Assembly: GCF_900220985.1 (NCBI RefSeq)
Contig: NZ_OCPC01000001.1
Coordinates: 1,466,836-1,530,835, forward strand
Length of the DNA stretch: 64,000 nucleotides
Direction: 5' to 3'
Source of the DNA: Parahoeflea halophila
GTDB lineage: Bacteria > Pseudomonadota > Alphaproteobacteria > Rhizobiales > Rhizobiaceae
Numbering within the stretch: position 1 is the first letter of the stretch; each line of letters begins with the position of its first letter. The notes beneath the pieces were generated by a model. That model was not told the DNA's origin. It was given only the letters and a program-made list of their open reading frames with translations, and made no database searches. The translations under genes were made by a program, and so were the position numbers. Positions 1 through 64,000 of this stretch are shown here, piece by piece.

Positions 1-804
1 AATCTGGTCGACCACGGCTTCGCTGGCAGTGACGGCGCCGACACGGTGGCCCGGAATGCAGAAGGATTTGGAAAAGCTGTAGAGCCCGATCAGATTGTCC
101 TGCCAGTCCTGCACTCCAAACAGCCCGTGCGGCGCTCCAGCATCAAGCGGCAGAAAATCACGATAGGTCTCGTCGACAATCAGCCAGATGCCCCGCGCCC
201 GGCAAAGCTCCAGCAACTGCTGCAGCAGACCGCCTGGATAGGTGGCGCCGGTCGGATTGTTCGGTGTCACCACCGCCAAAGACCGGACATTCTCGCCAAT
301 CATTGCCTCCACGGCCGCCACTGTCGGCAGGAAACCGTCCTCAGCCCGGCAATCGACGTAGTCGACCCCGATGCCGCTCATCTTCAGCGTTGTCTCGTGA
401 TTGAAATAGCACGGATTGGTCAGCAGCACCCGGTCACCGGGGCCTGCGATAGCCATCATTGCGGCCATGAAGGCCTGGTTGCAGCCGGATGTGACATGAA
501 CATTCGACTGCTTGATGTCTGCCGCATAGATATCGCTGACCCATGCCGCATAGGCCTCACGCAGCTCATGCTCACCCTCGATATCGCCATAACCGGCCAT
601 TGCCACCGAACCAGCCGCTTCCCCCAGCCAGCCCAACATGTCGGGATGCGGCGGGTATCCGGGAACGGCCTGCGACAGATCAAGCAGCGGCCCCAGCCGG
701 CCGTCATAATCATGTTTCCATGCCTGCACTTCCGGAATGGGTGGGGCAGACAGTGTTTCGACAAGCGGGTTGATGCGAGCGCGCGGCATGATGGAGGCCT
801 TCAT
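1..804 (-). CDS. PLP-dependent class I/II aminotransferase (C-terminus beyond window)
   Basis: The reverse strand is open from ATG at 804 to the window edge, giving 268 codons of a fold-type I aminotransferase. Recognisable segments are TSGCNQAFMAA (PLP phosphate region), VVTPNNPTGATYPG (the PNNPTG motif), LIVDETYRDF (Asp/Tyr that contact the cofactor) and LYSFSKSFCIPGHRVG, where SFSKS carries the Schiff-base lysine. The start overlaps the stop of the LysR gene (ATGA), so the two are probably co-transcribed. The substrate cannot be read from sequence. The neighbouring ureohydrolase, polyamine transporter and amidase suggest an amino or guanidino compound. The last roughly 100 residues lie outside the window. 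Confidence 0.88.
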   Translation of the reverse strand, partial: MKASIMPRARINPLVETLSAPPIPEVQAWKHDYDGRLGPLLDLSQAVPGYPPHPDMLGWLGEAAGSVAMAGYGDIEGEHELREAYAAWVSDIYAADIKQSNVHVTSGCNQAFMAAMMAIAGPGDRVLLTNPCYFNHETTLKMSGIGVDYVDCRAEDGFLPTVAAVEAMIGENVRSLAVVTPNNPTGATYPGGLLQQLLELCRARGIWLIVDETYRDFLPLDAGAPHGLFGVQDWQDNLIGLYSFSKSFCIPGHRVGAVTASEAVVDQI

Positions 805-1793
805 GATTCTGTCAGTTCGACGGGAACGGATTCGGTGTGTTGGACGCCTGGGTTTTGCTGCGCCCGGCGAATGGTGCGGCGCGCGGCGATCATCGGCTCG
901 GCCCGGGCGTCATCTTCCTCGATGCTGGAAAACAGCCAATCTATGAAGGCATCCACGGCAGGTGTCGAGCGCACATCATTGCTGCAGGCAACATAAAACG
1001 CGTCGACTGCCGGCACGGCCAGCTTGAACGGCACGATCACCTGCCCCCGGGTCAACAAGCTCGCTGCAGTCAGCGTGTCACCCAGCGCAATACCGTGGCC
1101 GAGCAGCGCTGCTTCGATTGCCAGCCGCGCATCGGAGAAATGGTGCTGCTGCACCCCGGAGATACCGCGGACATCAGCCGCCGTCAGCCAGATATGCCAT
1201 TCATGCCCGCCATCCCCGTGCAGGATGGTGTGTTCCGCCAGATCCCGCGCGGTACGAATCGGCTTGTTGTTGATCAGCGAGGGGCTGGCGATCGGAAACA
1301 GGTCGAGATGCGACCACAGCTTGAGCCAGCAATCGGTCCAGCTGCCATCACCATAGAGAATGGCGATATCCACATCTGGAGAATGGATCGCCGCCGGATC
1401 ATTGGCCGCATTGAGTGTGAGCCTTATGTCCGGATAGCGTGCGGTGAAACTCGCCAGCCGCGGCATCAGCCACAGGGACAGAAGTGCCGACACGCAGGTG
1501 ATCGACAGCGATCCGGATTTCGCCGGCCGCGTCATCCTCGCCGTGGCCGTGGCAATTTCCTCAAAGGCAGATGTCACCGAAGGTAACAGCTCGGCGCCAT
1601 GTTCGGTCAGTGTCAGGCGCTGCCCGGTACGTTTGAACAGCTTCACCTGCAGCGAATTTTCCAGCGCCTTGATCTGGTGGCTGATCGCCCCGTGCGTGAC
1701 GCAAAGCTCCTTTGCCGCCTTGGTCAGCGAACGGTTTCGGGCGGTCGCCTCGAACGCCCGGAGCGGGTTCAGTGGCGGCAATCTCTGTGTCAT
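801..1793 (-). CDS. LysR-family transcriptional regulator, GcvA-like
   Basis: A 330-residue LysR regulator. The N-terminal winged helix-turn-helix (LRAFEATARNRSLTKAAKEL ... THGAISHQIKALE) is typical of the GcvA branch, followed by a periplasmic-binding-like effector domain from about residue 90. The ATG at 1793 was chosen because MTQRLPPLNPLRAFEA is the usual N-terminus of this branch; the frame is open further upstream but runs into the intergenic region. It is divergent from the ureohydrolase at 1933 and overlaps the downstream aminotransferase by four bases. It most likely controls both directions from the palindrome at 1808-1824. The C-terminus has a poorly conserved acidic and Arg-rich tail. 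The effector is unknown. Confidence 0.9.
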   Translation of the reverse strand: MTQRLPPLNPLRAFEATARNRSLTKAAKELCVTHGAISHQIKALENSLQVKLFKRTGQRLTLTEHGAELLPSVTSAFEEIATATARMTRPAKSGSLSITCVSALLSLWLMPRLASFTARYPDIRLTLNAANDPAAIHSPDVDIAILYGDGSWTDCWLKLWSHLDLFPIASPSLINNKPIRTARDLAEHTILHGDGGHEWHIWLTAADVRGISGVQQHHFSDARLAIEAALLGHGIALGDTLTAASLLTRGQVIVPFKLAVPAVDAFYVACSNDVRSTPAVDAFIDWLFSSIEEDDARAEPMIAARRTIRRAQQNPGVQHTESVPVELTES

Positions 1794-1807
1794 CGGCTCA
1801 ATCTTGA

Positions 1808-1824
1808 TGTGAGATTTTCTCACA
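1808..1824. promoter_or_regulatory. Candidate LysR operator palindrome
   Basis: TGTGAGA-TTT-TCTCACA is a perfect 7-bp inverted repeat with a 3-bp spacer. It also satisfies the T-N11-A pattern of LysR boxes. It lies 15-31 bp upstream of the LysR ATG and about 110 bp upstream of the divergent ureohydrolase, where an autoregulatory site is expected. Binding by this regulator is inferred. Confidence 0.55.
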
Positions 1825-1932
1825 CAAATGGTGCTAACAATATCAATTGCTTTCCTATCGCTGCTTTGCAACATTTTATTCAACGAAAGCGCCGATTGTC
1901 GCGGCGCTGCATTTTCTCGGGATGGCGGACAC

Positions 1933-2994
1933 ATGACTTGGGACAAGGCGAAGCTCGACGAACTGAAGGGCAAATATGGCGAAAGCCATGGCGGCGAATT
2001 GTTCAATCCGAAGTTCCGGCGCGTCGCCGACAGGATCTTCACCGAAAGCGGCACACGGCTGGCACCCTATTCCGGCATCCCGACCTTCCTCACAGCGCCC
2101 TATGTCGAAGTCGACAACGACGAGCCAGATTTCGGCGACCTGCAGGTGGCCATGATCGGCATGCCGATGGATCTGGGCGTCACCAACCGCAACGGCTCGC
2201 GCTTCGGCCCCCGCGCGCTCCGCACCATCGAGCGCATCGGCCCCTACAACCACGTCCTCGATTGCGCCCCCGTGCACGAGCTGCGTGTCGCCGATATCGG
2301 CGATGTCAGCTTCCAGAGCCGCTACCGGCTCGAGCTTTGCCATGAGGATATCGAGCGCCGCCTGCACCAGATCGTCGACGCCGGCGTGCTGCCGCTCTCG
2401 GTTGGCGGTGACCATTCCATCACCCACCCGATCCTCAAGGCGGTCGGCAAGAACCGCCCCGTCGGCATGATCCACATTGATGCGCACTGCGACACCGGCG
2501 GCGCCTTCGACATGACCAAGTTCCATCATGGCGGACCTTTCCGAAACGCGGTGCTTGACGGCGTGCTCGACCCGACCCGGACGATCCAGATCGGCATCCG
2601 CGGACCAGCCGAGTACCTGTGGGAATTCTCCTACGAGTCCGGCATGACCGTGATCCACGCAGAAGAAGTAACCGGCATGGGCATGCCCGCGATCATCGAG
2701 CGTGCACGAGAGATCATCGGTGAGGGTCCGACCTATCTTTCTTTCGACATCGACAGCCTCGATCCCGCCTTCGCGCCGGGCACCGGCACGCCGGAAGTCG
2801 GCGGCCTGACCACCCGCGAAGTGCTGGAACTGATCCGCGGCCTCAAGGGCATGAACATTGTCGGCGGTGACGTCGTCGAAGTTGCGCCGCAGTATGATTC
2901 CACCACCAACACGGCCCATGCCGGCGCACAGGTACTGTTCGAGATCCTCAGTCTTATGGTCTTCAGCCCCACCATAACCGGTGAGGCATCTTGA
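1933..2994 (+). CDS. Agmatinase/ureohydrolase family protein (arginase superfamily)
   Basis: A 353-residue binuclear-metal hydrolase that should release urea from a guanidino compound. The six metal ligands are all visible: H161 in GGDHS, D183, H185 and D187 in HIDAHCDT, and D272 and D274 in FDIDSLDPAFAPGTGTPE. The family includes agmatinase, guanidinobutyrase, guanidinopropionase and guanidine hydrolase, and motifs alone do not separate these. An N-terminal extension of about 60 residues precedes the catalytic fold, longer than in E. coli SpeB. The ATG at 1933 is used; upstream in-frame codons lie in the regulator's promoter region. Next come a polyamine-type ABC transporter and an amidase in the same direction, so it probably processes the imported substrate. 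Confidence 0.88.
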   Translation: MTWDKAKLDELKGKYGESHGGELFNPKFRRVADRIFTESGTRLAPYSGIPTFLTAPYVEVDNDEPDFGDLQVAMIGMPMDLGVTNRNGSRFGPRALRTIERIGPYNHVLDCAPVHELRVADIGDVSFQSRYRLELCHEDIERRLHQIVDAGVLPLSVGGDHSITHPILKAVGKNRPVGMIHIDAHCDTGGAFDMTKFHHGGPFRNAVLDGVLDPTRTIQIGIRGPAEYLWEFSYESGMTVIHAEEVTGMGMPAIIERAREIIGEGPTYLSFDIDSLDPAFAPGTGTPEVGGLTTREVLELIRGLKGMNIVGGDVVEVAPQYDSTTNTAHAGAQVLFEILSLMVFSPTITGEAS

Positions 2995-3110
2995 CCAGCG
3001 CCCTTCGGGAGGCTGAAACAGAAAGACAAGATCCACTCATTGAGGCAAAGAACCTCAGGCGAGATAACAAGGGAACCCCGGCTAAAGTCCGGCAAACAAA
3101 GGAGCAGACA

Positions 3111-4199
3111 ATGCGAAAGATCCTCAATTCATCCATCAGCCGCCGGGCTATGCTCGGTGGCACTGCAGCAGCCATCGGGGCCCTGTCGATGCCGTCGATC
3201 CTGCGCGCCCAGGACCGCTCGCTGAAGGTCGGCGTCTATGGCGGCTACTTCAAGGATTCGTTCGACAAGAACATCTTCCCCGATTTTACCGCCGCCACCG
3301 GCATTGCCGTTGAATCGATCGCCGAACCCACCGGCGAAGCCTGGCTGGTGCAGCTCGAGCAGGCCGCCAGGGCCGGCGTTGCTCCCGCCGATGTCTCGAT
3401 GATGTCGCAGGTAGCCATGCTCAAGGGCCAGTCGACCGAGCTCTGGGCACCGATCGACACGTCCAGGATCAAGAACTACGACGACCTGCTGCCCCAGTTC
3501 GTCAACAAGTATCCCGATGGCCGCGTTGCCGGCATCGGCGCGGTGGCTTGGTACATCACTCTGGTCAGCAACACCGACGCCTATCCGGAAGCCCCCGAAA
3601 GCTGGGCTGCACTTTGGGATCCGGCCAATGCCGACAAGCTCGGCCTGCTGGCGCTGGTGTCGAACTCGTTCCTGCTTGAAGTGACCGCAAAGACTTATCT
3701 GGGCGGCACCGATGCGCTCGACACCGAGGAAGGTCTCAACAAGGCCTTCGAAAAGCTCGCCGAAGTCAAGCCGAACGTGCGGCTCTGGTACCGCGACGAA
3801 GCCCAGTTCGAGCAGGCATTGAAATCCGGTGAAATTCCGATGGGCCAGTATTACCACGACGTCACCGGCCTGGCTGCCGCCGACGGTCACCCAGTCCGCT
3901 CCACCTTCCCCAAGGAAGGTGGCATCCAGGATTCGGGCTGCTGGGCGCTCTCGCGTGCGTCCGACAAGGTCGAGGAAGCCCATGTCTTCATCGACTACAT
4001 GAGCCAGCCTGAAATCCAGGCCACCCTGTCGCGCAAGGTCGGTACCGCGCCGACGTTGAAGCGTGATGTACTCGACCTCACGGCCGAGGAATTTGCCAGC
4101 GTGTCGTCGGACATTGATCCTATCATCCCGCGCTACGACCTTTATCAGACCAAGTCCGACTGGCTGAACCAGAAGTGGACCGAGCTGATCGTCGGCTGA
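3111..4199 (+). CDS. ABC transporter substrate-binding protein, spermidine/putrescine (PotD-like) type
   Basis: A 362-residue periplasmic binding protein. The leader has twin arginines in SISRRAMLGG followed by a hydrophobic stretch and an Ala-rich cleavage region ending near LRAQ, which suggests Tat export. The mature part has the fold-type features of PotD-like proteins (VGVYGGYFKDSFDKN near the start; GCWALSRASDKVEEAH near the C-terminus). A good ribosome-binding site (AAAGGAG) lies before the ATG at 3111. It heads the ABC operon that continues with the ATPase and two permeases. A polyamine, guanidine derivative or related cation is the likely ligand, inferred from the ureohydrolase and amidase around it. 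Confidence 0.88.
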   Translation: MRKILNSSISRRAMLGGTAAAIGALSMPSILRAQDRSLKVGVYGGYFKDSFDKNIFPDFTAATGIAVESIAEPTGEAWLVQLEQAARAGVAPADVSMMSQVAMLKGQSTELWAPIDTSRIKNYDDLLPQFVNKYPDGRVAGIGAVAWYITLVSNTDAYPEAPESWAALWDPANADKLGLLALVSNSFLLEVTAKTYLGGTDALDTEEGLNKAFEKLAEVKPNVRLWYRDEAQFEQALKSGEIPMGQYYHDVTGLAAADGHPVRSTFPKEGGIQDSGCWALSRASDKVEEAHVFIDYMSQPEIQATLSRKVGTAPTLKRDVLDLTAEEFASVSSDIDPIIPRYDLYQTKSDWLNQKWTELIVG

Positions 4200-4246
4200 C
4201 ACACGATTGCGCCCCGTATGGGGACGTAATTGGCTGAAAACGGGAT

Positions 4247-4287
4247 GGGCCGGATCATGGCCCCTCCCTTCCCCCGCCAAGGCGGGG
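4247..4287 (+). other. Stem-loops between binding-protein and ATPase genes
   Basis: The 107-bp gap after the binding-protein gene holds GGGCC-N7-GGCCC and then CCCCGCC-AA-GGCGGGG. No T-run follows, so neither looks like a classical terminator. They may stabilise the upstream binding-protein mRNA or attenuate the rest of the operon, as described for other ABC operons. The effect is inferred. Confidence 0.45.
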
Positions 4288-4306
4288 CAAGAAGAACGGG
4301 GACACA

Positions 4307-5344
4307 ATGTCTGGATTGACGCTCAATTCGGTCCGCAAGGACTTCGGCAGCTTCACTGCGGTCAACGACGTACAGCTTGCCGTGCCGCAAGGCACGTTCG
4401 TCTGCATGCTCGGGCCGTCCGGTTGCGGCAAGACCACGCTGCTCAGGATGATCGCCGGCCTCGACCTGCCCACCAGCGGCGAGATCCTGCTCGACGGCGA
4501 GGACATCACCGCCGTCCCCACCCACAAGCGTAACCTCGGCATGGTGTTCCAGTCGCTGGCGCTGTTTCCGCATCTGAGCGTCGGCGAGAACATTGCCTAT
4601 CCGCTCAGAATCCGTGGCGCCCCGCGCGAGGAACAGAGAAGACGTGTCGACGAACTGCTGGCGATGATCCATCTCCCCGGCTATGCCGACCGTCCAGTGG
4701 CAAAACTCTCCGGCGGCCAACGCCAGCGTGTGGCGATCGCCCGGGCGCTCACCCGCTCGCCCAAGCTGTTCCTGCTCGACGAGCCGCTGTCCGCGCTCGA
4801 CGCCAAACTGCGCGAGGCCATGCAGGTGGAACTCAGACAATTGCAACAGCAACTCGGCATCACCACCATCGTCGTCACCCATGATCAGCGCGAAGCCATG
4901 ACCATGGCCGACACCGTGGTGGTGATGAACCAGGGCCAGATCCGCCAGGCGGCAAGCCCGATGGAAATCTACCGCAGGCCCGCCGACACGTTCGTGGCCG
5001 ACTTCATCGGCTCGACCAATCTCATCGACATGTACACCGACAGCGCCGGTCGCGCCGTGGCACTCGATCAGGCCATACCGGGACTGAGCGCACCCGGGGG
5101 CGGCAAGGCTGTCATCTCTGTCCGTCCGGAAGACGTGCACCTGACAGCGCCCGGCAGCGACGGCACTATCACCGGCACCGTAACCTTCGTTCGCGATCTC
5201 GGCGGCACCATCGAGACCTTCATCGACTGCGCCGGTCAGCAGATCATCGCGGTCTCCACCCCGCGTTCCCGGCCCGAGGTCACGGTCGGCCAGCCGGTGG
5301 GTGTCCTGCTCGATCCGGGTGTCTGCGTGGTACTCGACAGATGA
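4307..5344 (+). CDS. ABC transporter ATP-binding protein, PotA-like
   Basis: A 345-residue nucleotide-binding subunit. It has Walker A GPSGCGKTT, Q-loop MVFQSLALFPHL, signature LSGGQRQRVAIARAL, Walker B LFLLDEPLSALD and switch His in VVTHDQREA. Residues beyond about 240 form the TOBE-type regulatory domain (VISVRPEDVHL) found in polyamine and iron importers. The ATG at 4307 follows a purine-rich stretch. It overlaps the first permease by ATGA, so the transporter genes are translationally coupled. It powers uptake by the permeases encoded next. Confidence 0.92.
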   Translation: MSGLTLNSVRKDFGSFTAVNDVQLAVPQGTFVCMLGPSGCGKTTLLRMIAGLDLPTSGEILLDGEDITAVPTHKRNLGMVFQSLALFPHLSVGENIAYPLRIRGAPREEQRRRVDELLAMIHLPGYADRPVAKLSGGQRQRVAIARALTRSPKLFLLDEPLSALDAKLREAMQVELRQLQQQLGITTIVVTHDQREAMTMADTVVVMNQGQIRQAASPMEIYRRPADTFVADFIGSTNLIDMYTDSAGRAVALDQAIPGLSAPGGGKAVISVRPEDVHLTAPGSDGTITGTVTFVRDLGGTIETFIDCAGQQIIAVSTPRSRPEVTVGQPVGVLLDPGVCVVLDR

Positions 5345-6198
5345 GACGCGAGACGCCGCAAAGACTGACCGATTACGCACCGATCGCCTTCCCGGCGATC
5401 ATGCTCACCGTGTTCTTCGTTATCCCCTTCGGGACCATGATCTCGGTCAGCTTCTTCCAGCGCCAGCAGGGCGGATTCTACACGCCCGCCTTCGTGTTCT
5501 CCAATTACGAGCGGTTCCTGAGCCTCTTTTTCGCCAATGTGCTTGGCTTCTCGCTGATGCTGGCGGTTCTCGTCGCCATCTGCTGCGTCGTCCTGGGAGT
5601 GCCGTTCACCTATCTGCTGACAAGGTTGACCCGGCGGGCCCAGATCATCTGGATGGTGGTGCTTTTGTCGGTGCTGTCACTGTCCGAAGTCATCATCGGA
5701 TTTGCCTGGTCGACCCTGTTCTCCCGCACCGCCGGTATCACAAACCTGCTCGTGGTTCTTGGCCTGATGGAAAAGGCGGTTGCACTTTCACCCGGCTTTC
5801 CGGCGGTGCTGACGGCAATGGTCTATCAGGCCCTGCCCTACACCATCCTGGTTCTCTATCCGGCCCTTATCCGGCTTGATCCAACGCTGACCGAAGCCGC
5901 CCGAACGCTCGGTGCATCGCCGCTGCGCGCCTTCTTCACGGTCGTAGTGCCGGCACTCAGGACAACGATCATGGCGACGCTGATCATGGTGTTTATCTTT
6001 GCGCTCGGCTCCTACCTGTTACCACAGATCCTCGGCCGGCCGCAGCACTGGACATTGTCTGTGCTGATCACCGATCAGGCCATCTACCAGTCCAACATGC
6101 CGTTTGCTGCTGCGATGGCCGTGTTCCTTGTGCTGGTCACGCTTGCCATGGTGGCTCTCACCCTGTTTGCCGGACGTAAGCGGGAGGCTGCCACGTGA
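5341..6198 (+). CDS. ABC transporter permease, PotB-like
   Basis: A 285-residue inner-membrane permease with about six hydrophobic segments. The binding-protein-dependent transport signature that contacts the ATPase is visible as EAARTLGASPLRAFFTVVVP at about residues 184-203. It starts inside the end of the ATPase gene (ATGA) and ends overlapping the second permease start. It should form a heterodimer with the next permease in a polyamine-type importer. Confidence 0.9.
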   Translation: MRRETPQRLTDYAPIAFPAIMLTVFFVIPFGTMISVSFFQRQQGGFYTPAFVFSNYERFLSLFFANVLGFSLMLAVLVAICCVVLGVPFTYLLTRLTRRAQIIWMVVLLSVLSLSEVIIGFAWSTLFSRTAGITNLLVVLGLMEKAVALSPGFPAVLTAMVYQALPYTILVLYPALIRLDPTLTEAARTLGASPLRAFFTVVVPALRTTIMATLIMVFIFALGSYLLPQILGRPQHWTLSVLITDQAIYQSNMPFAAAMAVFLVLVTLAMVALTLFAGRKREAAT

Positions 6199-6995
6199 GC
6201 CATTTTCTCCGTCGCATTTATTTCGCGCTTGTCGGTCTTTTCCTGGCCGCCCCGCTGATCGTTGTTGCCGGTGTCTCCATCAATGCCAAACAGACGCTGG
6301 CCTTCCCGCCGCAGGGTTTTTCGCTGGCCTGGTATGTCGAGATCTTCGCCGACACCGGCTGGCGCAATGCCCTGTTCGCCTCACTGATGCTGGCGCTTCT
6401 CTCCGCCGCACTCGCCGTGGCCATTGCGCTGCCGCTGGCGTGGTTCCTGTGGCGCCGGATCGCGCCCTGGGCCAACATCTTCCAGCTGCTTGGGATTGCG
6501 CCCTTCACCCTGCCGCCGGTGATCACCGCGCTGGGGCTCCTGACCTTCTGGGCTGCCACCGGATTTTATGGCCATCCCTGGACGGCAGTGGTCAGCCACG
6601 CGATCTTTTTCGTCACACTGCCGCTCGTCACCCTGTCGCTCGGCTTCTCCGCCATCGAGCGGTCGCTGGTGGAAGCCGCAGCAACCATGGGAGCCGATGA
6701 CCGCACCATCTTCCGCACCGTGGTGCTACCGCTGATCACACCCTACCTGGTCTCGGGCTATGCCTTTGCGTTCGTGCTGTCGCTCAACGAATACATCGTC
6801 GCCTACATGACCGTCGGCTTCACCATGGAAACCCTGCCAATCAAGATCTTCAACGCACTGCGCTACGGCTACACCCCGACAATGGCCTCCGTCACTGTGC
6901 TGTTCGTGATCCTGGCTGCCGTCATCTATTCGCTGATCGCCCGTTATGGCGACCTGCTCAAGCTGCTGGGCGCCAATCCCGAGGAAAAACCATGA
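6195..6995 (+). CDS. ABC transporter permease, PotC-like
   Basis: A 266-residue membrane permease with about six membrane segments and the EAA loop EAAATMGADDRTIFRTVVLP. The start is GTG at 6195 overlapping the TGA of the first permease (GTGA). The end overlaps the amidase start (ATGA), so five genes form one tightly packed unit. Together with the PotB-like subunit it forms the membrane channel. Confidence 0.9.
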   Translation: MSHFLRRIYFALVGLFLAAPLIVVAGVSINAKQTLAFPPQGFSLAWYVEIFADTGWRNALFASLMLALLSAALAVAIALPLAWFLWRRIAPWANIFQLLGIAPFTLPPVITALGLLTFWAATGFYGHPWTAVVSHAIFFVTLPLVTLSLGFSAIERSLVEAAATMGADDRTIFRTVVLPLITPYLVSGYAFAFVLSLNEYIVAYMTVGFTMETLPIKIFNALRYGYTPTMASVTVLFVILAAVIYSLIARYGDLLKLLGANPEEKP

Positions 6996-7759
6996 CCCGC
7001 ATCTCGGCCTTGCAGATGCAGACGGCGGGCACCGACACCGCCGCCAACCTTGCCCGCATCGAAAGCGCGGCTCGCCAGGCCGCGGGAGGGGGCGCAACAC
7101 TTCTGGTCACGCCGGAACTCGGCATCACCAGCTATGGCGGCGGCGAGGCGATCCGGGCGCTTGCCGAACCCGCCGACGGGCCGATCGTGTCACGGCTGAG
7201 CGAGATCGCCCACCAGACGGGTGTCGCGCTCGTCGGAGGGTTTGCGGAAAAAGACGGGGACGCAATCTACAACTCGGCAATTCATACCGACGGCACCGGC
7301 ACACCATCGGTCTATCGCAAGTCGCATCTCTATGGCGACTACGAGCGCAATCTGTTCACGCCCGCGAAACCTTCGACCTGTCTGTTCAGCCATCACGGCA
7401 TGAAGCTTGGCATGCTAATTTGCTACGACGTGGAATTTCCGGAAAACGTACGGCGGCTGGCGCTGCATGGTGCAGACATGATACTCGTGCCGACCGCGAC
7501 ACCCATGGGATATTCAGGCAGCTTCATCGCCGAGAAGATGATCCCGGTTCGTGCTTTCGAGAACCAGATTTTTATCGCCTATATCAACAATATAGGCCGC
7601 GACGGCGAATTCGACTATGCCGGCCGGTCCGTTATCGCAGCGCCCGATGGCTCGGCACTGGCTCAGGCCGGCTTTTCGGAAGAACTGCTGACTGCGGAAA
7701 TCGACCCCGCGCTTTACGACTCCTCGCGCAGTGAAAACACCTATCTGAGAGATCTGTAA
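6992..7759 (+). CDS. Carbon-nitrogen hydrolase (nitrilase superfamily amidase)
   Basis: A 255-residue member of the nitrilase superfamily. The catalytic triad is visible: E42 in TPELGITS, K110 in VYRKSHLYGDYE and C144 in MLICYDVEFPE. The second glutamate E118 is also present. Members hydrolyse amides or N-carbamyl amines, releasing ammonia and sometimes CO2; N-carbamoylputrescine amidase and omega-amidases belong here. It is translationally coupled to the transporter. With a ureohydrolase in the same cluster, 4-guanidinobutyramide or a carbamoyl polyamine are reasonable substrate guesses, but this is inference. No cyanide-type nitrilase feature is apparent. Confidence 0.85.
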   Translation: MTRISALQMQTAGTDTAANLARIESAARQAAGGGATLLVTPELGITSYGGGEAIRALAEPADGPIVSRLSEIAHQTGVALVGGFAEKDGDAIYNSAIHTDGTGTPSVYRKSHLYGDYERNLFTPAKPSTCLFSHHGMKLGMLICYDVEFPENVRRLALHGADMILVPTATPMGYSGSFIAEKMIPVRAFENQIFIAYINNIGRDGEFDYAGRSVIAAPDGSALAQAGFSEELLTAEIDPALYDSSRSENTYLRDL

Positions 7760-7784
7760 AAGCACCGGCGGCCTTCGCCCCACG

Positions 7785-8711
7785 TTACGCTGCCGCCACG
7801 GCTTCCTTCACGGCAAGCTCTGCCATCGCCAGCACGGCGTCGCGGGTTTTAGCGGCGGCAATGAACCGACCATTGTGGCAGAAACTTGCGCCTTCCACGC
7901 CACAGGCCTTTTCCAGCTCGCCATTTGTCAGACCAGCCCAGGCGGACGGCAGATCGGCCCGCAATTCAAATCCTTCCTCGGCGCGGCGGATGCCGGTCAG
8001 GCACCAGTCCTTCTCACGCGGGTGAACCACGAACAGCAGATGATCGGCACCTGACTTCATCACCGCCGAGCGAAACGGCATTCCCATTGGCAGTTCCAGT
8101 ACCCGGCTCTCTCCAGCCTCCGTCACAGCCTTGAGCACGATGTCCTCAGCGCGCAGCTTGGCTGCGCTCCCGGCGATGTTAGCCTCGAGAAAGCTGCGCG
8201 CAATCGCCAGAGCCTCGCCGAATGCTCGCTCCAGAGCCTCCGGGTTCGGATCGTCGAACACCGGCTTCAGTGTTTCAAGCAGAACCGGCAGGGTCAGCTC
8301 AGCCAACGGTCCTGCAACCGAAGGGCTTATGGCGCCATTGTCCATCAGGTCAATCGGCAGCACGAAGCTCGCATCAAACGAGCTATGTATCGTGGCGACA
8401 TGCGCCTCGGGTACACCTGCGGCAGCAAGATAATCGCGCCCGTAGTGCTTCCAGACCAGGCCGAACGAACTGTAGGGCTTCCCGTCCTCACGCAATGGCG
8501 CACCGCGCTGGTGGTGGTCGAAAATCCCCGCTTGGGCATCATAGGCGCCACCCACATCATAGATGATCCGGTCACTCGCCGGTGTAATCCATTCCGGTGA
8601 CCGGCTGCGGACGATCCGCGCGGTCGGAAAAAGCCGGGTGAGAACAACGCTGGACAGCAACTCGTCGGCATGGAAGCCGCCTGAGTGGGTTACGAGGTAA
8701 TCTGGGATCAT
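7785..8711 (-). CDS. MYG1-family protein (metal-dependent, DHH-like)
   Basis: A 308-residue MYG1/GAMM1-family protein. Typical segments are VTHSGGFHADELLSSVVL at the N-terminus, IYDVGGAYDAQAGIFDHHQR (the DHH-like metal-binding region) and HSSFDASFVLPIDLMDNG. Eukaryotic MYG1 is reported as a 3'-5' RNA exonuclease; bacterial members are poorly studied. The ATG at 8711 matches the conserved N-terminus of the family. It is convergent with the amidase operon (25-bp gap) and has no obvious functional partner nearby. Confidence 0.85.
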   Translation of the reverse strand: MIPDYLVTHSGGFHADELLSSVVLTRLFPTARIVRSRSPEWITPASDRIIYDVGGAYDAQAGIFDHHQRGAPLREDGKPYSSFGLVWKHYGRDYLAAAGVPEAHVATIHSSFDASFVLPIDLMDNGAISPSVAGPLAELTLPVLLETLKPVFDDPNPEALERAFGEALAIARSFLEANIAGSAAKLRAEDIVLKAVTEAGESRVLELPMGMPFRSAVMKSGADHLLFVVHPREKDWCLTGIRRAEEGFELRADLPSAWAGLTNGELEKACGVEGASFCHNGRFIAAAKTRDAVLAMAELAVKEAVAAA

Positions 8712-9112
8712 GCGTGGATGCGCCTTTGTGGTTGCGGCAATTCCGCCTGTGGCGTTGACCAGATAGCCGTACCGGCACCCCAACTCAACCCCACAATGTC
8801 CATTGCACGGCCCGGCTACACGCCTGTCATGGGCAAGGATCTGCGGACAGAGAGGCCCAGATGAGCGCCAGGCACCACCACGTGATCGCGCTGGCGCTTT
8901 CTCCGCTGCTCAACGAGGGTCCCGGTTGGCGACGATCTGCAGTGAGAGCTCAGCTTGGATCCGTTCGGACTTTGCCGCCGCAACATATTATTGTGCAGAC
9001 CGGGCGCTGGTAAATTTGGCGCGCGACAATTACATTGCAAACTTGTCACATTAACGGGAATCCCGGTCTTGCAGGATTTTCGTTTCTGGTCTGATTACAA
9101 GGGTTCTCACGG
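8712..9112. other. Intergenic region between MYG1-like and LacI-type genes
   Basis: A 401-bp stretch that must hold the promoters of the two divergent genes. The right half (about 8985-9112) is noticeably more AT-rich. No protein-coding remnant, RNA gene or strong hairpin was recognised. Confidence 0.5.
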
Positions 9113-10144
9113 ATGAACGATTCAAAAATCAAGAATATGGACGAGTTCGCATCCGTAAGCGGTATTTCAAGGCCTACGCTTTCAAAATATTTCAACGATG
9201 CCGACAGCGTCCGGAAATCGACGCGCGAGCGCATTGAGAAGGCGCTGGCGCAATATGACTATCAACCAAATTTCTATGCCATGAACCAGAACCGGCGATT
9301 GACCAAGAATGTCGGCATCGTCATTCCCTACATGGCTGACCCGTTTTTTGCCGAGATTGCGCGGAACATCGAAAATCACGTGATCGAAGCCGGATTCCGT
9401 CCGATCGTGCTCGGGTCCCATGGCGATCCCGAACAGGAGATCGAAAACCTCAACAATCTGCGCCTGATCAAGCCCGCCGGCGTCTTGCTTGCCCCGCTCG
9501 GGCGTGTCTCGGACCGCGGCCGCATTGCGGCCTTCTGCGAGGATGTGCCGACAGTGCTGTTCGACGCGAATATCGACAATGTCGGTGAAGCCTTCATCGG
9601 TTCCGACAACGACCAGAGCATCGGGCTGATGGTCGATTATCTATGCAGAACCGGCCAGCCGCCGGCATTCTTTGAAATGCGCACACCTACAAACCCGAAT
9701 GCACTCAAGCGACGGGCCGCCTACATCAAGGCGATGAACCGTCTCGGACACGAACCGAATCTGGTTCAGGCCGAGGGCGACGGCTGGGATTTCGAGGAAA
9801 TCGGCTTTCGCGAAGGCTCTCGCGTGATAACCGAACGGACCCTGCCGACAGATACCATTCTGTGCAGCAACGACCGCCTGGCGATCGGCCTTCTGTCAGC
9901 CGCCTATCAGCTGGGGCTCAGGGTTGGCCTCGGTCCAAACTGCGCTTTGCGTGTGGCCGGCCACGATGACCATCCCTTCTCGCGCTACACATGCCCGACA
10001 CTGACGACCGTTTCACAGGATTACACATCCATTGCTTCAATAAGTGCGGAGACCTTGTTTAACGTTATAGATTCCGAACACAAAAGCACCTCACGCCTGG
10101 TGACACTGTTTGACGGCAAGCTGGTCATGCGGGGATCAGCCTAG
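9113..10144 (+). CDS. LacI-family transcriptional regulator
   Basis: A 343-residue LacI/GalR-type repressor. Residues about 8-55 form the helix-turn-helix and hinge (MDEFASVSGISRPTLSKYFN ... RIEKALAQYDYQPNF). The rest is a sugar-binding-like core (NVGIVIPYMADPFFAEIARN). It differs slightly from canonical LacI: RPTLSKYFND replaces the usual TVSRVLN recognition helix. No co-oriented sugar gene follows; the next gene is a small hypothetical. The target is therefore unclear. Confidence 0.87.
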   Translation: MNDSKIKNMDEFASVSGISRPTLSKYFNDADSVRKSTRERIEKALAQYDYQPNFYAMNQNRRLTKNVGIVIPYMADPFFAEIARNIENHVIEAGFRPIVLGSHGDPEQEIENLNNLRLIKPAGVLLAPLGRVSDRGRIAAFCEDVPTVLFDANIDNVGEAFIGSDNDQSIGLMVDYLCRTGQPPAFFEMRTPTNPNALKRRAAYIKAMNRLGHEPNLVQAEGDGWDFEEIGFREGSRVITERTLPTDTILCSNDRLAIGLLSAAYQLGLRVGLGPNCALRVAGHDDHPFSRYTCPTLTTVSQDYTSIASISAETLFNVIDSEHKSTSRLVTLFDGKLVMRGSA

Positions 10145-10243
10145 CAGACCCGCTTTCCTTGCGCGCCGTTTGACGCCGTTCTGCAACCAAATTGCCTGTC
10201 AGCCGTTTTCCTCTCATTGACGAACCCTGGAAGGAAAGCAGCC

Positions 10244-10597
10244 ATGACAGATTTCCCCGCCCAGCCCCGCGTCGGCACGCTTGGCGAGCCCGTGTCCCGC
10301 GAGCAGCCTTCCGGCAAACTCAACATCTACCGGCTGGAACCCAATGCCCGCCTAGACGACCCGCGATGGGACAATGCCCCCAATCATGGCGTACTTCGGG
10401 TACGGGCATTTTCTCCCGCCGATGCCCGCGTCGTAGCTGCGGAAGCCGAGATCGACTTTCTGGACCTTGACGCCAAGCCGGGCGACGGAACCACCACCGA
10501 TTTCGCCAGCGCATTCCGCGATGACAAGCTCTATCATGTAAGCCTGGAAGAAGAGGACGGTGGCGTCGGCCCGCGCGGCCTGGTTCGGGACGCCTGA
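10244..10597 (+). CDS. Small conserved-looking hypothetical protein
   Basis: A 117-residue soluble, acidic protein with no signal peptide or membrane segment. ATG at 10244 is preceded by GGAAAG. Sequence features are a hydrophilic N-terminus (SREQPSGKLNIYRLEPNARL), a WDNAPNHGVLRVRAF segment and an acidic C-terminus (EEEDGGVG). I do not recognise a family. A strong intrinsic terminator lies 44 bp downstream, which supports an expressed gene. Confidence 0.6.
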   Translation: MTDFPAQPRVGTLGEPVSREQPSGKLNIYRLEPNARLDDPRWDNAPNHGVLRVRAFSPADARVVAAEAEIDFLDLDAKPGDGTTTDFASAFRDDKLYHVSLEEEDGGVGPRGLVRDA

Positions 10598-10640
10598 ACA
10601 GGTTCAGCTGGCACTCCAAAACCTGGCGCCGAATCAGAGA

Positions 10641-10665
10641 AGCCCGCAATCCGGCGGGCTTTTTT
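10641..10665 (+). terminator. Rho-independent terminator
   Basis: AGCCCGC-AATCCG-GCGGGCT followed directly by a run of T. The perfect 7-bp GC-rich stem plus T-tract is a classical intrinsic terminator for the upstream small gene. Confidence 0.85.
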
Positions 10666-10699
10666 GGTTTGCGTAGGAGGGTTTCGACCCAACTGAGTC

Positions 10700-10955
10700 A
10701 TTCCCGGCGCGACATCTTTCCCGATAAAACTTTTCAGCGCTGCGACCAGATCTGTATCGGTGCCGTCCGTTCCAGCTCACCCAGCTTCCGGTCCCGGAAG
10801 CTGCACGGCCCGTTGAGCACCATGGAGAATTTTTCGATGCCTTCCGACCGCTGAACGTCGGCAGCGCTGCAACCGCAGGCTCGGACAGCGTTTTGAGCCG
10901 CAGCCCCGCGGCAACCCGTGTGGCTAAGTCTTCGTCGACATCGCGCAATGGCTAC
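10700..10955 (-). pseudogene. Catalase (KatE-type) C-terminal relic
   Basis: On the reverse strand three different frames in succession read like the end of a large-subunit catalase. The first is DVDEDLATRVAAGLRLKT followed by SEPAVAALPT. A frameshift near 10857 leads to EGIEKFSMVLNGPCSFRDRK. Another near 10768 leads to GTDGTDTDLVAALKSFIGKD. In catalases these pieces occur in the same order: the NVDEDLA..VA.GL segment, then the SI..NGP.SF.GRK..L strand, then the TDGTD..L..AL start of the C-terminal domain. A stop codon also lies just upstream of the first piece. At least two frameshifts and loss of the heme domain make it a dead remnant. Confidence 0.7.
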
Positions 10956-11002
10956 GAGATTGCAAAAAAGGTCACGGACGGGGCGTCCGAGACATGCGCG
11001 CC

Positions 11003-11230
11003 CTACTCTGCGTCGCCACGCTTCTCCAGAACGCCGAAGTCGCTGGACTTCTCATGCGATTCGGCAATGGTCACACCTTCAGCCTGCAGGCCGCGCCGCA
11101 ACAATTCGCGGACCGCGGAGGCGCGGCTGGGCATGCGCTGGTTAAACCTCCAATCATCGATGGCGGCAAGCTCTTCAGGCGACAGCATGATCTGAAGGCG
11201 CTCATTTCTTTCACGGTACATTCTGCACAC
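11003..11230 (-). CDS. Ribbon-helix-helix (Arc/CopG-like) small protein
   Basis: A 75-residue protein with the ribbon-helix-helix pattern: a short strand (ERLQIMLSPEELAAIDDW) followed by a helix pair (SRASAVRELLRRGLQAEG). Such proteins are usually DNA-binding repressors, often autoregulatory or antitoxins. GTG at 11230 is preferred because GGGGGAG lies about 11 bases upstream; ATG at 11221 is an alternative. No toxin gene is adjacent. It is divergent from the response-regulator gene and its 3' end lies about 50 bp from the catalase relic. Confidence 0.7.
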   Translation of the reverse strand: MCRMYRERNERLQIMLSPEELAAIDDWRFNQRMPSRASAVRELLRRGLQAEGVTIAESHEKSSDFGVLEKRGDAE

Positions 11231-11436
11231 CCAAAAATTCGCTCCCCCGCTTTATGTTAGTAATTGGCGCACAGTTTGCAAGTGACCGAAAACCAGTCAA
11301 AGCCACTGTGTATGCTGCCAGCACAACCGTGGCCTTTATCCTACGTTCGTTATGCACCATTATCAGGCATGCGCACTGTCTATGTGTGTCCGCGGCTCAA
11401 GCGCCGGGCCACGGCAGGGCGCTTTAAGGAGTGCAA

Positions 11437-11859
11437 ATGAATGAGAGCCCAAGAATCCTGATCATCACTGACGAGCCGATGCTCCTCGTTGATATGCTCT
11501 ATGAGTTTGAGGCCCGAGGTCTGACTGTTGTTCCCGGAACCAGGGGCGATTATGAGGTGTGCACGGCACACCATGACCTCAATGCCGCGGTTTTCGATTT
11601 CCGCCATCCGGACAACGAGGACTTGAAATTTGCATCAAACCTTCGCCAAGCCGGAATTCCGATTGTCATGATCGGCGGGGGATCCTCGACGATCCCGGTT
11701 GAAATCACCGGCGCTGTGACCTGCATCTCCAAACCTGTCGATTTCGACGAACTGACAGGCATGATCCGTACTCTTTCCGGTCACATTGCCATCCGCAATG
11801 GCTATGAACGCGGCGGCGCGATGCCATTTGCGCAGAGCATTCCAGCCGACAAGTCCTGA
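11437..11859 (+). CDS. Single-domain response regulator receiver protein
   Basis: A 140-residue stand-alone receiver with no output domain. The acid pocket is D12-E13 (IITDEP), the likely phospho-acceptor is D54 (AVFDFRH) and the conserved lysine is K99 (CISKPVD). The core is shorter and more diverged than in CheY. AAGGAG lies five bases before ATG 11437. No histidine kinase is adjacent, so the partner is unknown. The type is common in rhizobia. Confidence 0.75.
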   Translation: MNESPRILIITDEPMLLVDMLYEFEARGLTVVPGTRGDYEVCTAHHDLNAAVFDFRHPDNEDLKFASNLRQAGIPIVMIGGGSSTIPVEITGAVTCISKPVDFDELTGMIRTLSGHIAIRNGYERGGAMPFAQSIPADKS

Positions 11860-12100
11860 TCGCACCACTGCTCAAAAGGCATCTCCTGCAGATCACACCC
11901 CACTGAAGGGGGAGACCGGCCTTGGCCGCAGAAGCGGCGCAACACCAAAAACAGTTCCTCCGATCGGCGGCACAGGTGCCTGTCGACGTGTCTTCACCTA
12001 CCTGAGCGGCCTTCAGCCCACATACTCGCTATCAACGCCAGTTGGCAAAAACCGGTGACGGACGCTCCGGCGTCTCCACCTACCCCCTGACTGATCATTG

Positions 12101-12120
12101 ACATGAATATTGATTCATGT
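12101..12120. promoter_or_regulatory. Candidate TetR operator upstream of livK-like gene
   Basis: ACATGAAT-ATTG-ATTCATGT is a perfect 8-bp inverted repeat with a 4-bp spacer. Nearly the same element sits at the start of the TetR gene (21329-21348). This implies that the regulator 9 kb away controls the transporter operon as well as its own. The rest of the 303-bp gap 11860-12162 shows no gene or RNA that I recognise. Confidence 0.7.
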
Positions 12121-12162
12121 TTCATGTTTTCATCGTCATTCGCTCAGGGGAGGAGACCCGAA

Positions 12163-13341
12163 ATGAAGATGAAAACCATACTGGCGGCTGGTGCAGCTGC
12201 TTTCATGCTGGCATCACCGGTGCTTGCCGATGAAATCCGCATCGCTCATGTCTATGGCAAGACCGGAGCGCTGGAGGCCTATGCGGCGCAGTCGCACAAT
12301 GGCCTCATGCTCGGCCTGGAATACGCCACCGGTGGAACCATGGAGATCAATGGCGACAAGATTGTCGTCATCGAGAAGGATACCCAGATCAAACCCGATA
12401 TCGGCAAGGCCGTGCTGGCCGAAGCCTATGGTGACGACGAGGTCGACATCGCGGTCGGCCCGGTCAGTTCCGGCGTCGCCCTGGCCATGCTGCCGGTCGC
12501 CCAGGAATACGAAAAGATCCTGATCGTCGAGCCCGCCGTGGCTGACTCGATAACCGGCGAAAACTGGAACCGCTACATCTTCCGCACCGGCCGCAACTCG
12601 TCCCAGGACGCGATTTCCAACGCAGTGGCCCTGGGTGGCGAAGGCGTGACAATCGCGACACTGGCACAGGACTATGCTTTCGGGCGTGACGGCGTGGCAG
12701 CGTTCCGCGAGGCGCTCGAAAGCTCCGGTGCCAAGATCGCCCATGAGGAATATGTACCAACCGATACCACCGACTTCACCGCGGCGGCCGAACGCATCTT
12801 CAACGCCATGGAAGGCATTGAAGGCGAGAAAAAACTGTTCATCATCTGGGCAGGCGGCGGCAACCCGATGGGCAAGATCAACGCCATGGATCCCTCGCGC
12901 TTCGGCATCGAGATTGCCACCGGCGGCAATATCCTGGCGGCACTAAAGGCCTACAAGGAACTTCCAGGCATGGAAGGCGCGACCTACTACTATTACGAGA
13001 TCCCGAAGAACCCGGTCAACGACTGGCTGGTCAAGGAACATATGGACCGCTTCGGCTCGCCACCGGATTTCTTCACTGCCGGCGGCATGGCAGCAGGAAT
13101 TGCTGTTGTCGAGGCCATCAAGAAGGCCGGTTCCACCGACACCGAAGCGCTGATCACCGCCATGGAAGGCATGGAATGGGAAACACCCAAGGGCACCATG
13201 CGCTTCCGCAAGGAAGATCACCAGGCACTGCAGTCGATGTATCATTTCCGCACCGAGGTCCAGGAGGGCAAGGACTATGGCGTTCCGGTTCTGGTCCGCG
13301 AGATCGGCATCGACGACATGGACATTCCAATCCGCAACTAA
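12163..13341 (+). CDS. ABC transporter substrate-binding protein, branched-chain amino acid (LivK) type
   Basis: A 392-residue periplasmic binding protein of the HAAT family. A Sec signal peptide is visible (MKMKTILAAGAAAFMLASPV, cleavage near LADE). Family segments follow: IVVIEKDTQIKPDIGKAV, the DIAVGPVSSGVALAMLPVA hinge region and YIFRTGRNSSQDA. GGGGAGGAG precedes ATG 12163. The Liv-type family also takes up aromatic acids, amides and urea. The ligand here is probably a carboxylic acid that the CoA operon at 17770-20738 activates, inferred from the shared operator. Confidence 0.88.
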   Translation: MKMKTILAAGAAAFMLASPVLADEIRIAHVYGKTGALEAYAAQSHNGLMLGLEYATGGTMEINGDKIVVIEKDTQIKPDIGKAVLAEAYGDDEVDIAVGPVSSGVALAMLPVAQEYEKILIVEPAVADSITGENWNRYIFRTGRNSSQDAISNAVALGGEGVTIATLAQDYAFGRDGVAAFREALESSGAKIAHEEYVPTDTTDFTAAAERIFNAMEGIEGEKKLFIIWAGGGNPMGKINAMDPSRFGIEIATGGNILAALKAYKELPGMEGATYYYYEIPKNPVNDWLVKEHMDRFGSPPDFFTAGGMAAGIAVVEAIKKAGSTDTEALITAMEGMEWETPKGTMRFRKEDHQALQSMYHFRTEVQEGKDYGVPVLVREIGIDDMDIPIRN

Positions 13342-13352
13342 TCCCTGAGAGA

Positions 13353-13378
13353 CGCGGACGCCCGAAGGGGCGTCCGCG
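13353..13378 (+). other. Perfect stem-loop after livK-like gene
   Basis: CGCGGACGCCC-GAAG-GGGCGTCCGCG is an 11-bp perfect stem with a tetraloop in the 66-bp gap before the ATPase gene. No T-tract follows. It is likely a 3' stabiliser or partial attenuator that gives more binding protein than membrane components. Confidence 0.6.
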
Positions 13379-13407
13379 ATAGCCTTACCTCCTTCCATGG
13401 GTGCGCC

Positions 13408-14172
13408 ATGACACAGATGCTTCTGGAAACGGATGGCCTGACCGTCCGCTTTGGCGGCCATGTGGCCGTGGACGCGGTCAGCTGCGGCTTCCGTGCCGGT
13501 GAACTCACAGCGATTGTCGGCCCCAATGGAGCTGGCAAGACCACCTATTTCAACCTGATATCAGGCCAGATCACCGTGTCTGCGGGCACTGTTCGGCTGA
13601 TGGGCGAGGACGTGACTCGCGACCCGGTGGCCACACGCTGCCACAAGGGTTTGGGCCGCGCCTTCCAGCTCACCAACCTGTTTCCCGATCTCACCGTGCT
13701 CGAGAATGTGCGGCTGGTCATCCAGGCCCGGCGCAAGATGGGCTTCAACCTGTTCTCCATGGCGGCCTCGCACACCAAGCTCTCGGCCGCGGCGATGGCG
13801 GTGCTCGAGCGGGTCCGGCTGCAGGACCTTGCCGAACAGAAGGTCAGCGCCCTCAGCCACGGAAACCAGCGCAAGCTCGAGGTTGCCATCCTTATTGCGC
13901 TTGAACCTGCTGTTTACATGTTCGACGAACCGACCGCAGGCATGAGTGTTGACGAGGCCCCGGTGGTGCTCGACCTGATTGCCGAACTCAAGGCCGACAC
14001 CGAACGGACGATCCTGCTGGTCGAACACAAGATGGATGTCATCCGCTCGCTCGCCGACCGCATCATCGTATTGCACAATGGTGCGCTTGCGGCCGACGGC
14101 GATCCGGCCACGGTGATGGCCTCGGATGTCGTCCAGGAAGCCTATATGGGACGGGATCTTGCCGATGTCTGA
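13408..14172 (+). CDS. livG: ABC transporter ATP-binding protein, LivG-like
   Basis: A 254-residue ATPase. It has Walker A GPNGAGKTT, Q-loop AFQLTNLFPDLTVLENV and Walker B PAVYMFDEPTAGM. The signature is SHGNQRKLEVA rather than LSGGQ, a variation that is common in LivG-like subunits. The switch His is in LLVEHKMDVI. It overlaps the next ATPase gene by eight bases. It pairs with the LivF-like protein on the cytoplasmic face of the LivHM-like channel. Confidence 0.88.
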   Translation: MTQMLLETDGLTVRFGGHVAVDAVSCGFRAGELTAIVGPNGAGKTTYFNLISGQITVSAGTVRLMGEDVTRDPVATRCHKGLGRAFQLTNLFPDLTVLENVRLVIQARRKMGFNLFSMAASHTKLSAAAMAVLERVRLQDLAEQKVSALSHGNQRKLEVAILIALEPAVYMFDEPTAGMSVDEAPVVLDLIAELKADTERTILLVEHKMDVIRSLADRIIVLHNGALAADGDPATVMASDVVQEAYMGRDLADV

Positions 14173-14887
14173 TCCAATCCTCGAACTTTCCGCTGTTCAC
14201 ACCGACATCGCCCAGTATCATATCCTGCAGGGCGTCGACCTCACCGTCCCGCGCGGCGGTGTCACCATGCTGCTCGGCCGCAACGGCGTCGGCAAGACCA
14301 CGACGCTGCGCACCATCATCGGCCACTGGCAGGCGAGATCCGGCAGCCTGCGCTTCAACGGCACCGATATCACCTCGATGCCCACACCTGCACGGGCCCG
14401 TGCCGGCATTGGCTTCGTACCGGAAGACATGGGGATTTTTTCCGACCTCACAGTCGAGGAAAACATGATCCTCGCCGCTGCCTCCGGTCCGCTCGACCCG
14501 GCCCGTATGCAGTGGATCTTCCGGGCTTTTCCGCCCCTCAAGACGTTCTGGCGTGCCGAAGCCGGCAACCTGTCCGGCGGGCAAAAGCAGATGCTGTCGA
14601 TCGCCCGCGCCATGGCCGAGGAACGAAAGCTCTATCTGATCGACGAGCCGACCAAGGGACTGGCCCCGGCGATCATCTCGACCATGGCCAGCGCACTTCG
14701 CGACCTGAAGGCAAAGGGCGCCTCAATCCTGCTGGTCGAACAGAATTTCGCTGTCGCCAAAGCGCTCGGCGACACCGCAGCCGTGATGGATGACGGTCGC
14801 ATTGTCTGGGCTGGCGAGATGGCTGAGTTGGCCAGTGACGCCGCCCTGCAGGATCGGCTGATGGGCCTGAGTATGGAGGCACATTGA
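14165..14887 (+). CDS. livF: ABC transporter ATP-binding protein, LivF-like
   Basis: A 240-residue ATPase with Walker A GRNGVGKTTTLRTI, signature NLSGGQKQMLSIARAM and Walker B LYLIDEPTKGLAPAI. The EDMGIFSDLTVEENM segment is characteristic of LivF proteins. ATG 14165 lies inside the end of the LivG-like gene, and its stop overlaps the permease start (TGATG). This indicates translational coupling within one operon. Confidence 0.88.
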   Translation: MSDPILELSAVHTDIAQYHILQGVDLTVPRGGVTMLLGRNGVGKTTTLRTIIGHWQARSGSLRFNGTDITSMPTPARARAGIGFVPEDMGIFSDLTVEENMILAAASGPLDPARMQWIFRAFPPLKTFWRAEAGNLSGGQKQMLSIARAMAEERKLYLIDEPTKGLAPAIISTMASALRDLKAKGASILLVEQNFAVAKALGDTAAVMDDGRIVWAGEMAELASDAALQDRLMGLSMEAH

Positions 14888-15921
14888 TGACCACCGCGGC
14901 ACCCGACCACGCTCCGAAATACGCGCAACTCTCCCTGCCCGACAGGATCGGAAAGGCCATGCCCTTGCTGCTCGTGCCGGTGCTGGTGGTTCTTGGTTTC
15001 CTGTCGATCGGCTCGACATCGAGCTGGCTCACGCTCACGGTATCCGGCCTTGCCATGGGAATGATGATCTTCATCATGGCCTCCGGCCTGACCCTGGTCT
15101 TTGGCCTGATGGATGTGATCAATTTCGGCCATGGCGCCTTCATCTCGGTCGGTGCCTATGTCGGCATCTCCGCCCTTCTGGCGCTTGAGAGCTGGACCGG
15201 TGTTCCATCGCTGCTGCTCAACGTGGCTGCCGTCCTGGCCGCGGCGATCGCCGCCATGTGCGTTACCGGCGCGCTCGGCTGGGGGTTTGAGCGGGTGATC
15301 GTGCGTCCGGTCTACGGCGCCCATCTCAAACAGATCCTTGTCACGGTCGGCGGCCTCATCGTCATCGAACAGCTGATTCATGTGGTTTGGGGGCCCGACG
15401 AGATCTTTCTTACCCGGCCGGAAATGCTCAAAGGCGCGGTGACCTTCGCAGGTGCTGCAATCGAGAAATACCGCTTGCTGGCCGTCATCTTCGGCCTGGC
15501 GCTGTTCGTGGCGATGCGGCTGGTGCTCAAGCGCACCAAGATCGGCCTGATTGTCCGCGCCGGCGTGCAGAACGGCGAAATGGTAGAGGCACTGGGCTAC
15601 CGTCTGCGGCTGGTCTTCATCGGCGTGTTTATTGCTGGCTCGGCGCTGGCCGGGCTGGGCGGCGTCATGTGGGGCCTCTATCAGGAAGTCATCACCGCCG
15701 GCATGGGCGAGGAAATGATGATCCTGGTCTTCATCGTCGTCATCATCGGTGGCCTCGGCTCTGTCGAAGGCGCCTTCATCGGCGCGCTGCTGGTCGGGCT
15801 TCTGCAAAACTACGTGGCCTTCCTCGAGCCCAAGCTGGCTCTGATTTCCAACATCGCCCTGATGACGGCAGTGCTGATGTGGCGGCCTCAGGGCATGATG
15901 CCCGTCGTGAAGGCGAAGTAA
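14887..15921 (+). CDS. livH: ABC transporter permease, LivH-like
   Basis: A 344-residue permease with around eight hydrophobic segments. Family signatures are LTLVFGLMDVINFGHGAF near residue 70 and the late GGLGSVEGAFIGALLVGLLQ. GGAGG lies before ATG 14887. The N-terminal 30 residues are hydrophilic. It forms the channel with the LivM-like subunit encoded one base after its stop. Confidence 0.9.
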   Translation: MTTAAPDHAPKYAQLSLPDRIGKAMPLLLVPVLVVLGFLSIGSTSSWLTLTVSGLAMGMMIFIMASGLTLVFGLMDVINFGHGAFISVGAYVGISALLALESWTGVPSLLLNVAAVLAAAIAAMCVTGALGWGFERVIVRPVYGAHLKQILVTVGGLIVIEQLIHVVWGPDEIFLTRPEMLKGAVTFAGAAIEKYRLLAVIFGLALFVAMRLVLKRTKIGLIVRAGVQNGEMVEALGYRLRLVFIGVFIAGSALAGLGGVMWGLYQEVITAGMGEEMMILVFIVVIIGGLGSVEGAFIGALLVGLLQNYVAFLEPKLALISNIALMTAVLMWRPQGMMPVVKAK

Positions 15922-15922
15922 G

Positions 15923-16975
15923 ATGCTGATGAATCTGATCTCCGGCGACCGGCCGCGTTCCTTGGTCCTGACAATCCTGCTGCTTGGCATCCTTGCGGCG
16001 CTTGCGCTGGCTCCATTCCTGTTTCCTGGCGTGCGTTCGCTCGAGACGGCTGCGCGGATCTGCATCTTCATCGTGCTGGTGGCAAGCTATGACCTGCTGC
16101 TCGGCTATTCCGGCATTGTCAGCTTCGCCCACACCATGTTCTTTGGCCTTGGCGCCTATGGCGTGGCACTGGCCTCCACGCATATGGGCCGCGGATTTGA
16201 CGCGCTGATCGTCGGCACTCTTGCAGGTGCCTTTGCCGCTGCAATCCTGGCTCTGCTGATCGGATTGTTCTCGTTGAGAGTCCGGGCGATCTTCTTCGCC
16301 ATGATCACGCTTGCCGTGGCCTCCGCCGTGGCCGTGCTCGTGAGCCAGCTTTCCGGCTTCACCGGCGGCGAGGACGGGCTCAACTACTCCATCCCGCGCG
16401 AACTGACGCCCGCCTTCAAGCTGGGCAAGCTGTTCGGCGTCACCATCAACGGCAAGCTGCTCAATTACTACCTGGTGTTTTTCGCCTCGTTGGCCCTGTT
16501 CCTGTTGATGCTCAGGATCGTCAATTCGCCGTTCGGACGGGTGCTCAAGGCGATCCGCGAGAATGATTTCCGCGCCGAAGCGATCGGCTACCGGGTCGTG
16601 CTTTACCGTACGCTGGCGACCTGCCTTTCCGCCGCCGTTGCCGCTCTCGCCGGCAGTCTGTTTGCCATCTGGCTGCGCTACGTCGGCCCGGCCACCACCC
16701 TGTCCTTTGAGATCATGCTCGATATCCTGCTGATGGTGGTGATCGGCGGCATGGGCACTATGTATGGCGCGGTGATCGGCACCACCATATTTGTGTTGGC
16801 GCAGAACTACCTTCAGAACCTGATGGGCGTCGCTGCAGGTGCGACAGAAGGCCTGCCGCTGATCCCGCAGCTTCTTGACCCGGATCGCTGGCTGTTGTGG
16901 CTCGGCGTGCTGTTCATTCTCAGTGTCTATTTCTTTCCCACCGGCATTGTCGGTCGGCTAAGGGCGGAAAATTGA
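15923..16975 (+). CDS. livM: ABC transporter permease, LivM-like
   Basis: A 350-residue permease. LivM features are YDLLLGYSGIVSFAHTMFFG, the ATPase-contact region FGRVLKAIRENDFRAEAIGY and GGMGTMYGAVIGTTIFVLAQ near the C-terminus. About nine membrane segments are visible. It is followed at once by the alpha/beta hydrolase, which may process the imported compound. Confidence 0.9.
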   Translation: MLMNLISGDRPRSLVLTILLLGILAALALAPFLFPGVRSLETAARICIFIVLVASYDLLLGYSGIVSFAHTMFFGLGAYGVALASTHMGRGFDALIVGTLAGAFAAAILALLIGLFSLRVRAIFFAMITLAVASAVAVLVSQLSGFTGGEDGLNYSIPRELTPAFKLGKLFGVTINGKLLNYYLVFFASLALFLLMLRIVNSPFGRVLKAIRENDFRAEAIGYRVVLYRTLATCLSAAVAALAGSLFAIWLRYVGPATTLSFEIMLDILLMVVIGGMGTMYGAVIGTTIFVLAQNYLQNLMGVAAGATEGLPLIPQLLDPDRWLLWLGVLFILSVYFFPTGIVGRLRAEN

Positions 16976-16989
16976 CGGGGGCGCAGATC

Positions 16990-17751
16990 ATGCCCCGCCA
17001 GCGGTCCGTTGTTTTCCTGCACGGCTGGACCATGCGTGGATCGATCTTCAACGACCTCGTTGCCAGACTGCCAGCAGAGTTCGACTTTCACACCCCGGAC
17101 CTGCCGGGACACGGCAAGCGGGCGAGGCTCGAACCCTCGCTCGAGGTCGCGGCGAACACACTGGCCGGTGTCTTGAAGGCACAGGATCTTCGCGATGTTG
17201 TGCTTGTTGGCTGGTCGATGGGCGCAGCGGTCGCCTGGCAGTTCATCGAGCAATACGGCGCTGACCGGATTGCGGGCCTGATGACCGTCGACATGAGCCC
17301 CAGGCTGGGATGCAATGCGGACTGGCTGCACGGGTTGATCGATCAAGGCGATGCCGATCTCGCCCAAACCACCCAACGCATGATCGCGGACTGGCCCGGC
17401 ACGGCCGAGGCGATCGCCACCACCATGTTTGCCCGACGCGAAGGCGCACCGGGCTACAGTCGCAAGCAGGCGCTTGACCAGATCCTGTCCAACGATCCGG
17501 CAAGCATGATCGCCATGTGGGGCGCCCTCGTTGCAATGGACAAGAGAGAGTTGATCGGTCAATTGCCCTGCCCGCTCCTGGCAACCTTTGGTGCCCGCAG
17601 CCGCGTCTATCCGAAGTCGGCTGCCGCGTGGCTCGCCCGCACAGCGCCACGTGGCCGCATGCACGCATTCGAAGATTCAGGTCATTCTCCGCATCTGGAA
17701 CAACCCGAAGCCTTCGCAGAAACGCTCGTCGATTTTGCCGGCAGTGTCTAA
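16990..17751 (+). CDS. Alpha/beta-hydrolase fold protein
   Basis: A 253-residue hydrolase. It has an oxyanion-hole segment VVFLHGWTMRGSIF, nucleophile elbow GWSMGAA and catalytic His in FEDSGHSPHLEQPEAF. The general layout resembles BioH and other small-ester hydrolases. The start is taken at ATG 16990; a TTG at 16972 overlapping the LivM-like stop is possible. As last gene of the transporter operon it may cleave an imported ester or a CoA thioester, but the substrate is unknown. Confidence 0.82.
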   Translation: MPRQRSVVFLHGWTMRGSIFNDLVARLPAEFDFHTPDLPGHGKRARLEPSLEVAANTLAGVLKAQDLRDVVLVGWSMGAAVAWQFIEQYGADRIAGLMTVDMSPRLGCNADWLHGLIDQGDADLAQTTQRMIADWPGTAEAIATTMFARREGAPGYSRKQALDQILSNDPASMIAMWGALVAMDKRELIGQLPCPLLATFGARSRVYPKSAAAWLARTAPRGRMHAFEDSGHSPHLEQPEAFAETLVDFAGSV

Positions 17752-17769
17752 CAGTCCGCGGGCGACAGC

Positions 17770-18126
17770 TTATGCTGCCACATCCTTGGCCTTGACCAGC
17801 GAGCGCCCCTCGCAGATCAGCACACCGTCCGCATCCCTGCAGGTGGCCCAGAGGTCGACGAGATGCTTGTCCGGGCGCAGCCTGGTGATTTCGACCTTCG
17901 CCGTCAGTTCGGTTCCCGGCGACGCCTGTGCCAGAAATCTGAGCTCCTGCTTGAGGTAATTCGTGCCTGGTCCCGGAAGCTCGACCCCGAGCAGGAAGGA
18001 AAACAGCGCCGCGACCAGCGGCTCCGGAATGGTTTCGGGAACAGCCGATCCGCTCAAGCTGGCAAAGCCTTCCAGATCTGCCTGAGTGTAACTGCGGCTA
18101 ATGCTCGCCGATTGCCCAACCCGCAT
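17770..18126 (-). CDS. MaoC-like hotdog protein, second small subunit
   Basis: A 118-residue single-hotdog protein of the MaoC/FAS1-dehydratase kind. Features are ETIPEPLVAALFSFLLGVEL, LPGPGTNYLKQELRFLAQ and VDLWATCRDADGVLICEG. It lacks the usual D..N..H hydratase motif, which its partner at 18126-18482 has. The pair may therefore form a two-chain dehydratase, as in some split MaoC proteins. ATG 18126 overlaps the partner's TGA. It is the last gene of the CoA operon and convergent with the hydrolase at 16990. Confidence 0.8.
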   Translation of the reverse strand: MRVGQSASISRSYTQADLEGFASLSGSAVPETIPEPLVAALFSFLLGVELPGPGTNYLKQELRFLAQASPGTELTAKVEITRLRPDKHLVDLWATCRDADGVLICEGRSLVKAKDVAA

Positions 18127-18482
18127 CACGCCACCTCCGCTTCGCCAACCATAAGCTCTGCGCCATCGGACGACCTGACCGCCCGGACAGAAAGCGTACC
18201 GGGACATTCTCCGCTGATAGTCAGCTGAACCGGTTCGCCGGTGTAGCAGGGATTGGGAAACATCATCGACTGGCCCGTCTGCGAAATCTCCGGGTGAGCC
18301 GCAATCAGCAGACCCCAAAGCCTGGTGTAGATCAGCATGCCATGACTGACCGTGCGCCCGAACGCGGTCCGGGCCGAGAATTCGGGATCGACATGGATCG
18401 GATTGTCATCGCCGGAAATCTGCGCGAACAGGTCGAACTCGGTCTGGGTCGGCGTCCATCGGTTTGAGAGCTCGATCTTCAT
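18126..18482 (-). CDS. MaoC-like acyl dehydratase, catalytic small subunit
   Basis: A 118-residue single-hotdog protein carrying the hydratase-2 motif: FAQISGDDNPIHVDPEFSAR with catalytic D and H, then TAFGRTVSHGML. It would hydrate or dehydrate an acyl-CoA. Its start overlaps the end of the ligase gene and its stop overlaps the second hotdog gene. The two proteins probably act as one heteromeric enzyme. Confidence 0.85.
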   Translation of the reverse strand: MKIELSNRWTPTQTEFDLFAQISGDDNPIHVDPEFSARTAFGRTVSHGMLIYTRLWGLLIAAHPEISQTGQSMMFPNPCYTGEPVQLTISGECPGTLSVRAVRSSDGAELMVGEAEVA

Positions 18483-19963
18483 GACAGCAGGGACCTCAAT
18501 TCCGGTTTGCGGACTTTTCCGGCCGCGGTGCGCGGGAAATCCTCCACCAGCGTGACCTTCACCGGCACCTTGTAGGCCGCCATGCGCTCCCGGCTCCAGC
18601 GCCTGATCTCTTCCGGATTAAGGCTGGCGCCAGGGCGGGCAATGATGAAGGCCGCTCCCACTTCGCCCCATTTGGTGTCGGGCATGCTGATCACCGCAGC
18701 CTCGAGCACGTCCTGGTGTTCGTTGAGCACCCGCTCGACTTCGGCCGGATAGACATTCTCGCCGCCGGAAATATACATGTCCTTGATCCTGTCGACGATG
18801 AAGATGTAGCCATCCTCGTCGCGCCGCCCGACATCGCCGGTCCTGAGCCAGCCATCCTCGGTGAAGGCATCCCGCGTGGCTCTTTCGTTCAGATAGTATC
18901 CCGGCGTGATGTTGGGGCCTCGAAGCTGGATCTCCCCGGCCCCCGCCTCCCCGGCGGCCACGCCGTCAAGACGCATCTCGGTCAGCATCTGCGCCCGTCC
19001 GACAGACCCGATCTTCCGCTCGGCGTTTTTCGGATCCATCAGAAATACTGTCGGCCCGGTTTCGGTCATGCCCATGCCGTTGAGCACCTTGGCCCCGAGC
19101 CCGGAAAACAGCCGGATCAGTGGCTCGGGCAAAGGTGCGCCGCCACAGCCGCAGCGGATCGCGCTCCAGTTGATTTCCCCCACGTCGGGCAACAGGCTGA
19201 AGGCCTGGTAGATCGCCGGAACACCGAAAAACTGCGTCACCTTGCCCTGCCGCAGCAGATCGAAGATCTGTCCCGGTTCGAATTTCGGCAGAACCGTCGA
19301 CGAGCCTCCCAGCAGGTACAGAGGCAGCGTGTAGAGATTGATGCCCGCGGTGTGAAACAGCGGCAGAAAATTGACCGAGCGGTCTTCCGCCGTCATCCTC
19401 GTGGCTTGCGAGATGTTGACCGCATTGGCCCAGGCCATCTGCGCCGTCTGAATTACTGCTTTCGGCCGACCTGTTGTTCCCGATGTGAACAACAGGTACC
19501 ATGGCTGGTCCGCAGCCACCGCTGTAACCGGGACTGTTCCGCCGGCTTCGATCCATCCGGCGATATCGGTTTCCATGGCAAATTCGGGAATCCGGAACGC
19601 GCGCGCCACATCGCCAGCTAGCCCGGCCTGAGCCGCATCATGGATGATCGCCCTGGCCCCCACCGGCGCGAGCGTCTCGACCAGTTCCGGCGCCGGCTGC
19701 CGCCAGTTGAGCGGACACAGGATGATGCCGGTTTTCTGGCAGGCAAACAGCGTGATGAAGAACTCGACCCGGTTGAGACACAGGATCGCCAGACGGTCGC
19801 CCTGTTGCAACCCGGCTCGCCTCAATCCGGCAGCAATCGCGTTGGCTGCCATGTTGATATCCGAGAAATGCCACTCCCGCCCGCTTCCGGCATCGACAAA
19901 GGCTGTGGCATCGGGTGAGATTTCGGCTCGCTTTGAGGCCATGTCGGGGATCGTGTCAAACAT
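18479..19963 (-). CDS. AMP-dependent acyl-CoA synthetase/ligase
   Basis: A 494-residue ANL-superfamily ligase that should activate a carboxylic acid with ATP and CoA. It has A3 motif LLFTSGTTGRPKAV, A5 GMGMTETGP, A7 GWLRTGDVG, A8 DRIKDMYISGGENVYPAEVE and the A10 lysine in RTAAGKVRKPEL. ATG 19963 was chosen from the usual N-terminus; the upstream in-frame extension overlaps the hydratase gene. Its substrate (aromatic, alicyclic or medium-chain) is not evident. The operon partners suggest beta-oxidation-like processing of the compound imported by the Liv-type transporter. Confidence 0.9.
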   Translation of the reverse strand: MFDTIPDMASKRAEISPDATAFVDAGSGREWHFSDINMAANAIAAGLRRAGLQQGDRLAILCLNRVEFFITLFACQKTGIILCPLNWRQPAPELVETLAPVGARAIIHDAAQAGLAGDVARAFRIPEFAMETDIAGWIEAGGTVPVTAVAADQPWYLLFTSGTTGRPKAVIQTAQMAWANAVNISQATRMTAEDRSVNFLPLFHTAGINLYTLPLYLLGGSSTVLPKFEPGQIFDLLRQGKVTQFFGVPAIYQAFSLLPDVGEINWSAIRCGCGGAPLPEPLIRLFSGLGAKVLNGMGMTETGPTVFLMDPKNAERKIGSVGRAQMLTEMRLDGVAAGEAGAGEIQLRGPNITPGYYLNERATRDAFTEDGWLRTGDVGRRDEDGYIFIVDRIKDMYISGGENVYPAEVERVLNEHQDVLEAAVISMPDTKWGEVGAAFIIARPGASLNPEEIRRWSRERMAAYKVPVKVTLVEDFPRTAAGKVRKPELRSLLS

Positions 19964-20738
19964 CGGCTTTGGCCCCGATGCGCTCGAGAAGTCGCGACAT
20001 GCCCAAAGTGGTGTCAGCCCGGGCAATCCGGTCCAGGAAGGCCTTCGTCTCAGCCTCCAGCCGAACATTGATTTGCTCGCGGCGATCAGCATCCCAGATA
20101 AGTGCCTTGGCCGTGAGCCGGCTGCCGAATGCGCCATTAGCCGAAAGCTCGACCGCCGTTTCCTCCGGATGATCGGAAATACCTCTCGCCAGCCCCAGAT
20201 CGCATAGCTCCTGCGCAGACAGTCTCCCGTCCGATTGCAGCCACTCGAGCGTGCGTCCGGCGCCGATACGTTCCGGCAGCACCGCTGTCCAGCCTCCGTC
20301 GGGAGCAAAGCCGACCTGCGGATAATAGGGCTGCACAAAGGCGTCAGGTGCCAGCACCGCAAGGTCAGCAGCAAACAGCAACCCGGCGGAACCGCCGGTG
20401 ATCGCCCCGCGTGCGGCCACCACGACAAGGCGGGGCATGGCAATCAGCCGGGCAACGATTGCCTGCAGAGGCGGGACCACCTGACCCGCATAGGCGACAG
20501 CTTCCCCGGCCAGCGATGCCTGATGAAATCCGCGCACGTCGCCCCCGCTCGAGAAGTTCCGCCCGCCGCAGAGCAGGATGACTTTTGCATCCTTTGCCTC
20601 GGCGTCGTTGAGGGCAGCAGCCAGGTCCCGCAGCAAATCGGGTTCCAGGGAATTGGCCCGGCCGCCGTTAAGTGTCAGCCGCGCGCACAGCGTGCCGTCA
20701 GCCAGTTCAAGCATTTGCAAACTGATCCGCGGTGTCAT
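19956..20738 (-). CDS. Enoyl-CoA hydratase/isomerase family protein
   Basis: A 260-residue crotonase-superfamily protein. The oxyanion-hole segments are GGRNFSSGGDVRGFH and VVAARGAITGGSAGLLFAAD. The second catalytic Glu position reads PYYPQVGFAPDGGWT, so the usual glutamates are not obvious and the exact reaction is uncertain (hydratase, isomerase or ring hydrolase). It overlaps the regulator and ligase genes at either end. Confidence 0.85.
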   Translation of the reverse strand: MTPRISLQMLELADGTLCARLTLNGGRANSLEPDLLRDLAAALNDAEAKDAKVILLCGGRNFSSGGDVRGFHQASLAGEAVAYAGQVVPPLQAIVARLIAMPRLVVVAARGAITGGSAGLLFAADLAVLAPDAFVQPYYPQVGFAPDGGWTAVLPERIGAGRTLEWLQSDGRLSAQELCDLGLARGISDHPEETAVELSANGAFGSRLTAKALIWDADRREQINVRLEAETKAFLDRIARADTTLGMSRLLERIGAKADV

Positions 20739-21325
20739 GGCGCCAGGCCGTCGCGGATCATCGCGAAAGCTTCATCGACGATGTGGTCGATATCGGACGT
20801 GTCGTCCCACAACACGTACCGCTCGCCCAGCGTTTTGGCGATGCCCATCAGCGCCCAGGCGCGGACCTCGGCATCACCCGGGCGCAATTCGCCCGCTGCG
20901 GCGGCCTCGGAAAGCTGCACTGCATAGGCCTTGGCGAAACTGGTGAAATAGGCCTTGTAGGCCTCGGAATCGATGAATCGGGCTTCCTCGACGATCCGGT
21001 ACAGCGACGGACGTGCGGCAACAAAGCGCAGGAAGGCCTTGAGCCCGGCCCGCTCGGCATCCAGCCGGTTCGGCGCGTCGGTCACGGCTTCGGTGACGAC
21101 GCCGCGCGTCAGCTGACCCATTTCCAGAACCAGTTCCCGGAACACGTCTTCCTTGCTGGAAAAATAGATATAGAACGTACCAAGCGCTGTCTTGGCTTGC
21201 CGGGTGATGTCCGCAATCGAGGCGGCCGAAAACCCCTGCTCGCCGATCGTGGCCTCTGCCGCACGCAGGATCTGCTCGCGCCGGGCGATGCCTCTCTTGG
21301 TTCTGGGGTAAGCATTGGTCGCCAT
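20735..21325 (-). CDS. TetR-family transcriptional regulator
   Basis: A 196-residue TetR-type repressor with helix-turn-helix FSAASIADITRQAKTALGTF followed by the conserved YIYFSSKEDVFREL. ATG 21325 is taken; an ATG at 21346 would add seven residues and overlap the operator. It is the first gene of the CoA operon, overlapping the hydratase gene. The palindrome over its start recurs upstream of the LivK-like gene, so it probably represses both units until an acyl-CoA or acid ligand binds. Confidence 0.88.
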   Translation of the reverse strand: MATNAYPRTKRGIARREQILRAAEATIGEQGFSAASIADITRQAKTALGTFYIYFSSKEDVFRELVLEMGQLTRGVVTEAVTDAPNRLDAERAGLKAFLRFVAARPSLYRIVEEARFIDSEAYKAYFTSFAKAYAVQLSEAAAAGELRPGDAEVRAWALMGIAKTLGERYVLWDDTSDIDHIVDEAFAMIRDGLAP

Positions 21326-21328
21326 AAA

Positions 21329-21348
21329 ACATGAATACTGATTCATAT
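21329..21348. promoter_or_regulatory. Candidate TetR autoregulatory operator
   Basis: ACATGAAT-ACTG-ATTCATAT matches the palindrome at 12101-12120 in 18 of 20 positions, including the 4-bp spacing. It lies directly upstream of the TetR start at 21325, as expected for an autoregulatory site. Confidence 0.7.
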
Positions 21349-21431
21349 TTCAATTTGCAAGCTCTCAGACTGTCATTTGCCGATCACCCAACCAAGCTGC
21401 TGAACCAGTTCGTGACGACCGGAACACCAGG

Positions 21432-23918
21432 CTAAGCCGAGATCTGTGCCTCGAGTGCCTCGACGACCGCTTGCGATATCGACTGATTTGCTTCAACCGA
21501 TTGAAGCGGACAGGGCTTGTCCAGCCGTTTGAGCGTCTTGCTGATGTCGAAGGAATTCGCCGCGCGCAGGCGCGACAATTCCTGCCAGGTGACAGGAACG
21601 GCGACCGGGGCACCCTTGCGCGCCCGGATCGAATAGGGCGCCACCGCCGTCGATCCTCTGTCATTGCGCAACCAGTCGATGAAGATCTTGCCCTTTCGTT
21701 TCGCCTTCGACATCGTCGCCACATAGCGGTCCGGATTGCGCTGCGCCATGAAGCTGGCAACGGTGCGCGCAAAGACGGTGACCGTTTCCCATTCAGCCGT
21801 CCGTCTGAGCGGCACCACCACATGCACGCCCTTGCCGCCGGTGACCATCGGCACGCTTTCAAGCCCGATGCCGGCGAGCAGATCGCGCACATCCCTGGCA
21901 GCCTTCTTGACGTCGGAGAATGTCAGCCCTTCATCCGGGTCAAGATCGAAAACCAACCGGTCCGGCTTCTCCAGAATATCGGTACGCGCCCCCCAGATGT
22001 GAAACTCGATGGTGCCCATCTGCGCCGCGGCGGCAAAGCCTGCCGCGTCCCTGATTACCATGTAGGGTTCGGTCTTGCCGGAACTTTCCTCAATGTCGAC
22101 GGTCCCTATCCCGTCGGGAAACCCCTTGCCCGCATGCTTCTGGAAAAAACAGTCCCCGTCCCTGCCGTCCGGGCACCTGAGCAGCGACACCGGGCGATCT
22201 CCCGACGACTGCAGCATCCGCTTGGAAGCCTTGGCGTAATATGCCGCCACGTCGCCCTTCGTGCATCCGGCATCGGGAAACACCACCCGGTCCGGGCTGC
22301 TGATGCGCACGCCCAGCACGGTCCTGGTTTCACCGCTGGCCTTTTCCGGTTTCTCAAGTTTCACCACCTCTGCCTCCTTGTCCTCGCGCATGCCCTGAAA
22401 CACGCCATGCCGGATACTGCCCTGATCCGTAAGCTCGGCATACTCAACCTCAACCACCAGATCGGGCCTGACCCAGCGGGCAGAGCGGGCGACATCGCCC
22501 GGAACCTCGGCAAAGGGGCTGGTCTCTCGCATGCGCTTCCGCATCAGGGAGGAAAGCCTGTCGAGATCGGCTTCACCGAACCCGGCGCCTACGCGACCCC
22601 GATAGACGAACTTCCCATTTTCACGTGAGCCGACCAGCAGTGACGCGAATGGTCGGTGCTTTGCAGACGAGGGCGAGAAACCGCCGACGATGAATTCTTG
22701 TCTCTGCTTGGTCTTGATCTTCAGCCAGCTGCCGCTGCGGGTGCCCGCATAGGTGCTGTCGCAGGCCTTGCTGATGATCCCTTCCCCACTAGCCTTCTCG
22801 ACCGCCTCGAAAACCTCGGGCCCGTGCCCGGCCACGTGCTCGGAGTATCGGATCGGCGTGTCCTTTCCCTGCCCCTCGAGCAGCAACGCCAGCGCTGCCT
22901 TGCGCTCCGTCAACGGCTGCTTGTGGAGCTTCTCACCATTGAGTTCGAGCAGATCAAAGGCCATGAAAATGACCGGCCGCCCCTTTTCAAGATCGGCTTG
23001 AAGCGCCGAGAAGGGCGAACCGCTTGCCTTGCCTGCCGAAACCACCTCGCCATCGATCAACGCATTGCGGCAATCAAGGGCTGCGAAAGCCTCCGGCAAT
23101 CCGGTATAGCGATCGCTCCAGTCGCGACCGGAGCGGGTGTAGAGCTTTACCCCGCTCTTTCCCAGGGCGGCCAGACAACGGTAGCCATCGAACTTCGTCT
23201 CATGCAGCCACTCATCGCCTTCAGGCACCTGGTCGCTGAGCTTGGCCAGTTGCGGCTTGCGAAACCTCGGGGTCGGCAACGTGAAAGTGACCTTGTCGTG
23301 TTTTTTCCGGGCAGCCTTTGTCGGCTGCTTGCGAGGTGCTGTGCCCGCCGCGATCTCGTCCATACTCCGGGCACTGGCGACGCTGGTGACGTAGCGCTGG
23401 ATGAGACCGTCTTCGTCCTCTTCCTCGAAACTGTCGTGTTCCTTGATCAGCAACCAGTTTTCGCGCTTTTCCTTGGTACGCATCCGAACCAGGGTCCAGC
23501 GCCCTTTCATTCTCTGCCCGTGCAGGATGAATTTAAGCTTTCCCGATTTCAAACCCTTGGCGAAATCCTCCTGCGGCTCCCACCAGCCCTGGTCCCAAAG
23601 CATCACGGTGCCTGCACCATACTGCTTTGCCGGGATCGTGCCTTCGAAACCGCCATAATCGAGCGGGTGATCTTCCGTCCGTACCGCCAGCCGCTTGACC
23701 GAGGTCATGGCACTTGGCCCCTTGGTGACCGCCCAGCTCAGTAGGACCCCTTCCCATTCCAGGCGAAAATCATAGTGCAGCCGCCGGGCATCATGCTTCT
23801 GCACCACGAAGGCCGGCCGGTCGGACGCCTTGGACTGCGCATCGCCACTCGGTTCTGCTGTCTTGCTGAAATCCCGCTTGGCGACATACTCGGCAAGCCT
23901 GTCGGCCGACACAGACAT
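21432..23918 (-). CDS. ligD: Multifunctional DNA ligase D (NHEJ)
   Basis: An 828-residue three-domain protein. Order from the N-terminus: 3'-phosphoesterase (about 30-190; FVVQKHDARRLHYDFRLEW), ATP-dependent ligase (about 220-520; the KFDGYR motif carries the AMP-accepting lysine) and primase/polymerase (about 540-828; VFDLDPDEGLTF with catalytic aspartates, and HVVVPL). It repairs double-strand breaks with Ku. ATG 23918 overlaps the Ku stop codon. The phosphoesterase-ligase-polymerase order matches rhizobial LigD and differs from the mycobacterial order. Confidence 0.95.
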   Translation of the reverse strand: MSVSADRLAEYVAKRDFSKTAEPSGDAQSKASDRPAFVVQKHDARRLHYDFRLEWEGVLLSWAVTKGPSAMTSVKRLAVRTEDHPLDYGGFEGTIPAKQYGAGTVMLWDQGWWEPQEDFAKGLKSGKLKFILHGQRMKGRWTLVRMRTKEKRENWLLIKEHDSFEEEDEDGLIQRYVTSVASARSMDEIAAGTAPRKQPTKAARKKHDKVTFTLPTPRFRKPQLAKLSDQVPEGDEWLHETKFDGYRCLAALGKSGVKLYTRSGRDWSDRYTGLPEAFAALDCRNALIDGEVVSAGKASGSPFSALQADLEKGRPVIFMAFDLLELNGEKLHKQPLTERKAALALLLEGQGKDTPIRYSEHVAGHGPEVFEAVEKASGEGIISKACDSTYAGTRSGSWLKIKTKQRQEFIVGGFSPSSAKHRPFASLLVGSRENGKFVYRGRVGAGFGEADLDRLSSLMRKRMRETSPFAEVPGDVARSARWVRPDLVVEVEYAELTDQGSIRHGVFQGMREDKEAEVVKLEKPEKASGETRTVLGVRISSPDRVVFPDAGCTKGDVAAYYAKASKRMLQSSGDRPVSLLRCPDGRDGDCFFQKHAGKGFPDGIGTVDIEESSGKTEPYMVIRDAAGFAAAAQMGTIEFHIWGARTDILEKPDRLVFDLDPDEGLTFSDVKKAARDVRDLLAGIGLESVPMVTGGKGVHVVVPLRRTAEWETVTVFARTVASFMAQRNPDRYVATMSKAKRKGKIFIDWLRNDRGSTAVAPYSIRARKGAPVAVPVTWQELSRLRAANSFDISKTLKRLDKPCPLQSVEANQSISQAVVEALEAQISA

Positions 23919-24802
23919 CAGGCCGACTTCTTCTTCGCCGCTGTCTTGGAGGTCTTGGAATTGGCCTTGCCCGACTTGCTGGCGGATTTGCCGGAAGATT
24001 TGCCGTCAGCCTTGGCCAGGCTTTGCTTCAGGGCAGCCATCAGATCAATCACATTGTCGCCACCGCCACTTTCGCCTTCGCTGTCATCAGTCTGGACACG
24101 CTTGGTCGACTTGCTTCTGGTCTTGCGCTCAATCAGCTCCTTGAGCGCGATTGAGTAATTGTCCTTGAACGCATCGGCCTTGAACGGACCGGCTTTGCGC
24201 TCAATCAACGACTTGGCCACCTCGAGCAATTCCTCGTCGGCCGTGTCATCCTCGATGTCGGAAAACAGTGGGTCCGCATCGCGGATTTCCTCGGCGTAGT
24301 GCAACGTTTCGAGCAACAGCCCGTCACCGCAGGGTTTGACGGCTGCGAGATATTCCTTTCCGCGCATCGTGACCTGGCCGAGCCCCACCATCTTGGTCGA
24401 GCGCAGCGCGTCGCGCACAACGCGGTAAGCGTCTTCCGCCAGGTCGTCAGTCGGCACCAGGTAATAAGGCTTGTCGAAGTAGAGCGGGGGGATTTCACAG
24501 GCGTCGACGAACTGGACCAGCTCTAGCGTCTTCTTGGTTTCGAGCTTGATCTCGTCAATGTCGTCGGGATCGATCAGCAGGTACTGATCCTTTTCGTACT
24601 CGTAGCCCTTCATGATATCGCCGGCATCGACCGGGCCGACGCCGGGCACCGTCTTCTGGTAGCGCACAGACTTGCCCGAAGGCTCGTGAATCTGGCGGAA
24701 GCTGACACGCGCACCCGTTTTCGTTGCCGAGTACATTTCCACCGGGATCGACACCAGCGACAGGCGGAGTTGCCCCTTCCAGACCGGTCGTGCAGCCATC
24801 AT
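23918..24802 (-). CDS. ku: Non-homologous end joining protein Ku
   Basis: A 294-residue Ku homodimer subunit that binds DNA ends and recruits LigD. The N-terminus ARPVWKGQLRLSLVSIPVEM is typical, as are SGKSVRYQKTV and the DKPYYLVP segment. The C-terminal 60 residues form a Lys/Ser/Ala-rich tail (SGKSASKSGKANSKTSKTAA), which in other bacteria extends DNA binding. It sits directly upstream of and overlaps ligD. Stationary-phase or stress expression is typical of the pair, but no matching promoter was identified. Confidence 0.93.
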   Translation of the reverse strand: MMAARPVWKGQLRLSLVSIPVEMYSATKTGARVSFRQIHEPSGKSVRYQKTVPGVGPVDAGDIMKGYEYEKDQYLLIDPDDIDEIKLETKKTLELVQFVDACEIPPLYFDKPYYLVPTDDLAEDAYRVVRDALRSTKMVGLGQVTMRGKEYLAAVKPCGDGLLLETLHYAEEIRDADPLFSDIEDDTADEELLEVAKSLIERKAGPFKADAFKDNYSIALKELIERKTRSKSTKRVQTDDSEGESGGGDNVIDLMAALKQSLAKADGKSSGKSASKSGKANSKTSKTAAKKKSA

Positions 24803-24867
24803 CTACTCCAGACTTCGAGTGTCATGTGAAAGGATGGGGCGTGTTGACATCCCCACCAACCCAGGCC

Positions 24868-25098
24868 TCAGGCATTGCTCCCGACATCGGAATAATGCTC
24901 ACCGGCGCGCAGCTTCGGTGCGAGCATCCAGGCAAGCGGAACTGCAGCCACGAAGCCAGCCACGATGACAGCGGGCAAGAGATACCTGGCCTGCTCGGCG
25001 AGCGCGGGGATGGATAACACGGTGATCGCACCGGCTCCGAAGAGCACGGCATTGATGGGCAGGGCGATCGTGCCGGCGATGAATGTGCGGGTTCGCAT
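24868..25098 (-). CDS. Small two-TM membrane protein
   Basis: A 76-residue protein with two hydrophobic stretches (TIALPINAVLFGAGAITVL and YLLPAVIVAGFVAAVPLAWM) and a hydrophilic C-terminus KLRAGEHYSDVGSNA. AGGAG lies seven bases before ATG 25098. It is upstream of and co-oriented with ku/ligD. I do not recognise a characterised family. Confidence 0.65.
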   Translation of the reverse strand: MRTRTFIAGTIALPINAVLFGAGAITVLSIPALAEQARYLLPAVIVAGFVAAVPLAWMLAPKLRAGEHYSDVGSNA

Positions 25099-25165
25099 GG
25101 CGTTCTCCTGGCTTCAGAGTCAAACGCCAAAACCCTGCTCGGGTTCCATCCGCTTTGCAGCAGGT

Positions 25166-25300
25166 CTACTGCAGCACGTCTTCCGGATGGATCGGGTATT
25201 TCCTACCTTGCACGCCGGTTGCCTTGTGCACCGCATCGGGGATTGCCCGGCCGCACTGCTGACCCCCAGCTCACCAATGCCGTTGTTGCCGGGCGGGTTG
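25166..25300 (-). pseudogene. Molybdenum hydroxylase large-subunit C-terminal relic
   Basis: On the reverse strand NNGIGELGVSSA is followed after a frameshift by AIPDAVHKATGVQGRKYPIH and PEDVLQ-stop. In xanthine dehydrogenase/aldehyde oxidase large subunits the last 50 residues read G.GE.G....A.AIANAVF.ATG.R.R..PI. The order and spacing match. The stop is at 25166-25168. No upstream part of the enzyme, which would be over 2 kb, is present, so this is a deletion remnant. Confidence 0.65.
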
Positions 25301-25426
25301 GAATGTTGTGAACTGGTATCCGGTCTTGGAATCGGCCGCGGTCCACCCGGCAACGAAGCAGGCCGGGGGGGCGGTTCACCCGTCTGGCCAGTGTCGATTG
25401 CGCGCAAGGTACTTGTCTCGGCATTG

Positions 25427-25755
25427 TCAGACTTCCACCACCGGTTCGAAGCCCTCATGGATGAGCCGCTAGCCGCCGAACGACATCGGATTCCTTTTTG
25501 GGTCCATGCGCGGATCGACCTTTTCGGGGTTCTCCATCCAGTCGTTCATCGTCTTCATGGTCGTGTCGCTTGTCTCTTCGTCGGGCCACTCGATCCAGGA
25601 AAATAAACTGTTTCGTCATCCTTAGCCTGCACGGCTGTGCGGAAATCCGCGACCTTGCCTTCCGTGAAGTTGGTCCCGAGTCCCAGGTTACGATCATGCC
25701 GAAGCCAGCCTTGTTAAAGATGCCGGAAATCCAATGCCCCCTTGTCTCCAATCGA
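25427..25755 (-). pseudogene. DUF1428-family pseudogene
   Basis: Reverse-strand pieces in different frames assemble into a DUF1428 protein: GIFNKAGFGMIVTW; then TEGKVADFRTAVQAKDDETV; then after a lost base near 25600 SWIEWPDEETSDTTMKTMND; and NPEKVDPRMDPKRNPMSFGG. TAG at 25469-25471 replaces an expected Lys codon, followed by RLIHEGFEPVVEV and the original TGA at 25427-25429. Expected family features are SWIEWP..., DPRM...NPMPFDGKRMI..GFE. Two frameshifts and a nonsense codon make it non-functional. The N-terminal part is not recognisable. Confidence 0.75.
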
Positions 25756-25838
25756 GTCAGAACCGGCTCATCCGTATCTGCTCCAATTGTCGCATTTCTT
25801 AAGGGCTTTTGCTCCCGGATATTGGGTTGGTCCTAATT

Positions 25839-26042
25839 GGAACCATGGTTCCTTCTAACCTGATTTACCAATCGTAACGGGGCGGCCGACTGAATGGCCG
25901 AAATGACGGCTTGAAAACCGCCCTGCCGTTAATTCGGCTCCAGACACAGCCAATCTGGCAATGCGCGACCATCTGACAGTCATGCGCTACTGGTTTTATT
26001 AGACAAAATCATTTCTACTCGACACGGAACCAACGGGTTCCG
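25839..26042. repeat. Two GGAACC/GGTTCC palindromes upstream of aldo/keto reductase
   Basis: GGAACC-AT-GGTTCC (25839-25852) and CGGAACC-AACG-GGTTCCG (26025-26042) are perfect inverted repeats of the same half-site, 186 bp apart. GGAAC is also the -35 element of rhizobial EcfG promoters, but no CGTT -10 element lies at the correct distance. The second is 69 bp from the aldo/keto reductase start. The rest of 25756-26110 shows no gene. Confidence 0.4.
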
Positions 26043-26110
26043 GCCGACATTGCAAGCTGCTTGCCAAGTAGCCTGCACTGGCACTCGATTTTACAGCCTA
26101 AGGATAGATC

Positions 26111-27190
26111 ATGAAATACCGCACACTCGGACGCACCGGACTGAAAGTCTCCGAAATCACCATGGGTACGTTCACCTTTGGCGGAAAGGGACCGTTCGGC
26201 ATGGTGGCCGAACAGGGTGTCGCGGAGGCGCGCAGGCTGGTGGATCTGTGCATCGACAATGGTGTCAATCTTTTCGATACCGCGAATATGTACTCGACCG
26301 GACTTGCAGAAGAGATACTCGGAGAAGTCCTCGAAGGCCGCTATTCCAACATTCTGGTCACCTCGAAGGCGCGGATGCGCATCGGTGACGGGCCGAACGA
26401 CGAGGGCGTGTCACGCTGGCACCTCATCCGCGAATGCGAACGGACGCTCAAACGCCTGCGCACCGATCATGTCGATATCTATTACATGCACGAATGGGAC
26501 GGCACGACACCGGTCGAGGAAAAGATGGCCGCACTCGACACCCTCATCCAGCAAGGCAAGATCCGCTATGCCGGTTGTTCGAATTATTCCGGCTGGCATG
26601 TGATGAAATCCCTGGCGGTAGCGCCAAGCCATGCATCGCGCTTTGCCACCCAGCAGATCCACTATTCGGTGGAAGCACGCGAAGCCGAGTATGAATTGCT
26701 GCCCCTATCGGTCGATCAGGGTCTTGGAGTTCTGGTCTGGTCCCCGCTCGCTGCCGGCCTGCTGAGCGGCAAGCACAGGCGCGGCCAGGATGCGCCTGAA
26801 GGATCCCGGCAGGCGGCCGGATGGAACGAGCCGCCGATCCGCGACATGGAGCGGATGTGGAACATCGTCGATGTGCTTGTGGCTGTCGCCGAGGAACACA
26901 ATGTGTCGGCGGCACAGATTGCGCTGGCCTGGCTTCTCGGGCGCCCGGCGATTTCATCGCTGGTAGTCGGCGGACGAAATGAAGAGCAGTTCCGGCAGAA
27001 TTTCAAGGCAGTGGATATCGTGCTGACCGAGGACCAGCTGCAGCGGATCAATGATGTCAGCCGGCTGCCCCTGATCTACCCCTACTGGCACCAGCACAAT
27101 TTCGCCCGCGACCGCTTCAGCGCCGCCGACCGGGCCTTGCACGACGATTACTCCGACCGGCATTACGGCGGCGACGATCCGCTGATCTAG
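26111..27190 (+). CDS. Aldo/keto reductase
   Basis: A 359-residue NADP-dependent oxidoreductase of the AKR superfamily (long, YghZ/Kv-beta-like type). The catalytic tetrad is visible: D56 and Y61 (FDTANMYSTG), K86 (LVTSKAR) and H127 (YYMHEWDG). The late WLLGRPAISSLVVGGRNEEQ segment contacts the nicotinamide cofactor. ATG 26111 follows AAGGA. It is convergent with the DhaL gene. Its link to the adjacent sugar cluster is possible but not shown. Confidence 0.9.
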   Translation: MKYRTLGRTGLKVSEITMGTFTFGGKGPFGMVAEQGVAEARRLVDLCIDNGVNLFDTANMYSTGLAEEILGEVLEGRYSNILVTSKARMRIGDGPNDEGVSRWHLIRECERTLKRLRTDHVDIYYMHEWDGTTPVEEKMAALDTLIQQGKIRYAGCSNYSGWHVMKSLAVAPSHASRFATQQIHYSVEAREAEYELLPLSVDQGLGVLVWSPLAAGLLSGKHRRGQDAPEGSRQAAGWNEPPIRDMERMWNIVDVLVAVAEEHNVSAAQIALAWLLGRPAISSLVVGGRNEEQFRQNFKAVDIVLTEDQLQRINDVSRLPLIYPYWHQHNFARDRFSAADRALHDDYSDRHYGGDDPLI

Positions 27191-27201
27191 TAAATATCGC
27201 G

Positions 27202-27285
27202 TTCAAACGGGTTTACTTGAACGCGAGAAGCCAAAACACTTTGAAATGATGCGTGTGTGTTACCATTCAAATGAACCCATTTGAA
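27202..27285. repeat. Pair of related 20-bp palindromes in convergent gap
   Basis: TTCAA-ACGGGTTTAC-TTGAA (27202-27221) and TTCAA-ATGAACCCAT-TTGAA (27266-27285) have identical TTCAA-N10-TTGAA arms. When the second is reverse-complemented the 20-mers agree at 17 positions (TTCAAAYGGGTTYAYTTGAA). The first has a longer perfect stem, CGCGTTCAA/TTGAACGCG (27198-27225). They lie between the 3' ends of the reductase and dhaL. No T-run is present. They may be a bidirectional transcript-end element or a protein-binding site. Confidence 0.6.
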
Positions 27286-27296
27286 CGTGACGTGCA

Positions 27297-27905
27297 TCAG
27301 CGCCCGGCGGCGGCCTTGACGATGCGCTGCATGGCCAGCATGCCCGGGTCATCGAGGCCGATGCTCTTTTCGGCGAAGATACGGGCGCGGCCGATGGTTG
27401 CGGGTTTCTGGCGGAACTCTTCAAGCGCCTGATCGACGGCGTCCGCGGCGGCGGAGGCAACGGCTTCCTTGTCGTCCAGTCCGCTGGTGGCCCGGGCAAC
27501 CGCATCGAGGCTGTCGAGAACGGTCTTGCCGCCGATTTCGGCCTTGCCGCGCTCCTGCATCTTGTCGCGGGCACCCGCTACAAGATCCGATACCTGGGCA
27601 ACCTCGAACTCTGTCTGGCCCTTGAGCGCCTTGGCAGCCGACATCAAACCCGTCGCCATCAGCGTGCCGTAGGACGAGCCCGAGGATTTGGTAAAGGCTT
27701 GGGCGCATTGCATCAGCGCCATGCCCAGATCGTCCGGCAGGTCATCCTTCAACTGCGTGATGGCGCGCATGCCGCGGGTCAGAGTGACGCCGAGGTCGCC
27801 GTCACCCAGGGTTCCATCCGCGGCATTGAGTTCATCAAAATCACGCTCCATGGCAAGTGTCACGCGGTCTATCGCCTGCACAAGCGCCGCCTTGGAAAGG
27901 GTCAT
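27297..27905 (-). CDS. dhaL: Dihydroxyacetone kinase subunit DhaL-like
   Basis: A 202-residue ADP/ATP-binding subunit. The nucleotide/Mg site is the LGDGDLGVTLTRG segment near residue 33; SSGSSYGTLMATG is the other conserved loop. It transfers phosphate to the substrate bound covalently by DhaK. It overlaps the DhaK gene (ATG/TGA). No DhaM phosphotransferase protein is encoded nearby, so it may use ATP directly or a DhaM encoded elsewhere. In other bacteria DhaKL-like kinases also act on erythrulose or glyceraldehyde. Confidence 0.9.
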   Translation of the reverse strand: MTLSKAALVQAIDRVTLAMERDFDELNAADGTLGDGDLGVTLTRGMRAITQLKDDLPDDLGMALMQCAQAFTKSSGSSYGTLMATGLMSAAKALKGQTEFEVAQVSDLVAGARDKMQERGKAEIGGKTVLDSLDAVARATSGLDDKEAVASAAADAVDQALEEFRQKPATIGRARIFAEKSIGLDDPGMLAMQRIVKAAAGR

Positions 27906-28903
27906 CCAACCCTCCAGAAAGCGCAGTTGCAGGGAGCCTTCAGCAGGGCTTCAAGCTCATCGTCGAGCTTGCACAGCGTGAACGACACGCCCGACATTTC
28001 CATCGAGGTTGCATAGCGTCCGACAAGCGGCATGACGATGGTCGCGCCCGCAGCTTCAAGCCGCTGCTTCACCGTGCGGTAGAGAATGTAAAGCTCTTCG
28101 GGAGGCGTTGCGCCAAGGCTGTTGACCAGCACCGAAACCCGGTCGCCCGACGACAGCGGCGTCTCGGCGAGCAACCTGTCCATCATCTCCCCGGCGATTT
28201 CGTCGGCGGTACGCAGCTTGCCGCGCCACACCCCCGGTTCGCCGTGGATGCCCATGCCCATTTCCATCTCGTCATCGGCAATGTCGAAGGTCGGCTTGCC
28301 CGCCTGCGGCACCGTGCAGGACGACAGCGCCGCACCGATCGAGCGGCAGGCATCGGCAGCCTTTTGCGCCACCGCGGTCACGCCCTCAAGGTCGCGGCCT
28401 TCTTCCGCTGCGGCCCCGGCCAGCTTGAAGGCGTAGACCATACCGGCGACGCCACGGCGTTTTGCATGGTCTTCGGGCGGGGCGGATGCCACATCGTCGG
28501 TCAGAAGCACTGTCGTGCACTCGATATCGTCAAACTCGACAAGTTCGCCGGCCATGTCGAAATTCATGATGTCGCCGCCGTAATTTCCGTAAAGCCGCAG
28601 CACGCCCGCACCCTGATCGGCCGCGCGGATGGCGTCGGCCATCTGATCGGCGGAGGGAGAGGCAAACACATCGCCAATCGCGCAGGCGTCGAGCAGGCCT
28701 TCGCCGACATAACCGGTGAAGACGGGCAAGTGGCCCGACCCGCCGCCGGTGACAATGCCGACCTTGCCCGCCTTGGCCTTTTCGGCGCGCGCGACGACCT
28801 TGCCGCTGTCGCCGTGCATCCGGTAGAATTCCGGATGCGCCGCAACGAAGCCTTCCAGCATCTCGTCGACGTATTTTTCCGGATCGTTGAGTATCTTTTT
28901 CAT
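27902..28903 (-). CDS. dhaK: Dihydroxyacetone kinase subunit DhaK-like
   Basis: A 333-residue substrate-binding subunit. It has the GIVTGGGSGHLPVFTGYVG loop, NYGGDIMNFDMA and the active-site histidine in MGIHGEPG, which forms a hemiaminal with the ketose. GGGAGGA precedes ATG 28903. It follows the sugar ABC permease genes in the same direction, so kinase and transporter form one operon. The substrate is a short-chain ketose or aldose, not necessarily dihydroxyacetone. Confidence 0.92.
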   Translation of the reverse strand: MKKILNDPEKYVDEMLEGFVAAHPEFYRMHGDSGKVVARAEKAKAGKVGIVTGGGSGHLPVFTGYVGEGLLDACAIGDVFASPSADQMADAIRAADQGAGVLRLYGNYGGDIMNFDMAGELVEFDDIECTTVLLTDDVASAPPEDHAKRRGVAGMVYAFKLAGAAAEEGRDLEGVTAVAQKAADACRSIGAALSSCTVPQAGKPTFDIADDEMEMGMGIHGEPGVWRGKLRTADEIAGEMMDRLLAETPLSSGDRVSVLVNSLGATPPEELYILYRTVKQRLEAAGATIVMPLVGRYATSMEMSGVSFTLCKLDDELEALLKAPCNCAFWRVG

Positions 28904-28917
28904 GGCATCCTCCCGCT

Positions 28918-29937
28918 TCAGCTGGATTTCGTCGGTTTGGCCCGGGCGAAGAAACCGCGGCCGATTGCATTGCTGTTGATCACCATGACGAAGATCAGCA
29001 GCACGCCCCAAATAAGTTCACGGGCGAAATTGGAGACCTGCAGCATGTTCAGGCCGCTCGACAGGAACTGCATCGAAAGCACGGCAAGCACCACGCCAAT
29101 CACCCGGCCATAGCCGCCATAGGGATTGACGCCGCCAAGCACGGCGATGAGAACGGCAAGCAGAAGATAGCTCGAGCCATAATCCGCCTTTGCCGAGTTG
29201 GCGCGGCTCATGATAACAAGCCCTGCAGACGAGGCCAGCATGCCGGCGATCACGTAGACTTTCAGCAGCACCCGGTTGATGTTGACGGCTGCGTAGAGCG
29301 CTGCCAGGGGGTTCGCACCATACATGGTCACCCTGAGGCCGAAAGCCGTCTTGGTCAGCAGCAGATGCAGCCCGAGCGCCAGCAGTCCGAACAGGATCAG
29401 CGGAACCGGCACGCCCAGCAGGCTTTCATTGCCGATCCAGGCGACCGTCGCCGGGAACCCCATCACCGCACTGCCGCCGGTCATGGCAATGGCCAGGCCG
29501 GTGAAGACGAGGCCGGAGCCGAGCGTGGCCAGAATCGGCGGCAACCCGAAGAAGGCAACCAGCGAGCCGTTTACCAGACCCGCCGCGGCGCCAATGCACA
29601 GGGCCGCCGCCACTGCAAAACCGAGCCAGATCAGCGACGGGCCGGTAGCCATTTCCGGACCCGCGAGCTGTGTGAGGATCAGGGCCGCGACAACCGCGGA
29701 AAGGTTTGCGACGCCCACCACGGACAGGTCGATGCCGCCGGTCATCATCGTGATCGTCATCGCCAGGGCCAGAATTGCAAATTCCGGGAACTGGAATGCC
29801 ATCGACGTGAGGTTCTGCCCCGACAGGAACCGGTCCGGCGACAGCAGCGACATGAACACAAATACCGCGCAGGCGATGATCAGCAAGCGAAACTCGGGCG
29901 ACCGTGTAAAACTCATTTTCTGGCCTTGTACTGTCAT
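28918..29937 (-). CDS. Sugar ABC transporter permease (RbsC/LsrC-like), subunit 2
   Basis: A 339-residue permease with eight to ten hydrophobic segments. Family motifs are MMTGGIDLSVVGVANLSAVV, PPILATLGSGLVFTGLA, and the cytoplasmic loop TKTAFGLRVTMYGANPLAAL that contacts the ATPase. ATG 29937 is used. It pairs with the permease encoded just upstream as a heterodimer, like LsrC/LsrD. Confidence 0.9.
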   Translation of the reverse strand: MTVQGQKMSFTRSPEFRLLIIACAVFVFMSLLSPDRFLSGQNLTSMAFQFPEFAILALAMTITMMTGGIDLSVVGVANLSAVVAALILTQLAGPEMATGPSLIWLGFAVAAALCIGAAAGLVNGSLVAFFGLPPILATLGSGLVFTGLAIAMTGGSAVMGFPATVAWIGNESLLGVPVPLILFGLLALGLHLLLTKTAFGLRVTMYGANPLAALYAAVNINRVLLKVYVIAGMLASSAGLVIMSRANSAKADYGSSYLLLAVLIAVLGGVNPYGGYGRVIGVVLAVLSMQFLSSGLNMLQVSNFARELIWGVLLIFVMVINSNAIGRGFFARAKPTKSS

Positions 29938-29944
29938 CACATCC

Positions 29945-30946
29945 TCATCCGGCTCGCGTAGCCGCGCGCTTGGCACGATAGGCCGGAACACCCGTTCCAA
30001 TCAGGATCAGGAGACCAATGGCGACCGACTGCCAGGTTGTGGGAATCCCGACCACGATCAGGCTGTTCTGCACGATCACGATCAGCGCAACGCCTAGCAG
30101 GGTGCCTGTCAAAGTACCGTAGCCGCCGATCAGCCGGGCCCCGCCCAACACCACCGCCGCAATCACCGACAGTTCAAGCCCCACCAGCGAGAACGGATCG
30201 GCCATGCGGCCCATGGAACCATGGATGATACCGGCAAGACCTGCGAGGGCACCAACATAGACATAGACAAAGAACTGCGTTGCCTTGACATTGATGCCGA
30301 GCCGCCGCGCACTCTCGGTCGATCCGCCGATCGCATAGATCGAACGCCCCAGCATCGTCTTGTGCAGGATGAACCAGGTCAGCACGATCACCGCAACAAG
30401 TGCCGCAAGCGCCCAGGGGAACGAATAGAAACTGCCAGCTTCTGTGGTGCCGCGCGCGATCACCCCGCGGGAAAAATCCCGCATTTCCGGCGGCAGGGCG
30501 GAAATCCGCTGGGAACCGATGAAGGTGAGCAGAAACCCGCGAAACACCGACAATGTGCCCAGGGTCACGATCAGTGTGGGCAGGCCAAAAAAGGCGATAA
30601 ACACACCGTTGATTGCGCCAAGCAGCGCGCCGATCGCCGTCGATATCAGGAAGATCACCGGCCACGGCATGTCAGGCCACACCGCCAGCGAGAAGACCGT
30701 CGCCGAATACATGGCAAACACGGCAATGGCGGTAAAACTTACATCAATACCGCCCGACACCAGAACAAGCATGGCGCCAATCGCCAGAATGCCGATGACG
30801 ATCGATGCCCGCAACAGATCCGACAGGGTGGTGACGGATAAGAACAGCGGATCAGACAGCGTTGCAGCAACGCAAAACAGCACGATAACGCCGGAAACGA
30901 GCGTTTCATTGCGCGTCCAGAAATCCTGCGGCACCCACTTGTTCAT
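29945..30946 (-). CDS. Sugar ABC transporter permease (RbsC/LsrD-like), subunit 1
   Basis: A 333-residue permease with eight or more membrane segments. Motifs are VLVSGGIDVSFTAIAVFAMY, PTLIVTLGTLSVFRGFLL and the coupling loop KTMLGRSIYAIGGSTESARR. The start overlaps the end of the ATPase gene. Two distinct permeases in one operon match the Lsr and some rhizobial sugar importers, rather than RbsC homodimers. Confidence 0.9.
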   Translation of the reverse strand: MNKWVPQDFWTRNETLVSGVIVLFCVAATLSDPLFLSVTTLSDLLRASIVIGILAIGAMLVLVSGGIDVSFTAIAVFAMYSATVFSLAVWPDMPWPVIFLISTAIGALLGAINGVFIAFFGLPTLIVTLGTLSVFRGFLLTFIGSQRISALPPEMRDFSRGVIARGTTEAGSFYSFPWALAALVAVIVLTWFILHKTMLGRSIYAIGGSTESARRLGINVKATQFFVYVYVGALAGLAGIIHGSMGRMADPFSLVGLELSVIAAVVLGGARLIGGYGTLTGTLLGVALIVIVQNSLIVVGIPTTWQSVAIGLLILIGTGVPAYRAKRAATRAG

Positions 30947-32442
30947 GACGCCAACCTATGCGCGAGTTCTTCTTCCGTCACCGAGTTTCCTGCAACCTCG
31001 TCGGTGACCCTGCCATCGCGCATCACCAGAATGCGGTGAGAGGTTGCGAGCAATTCCGGCAGGTCATCGGAAATCACGATGACGCCAATGCCTTCCGCCG
31101 ACAGATCGCGGATGATGCTGTGAATGTCCGCCTTTGACCCGACATCCACCCCGACGCTCGGGCCATTGAGAATGAGCACCCGTGGTGCCCGCGACAGCCA
31201 GCGTGCAAGCACGACGCGCTGCTGGTTTCCGCCCGACAGGGATTGCACCGGCGCGTCGATGTCCGGGGCCTTGACCTTCAACCGCTTAAGCCAGCCGGCC
31301 GCCTCTTCGATCATCGCGGAAGCTTTCAGAAATCCGCCACTTCCCGAGTGCTTGTCGAGACGGCCTATCGCAACGTTGCGGACAATCGACTGGCTGAGGA
31401 ACAGCCCTTCGGTCAGGCGGTCTTCGGGGACATAGCCGATGCCGGCATAACAGGCTGCAATCGGGTCGCCGGTTGCCACGTCGCGGCCATCGACCTGGAT
31501 CGAGCCGCGATCGGGGGCGACCAGACCGAACAGCGCCTTGGCCAGCGACGTGCGCCCACTGCCCAGGAGTCCGGTGATCCCCAGGACTTCGCCCGCATTG
31601 AGCTCGAAATTTATGTCCGCGAAAGAGCCTTGCTTGGCCAGGTTGTCGACGCGCATCAGCGTCTTGGCGCCGGCTGGAACCGCGCTCGGCGGCGTCTCCG
31701 GCATCTCGCGGCCGGTCATGTGATAGGCGAGCGACTGGGTGTCGAATTCGGACGCCGGACCTTCCGCCACCTTCTTGCCGTTGCGCAGCACGACAACCTT
31801 CTCCGAGACTTCCAGCACTTCGGCGAGTTTGTGGCTAACGAAGATCACCGCGACTCCGTCTTCCTTCAGGCGTCGAATGATGCCGAGAAGCCGACGCACT
31901 TCCTTTTCGGTAAGCGCGGTCGTCGGCTCGTCCATGATGATCAGCTTGGCCTGGGAGGCGAGCGCCCGGCAAATGGCAACCAGCTGCTTGTGGGCAACCG
32001 GCAGACTTTCGACCCGCACATCGAGGTCTATCTTCACGCCGATGCGGTCGAGCGCCTCGCGGGCGATCTCGCGCGCCTTGTCGCGCTCGTACAGGCGCCT
32101 GTGCGCAGACAATTGCGTCGCAAAGGCAATGTTTTCGTAAACGCTGAGGTTCGGAAACAGCGAAAAATCCTGAAAGATGACCATGACGCCGGCCGCTGCC
32201 GAGATCCGCGGATTGAGCACCGGGCGGTCCTTGCCGCCGATCCGGATCCGGCCCTCGGTCAGTTTCTCGACGCCGGAAATGATCTTGATAAGGGTAGACT
32301 TGCCCGACCCGTTCTCACCGGCGAGACACACGGCCTCACCCGGCTGAACCGTGAAATCCACACCGTCCAGCGCGGTAACCCCCGCATAGCGTTTGGTGAT
32401 TCCCGCAAGGTCGATGAATGCGTGTTCGCCCACGTCCGACAT
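30943..32442 (-). CDS. Sugar ABC transporter ATP-binding protein, tandem domains (RbsA/LsrA-like)
   Basis: A 499-residue protein with two ATPase domains. Domain 1 (about 1-240) has Walker A GENGSGKSTLIKI and Walker B LIIMDEPTTALTEKE, with a weak signature region (LPVAHKQLVAI). Domain 2 (about 260-499) has GLLGSGRTSLAKAL, signature LSGGNQQRVVLARWL and a Walker B region VLILNGPSVGVDVGSK, in which the usual D-E pair is N-G. Domain 2 may therefore bind but not hydrolyse ATP. It energises the two permeases next to it. Confidence 0.9.
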   Translation of the reverse strand: MSDVGEHAFIDLAGITKRYAGVTALDGVDFTVQPGEAVCLAGENGSGKSTLIKIISGVEKLTEGRIRIGGKDRPVLNPRISAAAGVMVIFQDFSLFPNLSVYENIAFATQLSAHRRLYERDKAREIAREALDRIGVKIDLDVRVESLPVAHKQLVAICRALASQAKLIIMDEPTTALTEKEVRRLLGIIRRLKEDGVAVIFVSHKLAEVLEVSEKVVVLRNGKKVAEGPASEFDTQSLAYHMTGREMPETPPSAVPAGAKTLMRVDNLAKQGSFADINFELNAGEVLGITGLLGSGRTSLAKALFGLVAPDRGSIQVDGRDVATGDPIAACYAGIGYVPEDRLTEGLFLSQSIVRNVAIGRLDKHSGSGGFLKASAMIEEAAGWLKRLKVKAPDIDAPVQSLSGGNQQRVVLARWLSRAPRVLILNGPSVGVDVGSKADIHSIIRDLSAEGIGVIVISDDLPELLATSHRILVMRDGRVTDEVAGNSVTEEELAHRLAS

Positions 32443-32475
32443 GCCGACTCGTTACTTTTATGAGACTAGACAATT

Positions 32476-32501
32476 GGAGGGCGGCCTGGCAGCCGCCCTC
32501 C
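32476..32501 (-). other. Perfect stem-loop after sugar-binding protein gene
   Basis: GGAGGGCGGC-CTGGCA-GCCGCCCTCC, a 10-bp perfect stem in the 75-bp gap between the binding-protein gene (upstream on this strand) and the ATPase gene. No T-tract. It likely protects the binding-protein message or partly attenuates the operon. Confidence 0.6.
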
Positions 32502-32517
32502 CGTGACAGCTACATGA

Positions 32518-33504
32518 TCAGAACGGATAGTCCGCCATGTTGTCCTTGTTCACGTTGACCCATGCCTGGCCGTAGATGACCTTGCCGTCGAGAGTGACCT
32601 TCTCGTAGCCGGGCAATCCCAGATCCATGCCATCGGCGACAGTCTCGCCTTCCATGACCATGACCGCGAGCTTGTTCATGGCTTCGCCGGCAACCGCCGG
32701 ATCCCAAAACCCGATGCCATCGACAGCGCCGGTTTCCAGATACTGCCCAGCAATGGACGGCAGCGAGGTGCCGAAGACGCAGATGTCGTCTTCCATGCCG
32801 CGCTCTTCGACAGCACGGCCGATACCGGCCACATCGGTGGAGGCGGAACCTTGCATGCCCTTGATATTGGGGTATGCACGCAGAACTTCCTGCGCCTTGG
32901 TGTAGGCCTTCTCGGCATCGTCGAAGGTTTCGTTCTTGTCGCCGACCAGCACCATGTCGGGATAGTTGGCCTTCTGGTATGCGATGCCGCCGTCAACCCA
33001 CTGGTTGTGGGTCTGCGAGGTCAGCGAACCGACATAAACGGCATATTCACCCTTGCCGCCCATGCACTGCGCGAGCTGCTCCATGAGGTTGGCGCCGAAG
33101 TCTTCGTTGACGAAGGCTTCAAGATCGTAATTCGTATTCTCCTGCGCTGCAGCCTCATGCGTGATCACGGTGATGCCCGAGTCCATTGCGCGCTTGAGCA
33201 CCGGTTCGAGAGCTTCCGGCGACATCGGCACGACTGCAAGCGCATCGACGCCTTGCGCGATCATGTCTTCGATCAGCGCTGCCTGCTGCTGCGGATCTGC
33301 CTGCGCGGGCCCGACCTGGTAAGCATTGTTGCCGGATTCTTCGGCGAACTTCTTCACGCCCTCTTCCATCCGGTTGAACCACTGAATTCCAGCGATTTTC
33401 ACCACCGTGGCAATCTGCTTGCTGCCGCCGTGGCTCGCAGCGAAGGCTGAAAGAGCCGTCCCGGCCACGAGTGCGCCTGCGAGGAGTATCGTATGTTTTT
33501 TCAT
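32518..33504 (-). CDS. Sugar ABC transporter substrate-binding protein (LsrB/RhaS-like)
   Basis: A 328-residue periplasmic binding protein with a Sec signal peptide ([20 protein letters not shown], cleavage near AFA). By eye it lines up with Lsr[58 protein letters not shown] and the C-terminus [13 protein letters not shown]. Several positions that contact autoinducer-2 in LsrB appear changed (HEAA for the WDSD region, TH for DQ, ASTD for the PDA region), so the ligand is probably another small sugar or polyol. It is the first gene of the operon, divergent from the SorC-family regulator. Confidence 0.88.
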
Positions 33505-33630
33505 GGTCTGTTCCTACCTTGATCCGCTGCTGCGGATACCTCCCTGAGGCCCGAAACAACGGGCCGTGCCTCCATAGGTTTCGGTGCTGCACACCTGACC
33601 CGACGGCGATATGGACCGTCGTATCGCGAT

Positions 33631-33647
33631 ATGCAACAGTTGTGCAT
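33631..33647. promoter_or_regulatory. Candidate SorC-family operator
   Basis: ATGCA-ACAGTTG-TGCAT is a 5-bp perfect inverted repeat in the 227-bp divergent region between the sugar-binding protein and the SorC-type regulator. A further TGCAC lies just right of it and a GACGG-N9-CCGTC hairpin to the left (33602-33620). Assignment to the regulator is by position only. Confidence 0.4.
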
Positions 33648-33731
33648 TGACTGCACGTATGTGACTATATATCGGTGAAAGTCGCGGTCAAGCCATTTAT
33701 GCCGACCAACAGTTGGAGGTGGGAAACAGCC

Positions 33732-34706
33732 ATGCATCCGGGTAAGCGTCAGGCAGACGATGACATCGTACAGGCGGCTTGGCTCTATTATGTGGGGACC
33801 ATGAGCCAGCAGGAAGTCAGTGAGCGCCTGGGCATTTCCCGCTTCAAGGTCCTGCGCATGCTGGCCGATGCGCGCGAGCAGGGCCTGGTCCGGATATCCG
33901 TCGAACACCGGACATCACGAACACTCGCGCTTGCCGACCGCCTGGCCGATGCCTTTGGTCTCAAGGAGGTGCAAGTCGCCCCCACGCCAAGCGACAGCCT
34001 GGACAGCGCCTATGGCCGCACTGCGGTGGGGATGCTGGGTGCGGCCTATCTCAAGCGCATTGCTGCATCCGAAACGCCGTTGACGATCGGAGTGGGCTGG
34101 GGGCGCACTCTTTCGGCAATGGCCGACCATGTGACAGCGGTCACCAATCCCAACCTGACCTTCGTGTCGCTCATGGGGTCTGTCACCCAGGCCACGCACA
34201 CCGCACCCGGCGATGTCTGTGTACGCCTGGCTGCACAGACTGGCGGTCGTGCCTTGCTGCTGCCGGCTCCATTCGTCACAGACAGCGCCGAGGCCTGCGA
34301 AGTGGTCAAGTCACAGCGGCTGGTCAAGGCCGCGTTGACAGAGGCAGGCAAGGCAGATCACGCCTTGATGAGTGTCGGCGAATGCCGTGATGGCGCCATC
34401 CTGTTCGAAAGCGATATTTTTAGCGAGGAACAGTTCCAGCAATTGCGGCAGGCCGATGTGGTCGGCGATTGCTGCGGCGTGTTTTTCAAGGCCGACGGCT
34501 CCATCGCCGACATCGAGTTGAACAGGAGTACACCGTGCGTCCAGCCGCGGGAATTTGCCGGCATGGATGCCGTTCTGCTCGCCAGCGGCCAGGGTAAATG
34601 CACCGCTACACTGGCCGTGTTGCGCGCAGGCTTCGCCAAACGGCTGATGGTGGATGAAGCGCTTGGAACGCTCCTCCTGGAGCGCATTGACGAGGGAAAT
34701 GGCTGA
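33732..34706 (+). CDS. SorC/DeoR-type sugar-responsive regulator
   Basis: A 324-residue SorC-family (LsrR/DeoR-like) regulator. An N-terminal helix-turn-helix (AAWLYYVGTMSQQEVSERLG, ISRFKVLRMLADAREQGLV) precedes a sugar-phosphate-binding isomerase-like domain (TIGVGWGRTLSAMADHV). Such proteins respond to phosphorylated sugars. ATG 33732 is preferred over an upstream GTG because MHPGKRQADDD fits the family. Its stop overlaps the epimerase start. It probably controls both the transporter/kinase operon and its own catabolic operon. Confidence 0.88.
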   Translation: MHPGKRQADDDIVQAAWLYYVGTMSQQEVSERLGISRFKVLRMLADAREQGLVRISVEHRTSRTLALADRLADAFGLKEVQVAPTPSDSLDSAYGRTAVGMLGAAYLKRIAASETPLTIGVGWGRTLSAMADHVTAVTNPNLTFVSLMGSVTQATHTAPGDVCVRLAAQTGGRALLLPAPFVTDSAEACEVVKSQRLVKAALTEAGKADHALMSVGECRDGAILFESDIFSEEQFQQLRQADVVGDCCGVFFKADGSIADIELNRSTPCVQPREFAGMDAVLLASGQGKCTATLAVLRAGFAKRLMVDEALGTLLLERIDEGNG

Positions 34707-35554
34707 TGCAGGGTTTTGGTGTCCATACCAGCATGTGGACCATGTCATGGGACCCTGCGGGGTGTGAGAAAGCTGTCTCGAAGGCATCCTCCTATGGCGT
34801 GGACTTCCTCGAGATCGCATTGCTCGATCCGCCATCGGTGGATGCGGAACACAGCCGCAAGACGCTTGAAGCGCACAATATGCGCTCGGTGTGTTCTCTC
34901 GGACTTCCCGAGCAGGTCTGGGCCTCTCGCAATCCCGATGGTGCGGTCGATTTTCTCAAGATCGCGCTCGACAAATGCGCCGCGATCGGCAGCGAAGCCC
35001 TGTCAGGCGTGATTTATGGCGGCATCGGCGAACGCACCGGCAAGCCGCCGACCCGGCATGAGCTGGACAATGTCGCCTCGGCGCTGACGCGGGCCGCAGC
35101 CCACGCCAGGAGCCTCGGCCTTCAGCTCGGCATAGAGCCGGTCAACCGCTACGAAACCCACCTTCTGAACACGGGCTGGCAGGCCGTCGACATGATCGAG
35201 CGGATCGGGGCGGACAACATCTTCGTTCATCTCGACACCTACCACATGAACATCGAGGAGAAAGGCATCGCCCAGGGCATCATCGATGCGCGCGAGCACC
35301 TGAAATACATCCACCTTTCCGAATCCGACCGCGGAACCCCCGGCGCTGGCACCATTGCCTGGGACGAGATCTTCGCCGCCCTGCGCGCGGTGAATTTTCA
35401 GGGGGGATTGGCAATGGAAAGCTTTATCGACATGCCACCGGAAATCGCCTTCGGGCTTTCGGTCTGGCGTCCCGTGGCGTCCGGCGAAGCCGAAGTGATG
35501 GAAAACGGCCTGCCGTTCCTGCGCAACAAAGCTCGGCAGTATGGATTGATTTGA
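34706..35554 (+). CDS. D-tagatose/D-psicose 3-epimerase family TIM-barrel protein
   Basis: A 282-residue ketose 3-epimerase-like enzyme. The Mn-binding residues fall at a constant offset from those of Agrobacterium psicose epimerase: E144 (GIEPVNRYETH), D177 (FVHLDTYHMNIEE), H203 (YIHLSESDRGTPGAG) and E238 (AMESF). The N-terminus GVHTSMWTMSWD is typical. The family epimerises ketoses at C3 and accepts 1-deoxyketoses and pentuloses. It overlaps the regulator and the E1 alpha gene. The physiological sugar is unknown. Confidence 0.88.
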   Translation: MQGFGVHTSMWTMSWDPAGCEKAVSKASSYGVDFLEIALLDPPSVDAEHSRKTLEAHNMRSVCSLGLPEQVWASRNPDGAVDFLKIALDKCAAIGSEALSGVIYGGIGERTGKPPTRHELDNVASALTRAAAHARSLGLQLGIEPVNRYETHLLNTGWQAVDMIERIGADNIFVHLDTYHMNIEEKGIAQGIIDAREHLKYIHLSESDRGTPGAGTIAWDEIFAALRAVNFQGGLAMESFIDMPPEIAFGLSVWRPVASGEAEVMENGLPFLRNKARQYGLI

Positions 35555-36591
35555 TGACTGAAAAGAACAGCATGCCCGGCAGCAATTCAGGTCTGCCGGA
35601 TCTTTATCGCCATATGCGCCGCGTGCGCACATTCGAGGAGCGCGTTGGCGAGTTGTTCGTCCGCGGCAAGTCGGCGGGGTCGATGCTGCATCTGTCCGTC
35701 GGCGAGGAAAGTGCCGCCGTGGGCGTGTGCTCGCACATGCATGACGGTGACACATTCACCACCCATCACCGCGGCCATGGCATCTTTCTCGCCCGCGGGG
35801 CGGATCCCGCACGCATGATGGCGGAAATCGCCGGCAAGGAGACCGGATATTGCCATGGCAAGGGCGGTTCTATGCACATTGCCGACATGGGGCTTGGCCA
35901 TCTGGGTGCCAACGCCATCGTCGGCGGCGGCATTCCCGCCGTGGTCGGTGCGGGCCTGGCGGCGCGCAACGGCAAGAAGGATGTCGTCTCGCTGGCCTTC
36001 TTCGGCGACGGTGCGACGGGGCAAGGCATCCTCTACGAAAGCATGAACATGGCGGCGCTGTGGAGACTGCCGGTGATGTTTGTCTGCATCAACAATCAGT
36101 ACGGCATGGGCACACGCATCGACCAGGCGACAGCCAATCCGCGGCTGCATGAGCGGGCCGAGGCCTTCGGACTTGTCGCCCGCACGGTGGACGGGCTGGA
36201 GGTTGAGGAAGTGGCCGATGCCGCAGCAGAGCTGATTGCCGGCGCACGGGCCGGCAAGCCCGCGTTCCTGGCAATCGAGTGTTACCGCTTTTATGGCCAC
36301 GCCAGAAAGGACAAATCGCCCTATCGCGCCGAGGCCGAGGAAGCAGAAGGACGCAACAAGGATCCGGTCTTGCGCGCCCGCACCAAGCTCATTGAATCCG
36401 GCATCATGGCGGAAACCGATCTTGACGCCATGGATGCCGAAATCGCCCAGGAAATGGACGCCACCATCGACTTCGCCGTGTCCGGAAACGAGCCGCAGAT
36501 GAGCTCCATGTTCCGCGATGTCTACGCGCCTGAGGAAGCAGAGCCGGAACCGGTTCGCACGCGCATTGAACGTATTCTGGCGCGGCAGTAA
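35554..36591 (+). CDS. acoA: Acetoin/pyruvate dehydrogenase-type E1 component, alpha subunit
   Basis: A 345-residue thiamine-diphosphate enzyme subunit. The TPP motif runs GDGATGQG...NMAALWRLPVMFVCINN, and CHGKGGSMHIAD and the RTFEERVGELF N-terminus are typical of AcoA and PdhA. The length and E1 alpha/E1 beta/E2 gene order fit the acetoin dehydrogenase group. It decarboxylates a 2-oxoacid or cleaves an acyloin, passing the acyl group to the E2 lipoate. The start overlaps the epimerase stop. Acetoin may not be the natural substrate given the sugar genes around it. Confidence 0.88.
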   Translation: MTEKNSMPGSNSGLPDLYRHMRRVRTFEERVGELFVRGKSAGSMLHLSVGEESAAVGVCSHMHDGDTFTTHHRGHGIFLARGADPARMMAEIAGKETGYCHGKGGSMHIADMGLGHLGANAIVGGGIPAVVGAGLAARNGKKDVVSLAFFGDGATGQGILYESMNMAALWRLPVMFVCINNQYGMGTRIDQATANPRLHERAEAFGLVARTVDGLEVEEVADAAAELIAGARAGKPAFLAIECYRFYGHARKDKSPYRAEAEEAEGRNKDPVLRARTKLIESGIMAETDLDAMDAEIAQEMDATIDFAVSGNEPQMSSMFRDVYAPEEAEPEPVRTRIERILARQ

Positions 36592-36602
36592 CGGGGATGG
36601 CC

Positions 36603-37580
36603 ATGATCGAGACAACCTATCGCGGTGCCTTGCGTCAGGCGCTGACGGACGCCATGCAGGAAAATGAAGCCGTCGTCATCATGGGCGAGGAAGTCGGCCG
36701 CTATGGCGGCGCCTACGGCGTGACCAAGGGATTGATCGACGAATTCGGCGAGGACCGGGTCATCGACACGCCGATTTCCGAGGCCGCGATCGTCGGCGCA
36801 GCAGTGGGCGCAGCAATGGCCGGGCTGCGGCCGGTGGCGGAGCTGATGTATGTCGATTTCATCGGCATGACCATGGACCAGCTTGCCAACCAGGCCGCCA
36901 AGATCCGCTACATGTTCGGCGGCCAGATCGGCGTGCCGATGATCTTGCGCACCCAGGGCGGCACCGGCCGCTCGGCGGGCGCACAGCACAGCCAGAGCCT
37001 GGAAGCCTATGTGATGCACACCCCGGGGCTTAGGCTCGCCATGCCGGCGACGGTCGAGGATGCCTATCACCTGCTGCGCCAGGCCATGAAGCAGCCCGAT
37101 CCGGTCGTGTTCATCGAACACAAGGGCCTCTACACGATGAAGGGCGAGCTGGACACGAGCGCCGAGCCCGCCGCCTGGGGCAAGGCGCGGGTGATGCGCG
37201 AAGGCTCCGATGTGGTCATCGTCAGCTATTCGCGCCAGCTCCATCATGCGCTTGCCGCAGCCGATACGCTGGAGAAGGAAAACGGAATTCAGGCTGCTGT
37301 TGTCGACTTGCGGACACTCAATCCGATCGACTTCGCCACCATCCGCCCGCTCGTCGAACAGGCAGGCCGGGCAATGGTCGTCTCTGAAGGCGTGATGACA
37401 GCGGGTGTGGCGGCCGAGCTTGCGGCGCGCATCACCGAGGAATGTTTCGACTATCTCGAAGACCCGGTGGTCCGGGTGGCGGGCGAGGATATTCCGATCT
37501 CGGTGTCGCCGCTGCTCGAGAAGCACTCAGTCCCGACGCCGGAATTCATAACCGAAGTTGCAAGAATGATGCTGAAATGA
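36603..37580 (+). CDS. acoB: Acetoin/pyruvate dehydrogenase-type E1 component, beta subunit
   Basis: A 325-residue E1 beta subunit. Family segments are GEEVGRYGGAYGVTKGL, DTPISEAAIVGAAVGAAMAG, RTQGGTGRSAGAQHSQSLEA and the C-terminal swivel region LRTLNPIDFATI. ATG 36603 is preferred because GGGG lies about seven bases upstream; ATG 36597 is also possible. The stop overlaps the E2 start (ATGA). With the alpha subunit it forms the E1 heterotetramer. Confidence 0.88.
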   Translation: MIETTYRGALRQALTDAMQENEAVVIMGEEVGRYGGAYGVTKGLIDEFGEDRVIDTPISEAAIVGAAVGAAMAGLRPVAELMYVDFIGMTMDQLANQAAKIRYMFGGQIGVPMILRTQGGTGRSAGAQHSQSLEAYVMHTPGLRLAMPATVEDAYHLLRQAMKQPDPVVFIEHKGLYTMKGELDTSAEPAAWGKARVMREGSDVVIVSYSRQLHHALAAADTLEKENGIQAAVVDLRTLNPIDFATIRPLVEQAGRAMVVSEGVMTAGVAAELAARITEECFDYLEDPVVRVAGEDIPISVSPLLEKHSVPTPEFITEVARMMLK

Positions 37581-38830
37581 CCACAGTGACGCAGGTCAAG
37601 CTCCCAATGCCGCGCCTCGGCGAGACGATGGAGCAGGGAACCATATCAACCTGGCTGGTCAAGACCGGCGAAACCTTCGCGCGGGGCGACCCGCTGCTGG
37701 AGCTGGAAACCGACAAGACGCTGGTGGAATACCCCGCCCTTGGCGCTGGCAAGCTGATCGAGATGCTGGTCGGTCCCGGCGATGTCGTCGATGTCGGTGC
37801 ACCGATTGCCATCATCGAAACCGCGGAGGCCTGGGATGGCATCGCCGACAGCCCAGCCAGCGAAGAACCGGCGGAAAAGGCGCCGGCTGCGAGCCTGCCG
37901 GACACCAGCTCAGATGCGGACGCGAGGCCGGAGGCCGGCCAGCGGCGGGCGACGCCGCTTGCCAGGCGGCTGGCGCGCGAGGGCGGCGTGGATCTTTCCG
38001 TTCTTCAAGGCACCGGCCGGCGCGGCCGCATCGAGGCGCGGGATGTCCGTTCCGCGATCGAGGCATCGACACACACGGACACACAGCCGGGGACGCCAGT
38101 TGCGGCGCACGCCAATGCGGCAGCCGATTCCGGCCCCGTCCTGTTCATTCACGGGTTTGCCGGCCTTGGCTCCAACTGGGAGAAGCTGCGGGCAAGGCTG
38201 CAGAAGGTAGGCTTGAAAACCGAAGCGCCGGACATGCCCGGCCATGGCCGCAACGCCGCGGAAGCCAACAGCGTCGAGGAATGTGTCGCATGGCTTGGCG
38301 ACTGGCTGAGCGCGCAGGACCGGCCCGTGCATCTGGTCGGCCATTCATTCGGTGCCCATGTGGCGGCGCTGGCCGCGAACCGGACGCGCTCGAAAGTCAG
38401 CCGCCTGACCCTGGTTGCGCCTGCGGGCTGCGGCCACGACATCAATGGCGGCTTTGTCCACGGCATGGCACACACGCGCACGGCGGGTGAGCTGCTCCAC
38501 CTGCTCCGGCTGCTGGGCCCGGAAGCCTCCCGCCTGCCCGCGGATGCAGTCGGGACCATGGCCACCGAACTGGCCAAGGGTCGGCTCCAGACGCTCGCCG
38601 GGGTCATTGCGCGCGGCGATACACAGCTGATCGACACGATTGCAGCACTTGGCGCGCTGAGCGAAGATGTTCCGGTCCGGGCGATCTTCGGCAGTGCCGA
38701 CAGCATCATCGCCAAAGAACATATGTTCAACATGCCGCCACGGGTCGCATCGCACATCGTCCCCACGGGGCATATGCCGCATTGGGATGATCCAGCCCTG
38801 CTGGAAAGCTTGATCCGCGGCAGCAACTGA
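37577..38830 (+). CDS. acoC: E2 acyltransferase with alpha/beta-hydrolase domain (AcoC-like)
   Basis: A 417-residue fusion. Residues about 5-80 are a lipoyl domain with lipoyl-lysine K47 (LELETDKTLVEY). A Pro/Ala-rich linker follows, then a peripheral-subunit-binding domain (PLARRLAREGGVDLSVLQGT) and, from about residue 185, an alpha/beta-hydrolase (VLFIHGFAGLGSNWEKL, nucleophile GHSFGAH, His in PTGHMPHWDDP). This lay-out is that of AcoC of acetoin dehydrogenase, rather than a PdhC-type catalytic domain. No E3 gene follows; the complex must borrow one. It would deliver an acyl group to CoA. Confidence 0.88.
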   Translation: MTTVTQVKLPMPRLGETMEQGTISTWLVKTGETFARGDPLLELETDKTLVEYPALGAGKLIEMLVGPGDVVDVGAPIAIIETAEAWDGIADSPASEEPAEKAPAASLPDTSSDADARPEAGQRRATPLARRLAREGGVDLSVLQGTGRRGRIEARDVRSAIEASTHTDTQPGTPVAAHANAAADSGPVLFIHGFAGLGSNWEKLRARLQKVGLKTEAPDMPGHGRNAAEANSVEECVAWLGDWLSAQDRPVHLVGHSFGAHVAALAANRTRSKVSRLTLVAPAGCGHDINGGFVHGMAHTRTAGELLHLLRLLGPEASRLPADAVGTMATELAKGRLQTLAGVIARGDTQLIDTIAALGALSEDVPVRAIFGSADSIIAKEHMFNMPPRVASHIVPTGHMPHWDDPALLESLIRGSN

Positions 38831-38859
38831 CACGGCAGCGAACCATCGGGAGGGAAAAG

Positions 38860-40353
38860 ATGGCCTATTTTCTGGCAGCCGACGGCGGCACCGAAAGCCT
38901 GCGGGCACGCATCTACGATCTGCAGGGAAACTGTGTCGCCTCTCATGCCGAACCCTATGAAACCGTTTTCTCTGCCGGGACCCGGGCCGAGCAACGGCCT
39001 GAAGACTGGTGGACGAGCCTGTGCAAGGCAACGCGCGCCTGCATGGCCGAATCCGGACTGAAGCCCGACCAGATCGAAGCCATGGCCTATGCGACCACCA
39101 GCTGTACCGTCGTCGCACTGGATGACGACGGCAATCCGCTCAGGCCTGCGCTCTTGTGGATGGATGTCCGCGCGTCGAGTGAGGCCGAGGCGGTGCTGGC
39201 GACGGGCGATGACCGGCTCAAGCTCAACAGCAATGGCCGCGGACCGGTGTCCGCCGAGTGGATGATCCCCAAGGCCTTGTGGATCAAGCGCAACGAGCCA
39301 GAGATCTACGACAAGGCGGCGACCATCTGCGAATACCAGGACTACCTGACGCTTCGGCTGACCGGCGAACGCTGCGCGGCGCTCAACAATGCCGGTCTGC
39401 GCTGGCACTATGCCAATCGCGACGGTGGCTGGGCGAAATCACTGGTTACGGCGCTCGGCATGCCGGACCTGATCGAGAAATGGCCATCGCGGGTTGCCGC
39501 ACCCGGTGAAGTAGTCGGCAATCTCACCGCCCAGGCCGCAGAAGCGCTGGGCCTGACCACTGCGACAAAACTGGTGCAGGGCGGCGCCGACGCATTGATC
39601 GGCATGATCGGGCTCGGGGTCGCCAGGCCAGGGCAATTGTGCCTGATAACCGGCTCTTCGCACCTGCAGTTCGGCGTCACCGAAAAGCCGTTCCACGCCG
39701 AAGGCATGTGGGGCGCCTATGCCGACATCGTCTATCCGGATCTCTACATCGTCGAAGGCGGCCAGACATCGACAGGCTCGATCATCAACTGGCTGAAGCG
39801 GTTTACCGGCGGCGAGCTGGATTTCGAAGCCCTCAATCAGAAAGCGGCGCTGCTGCCGCCGGGATCGGAAGGTCTCGTCATCCAGGACCACTTCCAGGGC
39901 AACCGGACGCCCTATACCGACGCCCTGTCGCGCGGCGCGGTCACCGGTCTCACGCTGGCGCATGAACCGCACCACGTGTTCCGCGCCATCATGGAGGGCA
40001 TCTCCTTTGGCACCCGGACCATCCTCGATGCCTTTTCCAGAGGCGGGTACCAAGCCACAGAGATGGTGGCCGGTGGCGGCGCGACCAACTCGGCCCTGTG
40101 GATGCAGATCCATGCCGACACCGCCGGAATTCCGGTTCGCATTCCAGCCTCGGCGGACGGTCCGTCCCTGGGCTCGGCCATTCTCGCGGCCCACGGGGCC
40201 GGGCATTTTGCGACGATTGACGAAGGCATCCAGGCCATGGTCAAGCCCGGACGGCTTGTCGAACCGGACCCGGCCGCGATGCGCGCCTATGACGAGATCT
40301 ACCAGAAATATCTGGCGCTTTATCCCGCGCTCAAGGGTGCGCTCGAGGGCTGA
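38860..40353 (+). CDS. FGGY-family carbohydrate kinase
   Basis: A 497-residue FGGY kinase. Features are an N-terminal phosphate loop FLAADGGTESLRARIYD, LLWMDVRASSEAE, TICEYQDYLTLRLTGE and the ATP-binding VAGGGATNSALWMQIHAD. The Gly-Gly-Thr variant DGGTES replaces the usual DxGTxS, as in some ribulokinase- or LsrK-like members. GGGAGG precedes ATG 38860. It is the last gene of the catabolic operon. The substrate is a ketose or polyol, perhaps the epimerase product. Confidence 0.88.
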   Translation: MAYFLAADGGTESLRARIYDLQGNCVASHAEPYETVFSAGTRAEQRPEDWWTSLCKATRACMAESGLKPDQIEAMAYATTSCTVVALDDDGNPLRPALLWMDVRASSEAEAVLATGDDRLKLNSNGRGPVSAEWMIPKALWIKRNEPEIYDKAATICEYQDYLTLRLTGERCAALNNAGLRWHYANRDGGWAKSLVTALGMPDLIEKWPSRVAAPGEVVGNLTAQAAEALGLTTATKLVQGGADALIGMIGLGVARPGQLCLITGSSHLQFGVTEKPFHAEGMWGAYADIVYPDLYIVEGGQTSTGSIINWLKRFTGGELDFEALNQKAALLPPGSEGLVIQDHFQGNRTPYTDALSRGAVTGLTLAHEPHHVFRAIMEGISFGTRTILDAFSRGGYQATEMVAGGGATNSALWMQIHADTAGIPVRIPASADGPSLGSAILAAHGAGHFATIDEGIQAMVKPGRLVEPDPAAMRAYDEIYQKYLALYPALKGALEG

Positions 40354-40423
40354 TTTCGCATGATCGCCGCATGGGCCACCGGCACGCGTCGGCGGCTTTT
40401 CCGGCGCCGCAGGGTCACTCAGC

Positions 40424-41338
40424 TTATGGCACCTGCGCGCCGGTGGCTGTGACATAGAGCGCGTAGAGCGACCGGGTCGCCGTGATGAACAGGCGGTTGC
40501 GTTTGGGGCCGCCGAAACACAGATTGGCCACGGTTTGCGGCACCTTGATCTTGCCCAGCAGCCGGCCGGCCGGATCGAAGCAATGCACACCGTCGCCGGC
40601 GCTTGACCACAAATTACCATTGGTATCGGTACGGATACCGTCCGGGATTCCATTGTCGATCAGGCAGAAGACGCGGCCGTTTTCGAGCCGCTTGCCCTCT
40701 GCGACGTCGAACACACGGATATGCCGCGGCAGGCTGTCATCATGGCTTGCAGCGGAATCCGCCACGTAGAGAAGGCTTTCGTCCGGCGAGAAGGCAAGGC
40801 CGTTGGGCTGGATGAAATCCGTGGCAACGGCGGACAGGTCGCCTGTCTCCGGGTCAAGCCGGAAGACGTTTTGCGCCTGCTGCTCCGGGTCCGCACGATA
40901 GCCCTCATAGTCGGACAGGATCCCGTAGGTGGGATCGGTGAACCAGATCGTGCCGTCGGACTTGACCACCACGTCATTGGGGGAGTTGAGCCGGGCGCCC
41001 TCGAAACGGTCGGCGAGCACGGTGATCGCGCCGTCGATTTCCGTGCGGGTAACGCGGCGCGTGCCATGCTCGCAGGAGACGAGCCTTCCCTGACGGTCGC
41101 GGGTGTGGCCATTGACGAAATTCGAGGGTTGCCGGTAGGCCGACACCCCGCCATCGGGCGTCCACCGCAACATGCGCTGATTGGGAATATCGCTCCACAG
41201 CAGCTGGTTGGCGTCATTGAACCAGACCGGACCTTCGGCCCAGCGGCAGCCGGAATAGAGTTCGTCGAGATGGGCGCTCGTGACGATCAGGTGCCGGAAG
41301 CGCGGATCGTGAATTTCGTAGATGCTGGTCTCTGCCAT
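40424..41338 (-). CDS. SMP-30/gluconolactonase-type beta-propeller
   Basis: A 304-residue six-bladed beta-propeller. Ca2+-coordinating and catalytic segments are SGCRWAEGPVWF (the Glu ligand), LNSPNDVVVKSDGTIWFTDP and FIQPNGLAFSPDESLLYVAD, with a late GIPDGIRTDTNGNLW. These enzymes hydrolyse sugar lactones. The ATG at 41338 matches the family start. It is convergent with the FGGY kinase and 14 bp downstream of a truncated permease gene, so it belonged to another sugar-transport operon, now broken. Confidence 0.9.
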   Translation of the reverse strand: MAETSIYEIHDPRFRHLIVTSAHLDELYSGCRWAEGPVWFNDANQLLWSDIPNQRMLRWTPDGGVSAYRQPSNFVNGHTRDRQGRLVSCEHGTRRVTRTEIDGAITVLADRFEGARLNSPNDVVVKSDGTIWFTDPTYGILSDYEGYRADPEQQAQNVFRLDPETGDLSAVATDFIQPNGLAFSPDESLLYVADSAASHDDSLPRHIRVFDVAEGKRLENGRVFCLIDNGIPDGIRTDTNGNLWSSAGDGVHCFDPAGRLLGKIKVPQTVANLCFGGPKRNRLFITATRSLYALYVTATGAQVP

Positions 41339-41352
41339 GGCAAGGGTCCCGT

Positions 41353-41874
41353 TTACTGCATGCCCGACCGGCGGCCGCCGGCGAGCATGATGACGCTGAT
41401 GATGATGAGGTCGGTCATGATAAGCCGGATACCGGCACCGATCCCGTTGGTGTTTAGCATGGAGACGACCAGGAACATGAACAGCGATGCGCTCCAGATG
41501 CCCGGCACGTTGGAATCGCCGCCCGCCACCGACGTTCCGCCGATCATCACGACGGCGATCGACATGAGAAGATACTCCGCCCCCATGTTCAGCGCCGAAC
41601 CACCGGAGAAGCAGGTCAGCAGATAGCCGGCCACCGCGGCAAGCACGGCGCAAAGCAGGTATGTGACGAAGCGTGTGCCGTCAACCGGGATGCCCGACAT
41701 GCGCGCAGCCGACATGCTCTGGCCGATCGCCGAGATCCAGCGACCATCGACCGATTTTTCCAGAAGCACCCAGGCCAGCACCGAAATGCAAAGCGCGATC
41801 AGCGCCACATTGGGCACCCCGAACAGGCTCGAAGTGGTGAACTCCGCCAGCCAGGACGGCGGCTTGACCCGCAG
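41353..41874 (-). pseudogene. N-terminally truncated sugar ABC permease (RbsC-type)
   Basis: The frame is open from an in-frame TGA at 41875-41877 and reads about 173 codons of the C-terminal half of a sugar permease: VKPPSWLAEFTTSSLFGVPN, then the ATPase-contact region ISAIGQSMSAARMSGIPVDG and membrane segments to the end (LIIISVIMLAGGRRSGMQ). The first roughly 150 residues of the family, with the SGGIDLS motif, are missing. No ATPase or binding protein is adjacent. It is a deletion fragment; internal GTG 41817 could still start a 154-residue piece. Confidence 0.8.
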
Positions 41875-42184
41875 TCAGAGGCTTGGGCCCGAACACGATA
41901 CCGACAGGCGCCTGGCACTCACCGCTGCCCGGCACCGGCGAGGCCGGGTCCGCGACGACACCCCGCGCTCGGCTATCCTGTGGGAAGCGTCGCCTCAACG
42001 GGTCTGTCATTTCAAATTTTGGCTGTCCCACAAGCCGAATGCTCCAGCCAGGGCAGAGAGTAAAGCCGTTAACCCGATTCGAGCGCCCACAGTGCCAGGA
42101 CCGGAAAGGCAGGACAGTCAAACAGACCGGATCGATCTCAGACAGGTGCTGCAACCGCCTTCTGGGCTTCGGTCCGGCTCTGCC
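41875..42184. other. Unassigned stretch at a probable deletion junction
   Basis: A 310-bp region between the decapitated permease and the end of the TRAP operon. The reverse strand is open and contains segments such as GECQAPVGIVFGPKPLTAG, but I cannot assign it to a family. No inverted repeats or transposase similarity are seen. Confidence 0.5.
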
Positions 42185-43531
42185 TCATTGCGACAGGTAG
42201 GCGGGCAGCCACAGCGTGATGTCGGGCCAGAGGATGACCGTCGCCAGCCCGACCAGCTGCAGGACCACAAAGGGAATGATGCCGCGATAGATGGTGCCTA
42301 TGCCGACGCCTTCGGGGGCAATGCCTCGCAGGTAGAACAAGGCATAGCCAAACGGCGGGGTCAGAAACGAAGTCTGCAAGTTGACCGACAGGGCAACGGC
42401 AAACCAGATCAGCGTCTGTTCCGGGGTCAGGCCGAAATCGAGCGCGGCGACAATCGGCGCGACGATGGGGACGACCACCAGGGTGATCTCCACCCATTCC
42501 AGGAAGAAGCCGAGAACGAACACCAGCAGCATGATCGTCAGAAGTACCAAATAGGGCCGCTCGCCATGCACGGAAAAGGCGTCGATGATCATCTGGTCGC
42601 CGCCGAGCTTGCGGAAAATGACGCTGAAGATGGTGGCGCCGATCATCACGAAGATGATCATCGCCGTGGTCTTGGTGGTGTCGAGCAGGGCGCTGGCGAA
42701 ACCGGCAAGGTCGAGCTGTCGGGAGAGCATCGCCAGGATCATGGCGCCGGCAGCGCCGATCGCCGCCGATTCGGTCGGGGTGGCGACGCCGGTGACGATG
42801 GTGCCGAGCACCGAGACAATCAGGATGATTGGCGCGAGCAGGTCGCGGGTCAGGTCGAGCACCACTTTCCACAACGGATCGGTACCGGCCTGCTCGCGCG
42901 AGGCGGGCATGCGCGAGGGCTGGAACAGGGCCACGAAGATCAGATAGGCGAGATAAAGGCTTCCCAGCAGCAGACCCGGCCCGACGGCGGCCATGAAAAG
43001 ATCCCCGACCGAGACCCGCATCTGGTCGCCCAACACGATCAGCATGATGCTTGGCGGTATCAGGATTCCCAGGGTGCCGCTGGCGGCGATGAGCCCGGTG
43101 GAGATTTTCGGATCGTAGCCGTTCTTGAGCATTGTCGGCAGCGCCATCATGCCCATCAGGACAACGGAAGCGCCGATGATGCCGGTCGAGGCCGCCATGA
43201 CGATGCCGATGATCGCAACCGCGAAGGCATAGCCGCCGGGCATGCCGCGAAACAGCGCCGCCAGCGAGCGCAGCAAGCGTTGCGCGACGCCGGAACGTTC
43301 CAGCATCAGGCCCATGAAGACGAACAGCGGAATCGCGATCAACAGCCAGTTGGTCAAGACGCCCGAATAGATGCGCGACACGCCCAGCGACAGAAACAGC
43401 ATCGGCACGTCGCCGAAAAAAGCAAAGATCAGGCCGATCCCGGCGAGCACGAAGGCAACCGAATATCCGGTGAAAATGCCGGCCATCAGCCCGACGAGCA
43501 TCAGGATCGGCAGCAGGTAGGCGTCAGTCAT
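42185..43531 (-). CDS. dctM: TRAP transporter large permease subunit (DctM)
   Basis: A 448-residue membrane protein with about twelve hydrophobic segments. DctM signatures are PLFVFMGLMLERSGVAQRLL, STGIIGASVVLMGMMALPTM and ASGTLGILIPPSIMLIVLGD. It uses an ion gradient to import a carboxylate delivered by DctP. ATG 43531 overlaps the DctQ stop. It is the last gene of the operon on this strand. Confidence 0.9.
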   Translation of the reverse strand: MTDAYLLPILMLVGLMAGIFTGYSVAFVLAGIGLIFAFFGDVPMLFLSLGVSRIYSGVLTNWLLIAIPLFVFMGLMLERSGVAQRLLRSLAALFRGMPGGYAFAVAIIGIVMAASTGIIGASVVLMGMMALPTMLKNGYDPKISTGLIAASGTLGILIPPSIMLIVLGDQMRVSVGDLFMAAVGPGLLLGSLYLAYLIFVALFQPSRMPASREQAGTDPLWKVVLDLTRDLLAPIILIVSVLGTIVTGVATPTESAAIGAAGAMILAMLSRQLDLAGFASALLDTTKTTAMIIFVMIGATIFSVIFRKLGGDQMIIDAFSVHGERPYLVLLTIMLLVFVLGFFLEWVEITLVVVPIVAPIVAALDFGLTPEQTLIWFAVALSVNLQTSFLTPPFGYALFYLRGIAPEGVGIGTIYRGIIPFVVLQLVGLATVILWPDITLWLPAYLSQ

Positions 43532-44096
43532 GTGGCTGTTCACTGTTCTTGAGGGTTGGGCGCATCAATTGCCTTGCGGTCTCGATCGCCCGGAGGATCG
43601 CGCACAGGCCGAGCAGGGAAAACGACAACGGGATCATCGCCTTGATCACCCAGCGGTCGAGCATGCCGCCATAGGTCGAGCCCTCGCCGGTGGCGAAAGC
43701 CTTGACGGCGAAGCTGTAGCCGTACCAGGCGATGACGATGCAGAACGGCAGCAGAAACACCAGGTCGCCGAACAGACGGAACGCCAGTTGCGTGCGCGGT
43801 GACAGCGACGACGAAAACACGTCGACGGAAACATGGCTGTTGTCACGGAATGCAAGCACGCCGCCAAACAGCACCATCAGCGAGAAGATATGCCATTGCA
43901 GGTCCAAAAGGGTGTTGACCGTGATCGCCTTGCCGAAGAGCGGCAGCGGGTCGGACCATTCCGCCAGCAGGTTGATGCCGTATTGTGCCGCCAGAACCGT
44001 CAGGCAGACGCTGACGATCAACGGCACGACAAGCCACCCGACCAGCCTGCCCGGCAGCGTGCACATGTCCTGCAACCGTTCGAGGATATTGCTCAT
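43524..44096 (-). CDS. dctQ: TRAP transporter small permease subunit (DctQ)
   Basis: A 190-residue protein with four hydrophobic segments. The typical DctQ pattern is present: a first TM (LVGWLVVPLIVSVCLTVLAA), LQWHIFSLMVLFGGVLAFRD, then NSHVSVDVFSSSLSPRTQLA. It bridges DctP docking and DctM. Separated from the dctP gene by a 123-bp gap holding a stem-loop. Confidence 0.88.
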   Translation of the reverse strand: MSNILERLQDMCTLPGRLVGWLVVPLIVSVCLTVLAAQYGINLLAEWSDPLPLFGKAITVNTLLDLQWHIFSLMVLFGGVLAFRDNSHVSVDVFSSSLSPRTQLAFRLFGDLVFLLPFCIVIAWYGYSFAVKAFATGEGSTYGGMLDRWVIKAMIPLSFSLLGLCAILRAIETARQLMRPTLKNSEQPHD

Positions 44097-44150
44097 TGCG
44101 GTGTTTCCCAGAATTCAGGCTTGCACGGCCAATAGGGCCATCAAGACAAA

Positions 44151-44181
44151 GCGCACCCCGACATGACGGGCCGGGATGCGC
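44151..44181 (-). other. Stem-loop between dctP and dctQ
   Basis: GCGCACCCCG-N11-CGGGATGCGC (9 of 10 pairs Watson-Crick, the other wobble in the minus-strand RNA) in the gap after the binding-protein gene. There is no T-tract. It resembles the hairpins after the other binding-protein genes in this window. Confidence 0.5.
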
Positions 44182-44219
44182 TCTCAAAGTTCTGTCAGCA
44201 ACTCATCTGTTGCAGACGG

Positions 44220-45254
44220 TTATTTTGCCGGGATGGCCTGCAGCCGTTCCCATTCACCCACGCGATCCATGTAGGCCGTAAGCGATTCGTAGGCTTCCTT
44301 GAAGATCGGGTCGTTGGCGGCTTCTTCCGTCAACACCTTTTCCGCTTCGGTGCGGATGTCTGCGAGCACCTCGTCGGGGAACCGGCGAATCTCGACACCG
44401 GCTTCGCGGATGGCGGCAATGGCATCGGCCTGTGCATGCAGCTGGTCACCCAGGTTGAAGGCGATGTTGGCCTTGCAGGCCTCGACCATGATGTTCTGCA
44501 CATCTTCGCTGAAGCCGTTCCAGACATCCATGTTGATGATGATCGAGTCCCAGCTTGAAGGCTGGTGCCAGCCGGGGAAGTAGTAGTTCTTCACCACCTT
44601 CTGGAAGCCGAAACCGAGATCGAGCTGCGGCGCCGAAAACTCGGTTGCGTCGATGCGGCCGGTTTCGAGCGAGACATAGATCTCGCCGGCGGGAACCAGC
44701 TGGGTGTTGGCGCCAAGCCGCGCCAGGGTCTTGCCGCCGAGACCGGCAATGCGCATGTTGAGACCCTTGAAGTCGTCGACCGAGTTGATTTCCTTGTTGA
44801 ACCAGCCACCGGCTTCGGGAACGACGAGGTGACACGGAATCACCTTGACGCCGTGTGGGTCATAGGCCTTCTGGATGATTTCCATCCCGCCGCCCTCAAA
44901 CATCCACGCAAGCGCGACGTCCGGGGTGGGGCCGAACGGCATCGAGCCGATCAGGTTGGCGACCGGGATTGTGCTGGCCCAGTAGCCGATCCAGTCAAAC
45001 CCCATCGGCAGTGCGCCGGAGCTGACTGCGCCGAAGACTTCGAATGGCGGCACGAAATCGCCCGCGCCGTGCACCTTGATGTCGATGTCGCCGCCGGTCA
45101 TCAACTTGACGCGCTCGGCCCATTTCACCGGGCTCGGCCCGATCGAAGGCACCTGCAGGCCGAACACGCTCTGCAGATCGAAGCTTTCGGCCGTTGCCGG
45201 AGCGGCAGTCATCATCGCAACCGCCATGGTTGCAGCGCCAATGGTTTTTCTCAT
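44220..45254 (-). CDS. dctP: TRAP transporter substrate-binding protein (DctP)
   Basis: A 344-residue periplasmic protein with a Sec signal peptide (MRKTIGAATMAVAMMTAAPA, cleavage near TAES). Family features are FKGLNMRIAGLGGKTLARLG, with the Arg that binds a substrate carboxylate, and AGEIYVSLETGRIDATEFSA. GGGAGG precedes ATG 45254. The aromatic and acidic content of the C-terminal half suggests a mid-size organic acid. It is divergent from the SDR operon, which likely oxidises the imported substrate. Confidence 0.9.
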   Translation of the reverse strand: MRKTIGAATMAVAMMTAAPATAESFDLQSVFGLQVPSIGPSPVKWAERVKLMTGGDIDIKVHGAGDFVPPFEVFGAVSSGALPMGFDWIGYWASTIPVANLIGSMPFGPTPDVALAWMFEGGGMEIIQKAYDPHGVKVIPCHLVVPEAGGWFNKEINSVDDFKGLNMRIAGLGGKTLARLGANTQLVPAGEIYVSLETGRIDATEFSAPQLDLGFGFQKVVKNYYFPGWHQPSSWDSIIINMDVWNGFSEDVQNIMVEACKANIAFNLGDQLHAQADAIAAIREAGVEIRRFPDEVLADIRTEAEKVLTEEAANDPIFKEAYESLTAYMDRVGEWERLQAIPAK

Positions 45255-45378
45255 GTGAAACCTCCCTGGGTATTTCTCGTTTGTGGCAGATCAGCCTGCA
45301 CACGGACCTCTGATCAGATGGCGAACCGAAATTTTCGGCAAGCGCTTGTCCTTGGCGATTATTATCTATAATCAAACG

Positions 45379-45397
45379 AATTAGCAATAACCTAATT
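45379..45397. promoter_or_regulatory. Candidate operator between dctP and SDR operons
   Basis: AATTAG-CAATAAC-CTAATT, a 6-bp perfect inverted repeat in the AT-rich divergent region, 12 bp before the SDR start. An IclR regulator is encoded at the far end of the SDR operon and is the natural candidate to bind here. This is inferred from position. Confidence 0.4.
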
Positions 45398-45408
45398 TGG
45401 GAGCCATC

Positions 45409-46161
45409 ATGCGGGATTTGAACGGGGCGATCGCCGTCGTTACCGGGGCGGGGCAGGGCAACGGCCGGGCAATCGCCATCGGCCTGGCGCGCGCCGGAGC
45501 GCGGCTTGCATTGTGCGATCTGAACGCCGAGCTGGCAGAGGAAACGGCCGCGATGATCCGCACCGAGAACGGCGTTGCCATCAGCCGCCGGGCCGATGTC
45601 AGGGACCGGGAACAGTGCCGGGACTTCGCCGCAACTGTCGCCGCTGAACTCGGAGACGCAGAAATTCTGGTCAACAATGCCGGCATCATCCGGCGTCACG
45701 GCATCGCCGACGCGGATTTCGACCAGCACTGGGATGCGACCTTCCGCGTCAATGTCGACGGCACCAAGAACATGACGCTGGCCTTCGTGCCGCAGCTTGA
45801 AAGGACCGCCGGCCGCATCGTCAATCTCGCATCGATCATGTCGCAGACCGCGGGCGCGGGCATTCCCGCCTATGTCGCTAGCAAGGGCGCCATCGGCCAG
45901 TTCACCAAGGCGCTGGCGCATGAACTCGCACCGCGCGGCATCCGCGTCAACGCGCTGGCGCCGGGCGTGATCGACACGCCGATGACTGAAACAACCCGTG
46001 CCAATGACGCCGCCATTTCGCGCTTCATGATGCACACCCCGCTTGGCCGCACCGGCAAGCCCGAAGAGCTGGTTGGGCCGGTGCTGTTCCTCGCCTCCGA
46101 AATGTCGAGCTACGTCACCGGCGTGATCCTTCCTGTCGACGGCGGCTATCTGGCGGCTTGA
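45409..46161 (+). CDS. Short-chain dehydrogenase/reductase (SDR)
   Basis: A 250-residue classical SDR. The cofactor motif is TGAGQGNGRAIA, then NNAG at ILVNNAGIIRR, catalytic S in NLASIMSQTAG and Y-x3-K in AYVASKGAI. The Asp after the second strand (LALCDLNAE) suggests NAD(H) preference. GGGAG precedes ATG 45409. It heads an operon with a flavin dehydrogenase and a permease. Confidence 0.92.
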   Translation: MRDLNGAIAVVTGAGQGNGRAIAIGLARAGARLALCDLNAELAEETAAMIRTENGVAISRRADVRDREQCRDFAATVAAELGDAEILVNNAGIIRRHGIADADFDQHWDATFRVNVDGTKNMTLAFVPQLERTAGRIVNLASIMSQTAGAGIPAYVASKGAIGQFTKALAHELAPRGIRVNALAPGVIDTPMTETTRANDAAISRFMMHTPLGRTGKPEELVGPVLFLASEMSSYVTGVILPVDGGYLAA

Positions 46162-46190
46162 TCCTGAAAATTGCAGTGGAAAGTCATTCA

Positions 46191-47891
46191 ATGAAAAATC
46201 ATCAATGCGACGTTCTCGTTGTCGGCTCCGGCGCCGGCGGATTGGCCAGCGCCGTGTCCGCAGCACACCGCAATCTCGATGTCCTGGTGGTCGAGAAGGA
46301 ACCGGTCTTCGGCGGCACCAGTGCGCGGTCGGGGGGCTGGATGTGGATCCCCTGCAATGCTCCGGGCAAGCGAGCAGGGATTGAAGACAGCGCGGAAAAG
46401 GCGCGACAATATCTCCAGCACGAAGCCGGAGAACATTTCGACGCCCGCCGTGTCGACGCCTTTCTCGAAGCCGGTCCCAGGGCGGTCGAGTTCTTCGAGG
46501 AAAAGACCGCGCTGCAATTCGACCTCGGGCCGACTTTCGCCGACTATCATCCCGATGCGCCCGGCGGCATGGATGGCGGCCGTTCGATCGTCGCCCGGCC
46601 CTTCGATGGCCGTGAGCTGAAGGGCGAAATCAAGCGCTTGCGGCCGCCATTGGCCGAGATCACCTTTCTCGGCATGATGATCGGTTCGGGCAAGGAACTG
46701 CTGCATTTCTTCAATGTCACCCGCTCGCCGGTCTCCGCTTTCTACGTCGCCAAGCTGTTTATCAAGTTCTTGCGCGACATGGCGTTTCACGGCCGCCCGA
46801 TGCGGCTGATGAACGGCAACGCACTGGTCGCACGGCTGGCCAAATCCTGTTTTGACAAGAATGTTCCGATCTGGACCCGGTCGCCGGTGCGCGAACTCAT
46901 CCGCGAGCCGGACGGGCGGGTGACCGGAGCCATCGTCGATACGGCCGAAGGCCCGGTCAACATCACCGCCCGGTGTGGCGTTGTGCTGGCAGCCGGCGGC
47001 TTCCCACAGGACCCGGTGCGCAGAAAGGCCATGTTCCCACATGCGCCGAACGGCCATGAACACGCCTCGCCCGCCCCTCCCGGCAACACCGGCGACGGTT
47101 TGCGTCTGGGCGAAGCCATCGGCGCCACCGTCGAGGACACCCTGCCCAACAGCGCGGCCTGGGTACCGGTTTCGCGGCCACCCCGCGCCGATGGTACACT
47201 GGGCACATTTCCGCATTTCGTCGACCGGTCGAAACCCGGCGTCATTGCCGTCACCCGCTCGGGCAAACGCTTTGTCAACGAGGCTAACTCCTATCATGAT
47301 TTCTGCCAGGCGATGGTGAAGGCCTGCAAGGAGGAGCAGGGGGAAATCTGCGCCTTCTTCATTGCCGACCACAAGACCCTGAGAAAATACGGTCTCGGTT
47401 ATGTCAAGCCGAGCCCGGTTCCCTACCGGCCCCACATCCGCTCAGGCTATCTTTATGAAGGGGCAACGCTTGCCGAACTGGCGGCAAAGATCGGCGCCGA
47501 CAGCGCCCAGCTCGAGCGCACCGTGGCGAACTTCAACGCCCATGCCCGCAAAGGCGAGGATCCGGAATTTCACAAGGGATCGACATCCTACAACCGCTCG
47601 CTCGGGGATCCCGAACACAAGCCCAACCCCTGTGTGGCGCCGGTCGAGCGCGGCCCGTTCTATGCCGTCAAGCTGGTGATCGGCGACCTGGGAACCTTCG
47701 CCGGATTGCGCAGCGACGAGAACGCCCGTGTGCTCGACGAGGCAGGCAAGCCGATTCCCGGCCTCTATGCGGCAGGCAATGATGCGGCCAGCATCATGGG
47801 CGGCAACTATCCCGGCGGCGGCATTACGCTTGGACCAGCCATAACCTTCGGCTACATCGCGGCCCGGCACATGTCCGGCGCCAATTCGTGA
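46191..47891 (+). CDS. FAD-dependent oxidoreductase (3-ketosteroid dehydrogenase / fumarate reductase-like)
   Basis: A 566-residue flavoprotein of the succinate dehydrogenase/KstD superfamily. The FAD-binding motif VVGSGAGGLASAVSAAHRNL is at residue 10, followed by EKEPVFGGTSARSGGWMWIP. The C-terminal ALYAAGN-like motif reads PGLYAAGNDAASIMGGNYPG. Such enzymes introduce or reduce an activated C=C bond next to a carbonyl. The 566-residue size is closer to KstD-type enzymes than to tricarballylate dehydrogenase. The start chosen is ATG 46191; a TTG 33 bases upstream overlaps the SDR stop. Confidence 0.88.
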   Translation: MKNHQCDVLVVGSGAGGLASAVSAAHRNLDVLVVEKEPVFGGTSARSGGWMWIPCNAPGKRAGIEDSAEKARQYLQHEAGEHFDARRVDAFLEAGPRAVEFFEEKTALQFDLGPTFADYHPDAPGGMDGGRSIVARPFDGRELKGEIKRLRPPLAEITFLGMMIGSGKELLHFFNVTRSPVSAFYVAKLFIKFLRDMAFHGRPMRLMNGNALVARLAKSCFDKNVPIWTRSPVRELIREPDGRVTGAIVDTAEGPVNITARCGVVLAAGGFPQDPVRRKAMFPHAPNGHEHASPAPPGNTGDGLRLGEAIGATVEDTLPNSAAWVPVSRPPRADGTLGTFPHFVDRSKPGVIAVTRSGKRFVNEANSYHDFCQAMVKACKEEQGEICAFFIADHKTLRKYGLGYVKPSPVPYRPHIRSGYLYEGATLAELAAKIGADSAQLERTVANFNAHARKGEDPEFHKGSTSYNRSLGDPEHKPNPCVAPVERGPFYAVKLVIGDLGTFAGLRSDENARVLDEAGKPIPGLYAAGNDAASIMGGNYPGGGITLGPAITFGYIAARHMSGANS

Positions 47892-48856
47892 CGACCGCAG
47901 CAAGGGACACGGACAGGGCAACAGATGGGGTAGCCGACAGGGCAGCGGGCGCCGCAGCTGGCCGGCCCGATATGCTAAAGGGTCTCGGCTTCGGCCTTGC
48001 CGCCGCCCTGCTCTGGGCGATCTACAATGTCGGTGTCGAGATCGGCCGCGCCGACGGTTTCACCAGTGCAGACCTGGCGCTGTTGCGTTATGGCGGCGCC
48101 GGGCTGATCCTGGCGCCGCTGCTGATGCTGCAATGGCGCAGACTGCCAGCATCCCTGACCTCTGGCCGGGCGCTCGCGCTCAGCTGCATCATCGGTCCGC
48201 CCTTCGCGTTCCTGTTCAACACCGGCTACGGGCTGGCGCCGCTCGCCCATGCGGTCGTCATCTCGCCCGGAATGTCGATGCTTGTTGCCAATCTGCTTCC
48301 GGTTCTGCTTGACCGGCAGCGGCTGTCAGGTAACCGCAAGCTTGGGATTGCAATCCTGATCATCGGCGTGATCGCCATTGCCGCCGATCGCCCGTCTGCG
48401 ACAGAGGCCGGCGACAGTGCGATCCTGGGAGATCTCTGCTTTGTCGGTTCGGGGACGCTGTGGGGCACTTTCATCTATCTGATGGCACGCTGGCATCTGC
48501 CGGCCGTTGCAACTACGGCGGCGGTGTCGATCCTGTCCACCCTCTCCTTCCTGCCGGTCTATCTTATGTGGTTCGCGCCTGCGCAATTGCCGGCGGCGGC
48601 ATGGATCGAACAGCTGATTTACCAGGGCGCCATCGGCGGCGGCCTGGCGATCGTCGCCTTCGCAAGCTCGATCAGACTGCTTGGATCGGGGCTGGCGGGC
48701 CTGTTTCCCGCGCTGGTTCCACCGCTGGCGGTGATCCTTGCCATCCCGCTTGCCCGGCAATGGCCGAACGGGTTGCAGATCCTCGGCGTGGTTATCGCAT
48801 CGGCCGGCCTGATCGTGTCTCTCGATCGGGTGGCACGCCATTTCAGCCGGAAGTGA
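47888..48856 (+). CDS. EamA/DMT-superfamily permease
   Basis: A 322-residue membrane protein with ten hydrophobic segments in two EamA repeats (first GFGLAAALLWAIYNVGVEIG, second FVGSGTLWGTFIYLMARWHL). These export or import metabolites or amino acids. GTG 47888 overlaps the flavoprotein stop; ATG 47972 just before the first TM is an alternative. Its 3' end overlaps the convergent IclR gene by 14 bp. Confidence 0.85.
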   Translation: MTTAARDTDRATDGVADRAAGAAAGRPDMLKGLGFGLAAALLWAIYNVGVEIGRADGFTSADLALLRYGGAGLILAPLLMLQWRRLPASLTSGRALALSCIIGPPFAFLFNTGYGLAPLAHAVVISPGMSMLVANLLPVLLDRQRLSGNRKLGIAILIIGVIAIAADRPSATEAGDSAILGDLCFVGSGTLWGTFIYLMARWHLPAVATTAAVSILSTLSFLPVYLMWFAPAQLPAAAWIEQLIYQGAIGGGLAIVAFASSIRLLGSGLAGLFPALVPPLAVILAIPLARQWPNGLQILGVVIASAGLIVSLDRVARHFSRK

Positions 48857-49646
48857 CGTGGCCGAGATCGTAGGACAGGTCGCCGGTAAAACGCCTTAGC
48901 TGCTCGAGGCTGGCGCCGGTTTCCGAAACATCGATGAAGTTGCTCGGGCCGATCAGCGTCACCACCAGCTGCACCATTTCGGTGTGGTCGAACACCGGCG
49001 CGGCGATGGCGCTGACACCGGGAATTGGCAAATCCCGGGTGATGGCATAGCCCTTTTCACGAATCGCCGAGACCTCGGCGCGAAAGGAACTCTCGCTGAT
49101 TTTCGGAACCGTGTAAAGCTGGGCCACCCGCCCGTCCAGTTCCGACCTGATGATCGGCTCTGTCTGCTTGGCCGGCATGAAGGCGGCAAAGACCTTGCCG
49201 GTGGCCGTCGCGGTCACCATGTAGCCGCCGCCCAGCGTCACGTTGGAGTGGATGCGGGCTTCCGATTCCTGCAGGTAGACGATGGTCGGGCCGTGCAGGC
49301 CCCAAACCGAGACCGTCACCATCAGCCCGAGATTCTCCGCAAGCACCGGCAGCCGCCGGATGGTTTCACGATAGGCGTTCTGGTTGTTCAGGCGCGTCAG
49401 GCCCAGATGCAGCGCGAAGGGTCCAAGCTGATACTGCCCGGTTTCGGTCTGCTCGACCATGTTGATGTTGCGAAACGACACCAGATAGGGGTGAAGCTGC
49501 GCCGCAGCCATGTCCAGCCGCTCGGCAAGATCGCGCAGTTTCACCGGCCCGCCGGCCTGCGCGAGTGCCTTCAAAAGCGCACCACCGGTCTCGATCGACT
49601 GCACGCCGCGCGGGGCGCGGGATTTCGGGGAAACGGTCTTGGCCAC
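48843..49646 (-). CDS. IclR-family transcriptional regulator
   Basis: A 267-residue IclR regulator. An N-terminal winged helix (VQSIETGGALLKALAQAGGP, LRDLAERLDMAAAQLHPYLV) precedes the effector domain (YMVTATATGKVFAAFMPAKQ, VSAIAAPVFDHTEMVQLVVT). It is convergent with the SDR/flavoprotein/permease operon and probably regulates that operon and the divergent TRAP genes. Confidence 0.9.
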   Translation of the reverse strand: MAKTVSPKSRAPRGVQSIETGGALLKALAQAGGPVKLRDLAERLDMAAAQLHPYLVSFRNINMVEQTETGQYQLGPFALHLGLTRLNNQNAYRETIRRLPVLAENLGLMVTVSVWGLHGPTIVYLQESEARIHSNVTLGGGYMVTATATGKVFAAFMPAKQTEPIIRSELDGRVAQLYTVPKISESSFRAEVSAIREKGYAITRDLPIPGVSAIAAPVFDHTEMVQLVVTLIGPSNFIDVSETGASLEQLRRFTGDLSYDLGHVTSG

Positions 49647-50238
49647 GGATTCTTGTCTCTAACTCTTTGGTCCCACACTTACCTTGTTAGTGGCCCGTGT
49701 GAAGATTGTCGCCCTCTTTGATTGCCAGAATGGCCAGAAGTTCGAAGCCACGCAGCAAGTCCACCGCAAATGTCCATGCTTGCCGGGCAGTTGCTTTCTC
49801 AGCCGGTGACGGATTGGGTTCCATCGTGCAAAGGGGCAAGCCGCCGGTTGATCCAGTAAAAACGGCGCGCAATAGCTCGTCAATTCTTGGCGAACCCCAC
49901 GGCCGAGACCACCTGAAGCAGGTTCACCTGACCTTCGCCTTTTTGTGCATAAAGCCCTTCGGCTGGGCTCCGAGAGCTCAGACAGACTAGCAAGCAATCG
50001 CCTCGATCTCGACCAGGAAATCGATCATCAGCCGCGATTCCGCTGTCGAACAAGACGGCAGATCCTGATTGAAGGATTACTCCGGAGCGGAAGACACCAA
50101 CGTCCCCAGTCCAGGCCTGCGTCTCGGTGAAGATCCGTCAAAACACCTGCCCTGGGGCAGTGAGAAAACAGGGAGCTGGCCAAGACAGTTAGACTCTCAT
50201 GTCGATCCTAAGCCTGGCTGGTCACGCCTCGGATATCT
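49647..50238. other. Gene-poor region with degraded coding remnants
   Basis: About 590 bp without an intact gene. It includes the promoter of the IclR gene (left end), a likely RidA tail at 49985-50050, and otherwise sequence I cannot assign. A short hairpin AGCCC-TTCGGCT-GGGCT lies near 49956. Confidence 0.5.
49985..50050 (-). pseudogene. Possible RidA-family C-terminal fragment
   Basis: The reverse strand reads TAESRLMIDFLVEIEAIAC-stop. RidA/YjgF proteins end with a segment such as LVEIEAIAVL. The match covers only about 15 residues, so the assignment is tentative. An intact RidA lies 2 kb away. Confidence 0.4.
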
Positions 50239-50337
50239 TCAATATAAGGGATTGGACAACCACATGCTGAACAGCGGCACAAGGGAGAGAATGACCAGGG
50301 TCACGACAATCAGCAGCGTCGCCAGCACAGCGGGGAC
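50239..50337 (-). pseudogene. Membrane-protein C-terminal fragment (possible ABC permease)
   Basis: The frame reads VPAVLATLLIVVTLVILSLV then PLFSMWLSNPLY-stop: one clean hydrophobic helix and tail, as at the end of polyamine-type ABC permeases. It abuts the 3' end of the amidase gene with no start. It is probably what is left of a permease gene after a deletion. Confidence 0.4.
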
Positions 50338-51713
50338 GGGCCCAAGAGCTCCGGCGCCTTGCCGACCACGTTTTCGACGCCGAGCGCCATGGCCAGAAGC
50401 TGTGGCTCCCGCATCGGCGGAGCAATCAGTTGCAATCCGGAGGGAATGCCGTTGCCGTCCAGGCCCGATGGCAGCGTCAGCGCGCACCAGCCAAACAGGT
50501 TGACGATGGCGGTGTTGCGCAGCGCCATCATGTTGGCGGCGCGATAGGCATCACCTTCGGCCACGTCCGACAGCAACGGCGCGCTGATCGGCACGGTAGG
50601 GGACACCAGCACATCGACATGCTCGAACACCTTCAGTGCGGCATGCCCCGAGGTCCGCAGAACGTTGCGCCGCCGCAGGTACTCGATCGCGGAGACCTCG
50701 TCTGCCTGTTCGACGCGGGCACGCACCATCGGATCGAGCCGACCGATCCGGTCCGGAAAATTCAGATCCATGAAGCTGCGCAATTCGGGGGCCGCCAAAC
50801 CGCCATGGCGGAAGATCTCCAGCACCGCATCAAGGCCGTTCAGCGAGACTTTCGACAGCGAGGCGCCGTTGCGTTCGAGTGTCGCCAGCGCCGCTTCGGT
50901 GTTGGCGGCGATCTCAGGGTCGATCCCGTCCCAGACAACATTCTCCACCACACCGATGCGCAGCCCCGCCAGCGGCCGCGGCGTGATCGCGCCGTTCGTC
51001 TCGTTGTTCGCCTGAATGTCGAGGGCTGAGAAGGCGTAGGCCAGATCCTCGACCGTGCGGCACAGCAGGCCGGGGGTGTCGAGCGATGGCGACAGGGGCA
51101 CGATGCCGTCAGCCGGCCACCGGCCATGGGTGGTCTTGAGTGCGCACTGACCGGTAAAGGCGGCAGGGATGCGGACCGAGCCCGCGGTGTCTGTGCCCAG
51201 CGCCAGGAGCGCGGACCCCTGCGCTAGCGAGACGCCGGCGCCGGAACTGGACCCGCCGGAGACCCGCGGCGCCTCCTTCGAGGACCAGGGATTGACCGGC
51301 GCACCCCAATGCGGATTGGTGCCGATGCCGCCGAAGGCAAATTCCACCGTGTGGGTCTTGCCCATCACGATGCCGAGCTGGCCTGTGAGAGACCGCACCA
51401 GCGGTCCGGCGCGCTCCCAGCTCTCGGGAAATCTGGTATCGGTGCCGGCATGGACCGGCATTCCCGGAACCCCGTACAGATCCTTGACCGAGACAGGCAT
51501 ACCCATCAATGGCCCGTGATCTTGTCCACTGCTCAAAAGCACATCAACAGCGCCGGCCTGTTGAAGCGCCTGCGAGCCTGCCCAATGCTTGTAGGCGCGA
51601 AGCTCGGGTTCGGAGTTTTCAAAACTGGCGATGGCCTGTGAAACCAGCGCGGAAGCCGAAATCTTCCTGCGCCGCAGGTCGTCGCCAATTTGAGCAAGGG
51701 AGTGATGTTTCAA
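50310..51713 (-). CDS. Amidase (amidase signature family)
   Basis: A roughly 467-residue amidase. The Ser-cisSer-Lys triad is visible: K in GMPVSVKDLYGVPGM, cis-Ser in VSGGSSSGAGVSLA and nucleophile Ser in LGTDTAGSVRIPAAFTG. It hydrolyses an amide to acid and ammonia. A TTG at 51713 after GAGAG is the likeliest start, and no ATG is well placed, so translation may be weak. The last four residues read into the adjoining fragment, so the C-terminus may be altered. It may be a survivor of a partly deleted amine/opine cluster. Confidence 0.75.
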   Translation of the reverse strand: MKHHSLAQIGDDLRRRKISASALVSQAIASFENSEPELRAYKHWAGSQALQQAGAVDVLLSSGQDHGPLMGMPVSVKDLYGVPGMPVHAGTDTRFPESWERAGPLVRSLTGQLGIVMGKTHTVEFAFGGIGTNPHWGAPVNPWSSKEAPRVSGGSSSGAGVSLAQGSALLALGTDTAGSVRIPAAFTGQCALKTTHGRWPADGIVPLSPSLDTPGLLCRTVEDLAYAFSALDIQANNETNGAITPRPLAGLRIGVVENVVWDGIDPEIAANTEAALATLERNGASLSKVSLNGLDAVLEIFRHGGLAAPELRSFMDLNFPDRIGRLDPMVRARVEQADEVSAIEYLRRRNVLRTSGHAALKVFEHVDVLVSPTVPISAPLLSDVAEGDAYRAANMMALRNTAIVNLFGWCALTLPSGLDGNGIPSGLQLIAPPMREPQLLAMALGVENVVGKAPELLGPSPLCWRRC

Positions 51714-51739
51714 GGTGGCTCTCTCTCGTAGCGTGATGT

Positions 51740-52030
51740 TCAAACCTTGTGAGCGATTCCGAAACCGTCATCGGGCAGGACGCAGGGCATGTCCACCAGG
51801 TCAGGGAGCGTCAGCCCGCTCCTGCCGGCGAGCGGATGATCGGGGTGCACCATTGCAAGCAGCGGCTGGCGCCATTTGCTCACCGTCTCCAGCGACGGAT
51901 GGGAAAAGTGGTCATGGACGAAGCCGATCTGGCGCAGATGCAGCGCCACATGCAACCGGTCCGCCGCCAGACGGATCGCAAGCAGCCGTGCGACCTCCAG
52001 GAAATCTTTTGCGGCAGACAGATTCAACAT
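51740..52030 (-). pseudogene. LysR-family effector-domain fragment
   Basis: Ninety-six residues match the middle of a LysR effector domain (ALHLRQIGFVHDHFSHPSLE, SKWRQPLLAMVHPDHPLAGR, LPDDGFGIAHKV). The DNA-binding domain and the last third are missing. The open frame begins at an internal ATG. It lies just upstream of the amidase. Confidence 0.7.
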
Positions 52031-52058
52031 CGCGCACCCTCGCTACAGGAGGGTTCTA

Positions 52059-52160
52059 TCACACGAAAACATCAGTGAAATCAGGGAAGCGACGGATTTC
52101 TGTGATCGCGTCCAGGTCCGAGTTGAGGAGCAGGCCCAGGCCCGCGCCGCTGTCTGCGGC
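52059..52160 (-). pseudogene. Unassigned coding-like fragment
   Basis: The frame AADSGAGLGLLLNSDLDAIT then EIRRFPDFTDVFV-stop has a protein-like composition and ends in TGA at 52059-52061. It lies after the ridA stop in another frame. I do not recognise the family; it may be the C-terminus of an enzyme deleted from this cluster. Confidence 0.3.
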
Positions 52161-52183
52161 CGTGCGTCAAATCACTCTGGCCT

Positions 52184-52525
52184 TCAGTCGAGGGCGGCGG
52201 TGACGATGATCTCGACCTTGAGATCCTGGCGCGCCAGTCTTGCCTCGCCGCAGGCCCGTGCGGGGGCATGGCCTTCAGGCACCCAGGCATCCCAGACCGC
52301 GTTCATCTCGTCGAAATCCGACATGTCGGCAAGCCAGACGATGGCTTGCAGCATCTGCTTGCGCGACGATCCTGCCTGTTCAAGCAGCGCGTCGATCCGC
52401 GAAAGGCATTCCGCCGTCTGCTCGGCCACGCTCGCGCCTTCGCCGACTTGGCCGCAGAGATAGACGGTGCCGTTGTGCTTGACGAACTTGCTCATGCGGG
52501 CTGACGTCTGAAGTCTCTCAATCAT
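52184..52525 (-). CDS. RidA/YjgF/YER057c/UK114-family protein
   Basis: A 113-residue RidA-family protein. The core is [40 protein letters not shown] and the C-terminal [10 protein letters not shown]. The substrate arginine is likely in [10 protein letters not shown]. RidA removes reactive enamines/imines; other subfamilies act in amine catabolism. AGGAG precedes ATG 52525, which overlaps the end of the flavoprotein fragment. This indicates it was once coupled to an amine-oxidising enzyme. Confidence 0.85.
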
Positions 52526-52526
52526 C

Positions 52527-53083
52527 TCAATGCTCCTGATCTGGTTGCTGTCGCATCTCGTGCATGGCGGCGAGCTCGCCAAGGGTGACCGGCTTGATCA
52601 GCGGCCGGATCCGGTAATAACCGGCCGCATCGGGCGTTTGTCGGTTGGCATCGGCGAGCAGTTCCGTCACCGTCAGGCCGCAATAGCGCCCCTGGCACGG
52701 GCCCATGCCGGGCCGTCCGAAGGCTTTGGCCTGGTTTGGGCCCAGACATCCCAGCCGAGCAAAGCCACGTACTGCGCCGGCGGTCACCTCCTCGCAGCGG
52801 CACACGATCGTCTCGTCGGCCGGCGCCAGCGCCTCAGCATGAGGAGGGTAGGCCCTGTCGATGAACGGACGGGCCGCCAGCTCGCCGCGCAACCTGCGGC
52901 GCAGCCGCCGGGCTGCCCTGTCCCGCGTGGACCGTGTGATCACCGACAGATCGCAGGCAATGGCTAGCGCTGCGATCGCGCCTTCTAGTTCGGCCGCCAC
53001 CGCGCCACCGATGCCGGCGCTGTCGCCGGCGATGAAGACATGGCCTTGTCCGCTCCGGCCGCCACTGCCCCGCCACTGGCCCT
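52527..53083 (-). pseudogene. FAD-dependent oxidoreductase / opine-oxidase-A-like C-terminal fragment
   Basis: The frame reads QGHVFIAGDSAGIGGAVAAE (end of the FAD domain) through the [2Fe-2S] BFD-like region: cysteines in IVCRCEEVTAG, GCLGPNQAKAF and MGPCQGRYCGLTV, then [17 protein letters not shown]. This is the C-terminal third of HcnB/OoxA-type flavoproteins. The N-terminal FAD and NAD domains, about 300 residues, are absent and an in-frame TAG is near 53083. It cannot be functional alone, although 157 residues from about 53000 could still be translated. Confidence 0.75.
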
Positions 53084-53576
53084 ACGACGCCCATCACCAC
53101 TTGCTTCACGACAAGGCGGGCAATTGCTCAAGCACGCCAACATTCACGCGCGATTCGCGCAAACCGTCCCACACTCGCCTTGCGCAACGCGCCAATGACA
53201 TTGCGCAAATGCCAGATGGAACAGGACCGCCAGCGGATCTGTTCCATGCTCCACATCAAGTCGGTCGCAAATGTCCGGATCATGTGCGACGACTTTCGGG
53301 TCTGATGGAGGGCTCCTTCAAGACACCGGATCGGTCAAAGATGCGAAGCGGGGTCATTACGTTAAATGACAAATCATACTAGGGCTATTCAGTTTGGTTA
53401 TGGCCTGTCCCTAATCTGGGGTTCCGGGCCGTATCGGCCAGCGGTCGCCCGAGGGCCACAAGCTTCGATGGGCAAATCGCAAGCCGCACCAAAGCTCGAG
53501 GCAACTCGAATTTTGCGGTACAGCTGCCGATTCGAGCTGAAATCGCGCCGGAATCGGCCGAAATGGCCGACCGCGC
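53084..53576. other. Intergenic region without recognised gene
   Basis: A 493-bp stretch between the flavoprotein fragment and the Lrp gene's 3' end. It has several repeats of TTGCGCAA around 53125-53210 but no gene, RNA or insertion-sequence signature that I recognise. It probably marks the edge of a deletion. Confidence 0.5.
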
Positions 53577-54038
53577 TCAGGGCAGATGCAGCGGCTGGTC
53601 CTTCAGGATCGTTTCCATCGAGAACAATCCGGTCACCGTTTCCAGATCAACATTCGCAATCAGTTTCTTGTAGACCCGGTCGTAACCCGACATCGAGGTG
53701 GTCACGACCTTGATCATGTAGTCCCAATCGCCGCCGATCCTGTGCACATCAACGATTTCGGGAATGGCGGCAAGGTGTTTGCGAAACTCACGCATCCAGC
53801 TCTCGCTGTGCTGGCGGGTCCGGATCATCACGAAAACCGTCAGATCCAGCCCCAGCAGATCAGCGTTCAAACGGGCATGGAAGCCTTCGATCACGCCGAG
53901 ATCCGTCAGCCGCCGGGTCCTGCGCCAGCAGGCATTTTGGGAAAGTCCGACTGCTTCGGCAACATCGCGCTGCGACAGCGCGCCGTTCTTTTGCAGCACT
54001 GCAAGAATTTTGCGGTCAATGGCGTCCAATTCGATCAT
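53577..54038 (-). CDS. Lrp/AsnC-family transcriptional regulator
   Basis: A 153-residue Lrp-like regulator. The helix-turn-helix lies at residues about 5-50 (ELDAIDRKILAVLQKNGALS, RDVAEAVGLSQNACWRRTRR). A RAM ligand-binding domain follows (HRIGGDWDYMIKVVTTSMSG). ATG 54038 is the conserved start. It is divergent from the class V aminotransferase at 54134 (95-bp gap) and presumably controls it in response to an amino acid. Confidence 0.92.
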   Translation of the reverse strand: MIELDAIDRKILAVLQKNGALSQRDVAEAVGLSQNACWRRTRRLTDLGVIEGFHARLNADLLGLDLTVFVMIRTRQHSESWMREFRKHLAAIPEIVDVHRIGGDWDYMIKVVTTSMSGYDRVYKKLIANVDLETVTGLFSMETILKDQPLHLP

Positions 54039-54133
54039 ATGACCCAATATTCTTATATACAGCGCAAATTCAAGAGAAAAATTTGATCTGAAAGCAGGTA
54101 AATTACTCCGCACAAACGAACGAGAGTGCCGTG

Positions 54134-55582
54134 ATGACCAAGTCCCCTGCCGTAAACCTCTTTGACCGTTTCCGCGCCAGCATCCGAACCGGCGACACGG
54201 TGGCACGTCTGACCGACGGCCTGATCGGGCATCACGCGACGATCGACGGGCCGCTGGGCAACAAGCCACTGATCTATGCCGATTACGTCGCTTCCGGCCG
54301 TGCGCTGCGCCAGATCGAGGAGTTTGTGCTAACCGAACTGCTGCCGTTCTATGCCAACAGCCACACCGAAGCCTCTTTTGTCGGCGGCATGATGACCCGC
54401 CTGCGCCGGCAGGCTCGTGACATCATCCGCGCGGAATGCCACGCGTCCCAGGATCACGCGGTGATCTTTACCGGATCGGGTGCGACCGCCGGCATCAATC
54501 GGCTTGTCCATCTTCTCGGACTACCGGAAATGGTCTCCGAGGGCAAAGCCCCCGTGGTTCTCATCGGTCCATACGAGCACCATTCGAATATCCTGCCCTG
54601 GCGCGAAAGCGGTGCCGAGGTGATCGAAGTGCCGGAAGCCGAAACCGGCGGGCCCTGCCTGCCGGCGCTGCACAGGACGCTTGCCAGCGTCAAGGGCCGG
54701 CCAGTCATCGGCGCGTTCTCCGCCGCCTCCAACGTTTCGGGGATCGTCAGCGATGTGGAAGAAGTCAGCCGCGTCCTCAAGGCGTCCGGTGCCACCGTGG
54801 TCTGGGACTATGCGGGCGGTGCGCCTTATCTTCCGATTGACATGTGCCCGGCGCTGGACGCCCTGATTGATGCGGTCGTTCTCTCGCCGCACAAATTTGT
54901 TGGCGGGCCTCAGGCGTCCGGTCTGCTGATCCTTCGCCACGACGCCGTGCGGGCCGAAAAACCCACAATTCCGGGGGGCGGCACGGTGCGTTTCGTCTCC
55001 CCGACAGGCCACGACTATTCCCGAAATGTGGAAGCCCGCGAAGAGGCAGGCACCCCGAATGTAATCGGCGACCTGCGCGCAGCCCTTTGCTTACTGGTCA
55101 AGGCCGAAATCGGCCAGGATTACATCACGAGCCGCAACCGGGAAAATTGCCGGAAAGCGATGCAGGCATGGGGCTCGCATCCCAATATCCAGCTGCTCGG
55201 AAATCTCGTCTGCGAGCGGCTTCCGATTTTTTCGTTCCGGCTGGGCAACGGCAAGGGTGGTTATGTGCATCAGCAGCTGGTGACCCGCCTGCTGTCGGAT
55301 TGCTACGGCATCCAGGCCCGCGGCGGCTGCGCCTGCGCCGGGCCCTATGTGCACCGCGTTCTCAACATTGATGATAACAGCTCAGAGCAGATACGCGCGG
55401 AGATCCTTGCCGGACGGGAGCTCGAGAAACCTGGCTTCGTCCGACTGAATTTCAGCTATCTGGCCACCGATGAAGAGGTTGAAACCATCCTCAAATCGGT
55501 GCTCGAACTTGCCGACAGCGCAGGTCAGCACGAGGCAGCCTATTCCTGCGATCCAGCAACGGCCATCTTCACCCCGGCCTGA
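54134..55582 (+). CDS. Class V aminotransferase / cysteine desulfurase-like PLP enzyme
   Basis: A 482-residue fold-type I PLP enzyme. It has FTGSGATAGINRLVHLLG, the DYAGGAPYLPIDM strand, and the PLP lysine in VVLSPHKFVGGPQASG. A cysteine-rich loop GIQARGGCACAGPYVHR sits where cysteine desulfurases have their catalytic Cys. This group of longer proteins, found beside Lrp regulators, is not well characterised; it could be a desulfurase, a lyase or an aminotransferase. The start is ATG 54134; GTG 54131 is in frame. It is the only structural gene under the Lrp regulator. Confidence 0.85.
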   Translation: MTKSPAVNLFDRFRASIRTGDTVARLTDGLIGHHATIDGPLGNKPLIYADYVASGRALRQIEEFVLTELLPFYANSHTEASFVGGMMTRLRRQARDIIRAECHASQDHAVIFTGSGATAGINRLVHLLGLPEMVSEGKAPVVLIGPYEHHSNILPWRESGAEVIEVPEAETGGPCLPALHRTLASVKGRPVIGAFSAASNVSGIVSDVEEVSRVLKASGATVVWDYAGGAPYLPIDMCPALDALIDAVVLSPHKFVGGPQASGLLILRHDAVRAEKPTIPGGGTVRFVSPTGHDYSRNVEAREEAGTPNVIGDLRAALCLLVKAEIGQDYITSRNRENCRKAMQAWGSHPNIQLLGNLVCERLPIFSFRLGNGKGGYVHQQLVTRLLSDCYGIQARGGCACAGPYVHRVLNIDDNSSEQIRAEILAGRELEKPGFVRLNFSYLATDEEVETILKSVLELADSAGQHEAAYSCDPATAIFTPA

Positions 55583-56238
55583 GGCGCACTCAGCTGGCCC
55601 GGTATCGGTGGCACTGCCTTCCCCTCCCGATGATGAAATCTTGCGGCCGGCACAGGCTCGAGCCGGCTCGGCCGCGGGCCCGGCAGGCAAGCTGAAAGAT
55701 CAGCGCATCAGTTATCGCTCACCGGTCGTGCACGTGGCAGCCGACGCGAACGGGGTGGTGGTCCGGTATCGCAGGGAAGCAGCCATTGTCAGCGGCCAGG
55801 ACGCTGCTTACGAGGCGCTGTCGTTGCTATCAGTCTCGAACGGGCCGCAAGAGGAATAACCGTTGTTTCAATGACGAGTGCCTCAACGAGACGCTGTTCT
55901 TGTCAGGCACTGAAGTGCGCCCGCACCAATCCACCGCGTGGAACAAGAACAACAATCGAAACAGGTCGCCACAACACCCCTCACCCGCATGACAAGTTTC
56001 GGTCGCGCGGCCTTCAGACGTGAAGCATAATCATTCGGGAAAGGCGCGCCTGCGTCCACATTCTGGCCGATGCGACAAGCTGCCGTCAGGTTGGCGATGC
56101 CGGCCGGAGAGTCTCGTTCCACAACCAGACATCAGAGAGGCTGCCTTCTACATCGATAGGTCGACCATGCCCCCTGCTGCTCGCAAAGTTCCTCCTTATT
56201 GCCCCGCCTGGTGAACCAAAGCTTGACGTAAAATCGAA
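55583..56238. other. Intergenic region with no assigned gene
   Basis: About 650 bp between the class V aminotransferase and the TRAP/hyu operon. A plus-strand frame around 55691-55857 (ADANGVVVRYRREAAIVSGQ) looks protein-like but has no credible start or family. No terminator or RNA gene was recognised. The far right contains the operon promoter region. Confidence 0.4.
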
Positions 56239-56281
56239 TTTGTTTCACTCTTCATTATCTTGTTACGCAGAATGAAACAAA
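56239..56281. promoter_or_regulatory. Candidate IclR operator upstream of TRAP/hyu operon
   Basis: TTTGTTTCA (56239-56247) and TGAAACAAA (56273-56281) are perfect inverted 9-mers, 43 bp end to end. TGAAAC/GTTTCA half-sites resemble those of KdgR-type IclR regulators. The pair lies 35 bp before the dctP ATG, where an IclR protein encoded in the same operon would act. Confidence 0.5.
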
Positions 56282-56315
56282 ATGCGCAGGCAAGGTTTTT
56301 TGTTGGGAGGATGGA

Positions 56316-57299
56316 ATGAACAGGTTTTCAATTATTGCCGGGGTTGCCATGATGGTGCTCCCGTCGCTTGCCGAGGCGCAGGAAGTCACCCTGAAGATGG
56401 GGCATGCGGCCGCTTCGACGCACATCTTTCACACCGGTCTCGAAATCTTCGCCAGGAAGGTCGACGAAAAGACAGACGGCAACGTCAAGATCGAGGTTTA
56501 CGGCGACCGGCAGCTGGGCGACGACAAGCAGCTTCTCGAGGGCATACAGATTGGCCTCATCGACGGAGCGCTGGTGTCTTCGGCAACCCTGCCGCTGGTC
56601 CTGGGCGCCGCTTCTTTCGACGCGCTTCAGCAGCCTTTCACCGTGTCGAGCTACGAGCAGCTTTCCGCTGTGCTGACCTCCGACCTCGGCGACGAACTGC
56701 TCGCGACGCTGGACGAAAAGAACATCAAGGGCGTGGGCTTCGTCGACGCCGGCCTGCGCCACTTCCTGTCCAAGGACAAGCCGGTCACCAGTCTAGCCGA
56801 CATGAAGGGCCTCAAGACCCGCATCGTCCCGATCCCCCTGCACAAGGCGATCTGGGAGACCATCGGCGTCAATCCGATCGGCATGGCATACGGCGAGGTC
56901 TACTCGGCTCTCGAAACCGGCACCATCGATGCCGTCGAGATCAATGTGTCTTCGATCAAGTCCGAAAGTCTCTACAACGCCGCCAAGCAGGTCACCCTGA
57001 CAGGCCACTATTTCTGGCCCGGCGTGATCATGATTTCGAACGCTGCCTGGGAAAAGATGAGCGATGCCGATAAGGCCGCGGTCGAAGCGGCGGGCAAGGA
57101 AGCCACCACCGAGGCCTATGCGCTTGCCGCCTCGCAGGATGCGGAAACCGTGGCCTTCCTCGAGGCCAATGGAGTCACTATCAACAAGCTCAGCGATCTA
57201 GACGACCTCAAGGCACTTACGGCTTCGGTGGTAACGACCTGGCAGGGCAAGGATCCGATGATCGCCAAGTTCACCGACGCGTTTGCGGCGGGACAGTGA
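56316..57299 (+). CDS. dctP: TRAP transporter substrate-binding protein (DctP)
   Basis: A 327-residue periplasmic protein with a signal peptide (MNRFSIIAGVAMMVLPSLAE). It has KMGHAAASTHIFHTGLEIFA, IEVYGDRQLGDDKQLLEGIQ and the carboxylate-binding Arg in MKGLKTRIVPIPLHKAIWET. GGGAGGA precedes ATG 56316. It is the first gene of an operon with TRAP permeases and HyuAB. The ligand may be a cyclic amide or oxo-acid that HyuAB opens. Confidence 0.9.
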   Translation: MNRFSIIAGVAMMVLPSLAEAQEVTLKMGHAAASTHIFHTGLEIFARKVDEKTDGNVKIEVYGDRQLGDDKQLLEGIQIGLIDGALVSSATLPLVLGAASFDALQQPFTVSSYEQLSAVLTSDLGDELLATLDEKNIKGVGFVDAGLRHFLSKDKPVTSLADMKGLKTRIVPIPLHKAIWETIGVNPIGMAYGEVYSALETGTIDAVEINVSSIKSESLYNAAKQVTLTGHYFWPGVIMISNAAWEKMSDADKAAVEAAGKEATTEAYALAASQDAETVAFLEANGVTINKLSDLDDLKALTASVVTTWQGKDPMIAKFTDAFAAGQ

Positions 57300-57303
57300 T
57301 CCG

Positions 57304-57672
57304 ATGGCGTCGATCAGGGTCTACGGTTGGGACAGTCTTCCCCGTGAAAAGGTTCGCGACGGAGTGTCGCGAACCGCCTTCCGCGGCGACAATGCCCTCA
57401 TGGTCATGAACTGGCTTGAGCCGGGAATGGAGAAGAAACCCCATTCTCACCCCTTTGAGCAGCTTGCCTATGTGGTTTCCGGCCGGGTCCGTTTCGAAAT
57501 CGGCGATGATGTGGTCGAGGTGGGAGCTGGGCAGGTCGTCCGTATTCCCCCTGATGTCGTTCATTGCGGCGAAGCCATGGGCAACGAGGTTGCGCTCAAC
57601 CTCGATGTCTTTGCACCCGTCCGCGAGGACTATCTGCACCTGACGGACTACCAGGAAGCCGATTTCGGCTGA
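57304..57672 (+). CDS. Cupin-domain protein
   Basis: A 122-residue single cupin. Metal-ligand motif 1 is PHSHPFEQLAYVVSGRV and motif 2 ends with IPPDVVHCGEA. It may be an isomerase, a dioxygenase-like enzyme or a substrate sensor. It lies four bases after dctP, which points to a role with the imported compound. Confidence 0.85.
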   Translation: MASIRVYGWDSLPREKVRDGVSRTAFRGDNALMVMNWLEPGMEKKPHSHPFEQLAYVVSGRVRFEIGDDVVEVGAGQVVRIPPDVVHCGEAMGNEVALNLDVFAPVREDYLHLTDYQEADFG

Positions 57673-57707
57673 TTTTCTGCAGACAACATCCTGTGCCCAA
57701 GCAGGAA

Positions 57708-57734
57708 TGACCCGGCGTTTCTAACGCCGGGTCA
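57708..57734 (+). other. Perfect stem-loop between cupin and dctQ genes
   Basis: TGACCCGGCGTT-TCT-AACGCCGGGTCA, a 12-bp perfect stem with a 3-base loop in the 138-bp gap. No T-tract follows. It probably separates the expression level of dctP-cupin from the membrane genes. Confidence 0.6.
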
Positions 57735-57810
57735 CCAGGAAAACTTTGCTCAGAAGGCAGCAGAACATGGACACTCACGTGGCTCGCAAACCGGAGGAGG
57801 CATCGCGACA

Positions 57811-58371
57811 ATGACTGCATTTCATCTTGTCTTTCGAACCGGCCTCAAGGCACTTCTGGTTATGCTGATGGCCACGCTGCTGACGGTGATGACCGCCCAG
57901 GTCATCATGCGCTACGGCTTCAACTCCTCGCTGCTCTGGTCGGAGGAACTCTGCCGCTACCTTTTGATCTGGTGCTCTTTCTTGGCCATGGTCTTTGCTT
58001 TCGAGCGCGGTGAGATTGCGGCACTTTCGATCCTGGCTGATTCGCTGCCGCGCGTGCCGGCGCTTGCGCTCGCCATTGTCGGCGGCGTGCTTTCGGCAGC
58101 CATGTGCGGAGCGCTCGCCTGGTACGGCTATCTCTACGCAAAGCTCGTAGGATCACAGCCGATCCCGGCGATCAGCTTCATTCTCGGAGATATATTCGGT
58201 TCCAGTGCCCCGGCGGCGCCGACTGTCTTCTGGGTCTATTTTGCTTTGCCGCTGGGCATGATGCTGCTCGGCCTGCGCATCGCGATCAACATCGTCCATT
58301 ATCTTCGCGCCTGGGCAGATGGACGAACGCTCCAGGACCTTGCCGCCTCGCATGGAGGGCCGGGCCAGTGA
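57811..58371 (+). CDS. dctQ: TRAP transporter small permease subunit (DctQ)
   Basis: A 186-residue protein with four hydrophobic helices. It has ALLVMLMATLLTVMTAQVIM, the YGFNSSLLWSEELCRYLLIW segment typical of DctQ, and FFALPLG-like final TM (VYFALPLGMMLLGLRIAINI). GGAGGAGG precedes ATG 57811. Its stop overlaps the dctM start (GTGA). Confidence 0.9.
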   Translation: MTAFHLVFRTGLKALLVMLMATLLTVMTAQVIMRYGFNSSLLWSEELCRYLLIWCSFLAMVFAFERGEIAALSILADSLPRVPALALAIVGGVLSAAMCGALAWYGYLYAKLVGSQPIPAISFILGDIFGSSAPAAPTVFWVYFALPLGMMLLGLRIAINIVHYLRAWADGRTLQDLAASHGGPGQ

Positions 58372-59645
58372 CCCTCTATTTGCTCAGCTTTCTCGGCTTC
58401 TTGATCATCGGCATCCCGGTTGCCTTCAGTCTCGGCCTGTCCTCGATTGCCTATCTGATCGTCAACGGCCAGATGCACCTGATGATCGGCTTTCCGCAGA
58501 AGATGATCGCCGGCATCGACAATTTCGTGCTTCTGACCATCCCCTTCTTCATTCTTGCCGGCAACCTGATGAACTCGGCCGATCTCACCCGCCAGATCGT
58601 CCGCTTCGCCCAGATGCTCGTGGGCCGGGTTCGCGGCGGACTGGCCGCTGTCAACGTGATCGCCAGCATGATGTTTTCGGGTGTCAGCGGTGCTGCTACC
58701 GCTGAAGCGTCGGCCATCGGCAGCGTCATGATCCCGGCGATGAAACGCGACGGCTACAAGCCTGAATATGCAGCGGCTGTGACCGCTGCCGGATCCATTC
58801 TCGGACCGCTTGTGCCGCCGTCGCTGGCCCTCATCCTCTACGGCGTGTTGACCGGGACCTCGATTGCCGACCTGTTCCTGGCGGGCATCTTCCCGGCTTT
58901 CGCCCTCTGCGCCGGCTTACTCGTCTACGCTTTGATCAAGGCTCGCCGCGAAGACCATCCGCTGCCGCCCGAAGTCCCTGCCGACGAACGTGCATCGCTG
59001 GCGTTGAAGGCAGTACCCGCGCTGCTGCTGCCGGTCATCATCGTAGGCGGCATCAGAAGCGGGGTGTTCACGCCCACCGAAGCTGCCGCAGTGGCAGTGG
59101 TCTATGCACTCGCTGTCGGGCTCCTTCTCTATCGCACCCTCGATGCCCGCAAGATCTTCTCTTCCTTTTATGAGGCGGCGACGATGACCGCCGGCGTGAT
59201 GCTGATCGTCGCCATGGCCAGCATGACCTCGTTCATTCTCGGCATTGAGAATATCCCGCGCGAGATTGCCGCCCAGATGCTCAACATCAGTTCCACGCCA
59301 TGGGTTCTGATCCTTCTGCTTAATCTGGTGCTGCTGCTGCTCGGCCTGTTCCTGGAGCCGTTGGCGGCTCTGGTTCTGGTGATGCCGATCCTCAACGAGA
59401 TCTTCCCGCTGCTGGGAATCGACCGTGTCCAGTTCGGTGTGATGGTGGTTCTCAACCTGATGATCGGAATGATCACTCCGCCGGTCGGCCTCTGCCTCTT
59501 CATCGTGTCAGCGATCGGCAGGACACCTCTGGAAAGAGTCGCCGTCGCCATTCTGCCGATGATCGGCATCGCCCTTGTCATCCTAGCTCTGGTCGCTTTC
59601 GTGCCGTTTCTGACACTTTCGCTGCCAGCACTCTTCCCGGGGTAA
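58368..59645 (+). CDS. dctM: TRAP transporter large permease subunit (DctM)
   Basis: A 425-residue permease with about twelve membrane segments. Motifs are IPFFILAGNLMNSADLTRQI, GAATAEASAIGSVMIPAMKR and AAGSILGPLVPPSLALILYG; GMITPPVGLCLFIVSAIGRT is near the end. The start is GTG 58368, overlapping dctQ. Upstream in-frame codons overlap dctQ and are not used. Confidence 0.9.
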   Translation: MTLYLLSFLGFLIIGIPVAFSLGLSSIAYLIVNGQMHLMIGFPQKMIAGIDNFVLLTIPFFILAGNLMNSADLTRQIVRFAQMLVGRVRGGLAAVNVIASMMFSGVSGAATAEASAIGSVMIPAMKRDGYKPEYAAAVTAAGSILGPLVPPSLALILYGVLTGTSIADLFLAGIFPAFALCAGLLVYALIKARREDHPLPPEVPADERASLALKAVPALLLPVIIVGGIRSGVFTPTEAAAVAVVYALAVGLLLYRTLDARKIFSSFYEAATMTAGVMLIVAMASMTSFILGIENIPREIAAQMLNISSTPWVLILLLNLVLLLLGLFLEPLAALVLVMPILNEIFPLLGIDRVQFGVMVVLNLMIGMITPPVGLCLFIVSAIGRTPLERVAVAILPMIGIALVILALVAFVPFLTLSLPALFPG

Positions 59646-59649
59646 CGAG

Positions 59650-60429
59650 ATGAAAGACACAAGCAAGATTAACAATCATTCCGCAATCGCCGCCTTCCAG
59701 ATTATAGAGGAAATGGCGCCGATGAACGAAGCGGTGCGCGTCACGGACCTGGCCAAGCGGCTGGGCATGCCGCGGGCCAAGGTGTATCGCTACCTGCAAA
59801 CCCTGAGCAACATAGGTTACGTCCGGCAGGACCCGGTCACCGAGCGCTACCGGCTGACACTGAAACTGTTCCATGTCGGTCAGGCGATCGCCGACGGAAC
59901 CCAGCTGACCAGCACCGCCCGACCGGTCATGGTTCAGTTGCGCGACAAGGTGGCGTTCACCTGCACGCTTTCCATTCCGGAGGAAAGCGCCATGCGGGTG
60001 GTCGACATCATTCGCGTCGATTCTCCCGTCCAGATCGTCACCAAGCCCGGAGCGCTCCTCGCCTTTCATGCCTCGGCCCAGGGAAAGATTGCCCTCGCAT
60101 TCGGTGATCCGGGCCTGCTGCCATCGGTGCTTGCCGCAAACCATAACACCCTGCCCAACGGAAAGCCCGTTGATCCGGCCCGCCTCGAGGCCGAAATCGC
60201 CCGCGCGCGCAAGACCGGTTGGGCCGTCGCCCCGGAAGAAACCCTAAGCGGACTCAATGCGATCTCCGCTCCGATTTTCGATCTCGAGAACCGGTTCGTC
60301 GCCACCATCACAATTGCCGGCTCGGTGCAGGATATTCCGCCTGAACCGTCCGCAGGCCTCTGCGCAGCGGTGACCCAAGCCGCGCGCGCAATTTCCATGG
60401 ACTTGGGATGCACGGAGTACCCGACATGA
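59650..60429 (+). CDS. IclR-family transcriptional regulator
   Basis: A 259-residue IclR regulator. The DNA-binding domain is AAFQIIEEMAPMNEAVRVTD then LAKRLGMPRAKVYRYLQTLS. The effector domain includes LLAFHASAQGKIALAFGDPG and GLNAISAPIFDLENRFVATI. It lies inside the operon it probably controls, four bases after dctM and overlapping hyuA (ATGA). Confidence 0.9.
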   Translation: MKDTSKINNHSAIAAFQIIEEMAPMNEAVRVTDLAKRLGMPRAKVYRYLQTLSNIGYVRQDPVTERYRLTLKLFHVGQAIADGTQLTSTARPVMVQLRDKVAFTCTLSIPEESAMRVVDIIRVDSPVQIVTKPGALLAFHASAQGKIALAFGDPGLLPSVLAANHNTLPNGKPVDPARLEAEIARARKTGWAVAPEETLSGLNAISAPIFDLENRFVATITIAGSVQDIPPEPSAGLCAAVTQAARAISMDLGCTEYPT

Positions 60430-62504
60430 CACGTTATTCGCTCGCCATCGACATTGGCGGAACCTTTACCGACGCCGTGCTTCTGGCTTCCGACGGCGGA
60501 AGCTACGTCGACAAGACCCTGACCACCCACAACAATCTGCTGGAGGGATTTTTTCGCGGTGTCGATCTGGTTCTGGGCAAGGCCGGCATCGGGCCGGCCG
60601 ATGTGGACGACGTAGTCGTTCATGCCACAACGGTGGTCACCAACGCACTGATCGAGCGCAAGGGTCCGCCGGTAGCCCTGTTGCTGACCGAAGGGTTTCG
60701 CGATGTGCTCTATATCCGCGAAGAGCATCGCTATGACATGTACGATCCGCAGATCGAGTTTGCTGAACCGCTGATCCCGATGGAGCGCACGTTTACGGTT
60801 CGCGAGCGCACTTTCGCCGATGCCACGGTCGACGTCGCCGTCGATCGCCAGGAAATCCTGGACATCATCGGCAAGTGCCGCCAGGCCGGCATCGTCTCAG
60901 TCGCCGTCTGCTTCCTCAATTCCTACCGCAACGGTGCCAACGAGGAAGAGGTGCGTCGCATTTTTGCAGAGGAGGCGCCGGACATCTATGTCTCGCTTTC
61001 AAGCGTCATCGCGCCGCAGATGCGCGAATACCTGCGCGCCTCGACCGTGGCCATCAACGCCTACACGGTCCCGATCACCCGGCCGTATCTCTCAGCGCTG
61101 ATTACCGAACTCAAGACCCGCGGCTTTTCCCAGCAGCCGTTGATCATGTTGTCCAACGGTGGTGTCATCGGCGCCGAGCGCGCCAGCACCATACCGGTGC
61201 GCATGATCGAATCCGGCCCTGCCGCCGGCGCGCTGGTTGCGTGCTACTTCTCCCGCATCTTTGGCATTCCCGACCTTATTTCCTTCGACATGGGCGGTAC
61301 CACGGCCAAGGCCTGCATCGTGCAGGACCACGAACCGCTGGTTACCGGCACCTTCGAGGTCGACCGCCGTTACCGATTCAAGCCGGGCAGCGGCATGCCG
61401 ATCACCGTGCCTTCGATCGACATGATCGAGATCGGCGCGGGTGGCGGGTCGATCGCCTCCGTCGATGATCTGGGTCTGCTCAAGATCGGACCGGAGAGCG
61501 CGGGCTCCATGCCCGGGCCGGCTTGCTACGGCCGCGGCGGAACCGATCCCTGTGTCACCGATGCGGACGTAGTACTGGGCATTCTCGACCCGAAACGCTT
61601 CCTGGGCGGCGACATGCAGCTCGACACTGCAGCCGCCGAGACGGCGCTGGACGATCTGGGCGGCAAGCTAGGCCTGCCGCGCTCGCAGGCGGCCTGGGGC
61701 GTCTTTGAAGTGGTTTGCGAACAGATGGCCGCTGCAACCCGGACCCACGCCACCGAGCGCGGCATTGACTATCGGGGCCTTCCACTGCTGGCCTTTGGTG
61801 GCGCCGGACCGGTACATGCCTGCATGGTCGCGGAACTGACCGAAAGTACCAAGGTGATATATCCGCCGCTGGCAAGCGTGCTCTCGGCCTTCGGAACGCT
61901 GGTCACTCCGGCGCAGATCGACCTCGTTCGCAGCCTTGTCTCGCCGCTCGAAAGCCTGGACTGGGCTGCAGTGGATGGCGTTTTGCAAAGCATGATGAAG
62001 GAAGGCGGTGACGCGTTGCGTGAAGCTGGCATTCCCGATTCCGAAGCTTGCTTCGCTTACGCGGTGGAGATGCGCTATGCCGGCCAGCAGTCGGAAGTGC
62101 GGATCAACCTGCCCGCCGACGTGGTGTCGGCGCGCGACACGCGGCGCATACAAGACCTGTTCGAAACCGAGTATCACCGCCAGTACGGTCTAAAGCTCGC
62201 AGGCATGGGCATCGAGATTGTCAACTGGCTGGTAACAGCCAGCGGTGCCCAGGCGGACCGCCCGGCTGCACGCCAGGCACAGGCGGGAGCCGAGCGCCGC
62301 AGCGAAAGCCGCAATGTCTTCATCGGCGGCGAACCGCAATCGGTTGCTGTTTACCAGCGCGCGATGATTACGGCGGAGGACCGCATTGCCGGTCCCGCCA
62401 TAATCGAGGAACGCGAGACCACTATCTTCGTACTCGAGAACTGGGTTGCCACCCTGCATGCCAGCGGCAGCATCGTGGCGGAAAAGACAAAGGGAGCCTC
62501 GTAA
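60426..62504 (+). CDS. hyuA: Hydantoinase/oxoprolinase family protein, subunit A
   Basis: A 692-residue HyuA/OplA-type subunit. The ATP-binding phosphate 1 motif is LAIDIGGTFTDAVLL at residue 6; LISFDMGGTTAKACIV and ALLAFGGAGPVHACMV are further actin-like segments. These ATP-dependent enzymes open cyclic amides (hydantoin, 5-oxoproline) or, in acetone and acetophenone carboxylases, carboxylate ketones. ATG 60426 overlaps the IclR stop. It functions with HyuB, whose gene overlaps its stop codon. Confidence 0.9.
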   Translation: MTRYSLAIDIGGTFTDAVLLASDGGSYVDKTLTTHNNLLEGFFRGVDLVLGKAGIGPADVDDVVVHATTVVTNALIERKGPPVALLLTEGFRDVLYIREEHRYDMYDPQIEFAEPLIPMERTFTVRERTFADATVDVAVDRQEILDIIGKCRQAGIVSVAVCFLNSYRNGANEEEVRRIFAEEAPDIYVSLSSVIAPQMREYLRASTVAINAYTVPITRPYLSALITELKTRGFSQQPLIMLSNGGVIGAERASTIPVRMIESGPAAGALVACYFSRIFGIPDLISFDMGGTTAKACIVQDHEPLVTGTFEVDRRYRFKPGSGMPITVPSIDMIEIGAGGGSIASVDDLGLLKIGPESAGSMPGPACYGRGGTDPCVTDADVVLGILDPKRFLGGDMQLDTAAAETALDDLGGKLGLPRSQAAWGVFEVVCEQMAAATRTHATERGIDYRGLPLLAFGGAGPVHACMVAELTESTKVIYPPLASVLSAFGTLVTPAQIDLVRSLVSPLESLDWAAVDGVLQSMMKEGGDALREAGIPDSEACFAYAVEMRYAGQQSEVRINLPADVVSARDTRRIQDLFETEYHRQYGLKLAGMGIEIVNWLVTASGAQADRPAARQAQAGAERRSESRNVFIGGEPQSVAVYQRAMITAEDRIAGPAIIEERETTIFVLENWVATLHASGSIVAEKTKGAS

Positions 62505-64000
62505 TGGACGGCGTCGAACTTCAGATCCTGTGGAGCAACCTCATCGGCATCGTCAGTGAGCAGGCAAGGGCCCTTCAGCGGATCGCCTTCAGCCCGATCG
62601 TGCGCGAAGCGGGCGACCTCGCCAACGGCCTCTTTGATGAGAAGGCGCGGATGGTGGCGCAGGCCGTCACCGGAACACCCGGCCACATCAACTCGCTTGC
62701 GGCCGCTGCCCGCAACCTGCTTGATCACACCGACATGGACAAGCTTCGCCCCGGCGACGTCCTGATTACCAACGATCCCTGGATGTCGGCAGGCCATTTC
62801 TTCGACATCACCATCATCTCGCCGATCTTCCGCAATGGCAGAATAATCGCCTATGCGGGGTCGACCATTCACCATTCGGATATCGGCGGATACGGTATCG
62901 GCTCGGGCGCACGCGACATCCACGAGGAGGGTCTCTGGATTCCTGTGATGAAGCTTTACGAGGAGGGTCGGCCGAACGAGACGCTGTTCTCGATCATCAA
63001 GCGCAACGTGCGCACACCCGATGCACTTATGGGCGACCTCGGTGCCCAGGTGTCGAGTGGTATGATCGCTGCGGAGCGGCTCAATGCACTCTGCGACCGC
63101 TATGACCTCGACGACATCTCCGAACTGTCCGAAGAGATCATAGCCCGCTCCGAGAAGGCGACCCGTGAGGCGATCGCCAAGCTGCCAGCGGGAACCTGGC
63201 ATGGCGCATCGACATTCGATGTGCCCGGCGGCGAGGTCATCGAACTCAAGACGGCGGTGACCGTCGATCCGGACGCGGGCGAGATCACCATCGATTTCGA
63301 TGGTTCCTCCGGGCCCAGCGCCATGGGTATCAACGTGGTCCCTGCCTACACACACGCCTACGCGACCTTTGCCATCCGGTCGACGCTCAACCCGGATCTG
63401 CCCAACAATGCGGGCTCGCTGGCGCCGATCAAGCTCAAGCTTCCCGACGCGTGCGTGGTCAACGCACAGTACCCGTCGCCGGTCAATGCCCGCCACGTGG
63501 TCGGCATGTACGTGCCGTTCCCGATCCTGAAAGCGCTGGCACAGATTCTGCCCGACGCGGTGATCGCTGAAGGCTCCGGCGCGGTCTGGACCATCCAGAT
63601 CCAGGGCAAGGATACGAGTGGCAAGCCGTTCACCAGTTCGATGTTCAACTATTCCGGCGGCATGGGCGCACGCGCTCACAAACCGGGCCTCTCGGCAATC
63701 TGCTATCCCACCGGCGTTTCGGCGGTCCCCGTCGAGGTGCTTGAGGCTTCCTACCCGATCGCATTCACCTGCAAGGAACTGGAGCGCGGCACGGGTGGAA
63801 AAGGCCGCCAGCCCGGCGGCGACGGCCAGCGGATCGGCTACCGGATGCGCACAAATTCGCGCTGGCTGCTCAACACCATCCCGAGCCGTCTGTCGCACGG
63901 CCCTGAAGGCGTTTTCGGTGGTGGCGACGGGGCCAAGGGATCCTTCCAGATCAACGGTCAGGATGTGGCTGATACCCGCAAGCGTGAGATGAACCCGGAT
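62504..64000 (+). CDS. hyuB: Hydantoinase/oxoprolinase family protein, subunit B (C-terminus beyond window)
   Basis: 499 codons are open from ATG 62504 to the window end. HyuB features are REAGDLANGLFDEKARMVAQ, ITNDPWMSAGHFFDITIISP, HHSDIGGYGIGSGARDIHEE and ARHVVGMYVPFPILKALAQI. The start overlaps the hyuA stop (TAATG). The family is about 550-600 residues, so some 60-100 residues are beyond the edge. With HyuA it forms the enzyme for the compound imported by the TRAP system. Confidence 0.9.
   Translation, partial: MDGVELQILWSNLIGIVSEQARALQRIAFSPIVREAGDLANGLFDEKARMVAQAVTGTPGHINSLAAAARNLLDHTDMDKLRPGDVLITNDPWMSAGHFFDITIISPIFRNGRIIAYAGSTIHHSDIGGYGIGSGARDIHEEGLWIPVMKLYEEGRPNETLFSIIKRNVRTPDALMGDLGAQVSSGMIAAERLNALCDRYDLDDISELSEEIIARSEKATREAIAKLPAGTWHGASTFDVPGGEVIELKTAVTVDPDAGEITIDFDGSSGPSAMGINVVPAYTHAYATFAIRSTLNPDLPNNAGSLAPIKLKLPDACVVNAQYPSPVNARHVVGMYVPFPILKALAQILPDAVIAEGSGAVWTIQIQGKDTSGKPFTSSMFNYSGGMGARAHKPGLSAICYPTGVSAVPVEVLEASYPIAFTCKELERGTGGKGRQPGGDGQRIGYRMRTNSRWLLNTIPSRLSHGPEGVFGGGDGAKGSFQINGQDVADTRKREMNPD

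Follow-up and report, generated by a model that had tools for sequence, protein, structure and literature searches.

The locus lies in a window of 64,000 nucleotides, the whole stretch of DNA analysed here, and consists of two divergent units arranged around a SorC-type regulator (Table 1). The twelve genes that the first-pass annotation had placed between positions 27297 and 40353 were all recovered at the same coordinates, with the same divergent layout; the aldo/keto reductase gene adjoining them had been overlooked. The "tandem ATPase" of that annotation does carry two ABC domains, which are encoded by a single gene of 499 aa rather than by separate tandem genes. The regulator is indeed of the SorC/DeoR type, scoring 173.4 bits with the DeoR model and 113.3 bits with LsrR (each under its cut-off), while its start is probably located at 33732, downstream of a conserved promoter-like block, rather than at 33675. 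The window was also scanned for Rfam families and tRNAs, with no match.

Table 1. Features of the locus and their coordinates in the window (E1 alpha residue numbers in the text are counted from the TTG at 35551).
Feature	Position	Strand	Supporting match
Aldo/keto reductase, 359 aa, convergent with dhaL	26111..27190	+	Pfam Aldo_ket_red, 225.7 bits
DhaL (Dak2 domain)	27297..27905	-	Pfam, 119.8 bits; NCBIfam DhaL, 94.5 bits (below cut-off of 138.3)
DhaK (Dak1 domain), GIHGE motif	27902..28903	-	Pfam, 413.6 bits; DhaK equivalog, 397.3 (below cut-off of 406.25)
ABC permease B (BPD_transp_2)	28918..29937	-	
ABC permease A (BPD_transp_2)	29945..30946	-	
ABC ATPase, sugar (CUT2) type, two nucleotide-binding domains	30943..32442	-	
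Solute-binding protein, predicted D-ribulose-type pocket (K36 W42 E117 H166 D195 S222)	32518..33504	-	
Operator/promoter-like block TTGTGCATTGACTGCACGTATGTGACTATATA	33640..33671	+	Alignment of 16 intergenic regions
SorC/DeoR-type regulator	33732..34706 (open frame from 33675)	+	Pfam Sugar-bind, 182 bits
Ketose 3-epimerase, xylose-isomerase-like TIM barrel	34706..35554	+	475.7 bits to PDB 7dz2/7dz5
E1 alpha, ThDP-dependent (GDG...NN motif)	35554..36591	+	
E1 beta	36597..37580	+	
AcoC-type E2: lipoyl (ETDKT motif, lysine 48), E3-binding and alpha/beta hydrolase domains	37574..38830	+	
FGGY kinase, xylulokinase model nearest	38860..40353	+	TIGR01312 XylB, 302.3 (below cut-off of 380.25)

A gene-neighbourhood search of other genomes, as the first-pass annotation had advised, revealed homologues of the full set in 10 of 80 loci, with the twelve genes and the reductase in the same order. 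Together with the conserved intergenic block described below, this gene order goes far beyond chance, and the proposal that the genes form one functional unit is upheld. The gene content of relatives was assigned by homology, GC3 gene calling being unreliable in GC-rich loci. The reductase is present in 16 of the 80 loci, every one of which also possesses DhaK or the importer-A binding protein; by the company it keeps, it is part of the unit. The recurring core of the family is E1α-E1β-E2-FGGY: all four genes are found in 73 loci, and the remaining seven are records of 4.3-12.8 kb that end at contig ends. Among 346 genomes, including the window's own, the FGGY kinase (at least 65% identity) and E1α each occur in 20, of which 19 are in common, where about one would be expected if they were independent. 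The first-pass annotation had also missed that the family falls into two types, which have the E1/E2/FGGY core in common but differ in their importer: type A and type B, the latter with two SDRs and a CMD gene. Owners of the cassette include Marivita, Tateyamaria, Azospirillum, Sinorhizobium, Paracoccus, Aureimonas and other alphaproteobacteria, of both marine and soil origin.

The block between the regulator and binding-protein genes was recognisable in all 16 aligned intergenic regions; the 8-mer AATGCACA is common to 14 of them. The exact block at 33640-33671 matches once within the window, and a search of the whole genome with its 17-base core, in which two positions were left open, gave a single exact match. 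At up to one mismatch the core was absent from the MtnK-MtnA region of the same genome (L118), and in 11 other regions with MtnK-MtnA it gave one-mismatch matches in L121 and L124. None of 55 type B regions carries the type A core; these have a different motif, with the 9-mer ACAAATGTA present in 41.

The first-pass annotation had called the importer LsrB-type and the whole locus a mirror of the lsr (AI-2) system. The likeness holds for the importer fold, the SorC-type regulator and the FGGY kinase, but not for the pocket, and LsrF and LsrG are both missing from the unit. The AI-2-binding residues of LsrB are given as K35, D116, D166, Q167, P220 and A222, with D166 and A222 reported as required, in the relevant passages of PMC6166536. 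In a HMMER alignment to 1tjy, compared by eye, the binding protein keeps one of the six (the K; the others are E, T, H, S and S), and with D166 and A222 absent AI-2 is unlikely as the ligand. A route in which the reductase would turn AI-2 (DPD) into a 1-deoxyketopentose, or in which a reduced form would be taken up, with epimerase, kinase and E1/E2 standing in for LsrG/LsrF, would agree with the reductase gene and the shared fold, regulator and kinase family, and its predicted products, acetyl-CoA and a triose phosphate, would parallel those of lsr. The pocket argues against it, as does the kinase, which scores best with XylB (302.3 bits; cut-off 380.25), followed by ribulokinase (284.2), and reaches 194.8 with the AI-2 kinase LsrK (cut-off 528); we regard this route as distinctly improbable.

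The pocket resembles instead that of AauA, for which contacts to D-ribulose are listed as Lys37, Trp43, Glu118, His167, Glu196 and Ser223 (passages of PMC12307932). Five of these are identical in our protein (K36, W42, E117, H166 and S222), and the sixth, D195, is a Glu to Asp change at a C5-OH contact. All six residues are identical in the 13 importer-A proteins aligned, namely that of the window and 12 of the cluster's 15. Since five AauA contacts but one LsrB residue are kept, the ligand is probably a ketopentose. The AauA passage lists no C1-hydroxyl contact, and a 1-deoxy sugar could therefore fit the pocket. Plain D-ribulose is nevertheless predicted to fit no worse, and those passages (PMC12307932) describe both AauA and Rbl as D-ribulose systems; the two points count against a 1-deoxy substrate.

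The epimerase and FGGY kinase were both correctly recognised in the first-pass annotation. The epimerase aligns over residues 1-282 with PDB 7dz2/7dz5, entitled "D-tagatose 3-epimerase", and stays under the cut-off of the NCBIfam D-psicose 3-epimerase model (160.9 against 300). It is 72-73% identical to epimerases from LacI-SBP-ABC-epimerase-(FGGY)-class II aldolase clusters of Sinorhizobium and Chelatococcus, which share the importer family. These clusters have the aldolase in place of E1/E2, and their SBP is ~40% identical to that of the unit; an FGGY kinase is annotated in Chelatococcus, while the Sinorhizobium record lists no gene at the kinase position. The class II aldolase route of these close relatives needs a C1 hydroxyl, a further point against the 1-deoxy reading. 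As to the kinase, cleavage followed by phosphorylation by DhaKL had been proposed; since FGGY recurs in 73 of 80 loci and DhaK in 16, phosphorylation probably takes place before cleavage.

The E2 component has the domain architecture claimed for an acetoin-type enzyme. It scores 304.3 with the NCBIfam AcoC equivalog, just under the cut-off of 307, which a type B member exceeds (416.8). E1 alpha and E1 beta are 46% and 41% identical to the Paracoccus acetoin enzyme, and with values this low acetyl is a candidate for the group transferred. In a small tree E1 alpha came out as a clade of its own, and the nearest of three comparison sequences is one AcoA. Many positions are invariant or nearly so in the 86 E1 alpha and 83 E1 beta members and rare in nine other E1s. 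The E1 alpha loop reads GHAR-x-DKSPYR, and all 86 members have R252, K255 and S256; its counterpart is GHFEGD-AQTY both in the aco operon of Paracoccus and in an unannotated Caballeronia record, and this basic character of the E1 alpha loop might hint at an anionic substrate. The argument is weakened by the comparison E1s, of which 4/9 have K at position 252 and 3/9 have R at 255; one of the latter (Aminobacter, L141) adjoins an E2 annotated as acetoin-type. Furthermore, His at position 72 (86/86 members; Thr in 8/9 comparison E1s) could equally serve a hydroxymethyl donor, which counts against acetyl transfer.

The kinship with both AcoABC and PDH would suit an ordinary combination in which importer, 3-epimerase and kinase feed D-ribulose or another ketose into the pentose phosphate pathway, and E1/E2 is a standard dehydrogenase for pyruvate or acetoin, taken into the operon to burn whichever of these is formed downstream. 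Growth of the Rbl system on D-ribulose needs an importer and a kinase, according to the passages of PMC12307932. Against this stand the separate E1 alpha clade, the family-specific E1 positions and the near-strict co-occurrence with FGGY, and the genome already has three E3 genes over the cut-off and a second E1 alpha, 38% identical and PDH-like by our reading. Such a combination is, in our view, quite unlikely.

We tentatively favour, at somewhat less than even confidence, the reading that the unit serves the uptake and breakdown of a ketopentose, most probably one of the 1-deoxy type, which would be split into acetyl-CoA and glyceraldehyde 3-phosphate. It is supported by the gene set, its co-occurrence, the intergenic block, the pocket residues, the architecture of the complex and the proximity of MtnK-MtnA-aldolase genes described below. 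From these we infer what the substrate is, whether phosphorylation or cleavage comes first, what is formed and how the unit is regulated, as follows. The binding protein would capture a sugar of the 1-deoxy-D-ribulose or 1-deoxy-D-xylulose type for uptake by the ABC importer; the epimerase would convert the ribulo to the xylulo configuration, and the xylulokinase-like FGGY would phosphorylate C5, so that 1-deoxy-D-xylulose 5-phosphate or one of its isomers is formed. E1/E2, as a complex related to acetoin dehydrogenase and working with a housekeeping E3, would then attack the C2 carbonyl, cut C2-C3 and pass the acetyl group via lipoate to CoA, yielding acetyl-CoA, glyceraldehyde 3-phosphate and NADH. 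The SorC regulator may sense a phosphorylated intermediate and control both divergent operons through the 33640-33671 block. In type B, the same core would be entered from a deoxy-polyol; its CMD and SDR families also occur in the Paracoccus acetoin operon, which was counted in favour of this reading. Acyloin cleavage to acetyl-CoA and a triose is, in our judgement, the most economical reading, and neither acetyl-CoA nor glyceraldehyde 3-phosphate needs a further enzyme. The patchiness of the cluster counts against it, E1 alpha being found in none of 17 other genomes of the genus at the threshold used.

The main rival starts from plain D-ribulose or another C1-hydroxylated ketopentose, from which importer, 3-epimerase and FGGY would lead to D-xylulose 5-phosphate, which E1/E2 would cleave as an oxidative ketolase (with CoA and NAD) into glycolyl-CoA and glyceraldehyde 3-phosphate. 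Agreement of the pocket with the AauA complex, the proximity of the kinase to the XylB and ribulokinase models and the solved relatives of the epimerase, named as ordinary-ketose enzymes, all speak for it. However, xylulose 5-phosphate enters the pentose phosphate pathway anyway, so that E1/E2, although near-strictly coupled to the kinase, would be unneeded; the E2 is acetoin-type, and none of the recurrent neighbours that could be identified is a glycolyl-CoA or glycolate gene. On balance we hold this rival to be unlikely.

Neither DhaKL nor the reductase has a fixed place in the favoured 1-deoxy-ketopentose route. DhaKL might salvage triose that lacks a phosphate group, be it glyceraldehyde or dihydroxyacetone, and a carbonyl form might be supplied or removed by the reductase. 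If FGGY leads straight to glyceraldehyde 3-phosphate, DhaKL is superfluous, which counts against that route. DhaKL would be essential in one reading among those considered: a branched ketol such as apulose, cleaved by E1/E2 into glycolyl-CoA and dihydroxyacetone, which DhaKL would convert to DHAP. Apiose degradation is known to involve ThDP enzymes. Yet such a ketol would offer the epimerase no hydrogen at C3, DhaK is confined to the minority of loci given above and the pocket is of the linear ketopentose type, making this reading very improbable.

A link with deoxypentoses that had been overlooked comes from the 5-deoxyribose/methylthioribose genes (MtnK-MtnA-aldolase), which are found near 11 of the 20 importer-A-like loci, arranged in four different ways. 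The same set constitutes the DHAP shunt of 5-deoxyribose salvage (PMC6079011, PMC10986504). MtnK, MtnA and the class II aldolase are absent from the 27297-40353 unit; in this genome the complete set (MtnA, MtnK and a fused aldolase/dehydrogenase) is on contig C11, away from the unit, which counts against the link, and MtnA is common (82/199 family genomes), which weakens the proximity argument. A connection of MTA to isoprenoids via a RuBisCO-like protein was also considered; no match to that protein was obtained in the genome at E up to 1e-10. In the DHAP shunt a ketose 1-phosphate is cut by aldol cleavage and no acyl-CoA is formed, unlike the route proposed here.

The first-pass annotation knew of no named pathway with this gene set, and none was found in openly licensed PMC literature, judged mostly by titles and abstract openings. 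The AauA/Rbl system of EHEC and Citrobacter rodentium shares the binding-protein family and pocket, an ABC sugar importer and an FGGY kinase (Rbl); the passages of PMC12307932 mention no 3-epimerase, E1/E2, DhaKL or reductase, and D-ribulose is phosphorylated there into the pentose phosphate pathway. The acetoin operon of Paracoccus denitrificans shares E1 alpha/beta and the AcoC-type E2; the unit has in addition a sugar importer, an FGGY kinase and a SorC regulator, and lacks the NAD-kinase-like gene, butanediol dehydrogenase and sigma-54 regulator of that operon.

With rather more reserve than for the 1-deoxy-ketopentose route itself, we propose that the unit may represent a new deoxy-sugar branch, in which a CoA-dependent, oxidative acyloin-cleaving complex acts on a phosphorylated ketopentose, reversing DXS-like C-C chemistry (1-deoxyxylulose 5-phosphate + CoA + NAD to acetyl-CoA + glyceraldehyde 3-phosphate), supplied by an importer specific to 1-deoxyketopentoses and linked to 5-deoxypentose salvage. 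To our knowledge no catabolic fate of 1-deoxyketopentoses has been described, nor was one found in openly licensed PMC literature. The binding-protein pocket puts the question of the substrate within reach of a test with a few ketopentoses. If the proposal is true, it would give these sugars a catabolic fate and the alphaproteobacterial E1/E2-FGGY cassette a function, the reach of lipoate-linked acyloin complexes would extend to sugar phosphates, and the "autoinducer-2"-type and generic dehydrogenase labels on relatives would need correction.

The unit comprises two divergent operons around a SorC/DeoR-type regulator, as proposed in the first-pass annotation, with the gene orders listed in the table below; several neighbouring genes of the rightward operon overlap or touch. 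Motif searches identified a ThDP motif in E1 alpha, ETDKT (lysine 48) and a hydrolase-domain GxSxG in E2, and GIHGE in DhaK, taken as signatures of these enzymes. No E3 is encoded among the genes of the unit, and three dihydrolipoamide dehydrogenases scoring above the curated cut-off are encoded elsewhere in the window's genome (4.19 Mb, 15 contigs, 99.99% complete). The DctM protein beyond the FGGY gene also matches the 2,3-diketo-L-gulonate YiaN model, far under the cut-off.

Features of the window and of loci fetched from other genomes (L-numbers)
Feature	Record	Coordinates	Strand
Leftward operon: solute-binding protein (SBP), ATPase, permease A, permease B, DhaK, DhaL	window	33504 to 27297	minus
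Rightward operon: SorC/DeoR regulator, 3-epimerase, E1 alpha, E1 beta, E2, FGGY	window	33732 to 40353	plus
Aldo/keto reductase, convergent with dhaL	window	26111-27190	
SorC-SBP intergenic block	window	33640-33671	
LigD-type DNA ligase (828 aa) with adjacent Ku, a bacterial NHEJ pair beside the cluster	window	21432-24802	
TRAP transporter DctM, DctQ, DctP, beyond the FGGY gene	window	42185-45254	minus
LacI-SBP-ABC-epimerase-class II aldolase cluster	L132	4382-12058	
Same cluster, with annotated FGGY kinase	L135	4407-12008	
Second sugar importer and different ketose 3-epimerase adjoining SorC-E1-E2	L193	12720-16449	
Same arrangement	L075	3002-6722	
Type B E2 region annotated in two pieces, hypothetical protein and alpha/beta hydrolase (Sinorhizobium meliloti Ak57)	L133	10985-12303	
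A further sugar-linked E1/E2 set: glucitol/sorbitol PTS genes with divergent E1/E2/E3 genes (Priestia plasmid)	L144	306-6990	
"Sugar-binding transcriptional regulator" immediately ahead of E1/E2/E3 genes (Clostridioides difficile plasmid record)	L143	3510-9430	
RbsD/FucU-family gene adjoining FGGY kinase	L073	14759-15202	
Same	L077	6778-7221	
Same	L008	5313-5765	

The best solved relatives of the SBP (predicted model, mean pLDDT 76.9) are 5bra, 9i1m and 3d02, all ahead of LsrB. The 9i1m entry is AauA with D-ribulose, bound with a Kd of 1.98 µM (PMC12307932). Passages of the same source list contacts by Lys37 (C3-OH), Trp43 (ring), Glu118 (C2, C3), His167 (C2, C4), and Glu196 and Ser223 (C5), with none given to C1. 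In a HMMER alignment, the window SBP presents K36, W42, E117, H166, D195 and S222 at these positions; five of the six contacts taken from PMC12307932 are thus identical, and the remaining one, Glu196, is replaced by aspartate, while the Sinorhizobium and Chelatococcus SBPs keep glutamate there. The importer had initially been read as LsrB-type, a reading that the analysis does not support: of the six AI-2 residues of LsrB only the lysine is retained. Given the AauA-like pocket and the loss of the LsrB residues, the ligand is probably a ketopentose, with its C1 hydroxyl present or absent. The six pocket residues are identical in 13 of 13 aligned proteins of the window's importer type (type A; the window and 12 of the 15 in this protein cluster, with L010, L014, L023 and later L192 and L194 left out), and since these proteins are also 80-92% identical to the window SBP, they probably share one and the same ligand.

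The epimerase shows full-length similarity to solved D-tagatose 3-epimerases, a type of enzyme that interconverts ribulose and xylulose and accepts 1-deoxyketoses, and the nearest model to the FGGY kinase is XylB, which phosphorylates 1-deoxy-D-xylulose. The reading we advance is that a 1-deoxy-ketopentose would be imported, 3-epimerised, 5-phosphorylated by the FGGY kinase, and split by E1/E2 to acetyl-CoA and glyceraldehyde 3-phosphate (GAP), a route that would close without an additional enzyme. Plain D-ribulose, the ligand of AauA, is the first rival substrate, with E1/E2 forming glycolyl-CoA; however, a C1-hydroxylated sugar would require a fate for this product, and no genes for one were seen among the recurrent neighbours that were identified. 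Close epimerase relatives adjoin a class II aldolase in Sinorhizobium and Chelatococcus (in the latter with an annotated FGGY kinase too), whereas the window unit has E1/E2 instead; because of these relatives, the epimerase by itself would be no pointer to a 1-deoxy sugar. The cluster with the aldolase was seen in two records (L132, L135), while 176 of 193 matching plasmid records hold the epimerase at 60-80% identity. Since all of its steps are predicted, the epimerase has relatives beside an aldolase, and neither DhaKL, which is accessory, nor the reductase is accounted for in detail, the 1-deoxyketopentose route is tentative and falls somewhat short of probable.

The E2 protein is of the acetoin type, in line with the first-pass annotation. 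In a small tree that compared it with a Paracoccus AcoA and two further E1s from the window's genome, E1 alpha appears to form a separate clade. Thirty-six E1 alpha positions are strictly or almost strictly conserved across 86 members but rare in nine other E1s (some through gaps in the latter), as are 31 E1 beta positions across 83 members. The former include R252, K255 and S256, in a loop that we take to be the one bordering the active-site channel in human PDH; the latter include R125-S126, presumably near the catalytic-histidine motif. A more basic E1 channel would suit a phosphorylated substrate, a weak argument since four of the nine comparison E1s have lysine at 252 and three have arginine at 255.

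The E1 alpha alignment, run against the species-genome collection, found at least 538 stretches with a relative (E up to 1e-3), including some outside the subfamily; gene presence was called by identity thresholds in the best 80 of these. E1 alpha occurs in 80, E1 beta in 78, E2 in 75 and FGGY in 73 of the 80 loci, and the seven without some core gene (4.3-12.8 kb) each end at a contig end. Twenty of these best 80 count as type A-like on the basis of SBP, epimerase, DhaK or reductase. Another binding protein marks 57 as type B, one of which is also A-like, and four are neither. Homologues of all 12 window genes are found in ten of the best 80, always with the reductase. Type B loci follow the order SorC, SBP, ATPase, one permease, E1 alpha, E1 beta, E2, CMD-family gene (47/57), FGGY, SDR1 (45/57) and SDR2 (50/57). 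SDR1, whose nearest solved structures in L061 are galactitol and polyol dehydrogenases, is found in none of the 19 loci that are A-like only. The second importer of L193 and L075, with its different epimerase (44-46% identical), may provide a third way into the core.

Of 346 family genomes, the window's own included, and with at most four FGGY and six E1 candidates scored per genome, 20 have E1 alpha (E up to 1e-90) and 21 have FGGY (E up to 1e-120), one of these 21 (G604) having only a 42% relative. With G604 left out, 19 of the 20 FGGY genomes also have E1 alpha. In the exceptions, FGGY adjoins a CMD gene with no E1 within the fetched stretch (G020), or fragments of a 53% FGGY directly precede E1 alpha (G539). 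Genome G761 carries importer, reductase, DhaKL, epimerase and FGGY at one locus and SorC-E1-E2 at another. The E1 alpha family is patchy: with an E limit of 1e-100 it occurs in 3 of 61 relatives (own genome included; none of the 17 from the same genus), and with a limit of 1e-95 in 3 of 398 genomes of a phylum sample (own included).

Genes for 5-deoxypentose salvage lie close to 11 of the 20 A-like loci, in four arrangements. L027 has a class II aldolase together with MtnK (475 bits, cut-off 275) and MtnA (428, cut-off 279) between epimerase and E1 alpha. Another order is shared by L119-L121, L123 and L129-L131, from three Marivita, Tateyamaria, Roseobacter and two MAGs: MtnK, MtnA, a second SorC-like gene, aldolase and reductase precede the cluster, and in six of these seven genomes an importer stands ahead of MtnK within the fetched stretch. 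In L073 and L077, a mutarotase-family gene separates FGGY from the MtnK, MtnA and fused aldolase/dehydrogenase genes that follow it, and in L126, on the same contig as L062 and 2.2 kb from its end, MtnK, MtnA and fused aldolase adjoin epimerase and SorC. L008 has an aldolase on one side and a probable MtnK on the other, and at L068, a type B locus, MtnA and the fused aldolase are adjacent. The RbsD/FucU-family gene next to FGGY (assigned by Pfam in L073, by clustering in L077 and L008) hints that the kinase may use a ring-forming sugar. MtnA is far away or on another contig for six A-like loci (L009, L014, L021, L036, L066, L074) and was not found for L064; for L023 and L044 salvage genes were sought at the locus only. 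The window's genome carries MtnA, MtnK and the fused aldolase on another contig (C11), away from the unit, and the separate aldolase of L027 has no match there at E up to 1e-20. With MtnA in 82 of 199 family genomes, its presence means little; proximity in several arrangements means more, although genomes that are related do not count as independent cases. According to PMC6079011 and PMC10986504, such trios break down 5-deoxyribose and methylthioribose, with DHAP and an aldehyde as products, whereas the unit's predicted products are acetyl-CoA and GAP; the word acetoin does not occur in PMC6079011.

A block, TTGTGCA-TTGAC-TGCAC ... TATATA, is recognisable by eye in 16 of 16 aligned SorC-SBP intergenic regions (15 loci and the window), and in the window it overlaps -35-like and -10-like elements, also by eye. 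The 8-mer AATGCACA is common to 14 of these regions; the other two (L027, L192) still keep the TGTGC and TGCAC half-sites, and L016, L023, L064 and L073 have a degenerate right-hand half-site. A whole-genome search with a 17-base core (two positions open, up to two mismatches) gave one exact match, the window block, besides one single-mismatch and seven double-mismatch matches, compared with six in total for the reversed control. With this single exact match, the regulator probably serves mainly the SorC-SBP divergent pair, and we infer that the divergent operons may form one regulon.

A search of openly available papers found no named pathway and no report of this gene combination, as the first reading had supposed. 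All parts are members of known families; in the literature searched, there appears to be no description of their combination, nor of an acyloin-type lipoate complex cleaving a sugar phosphate as predicted here.
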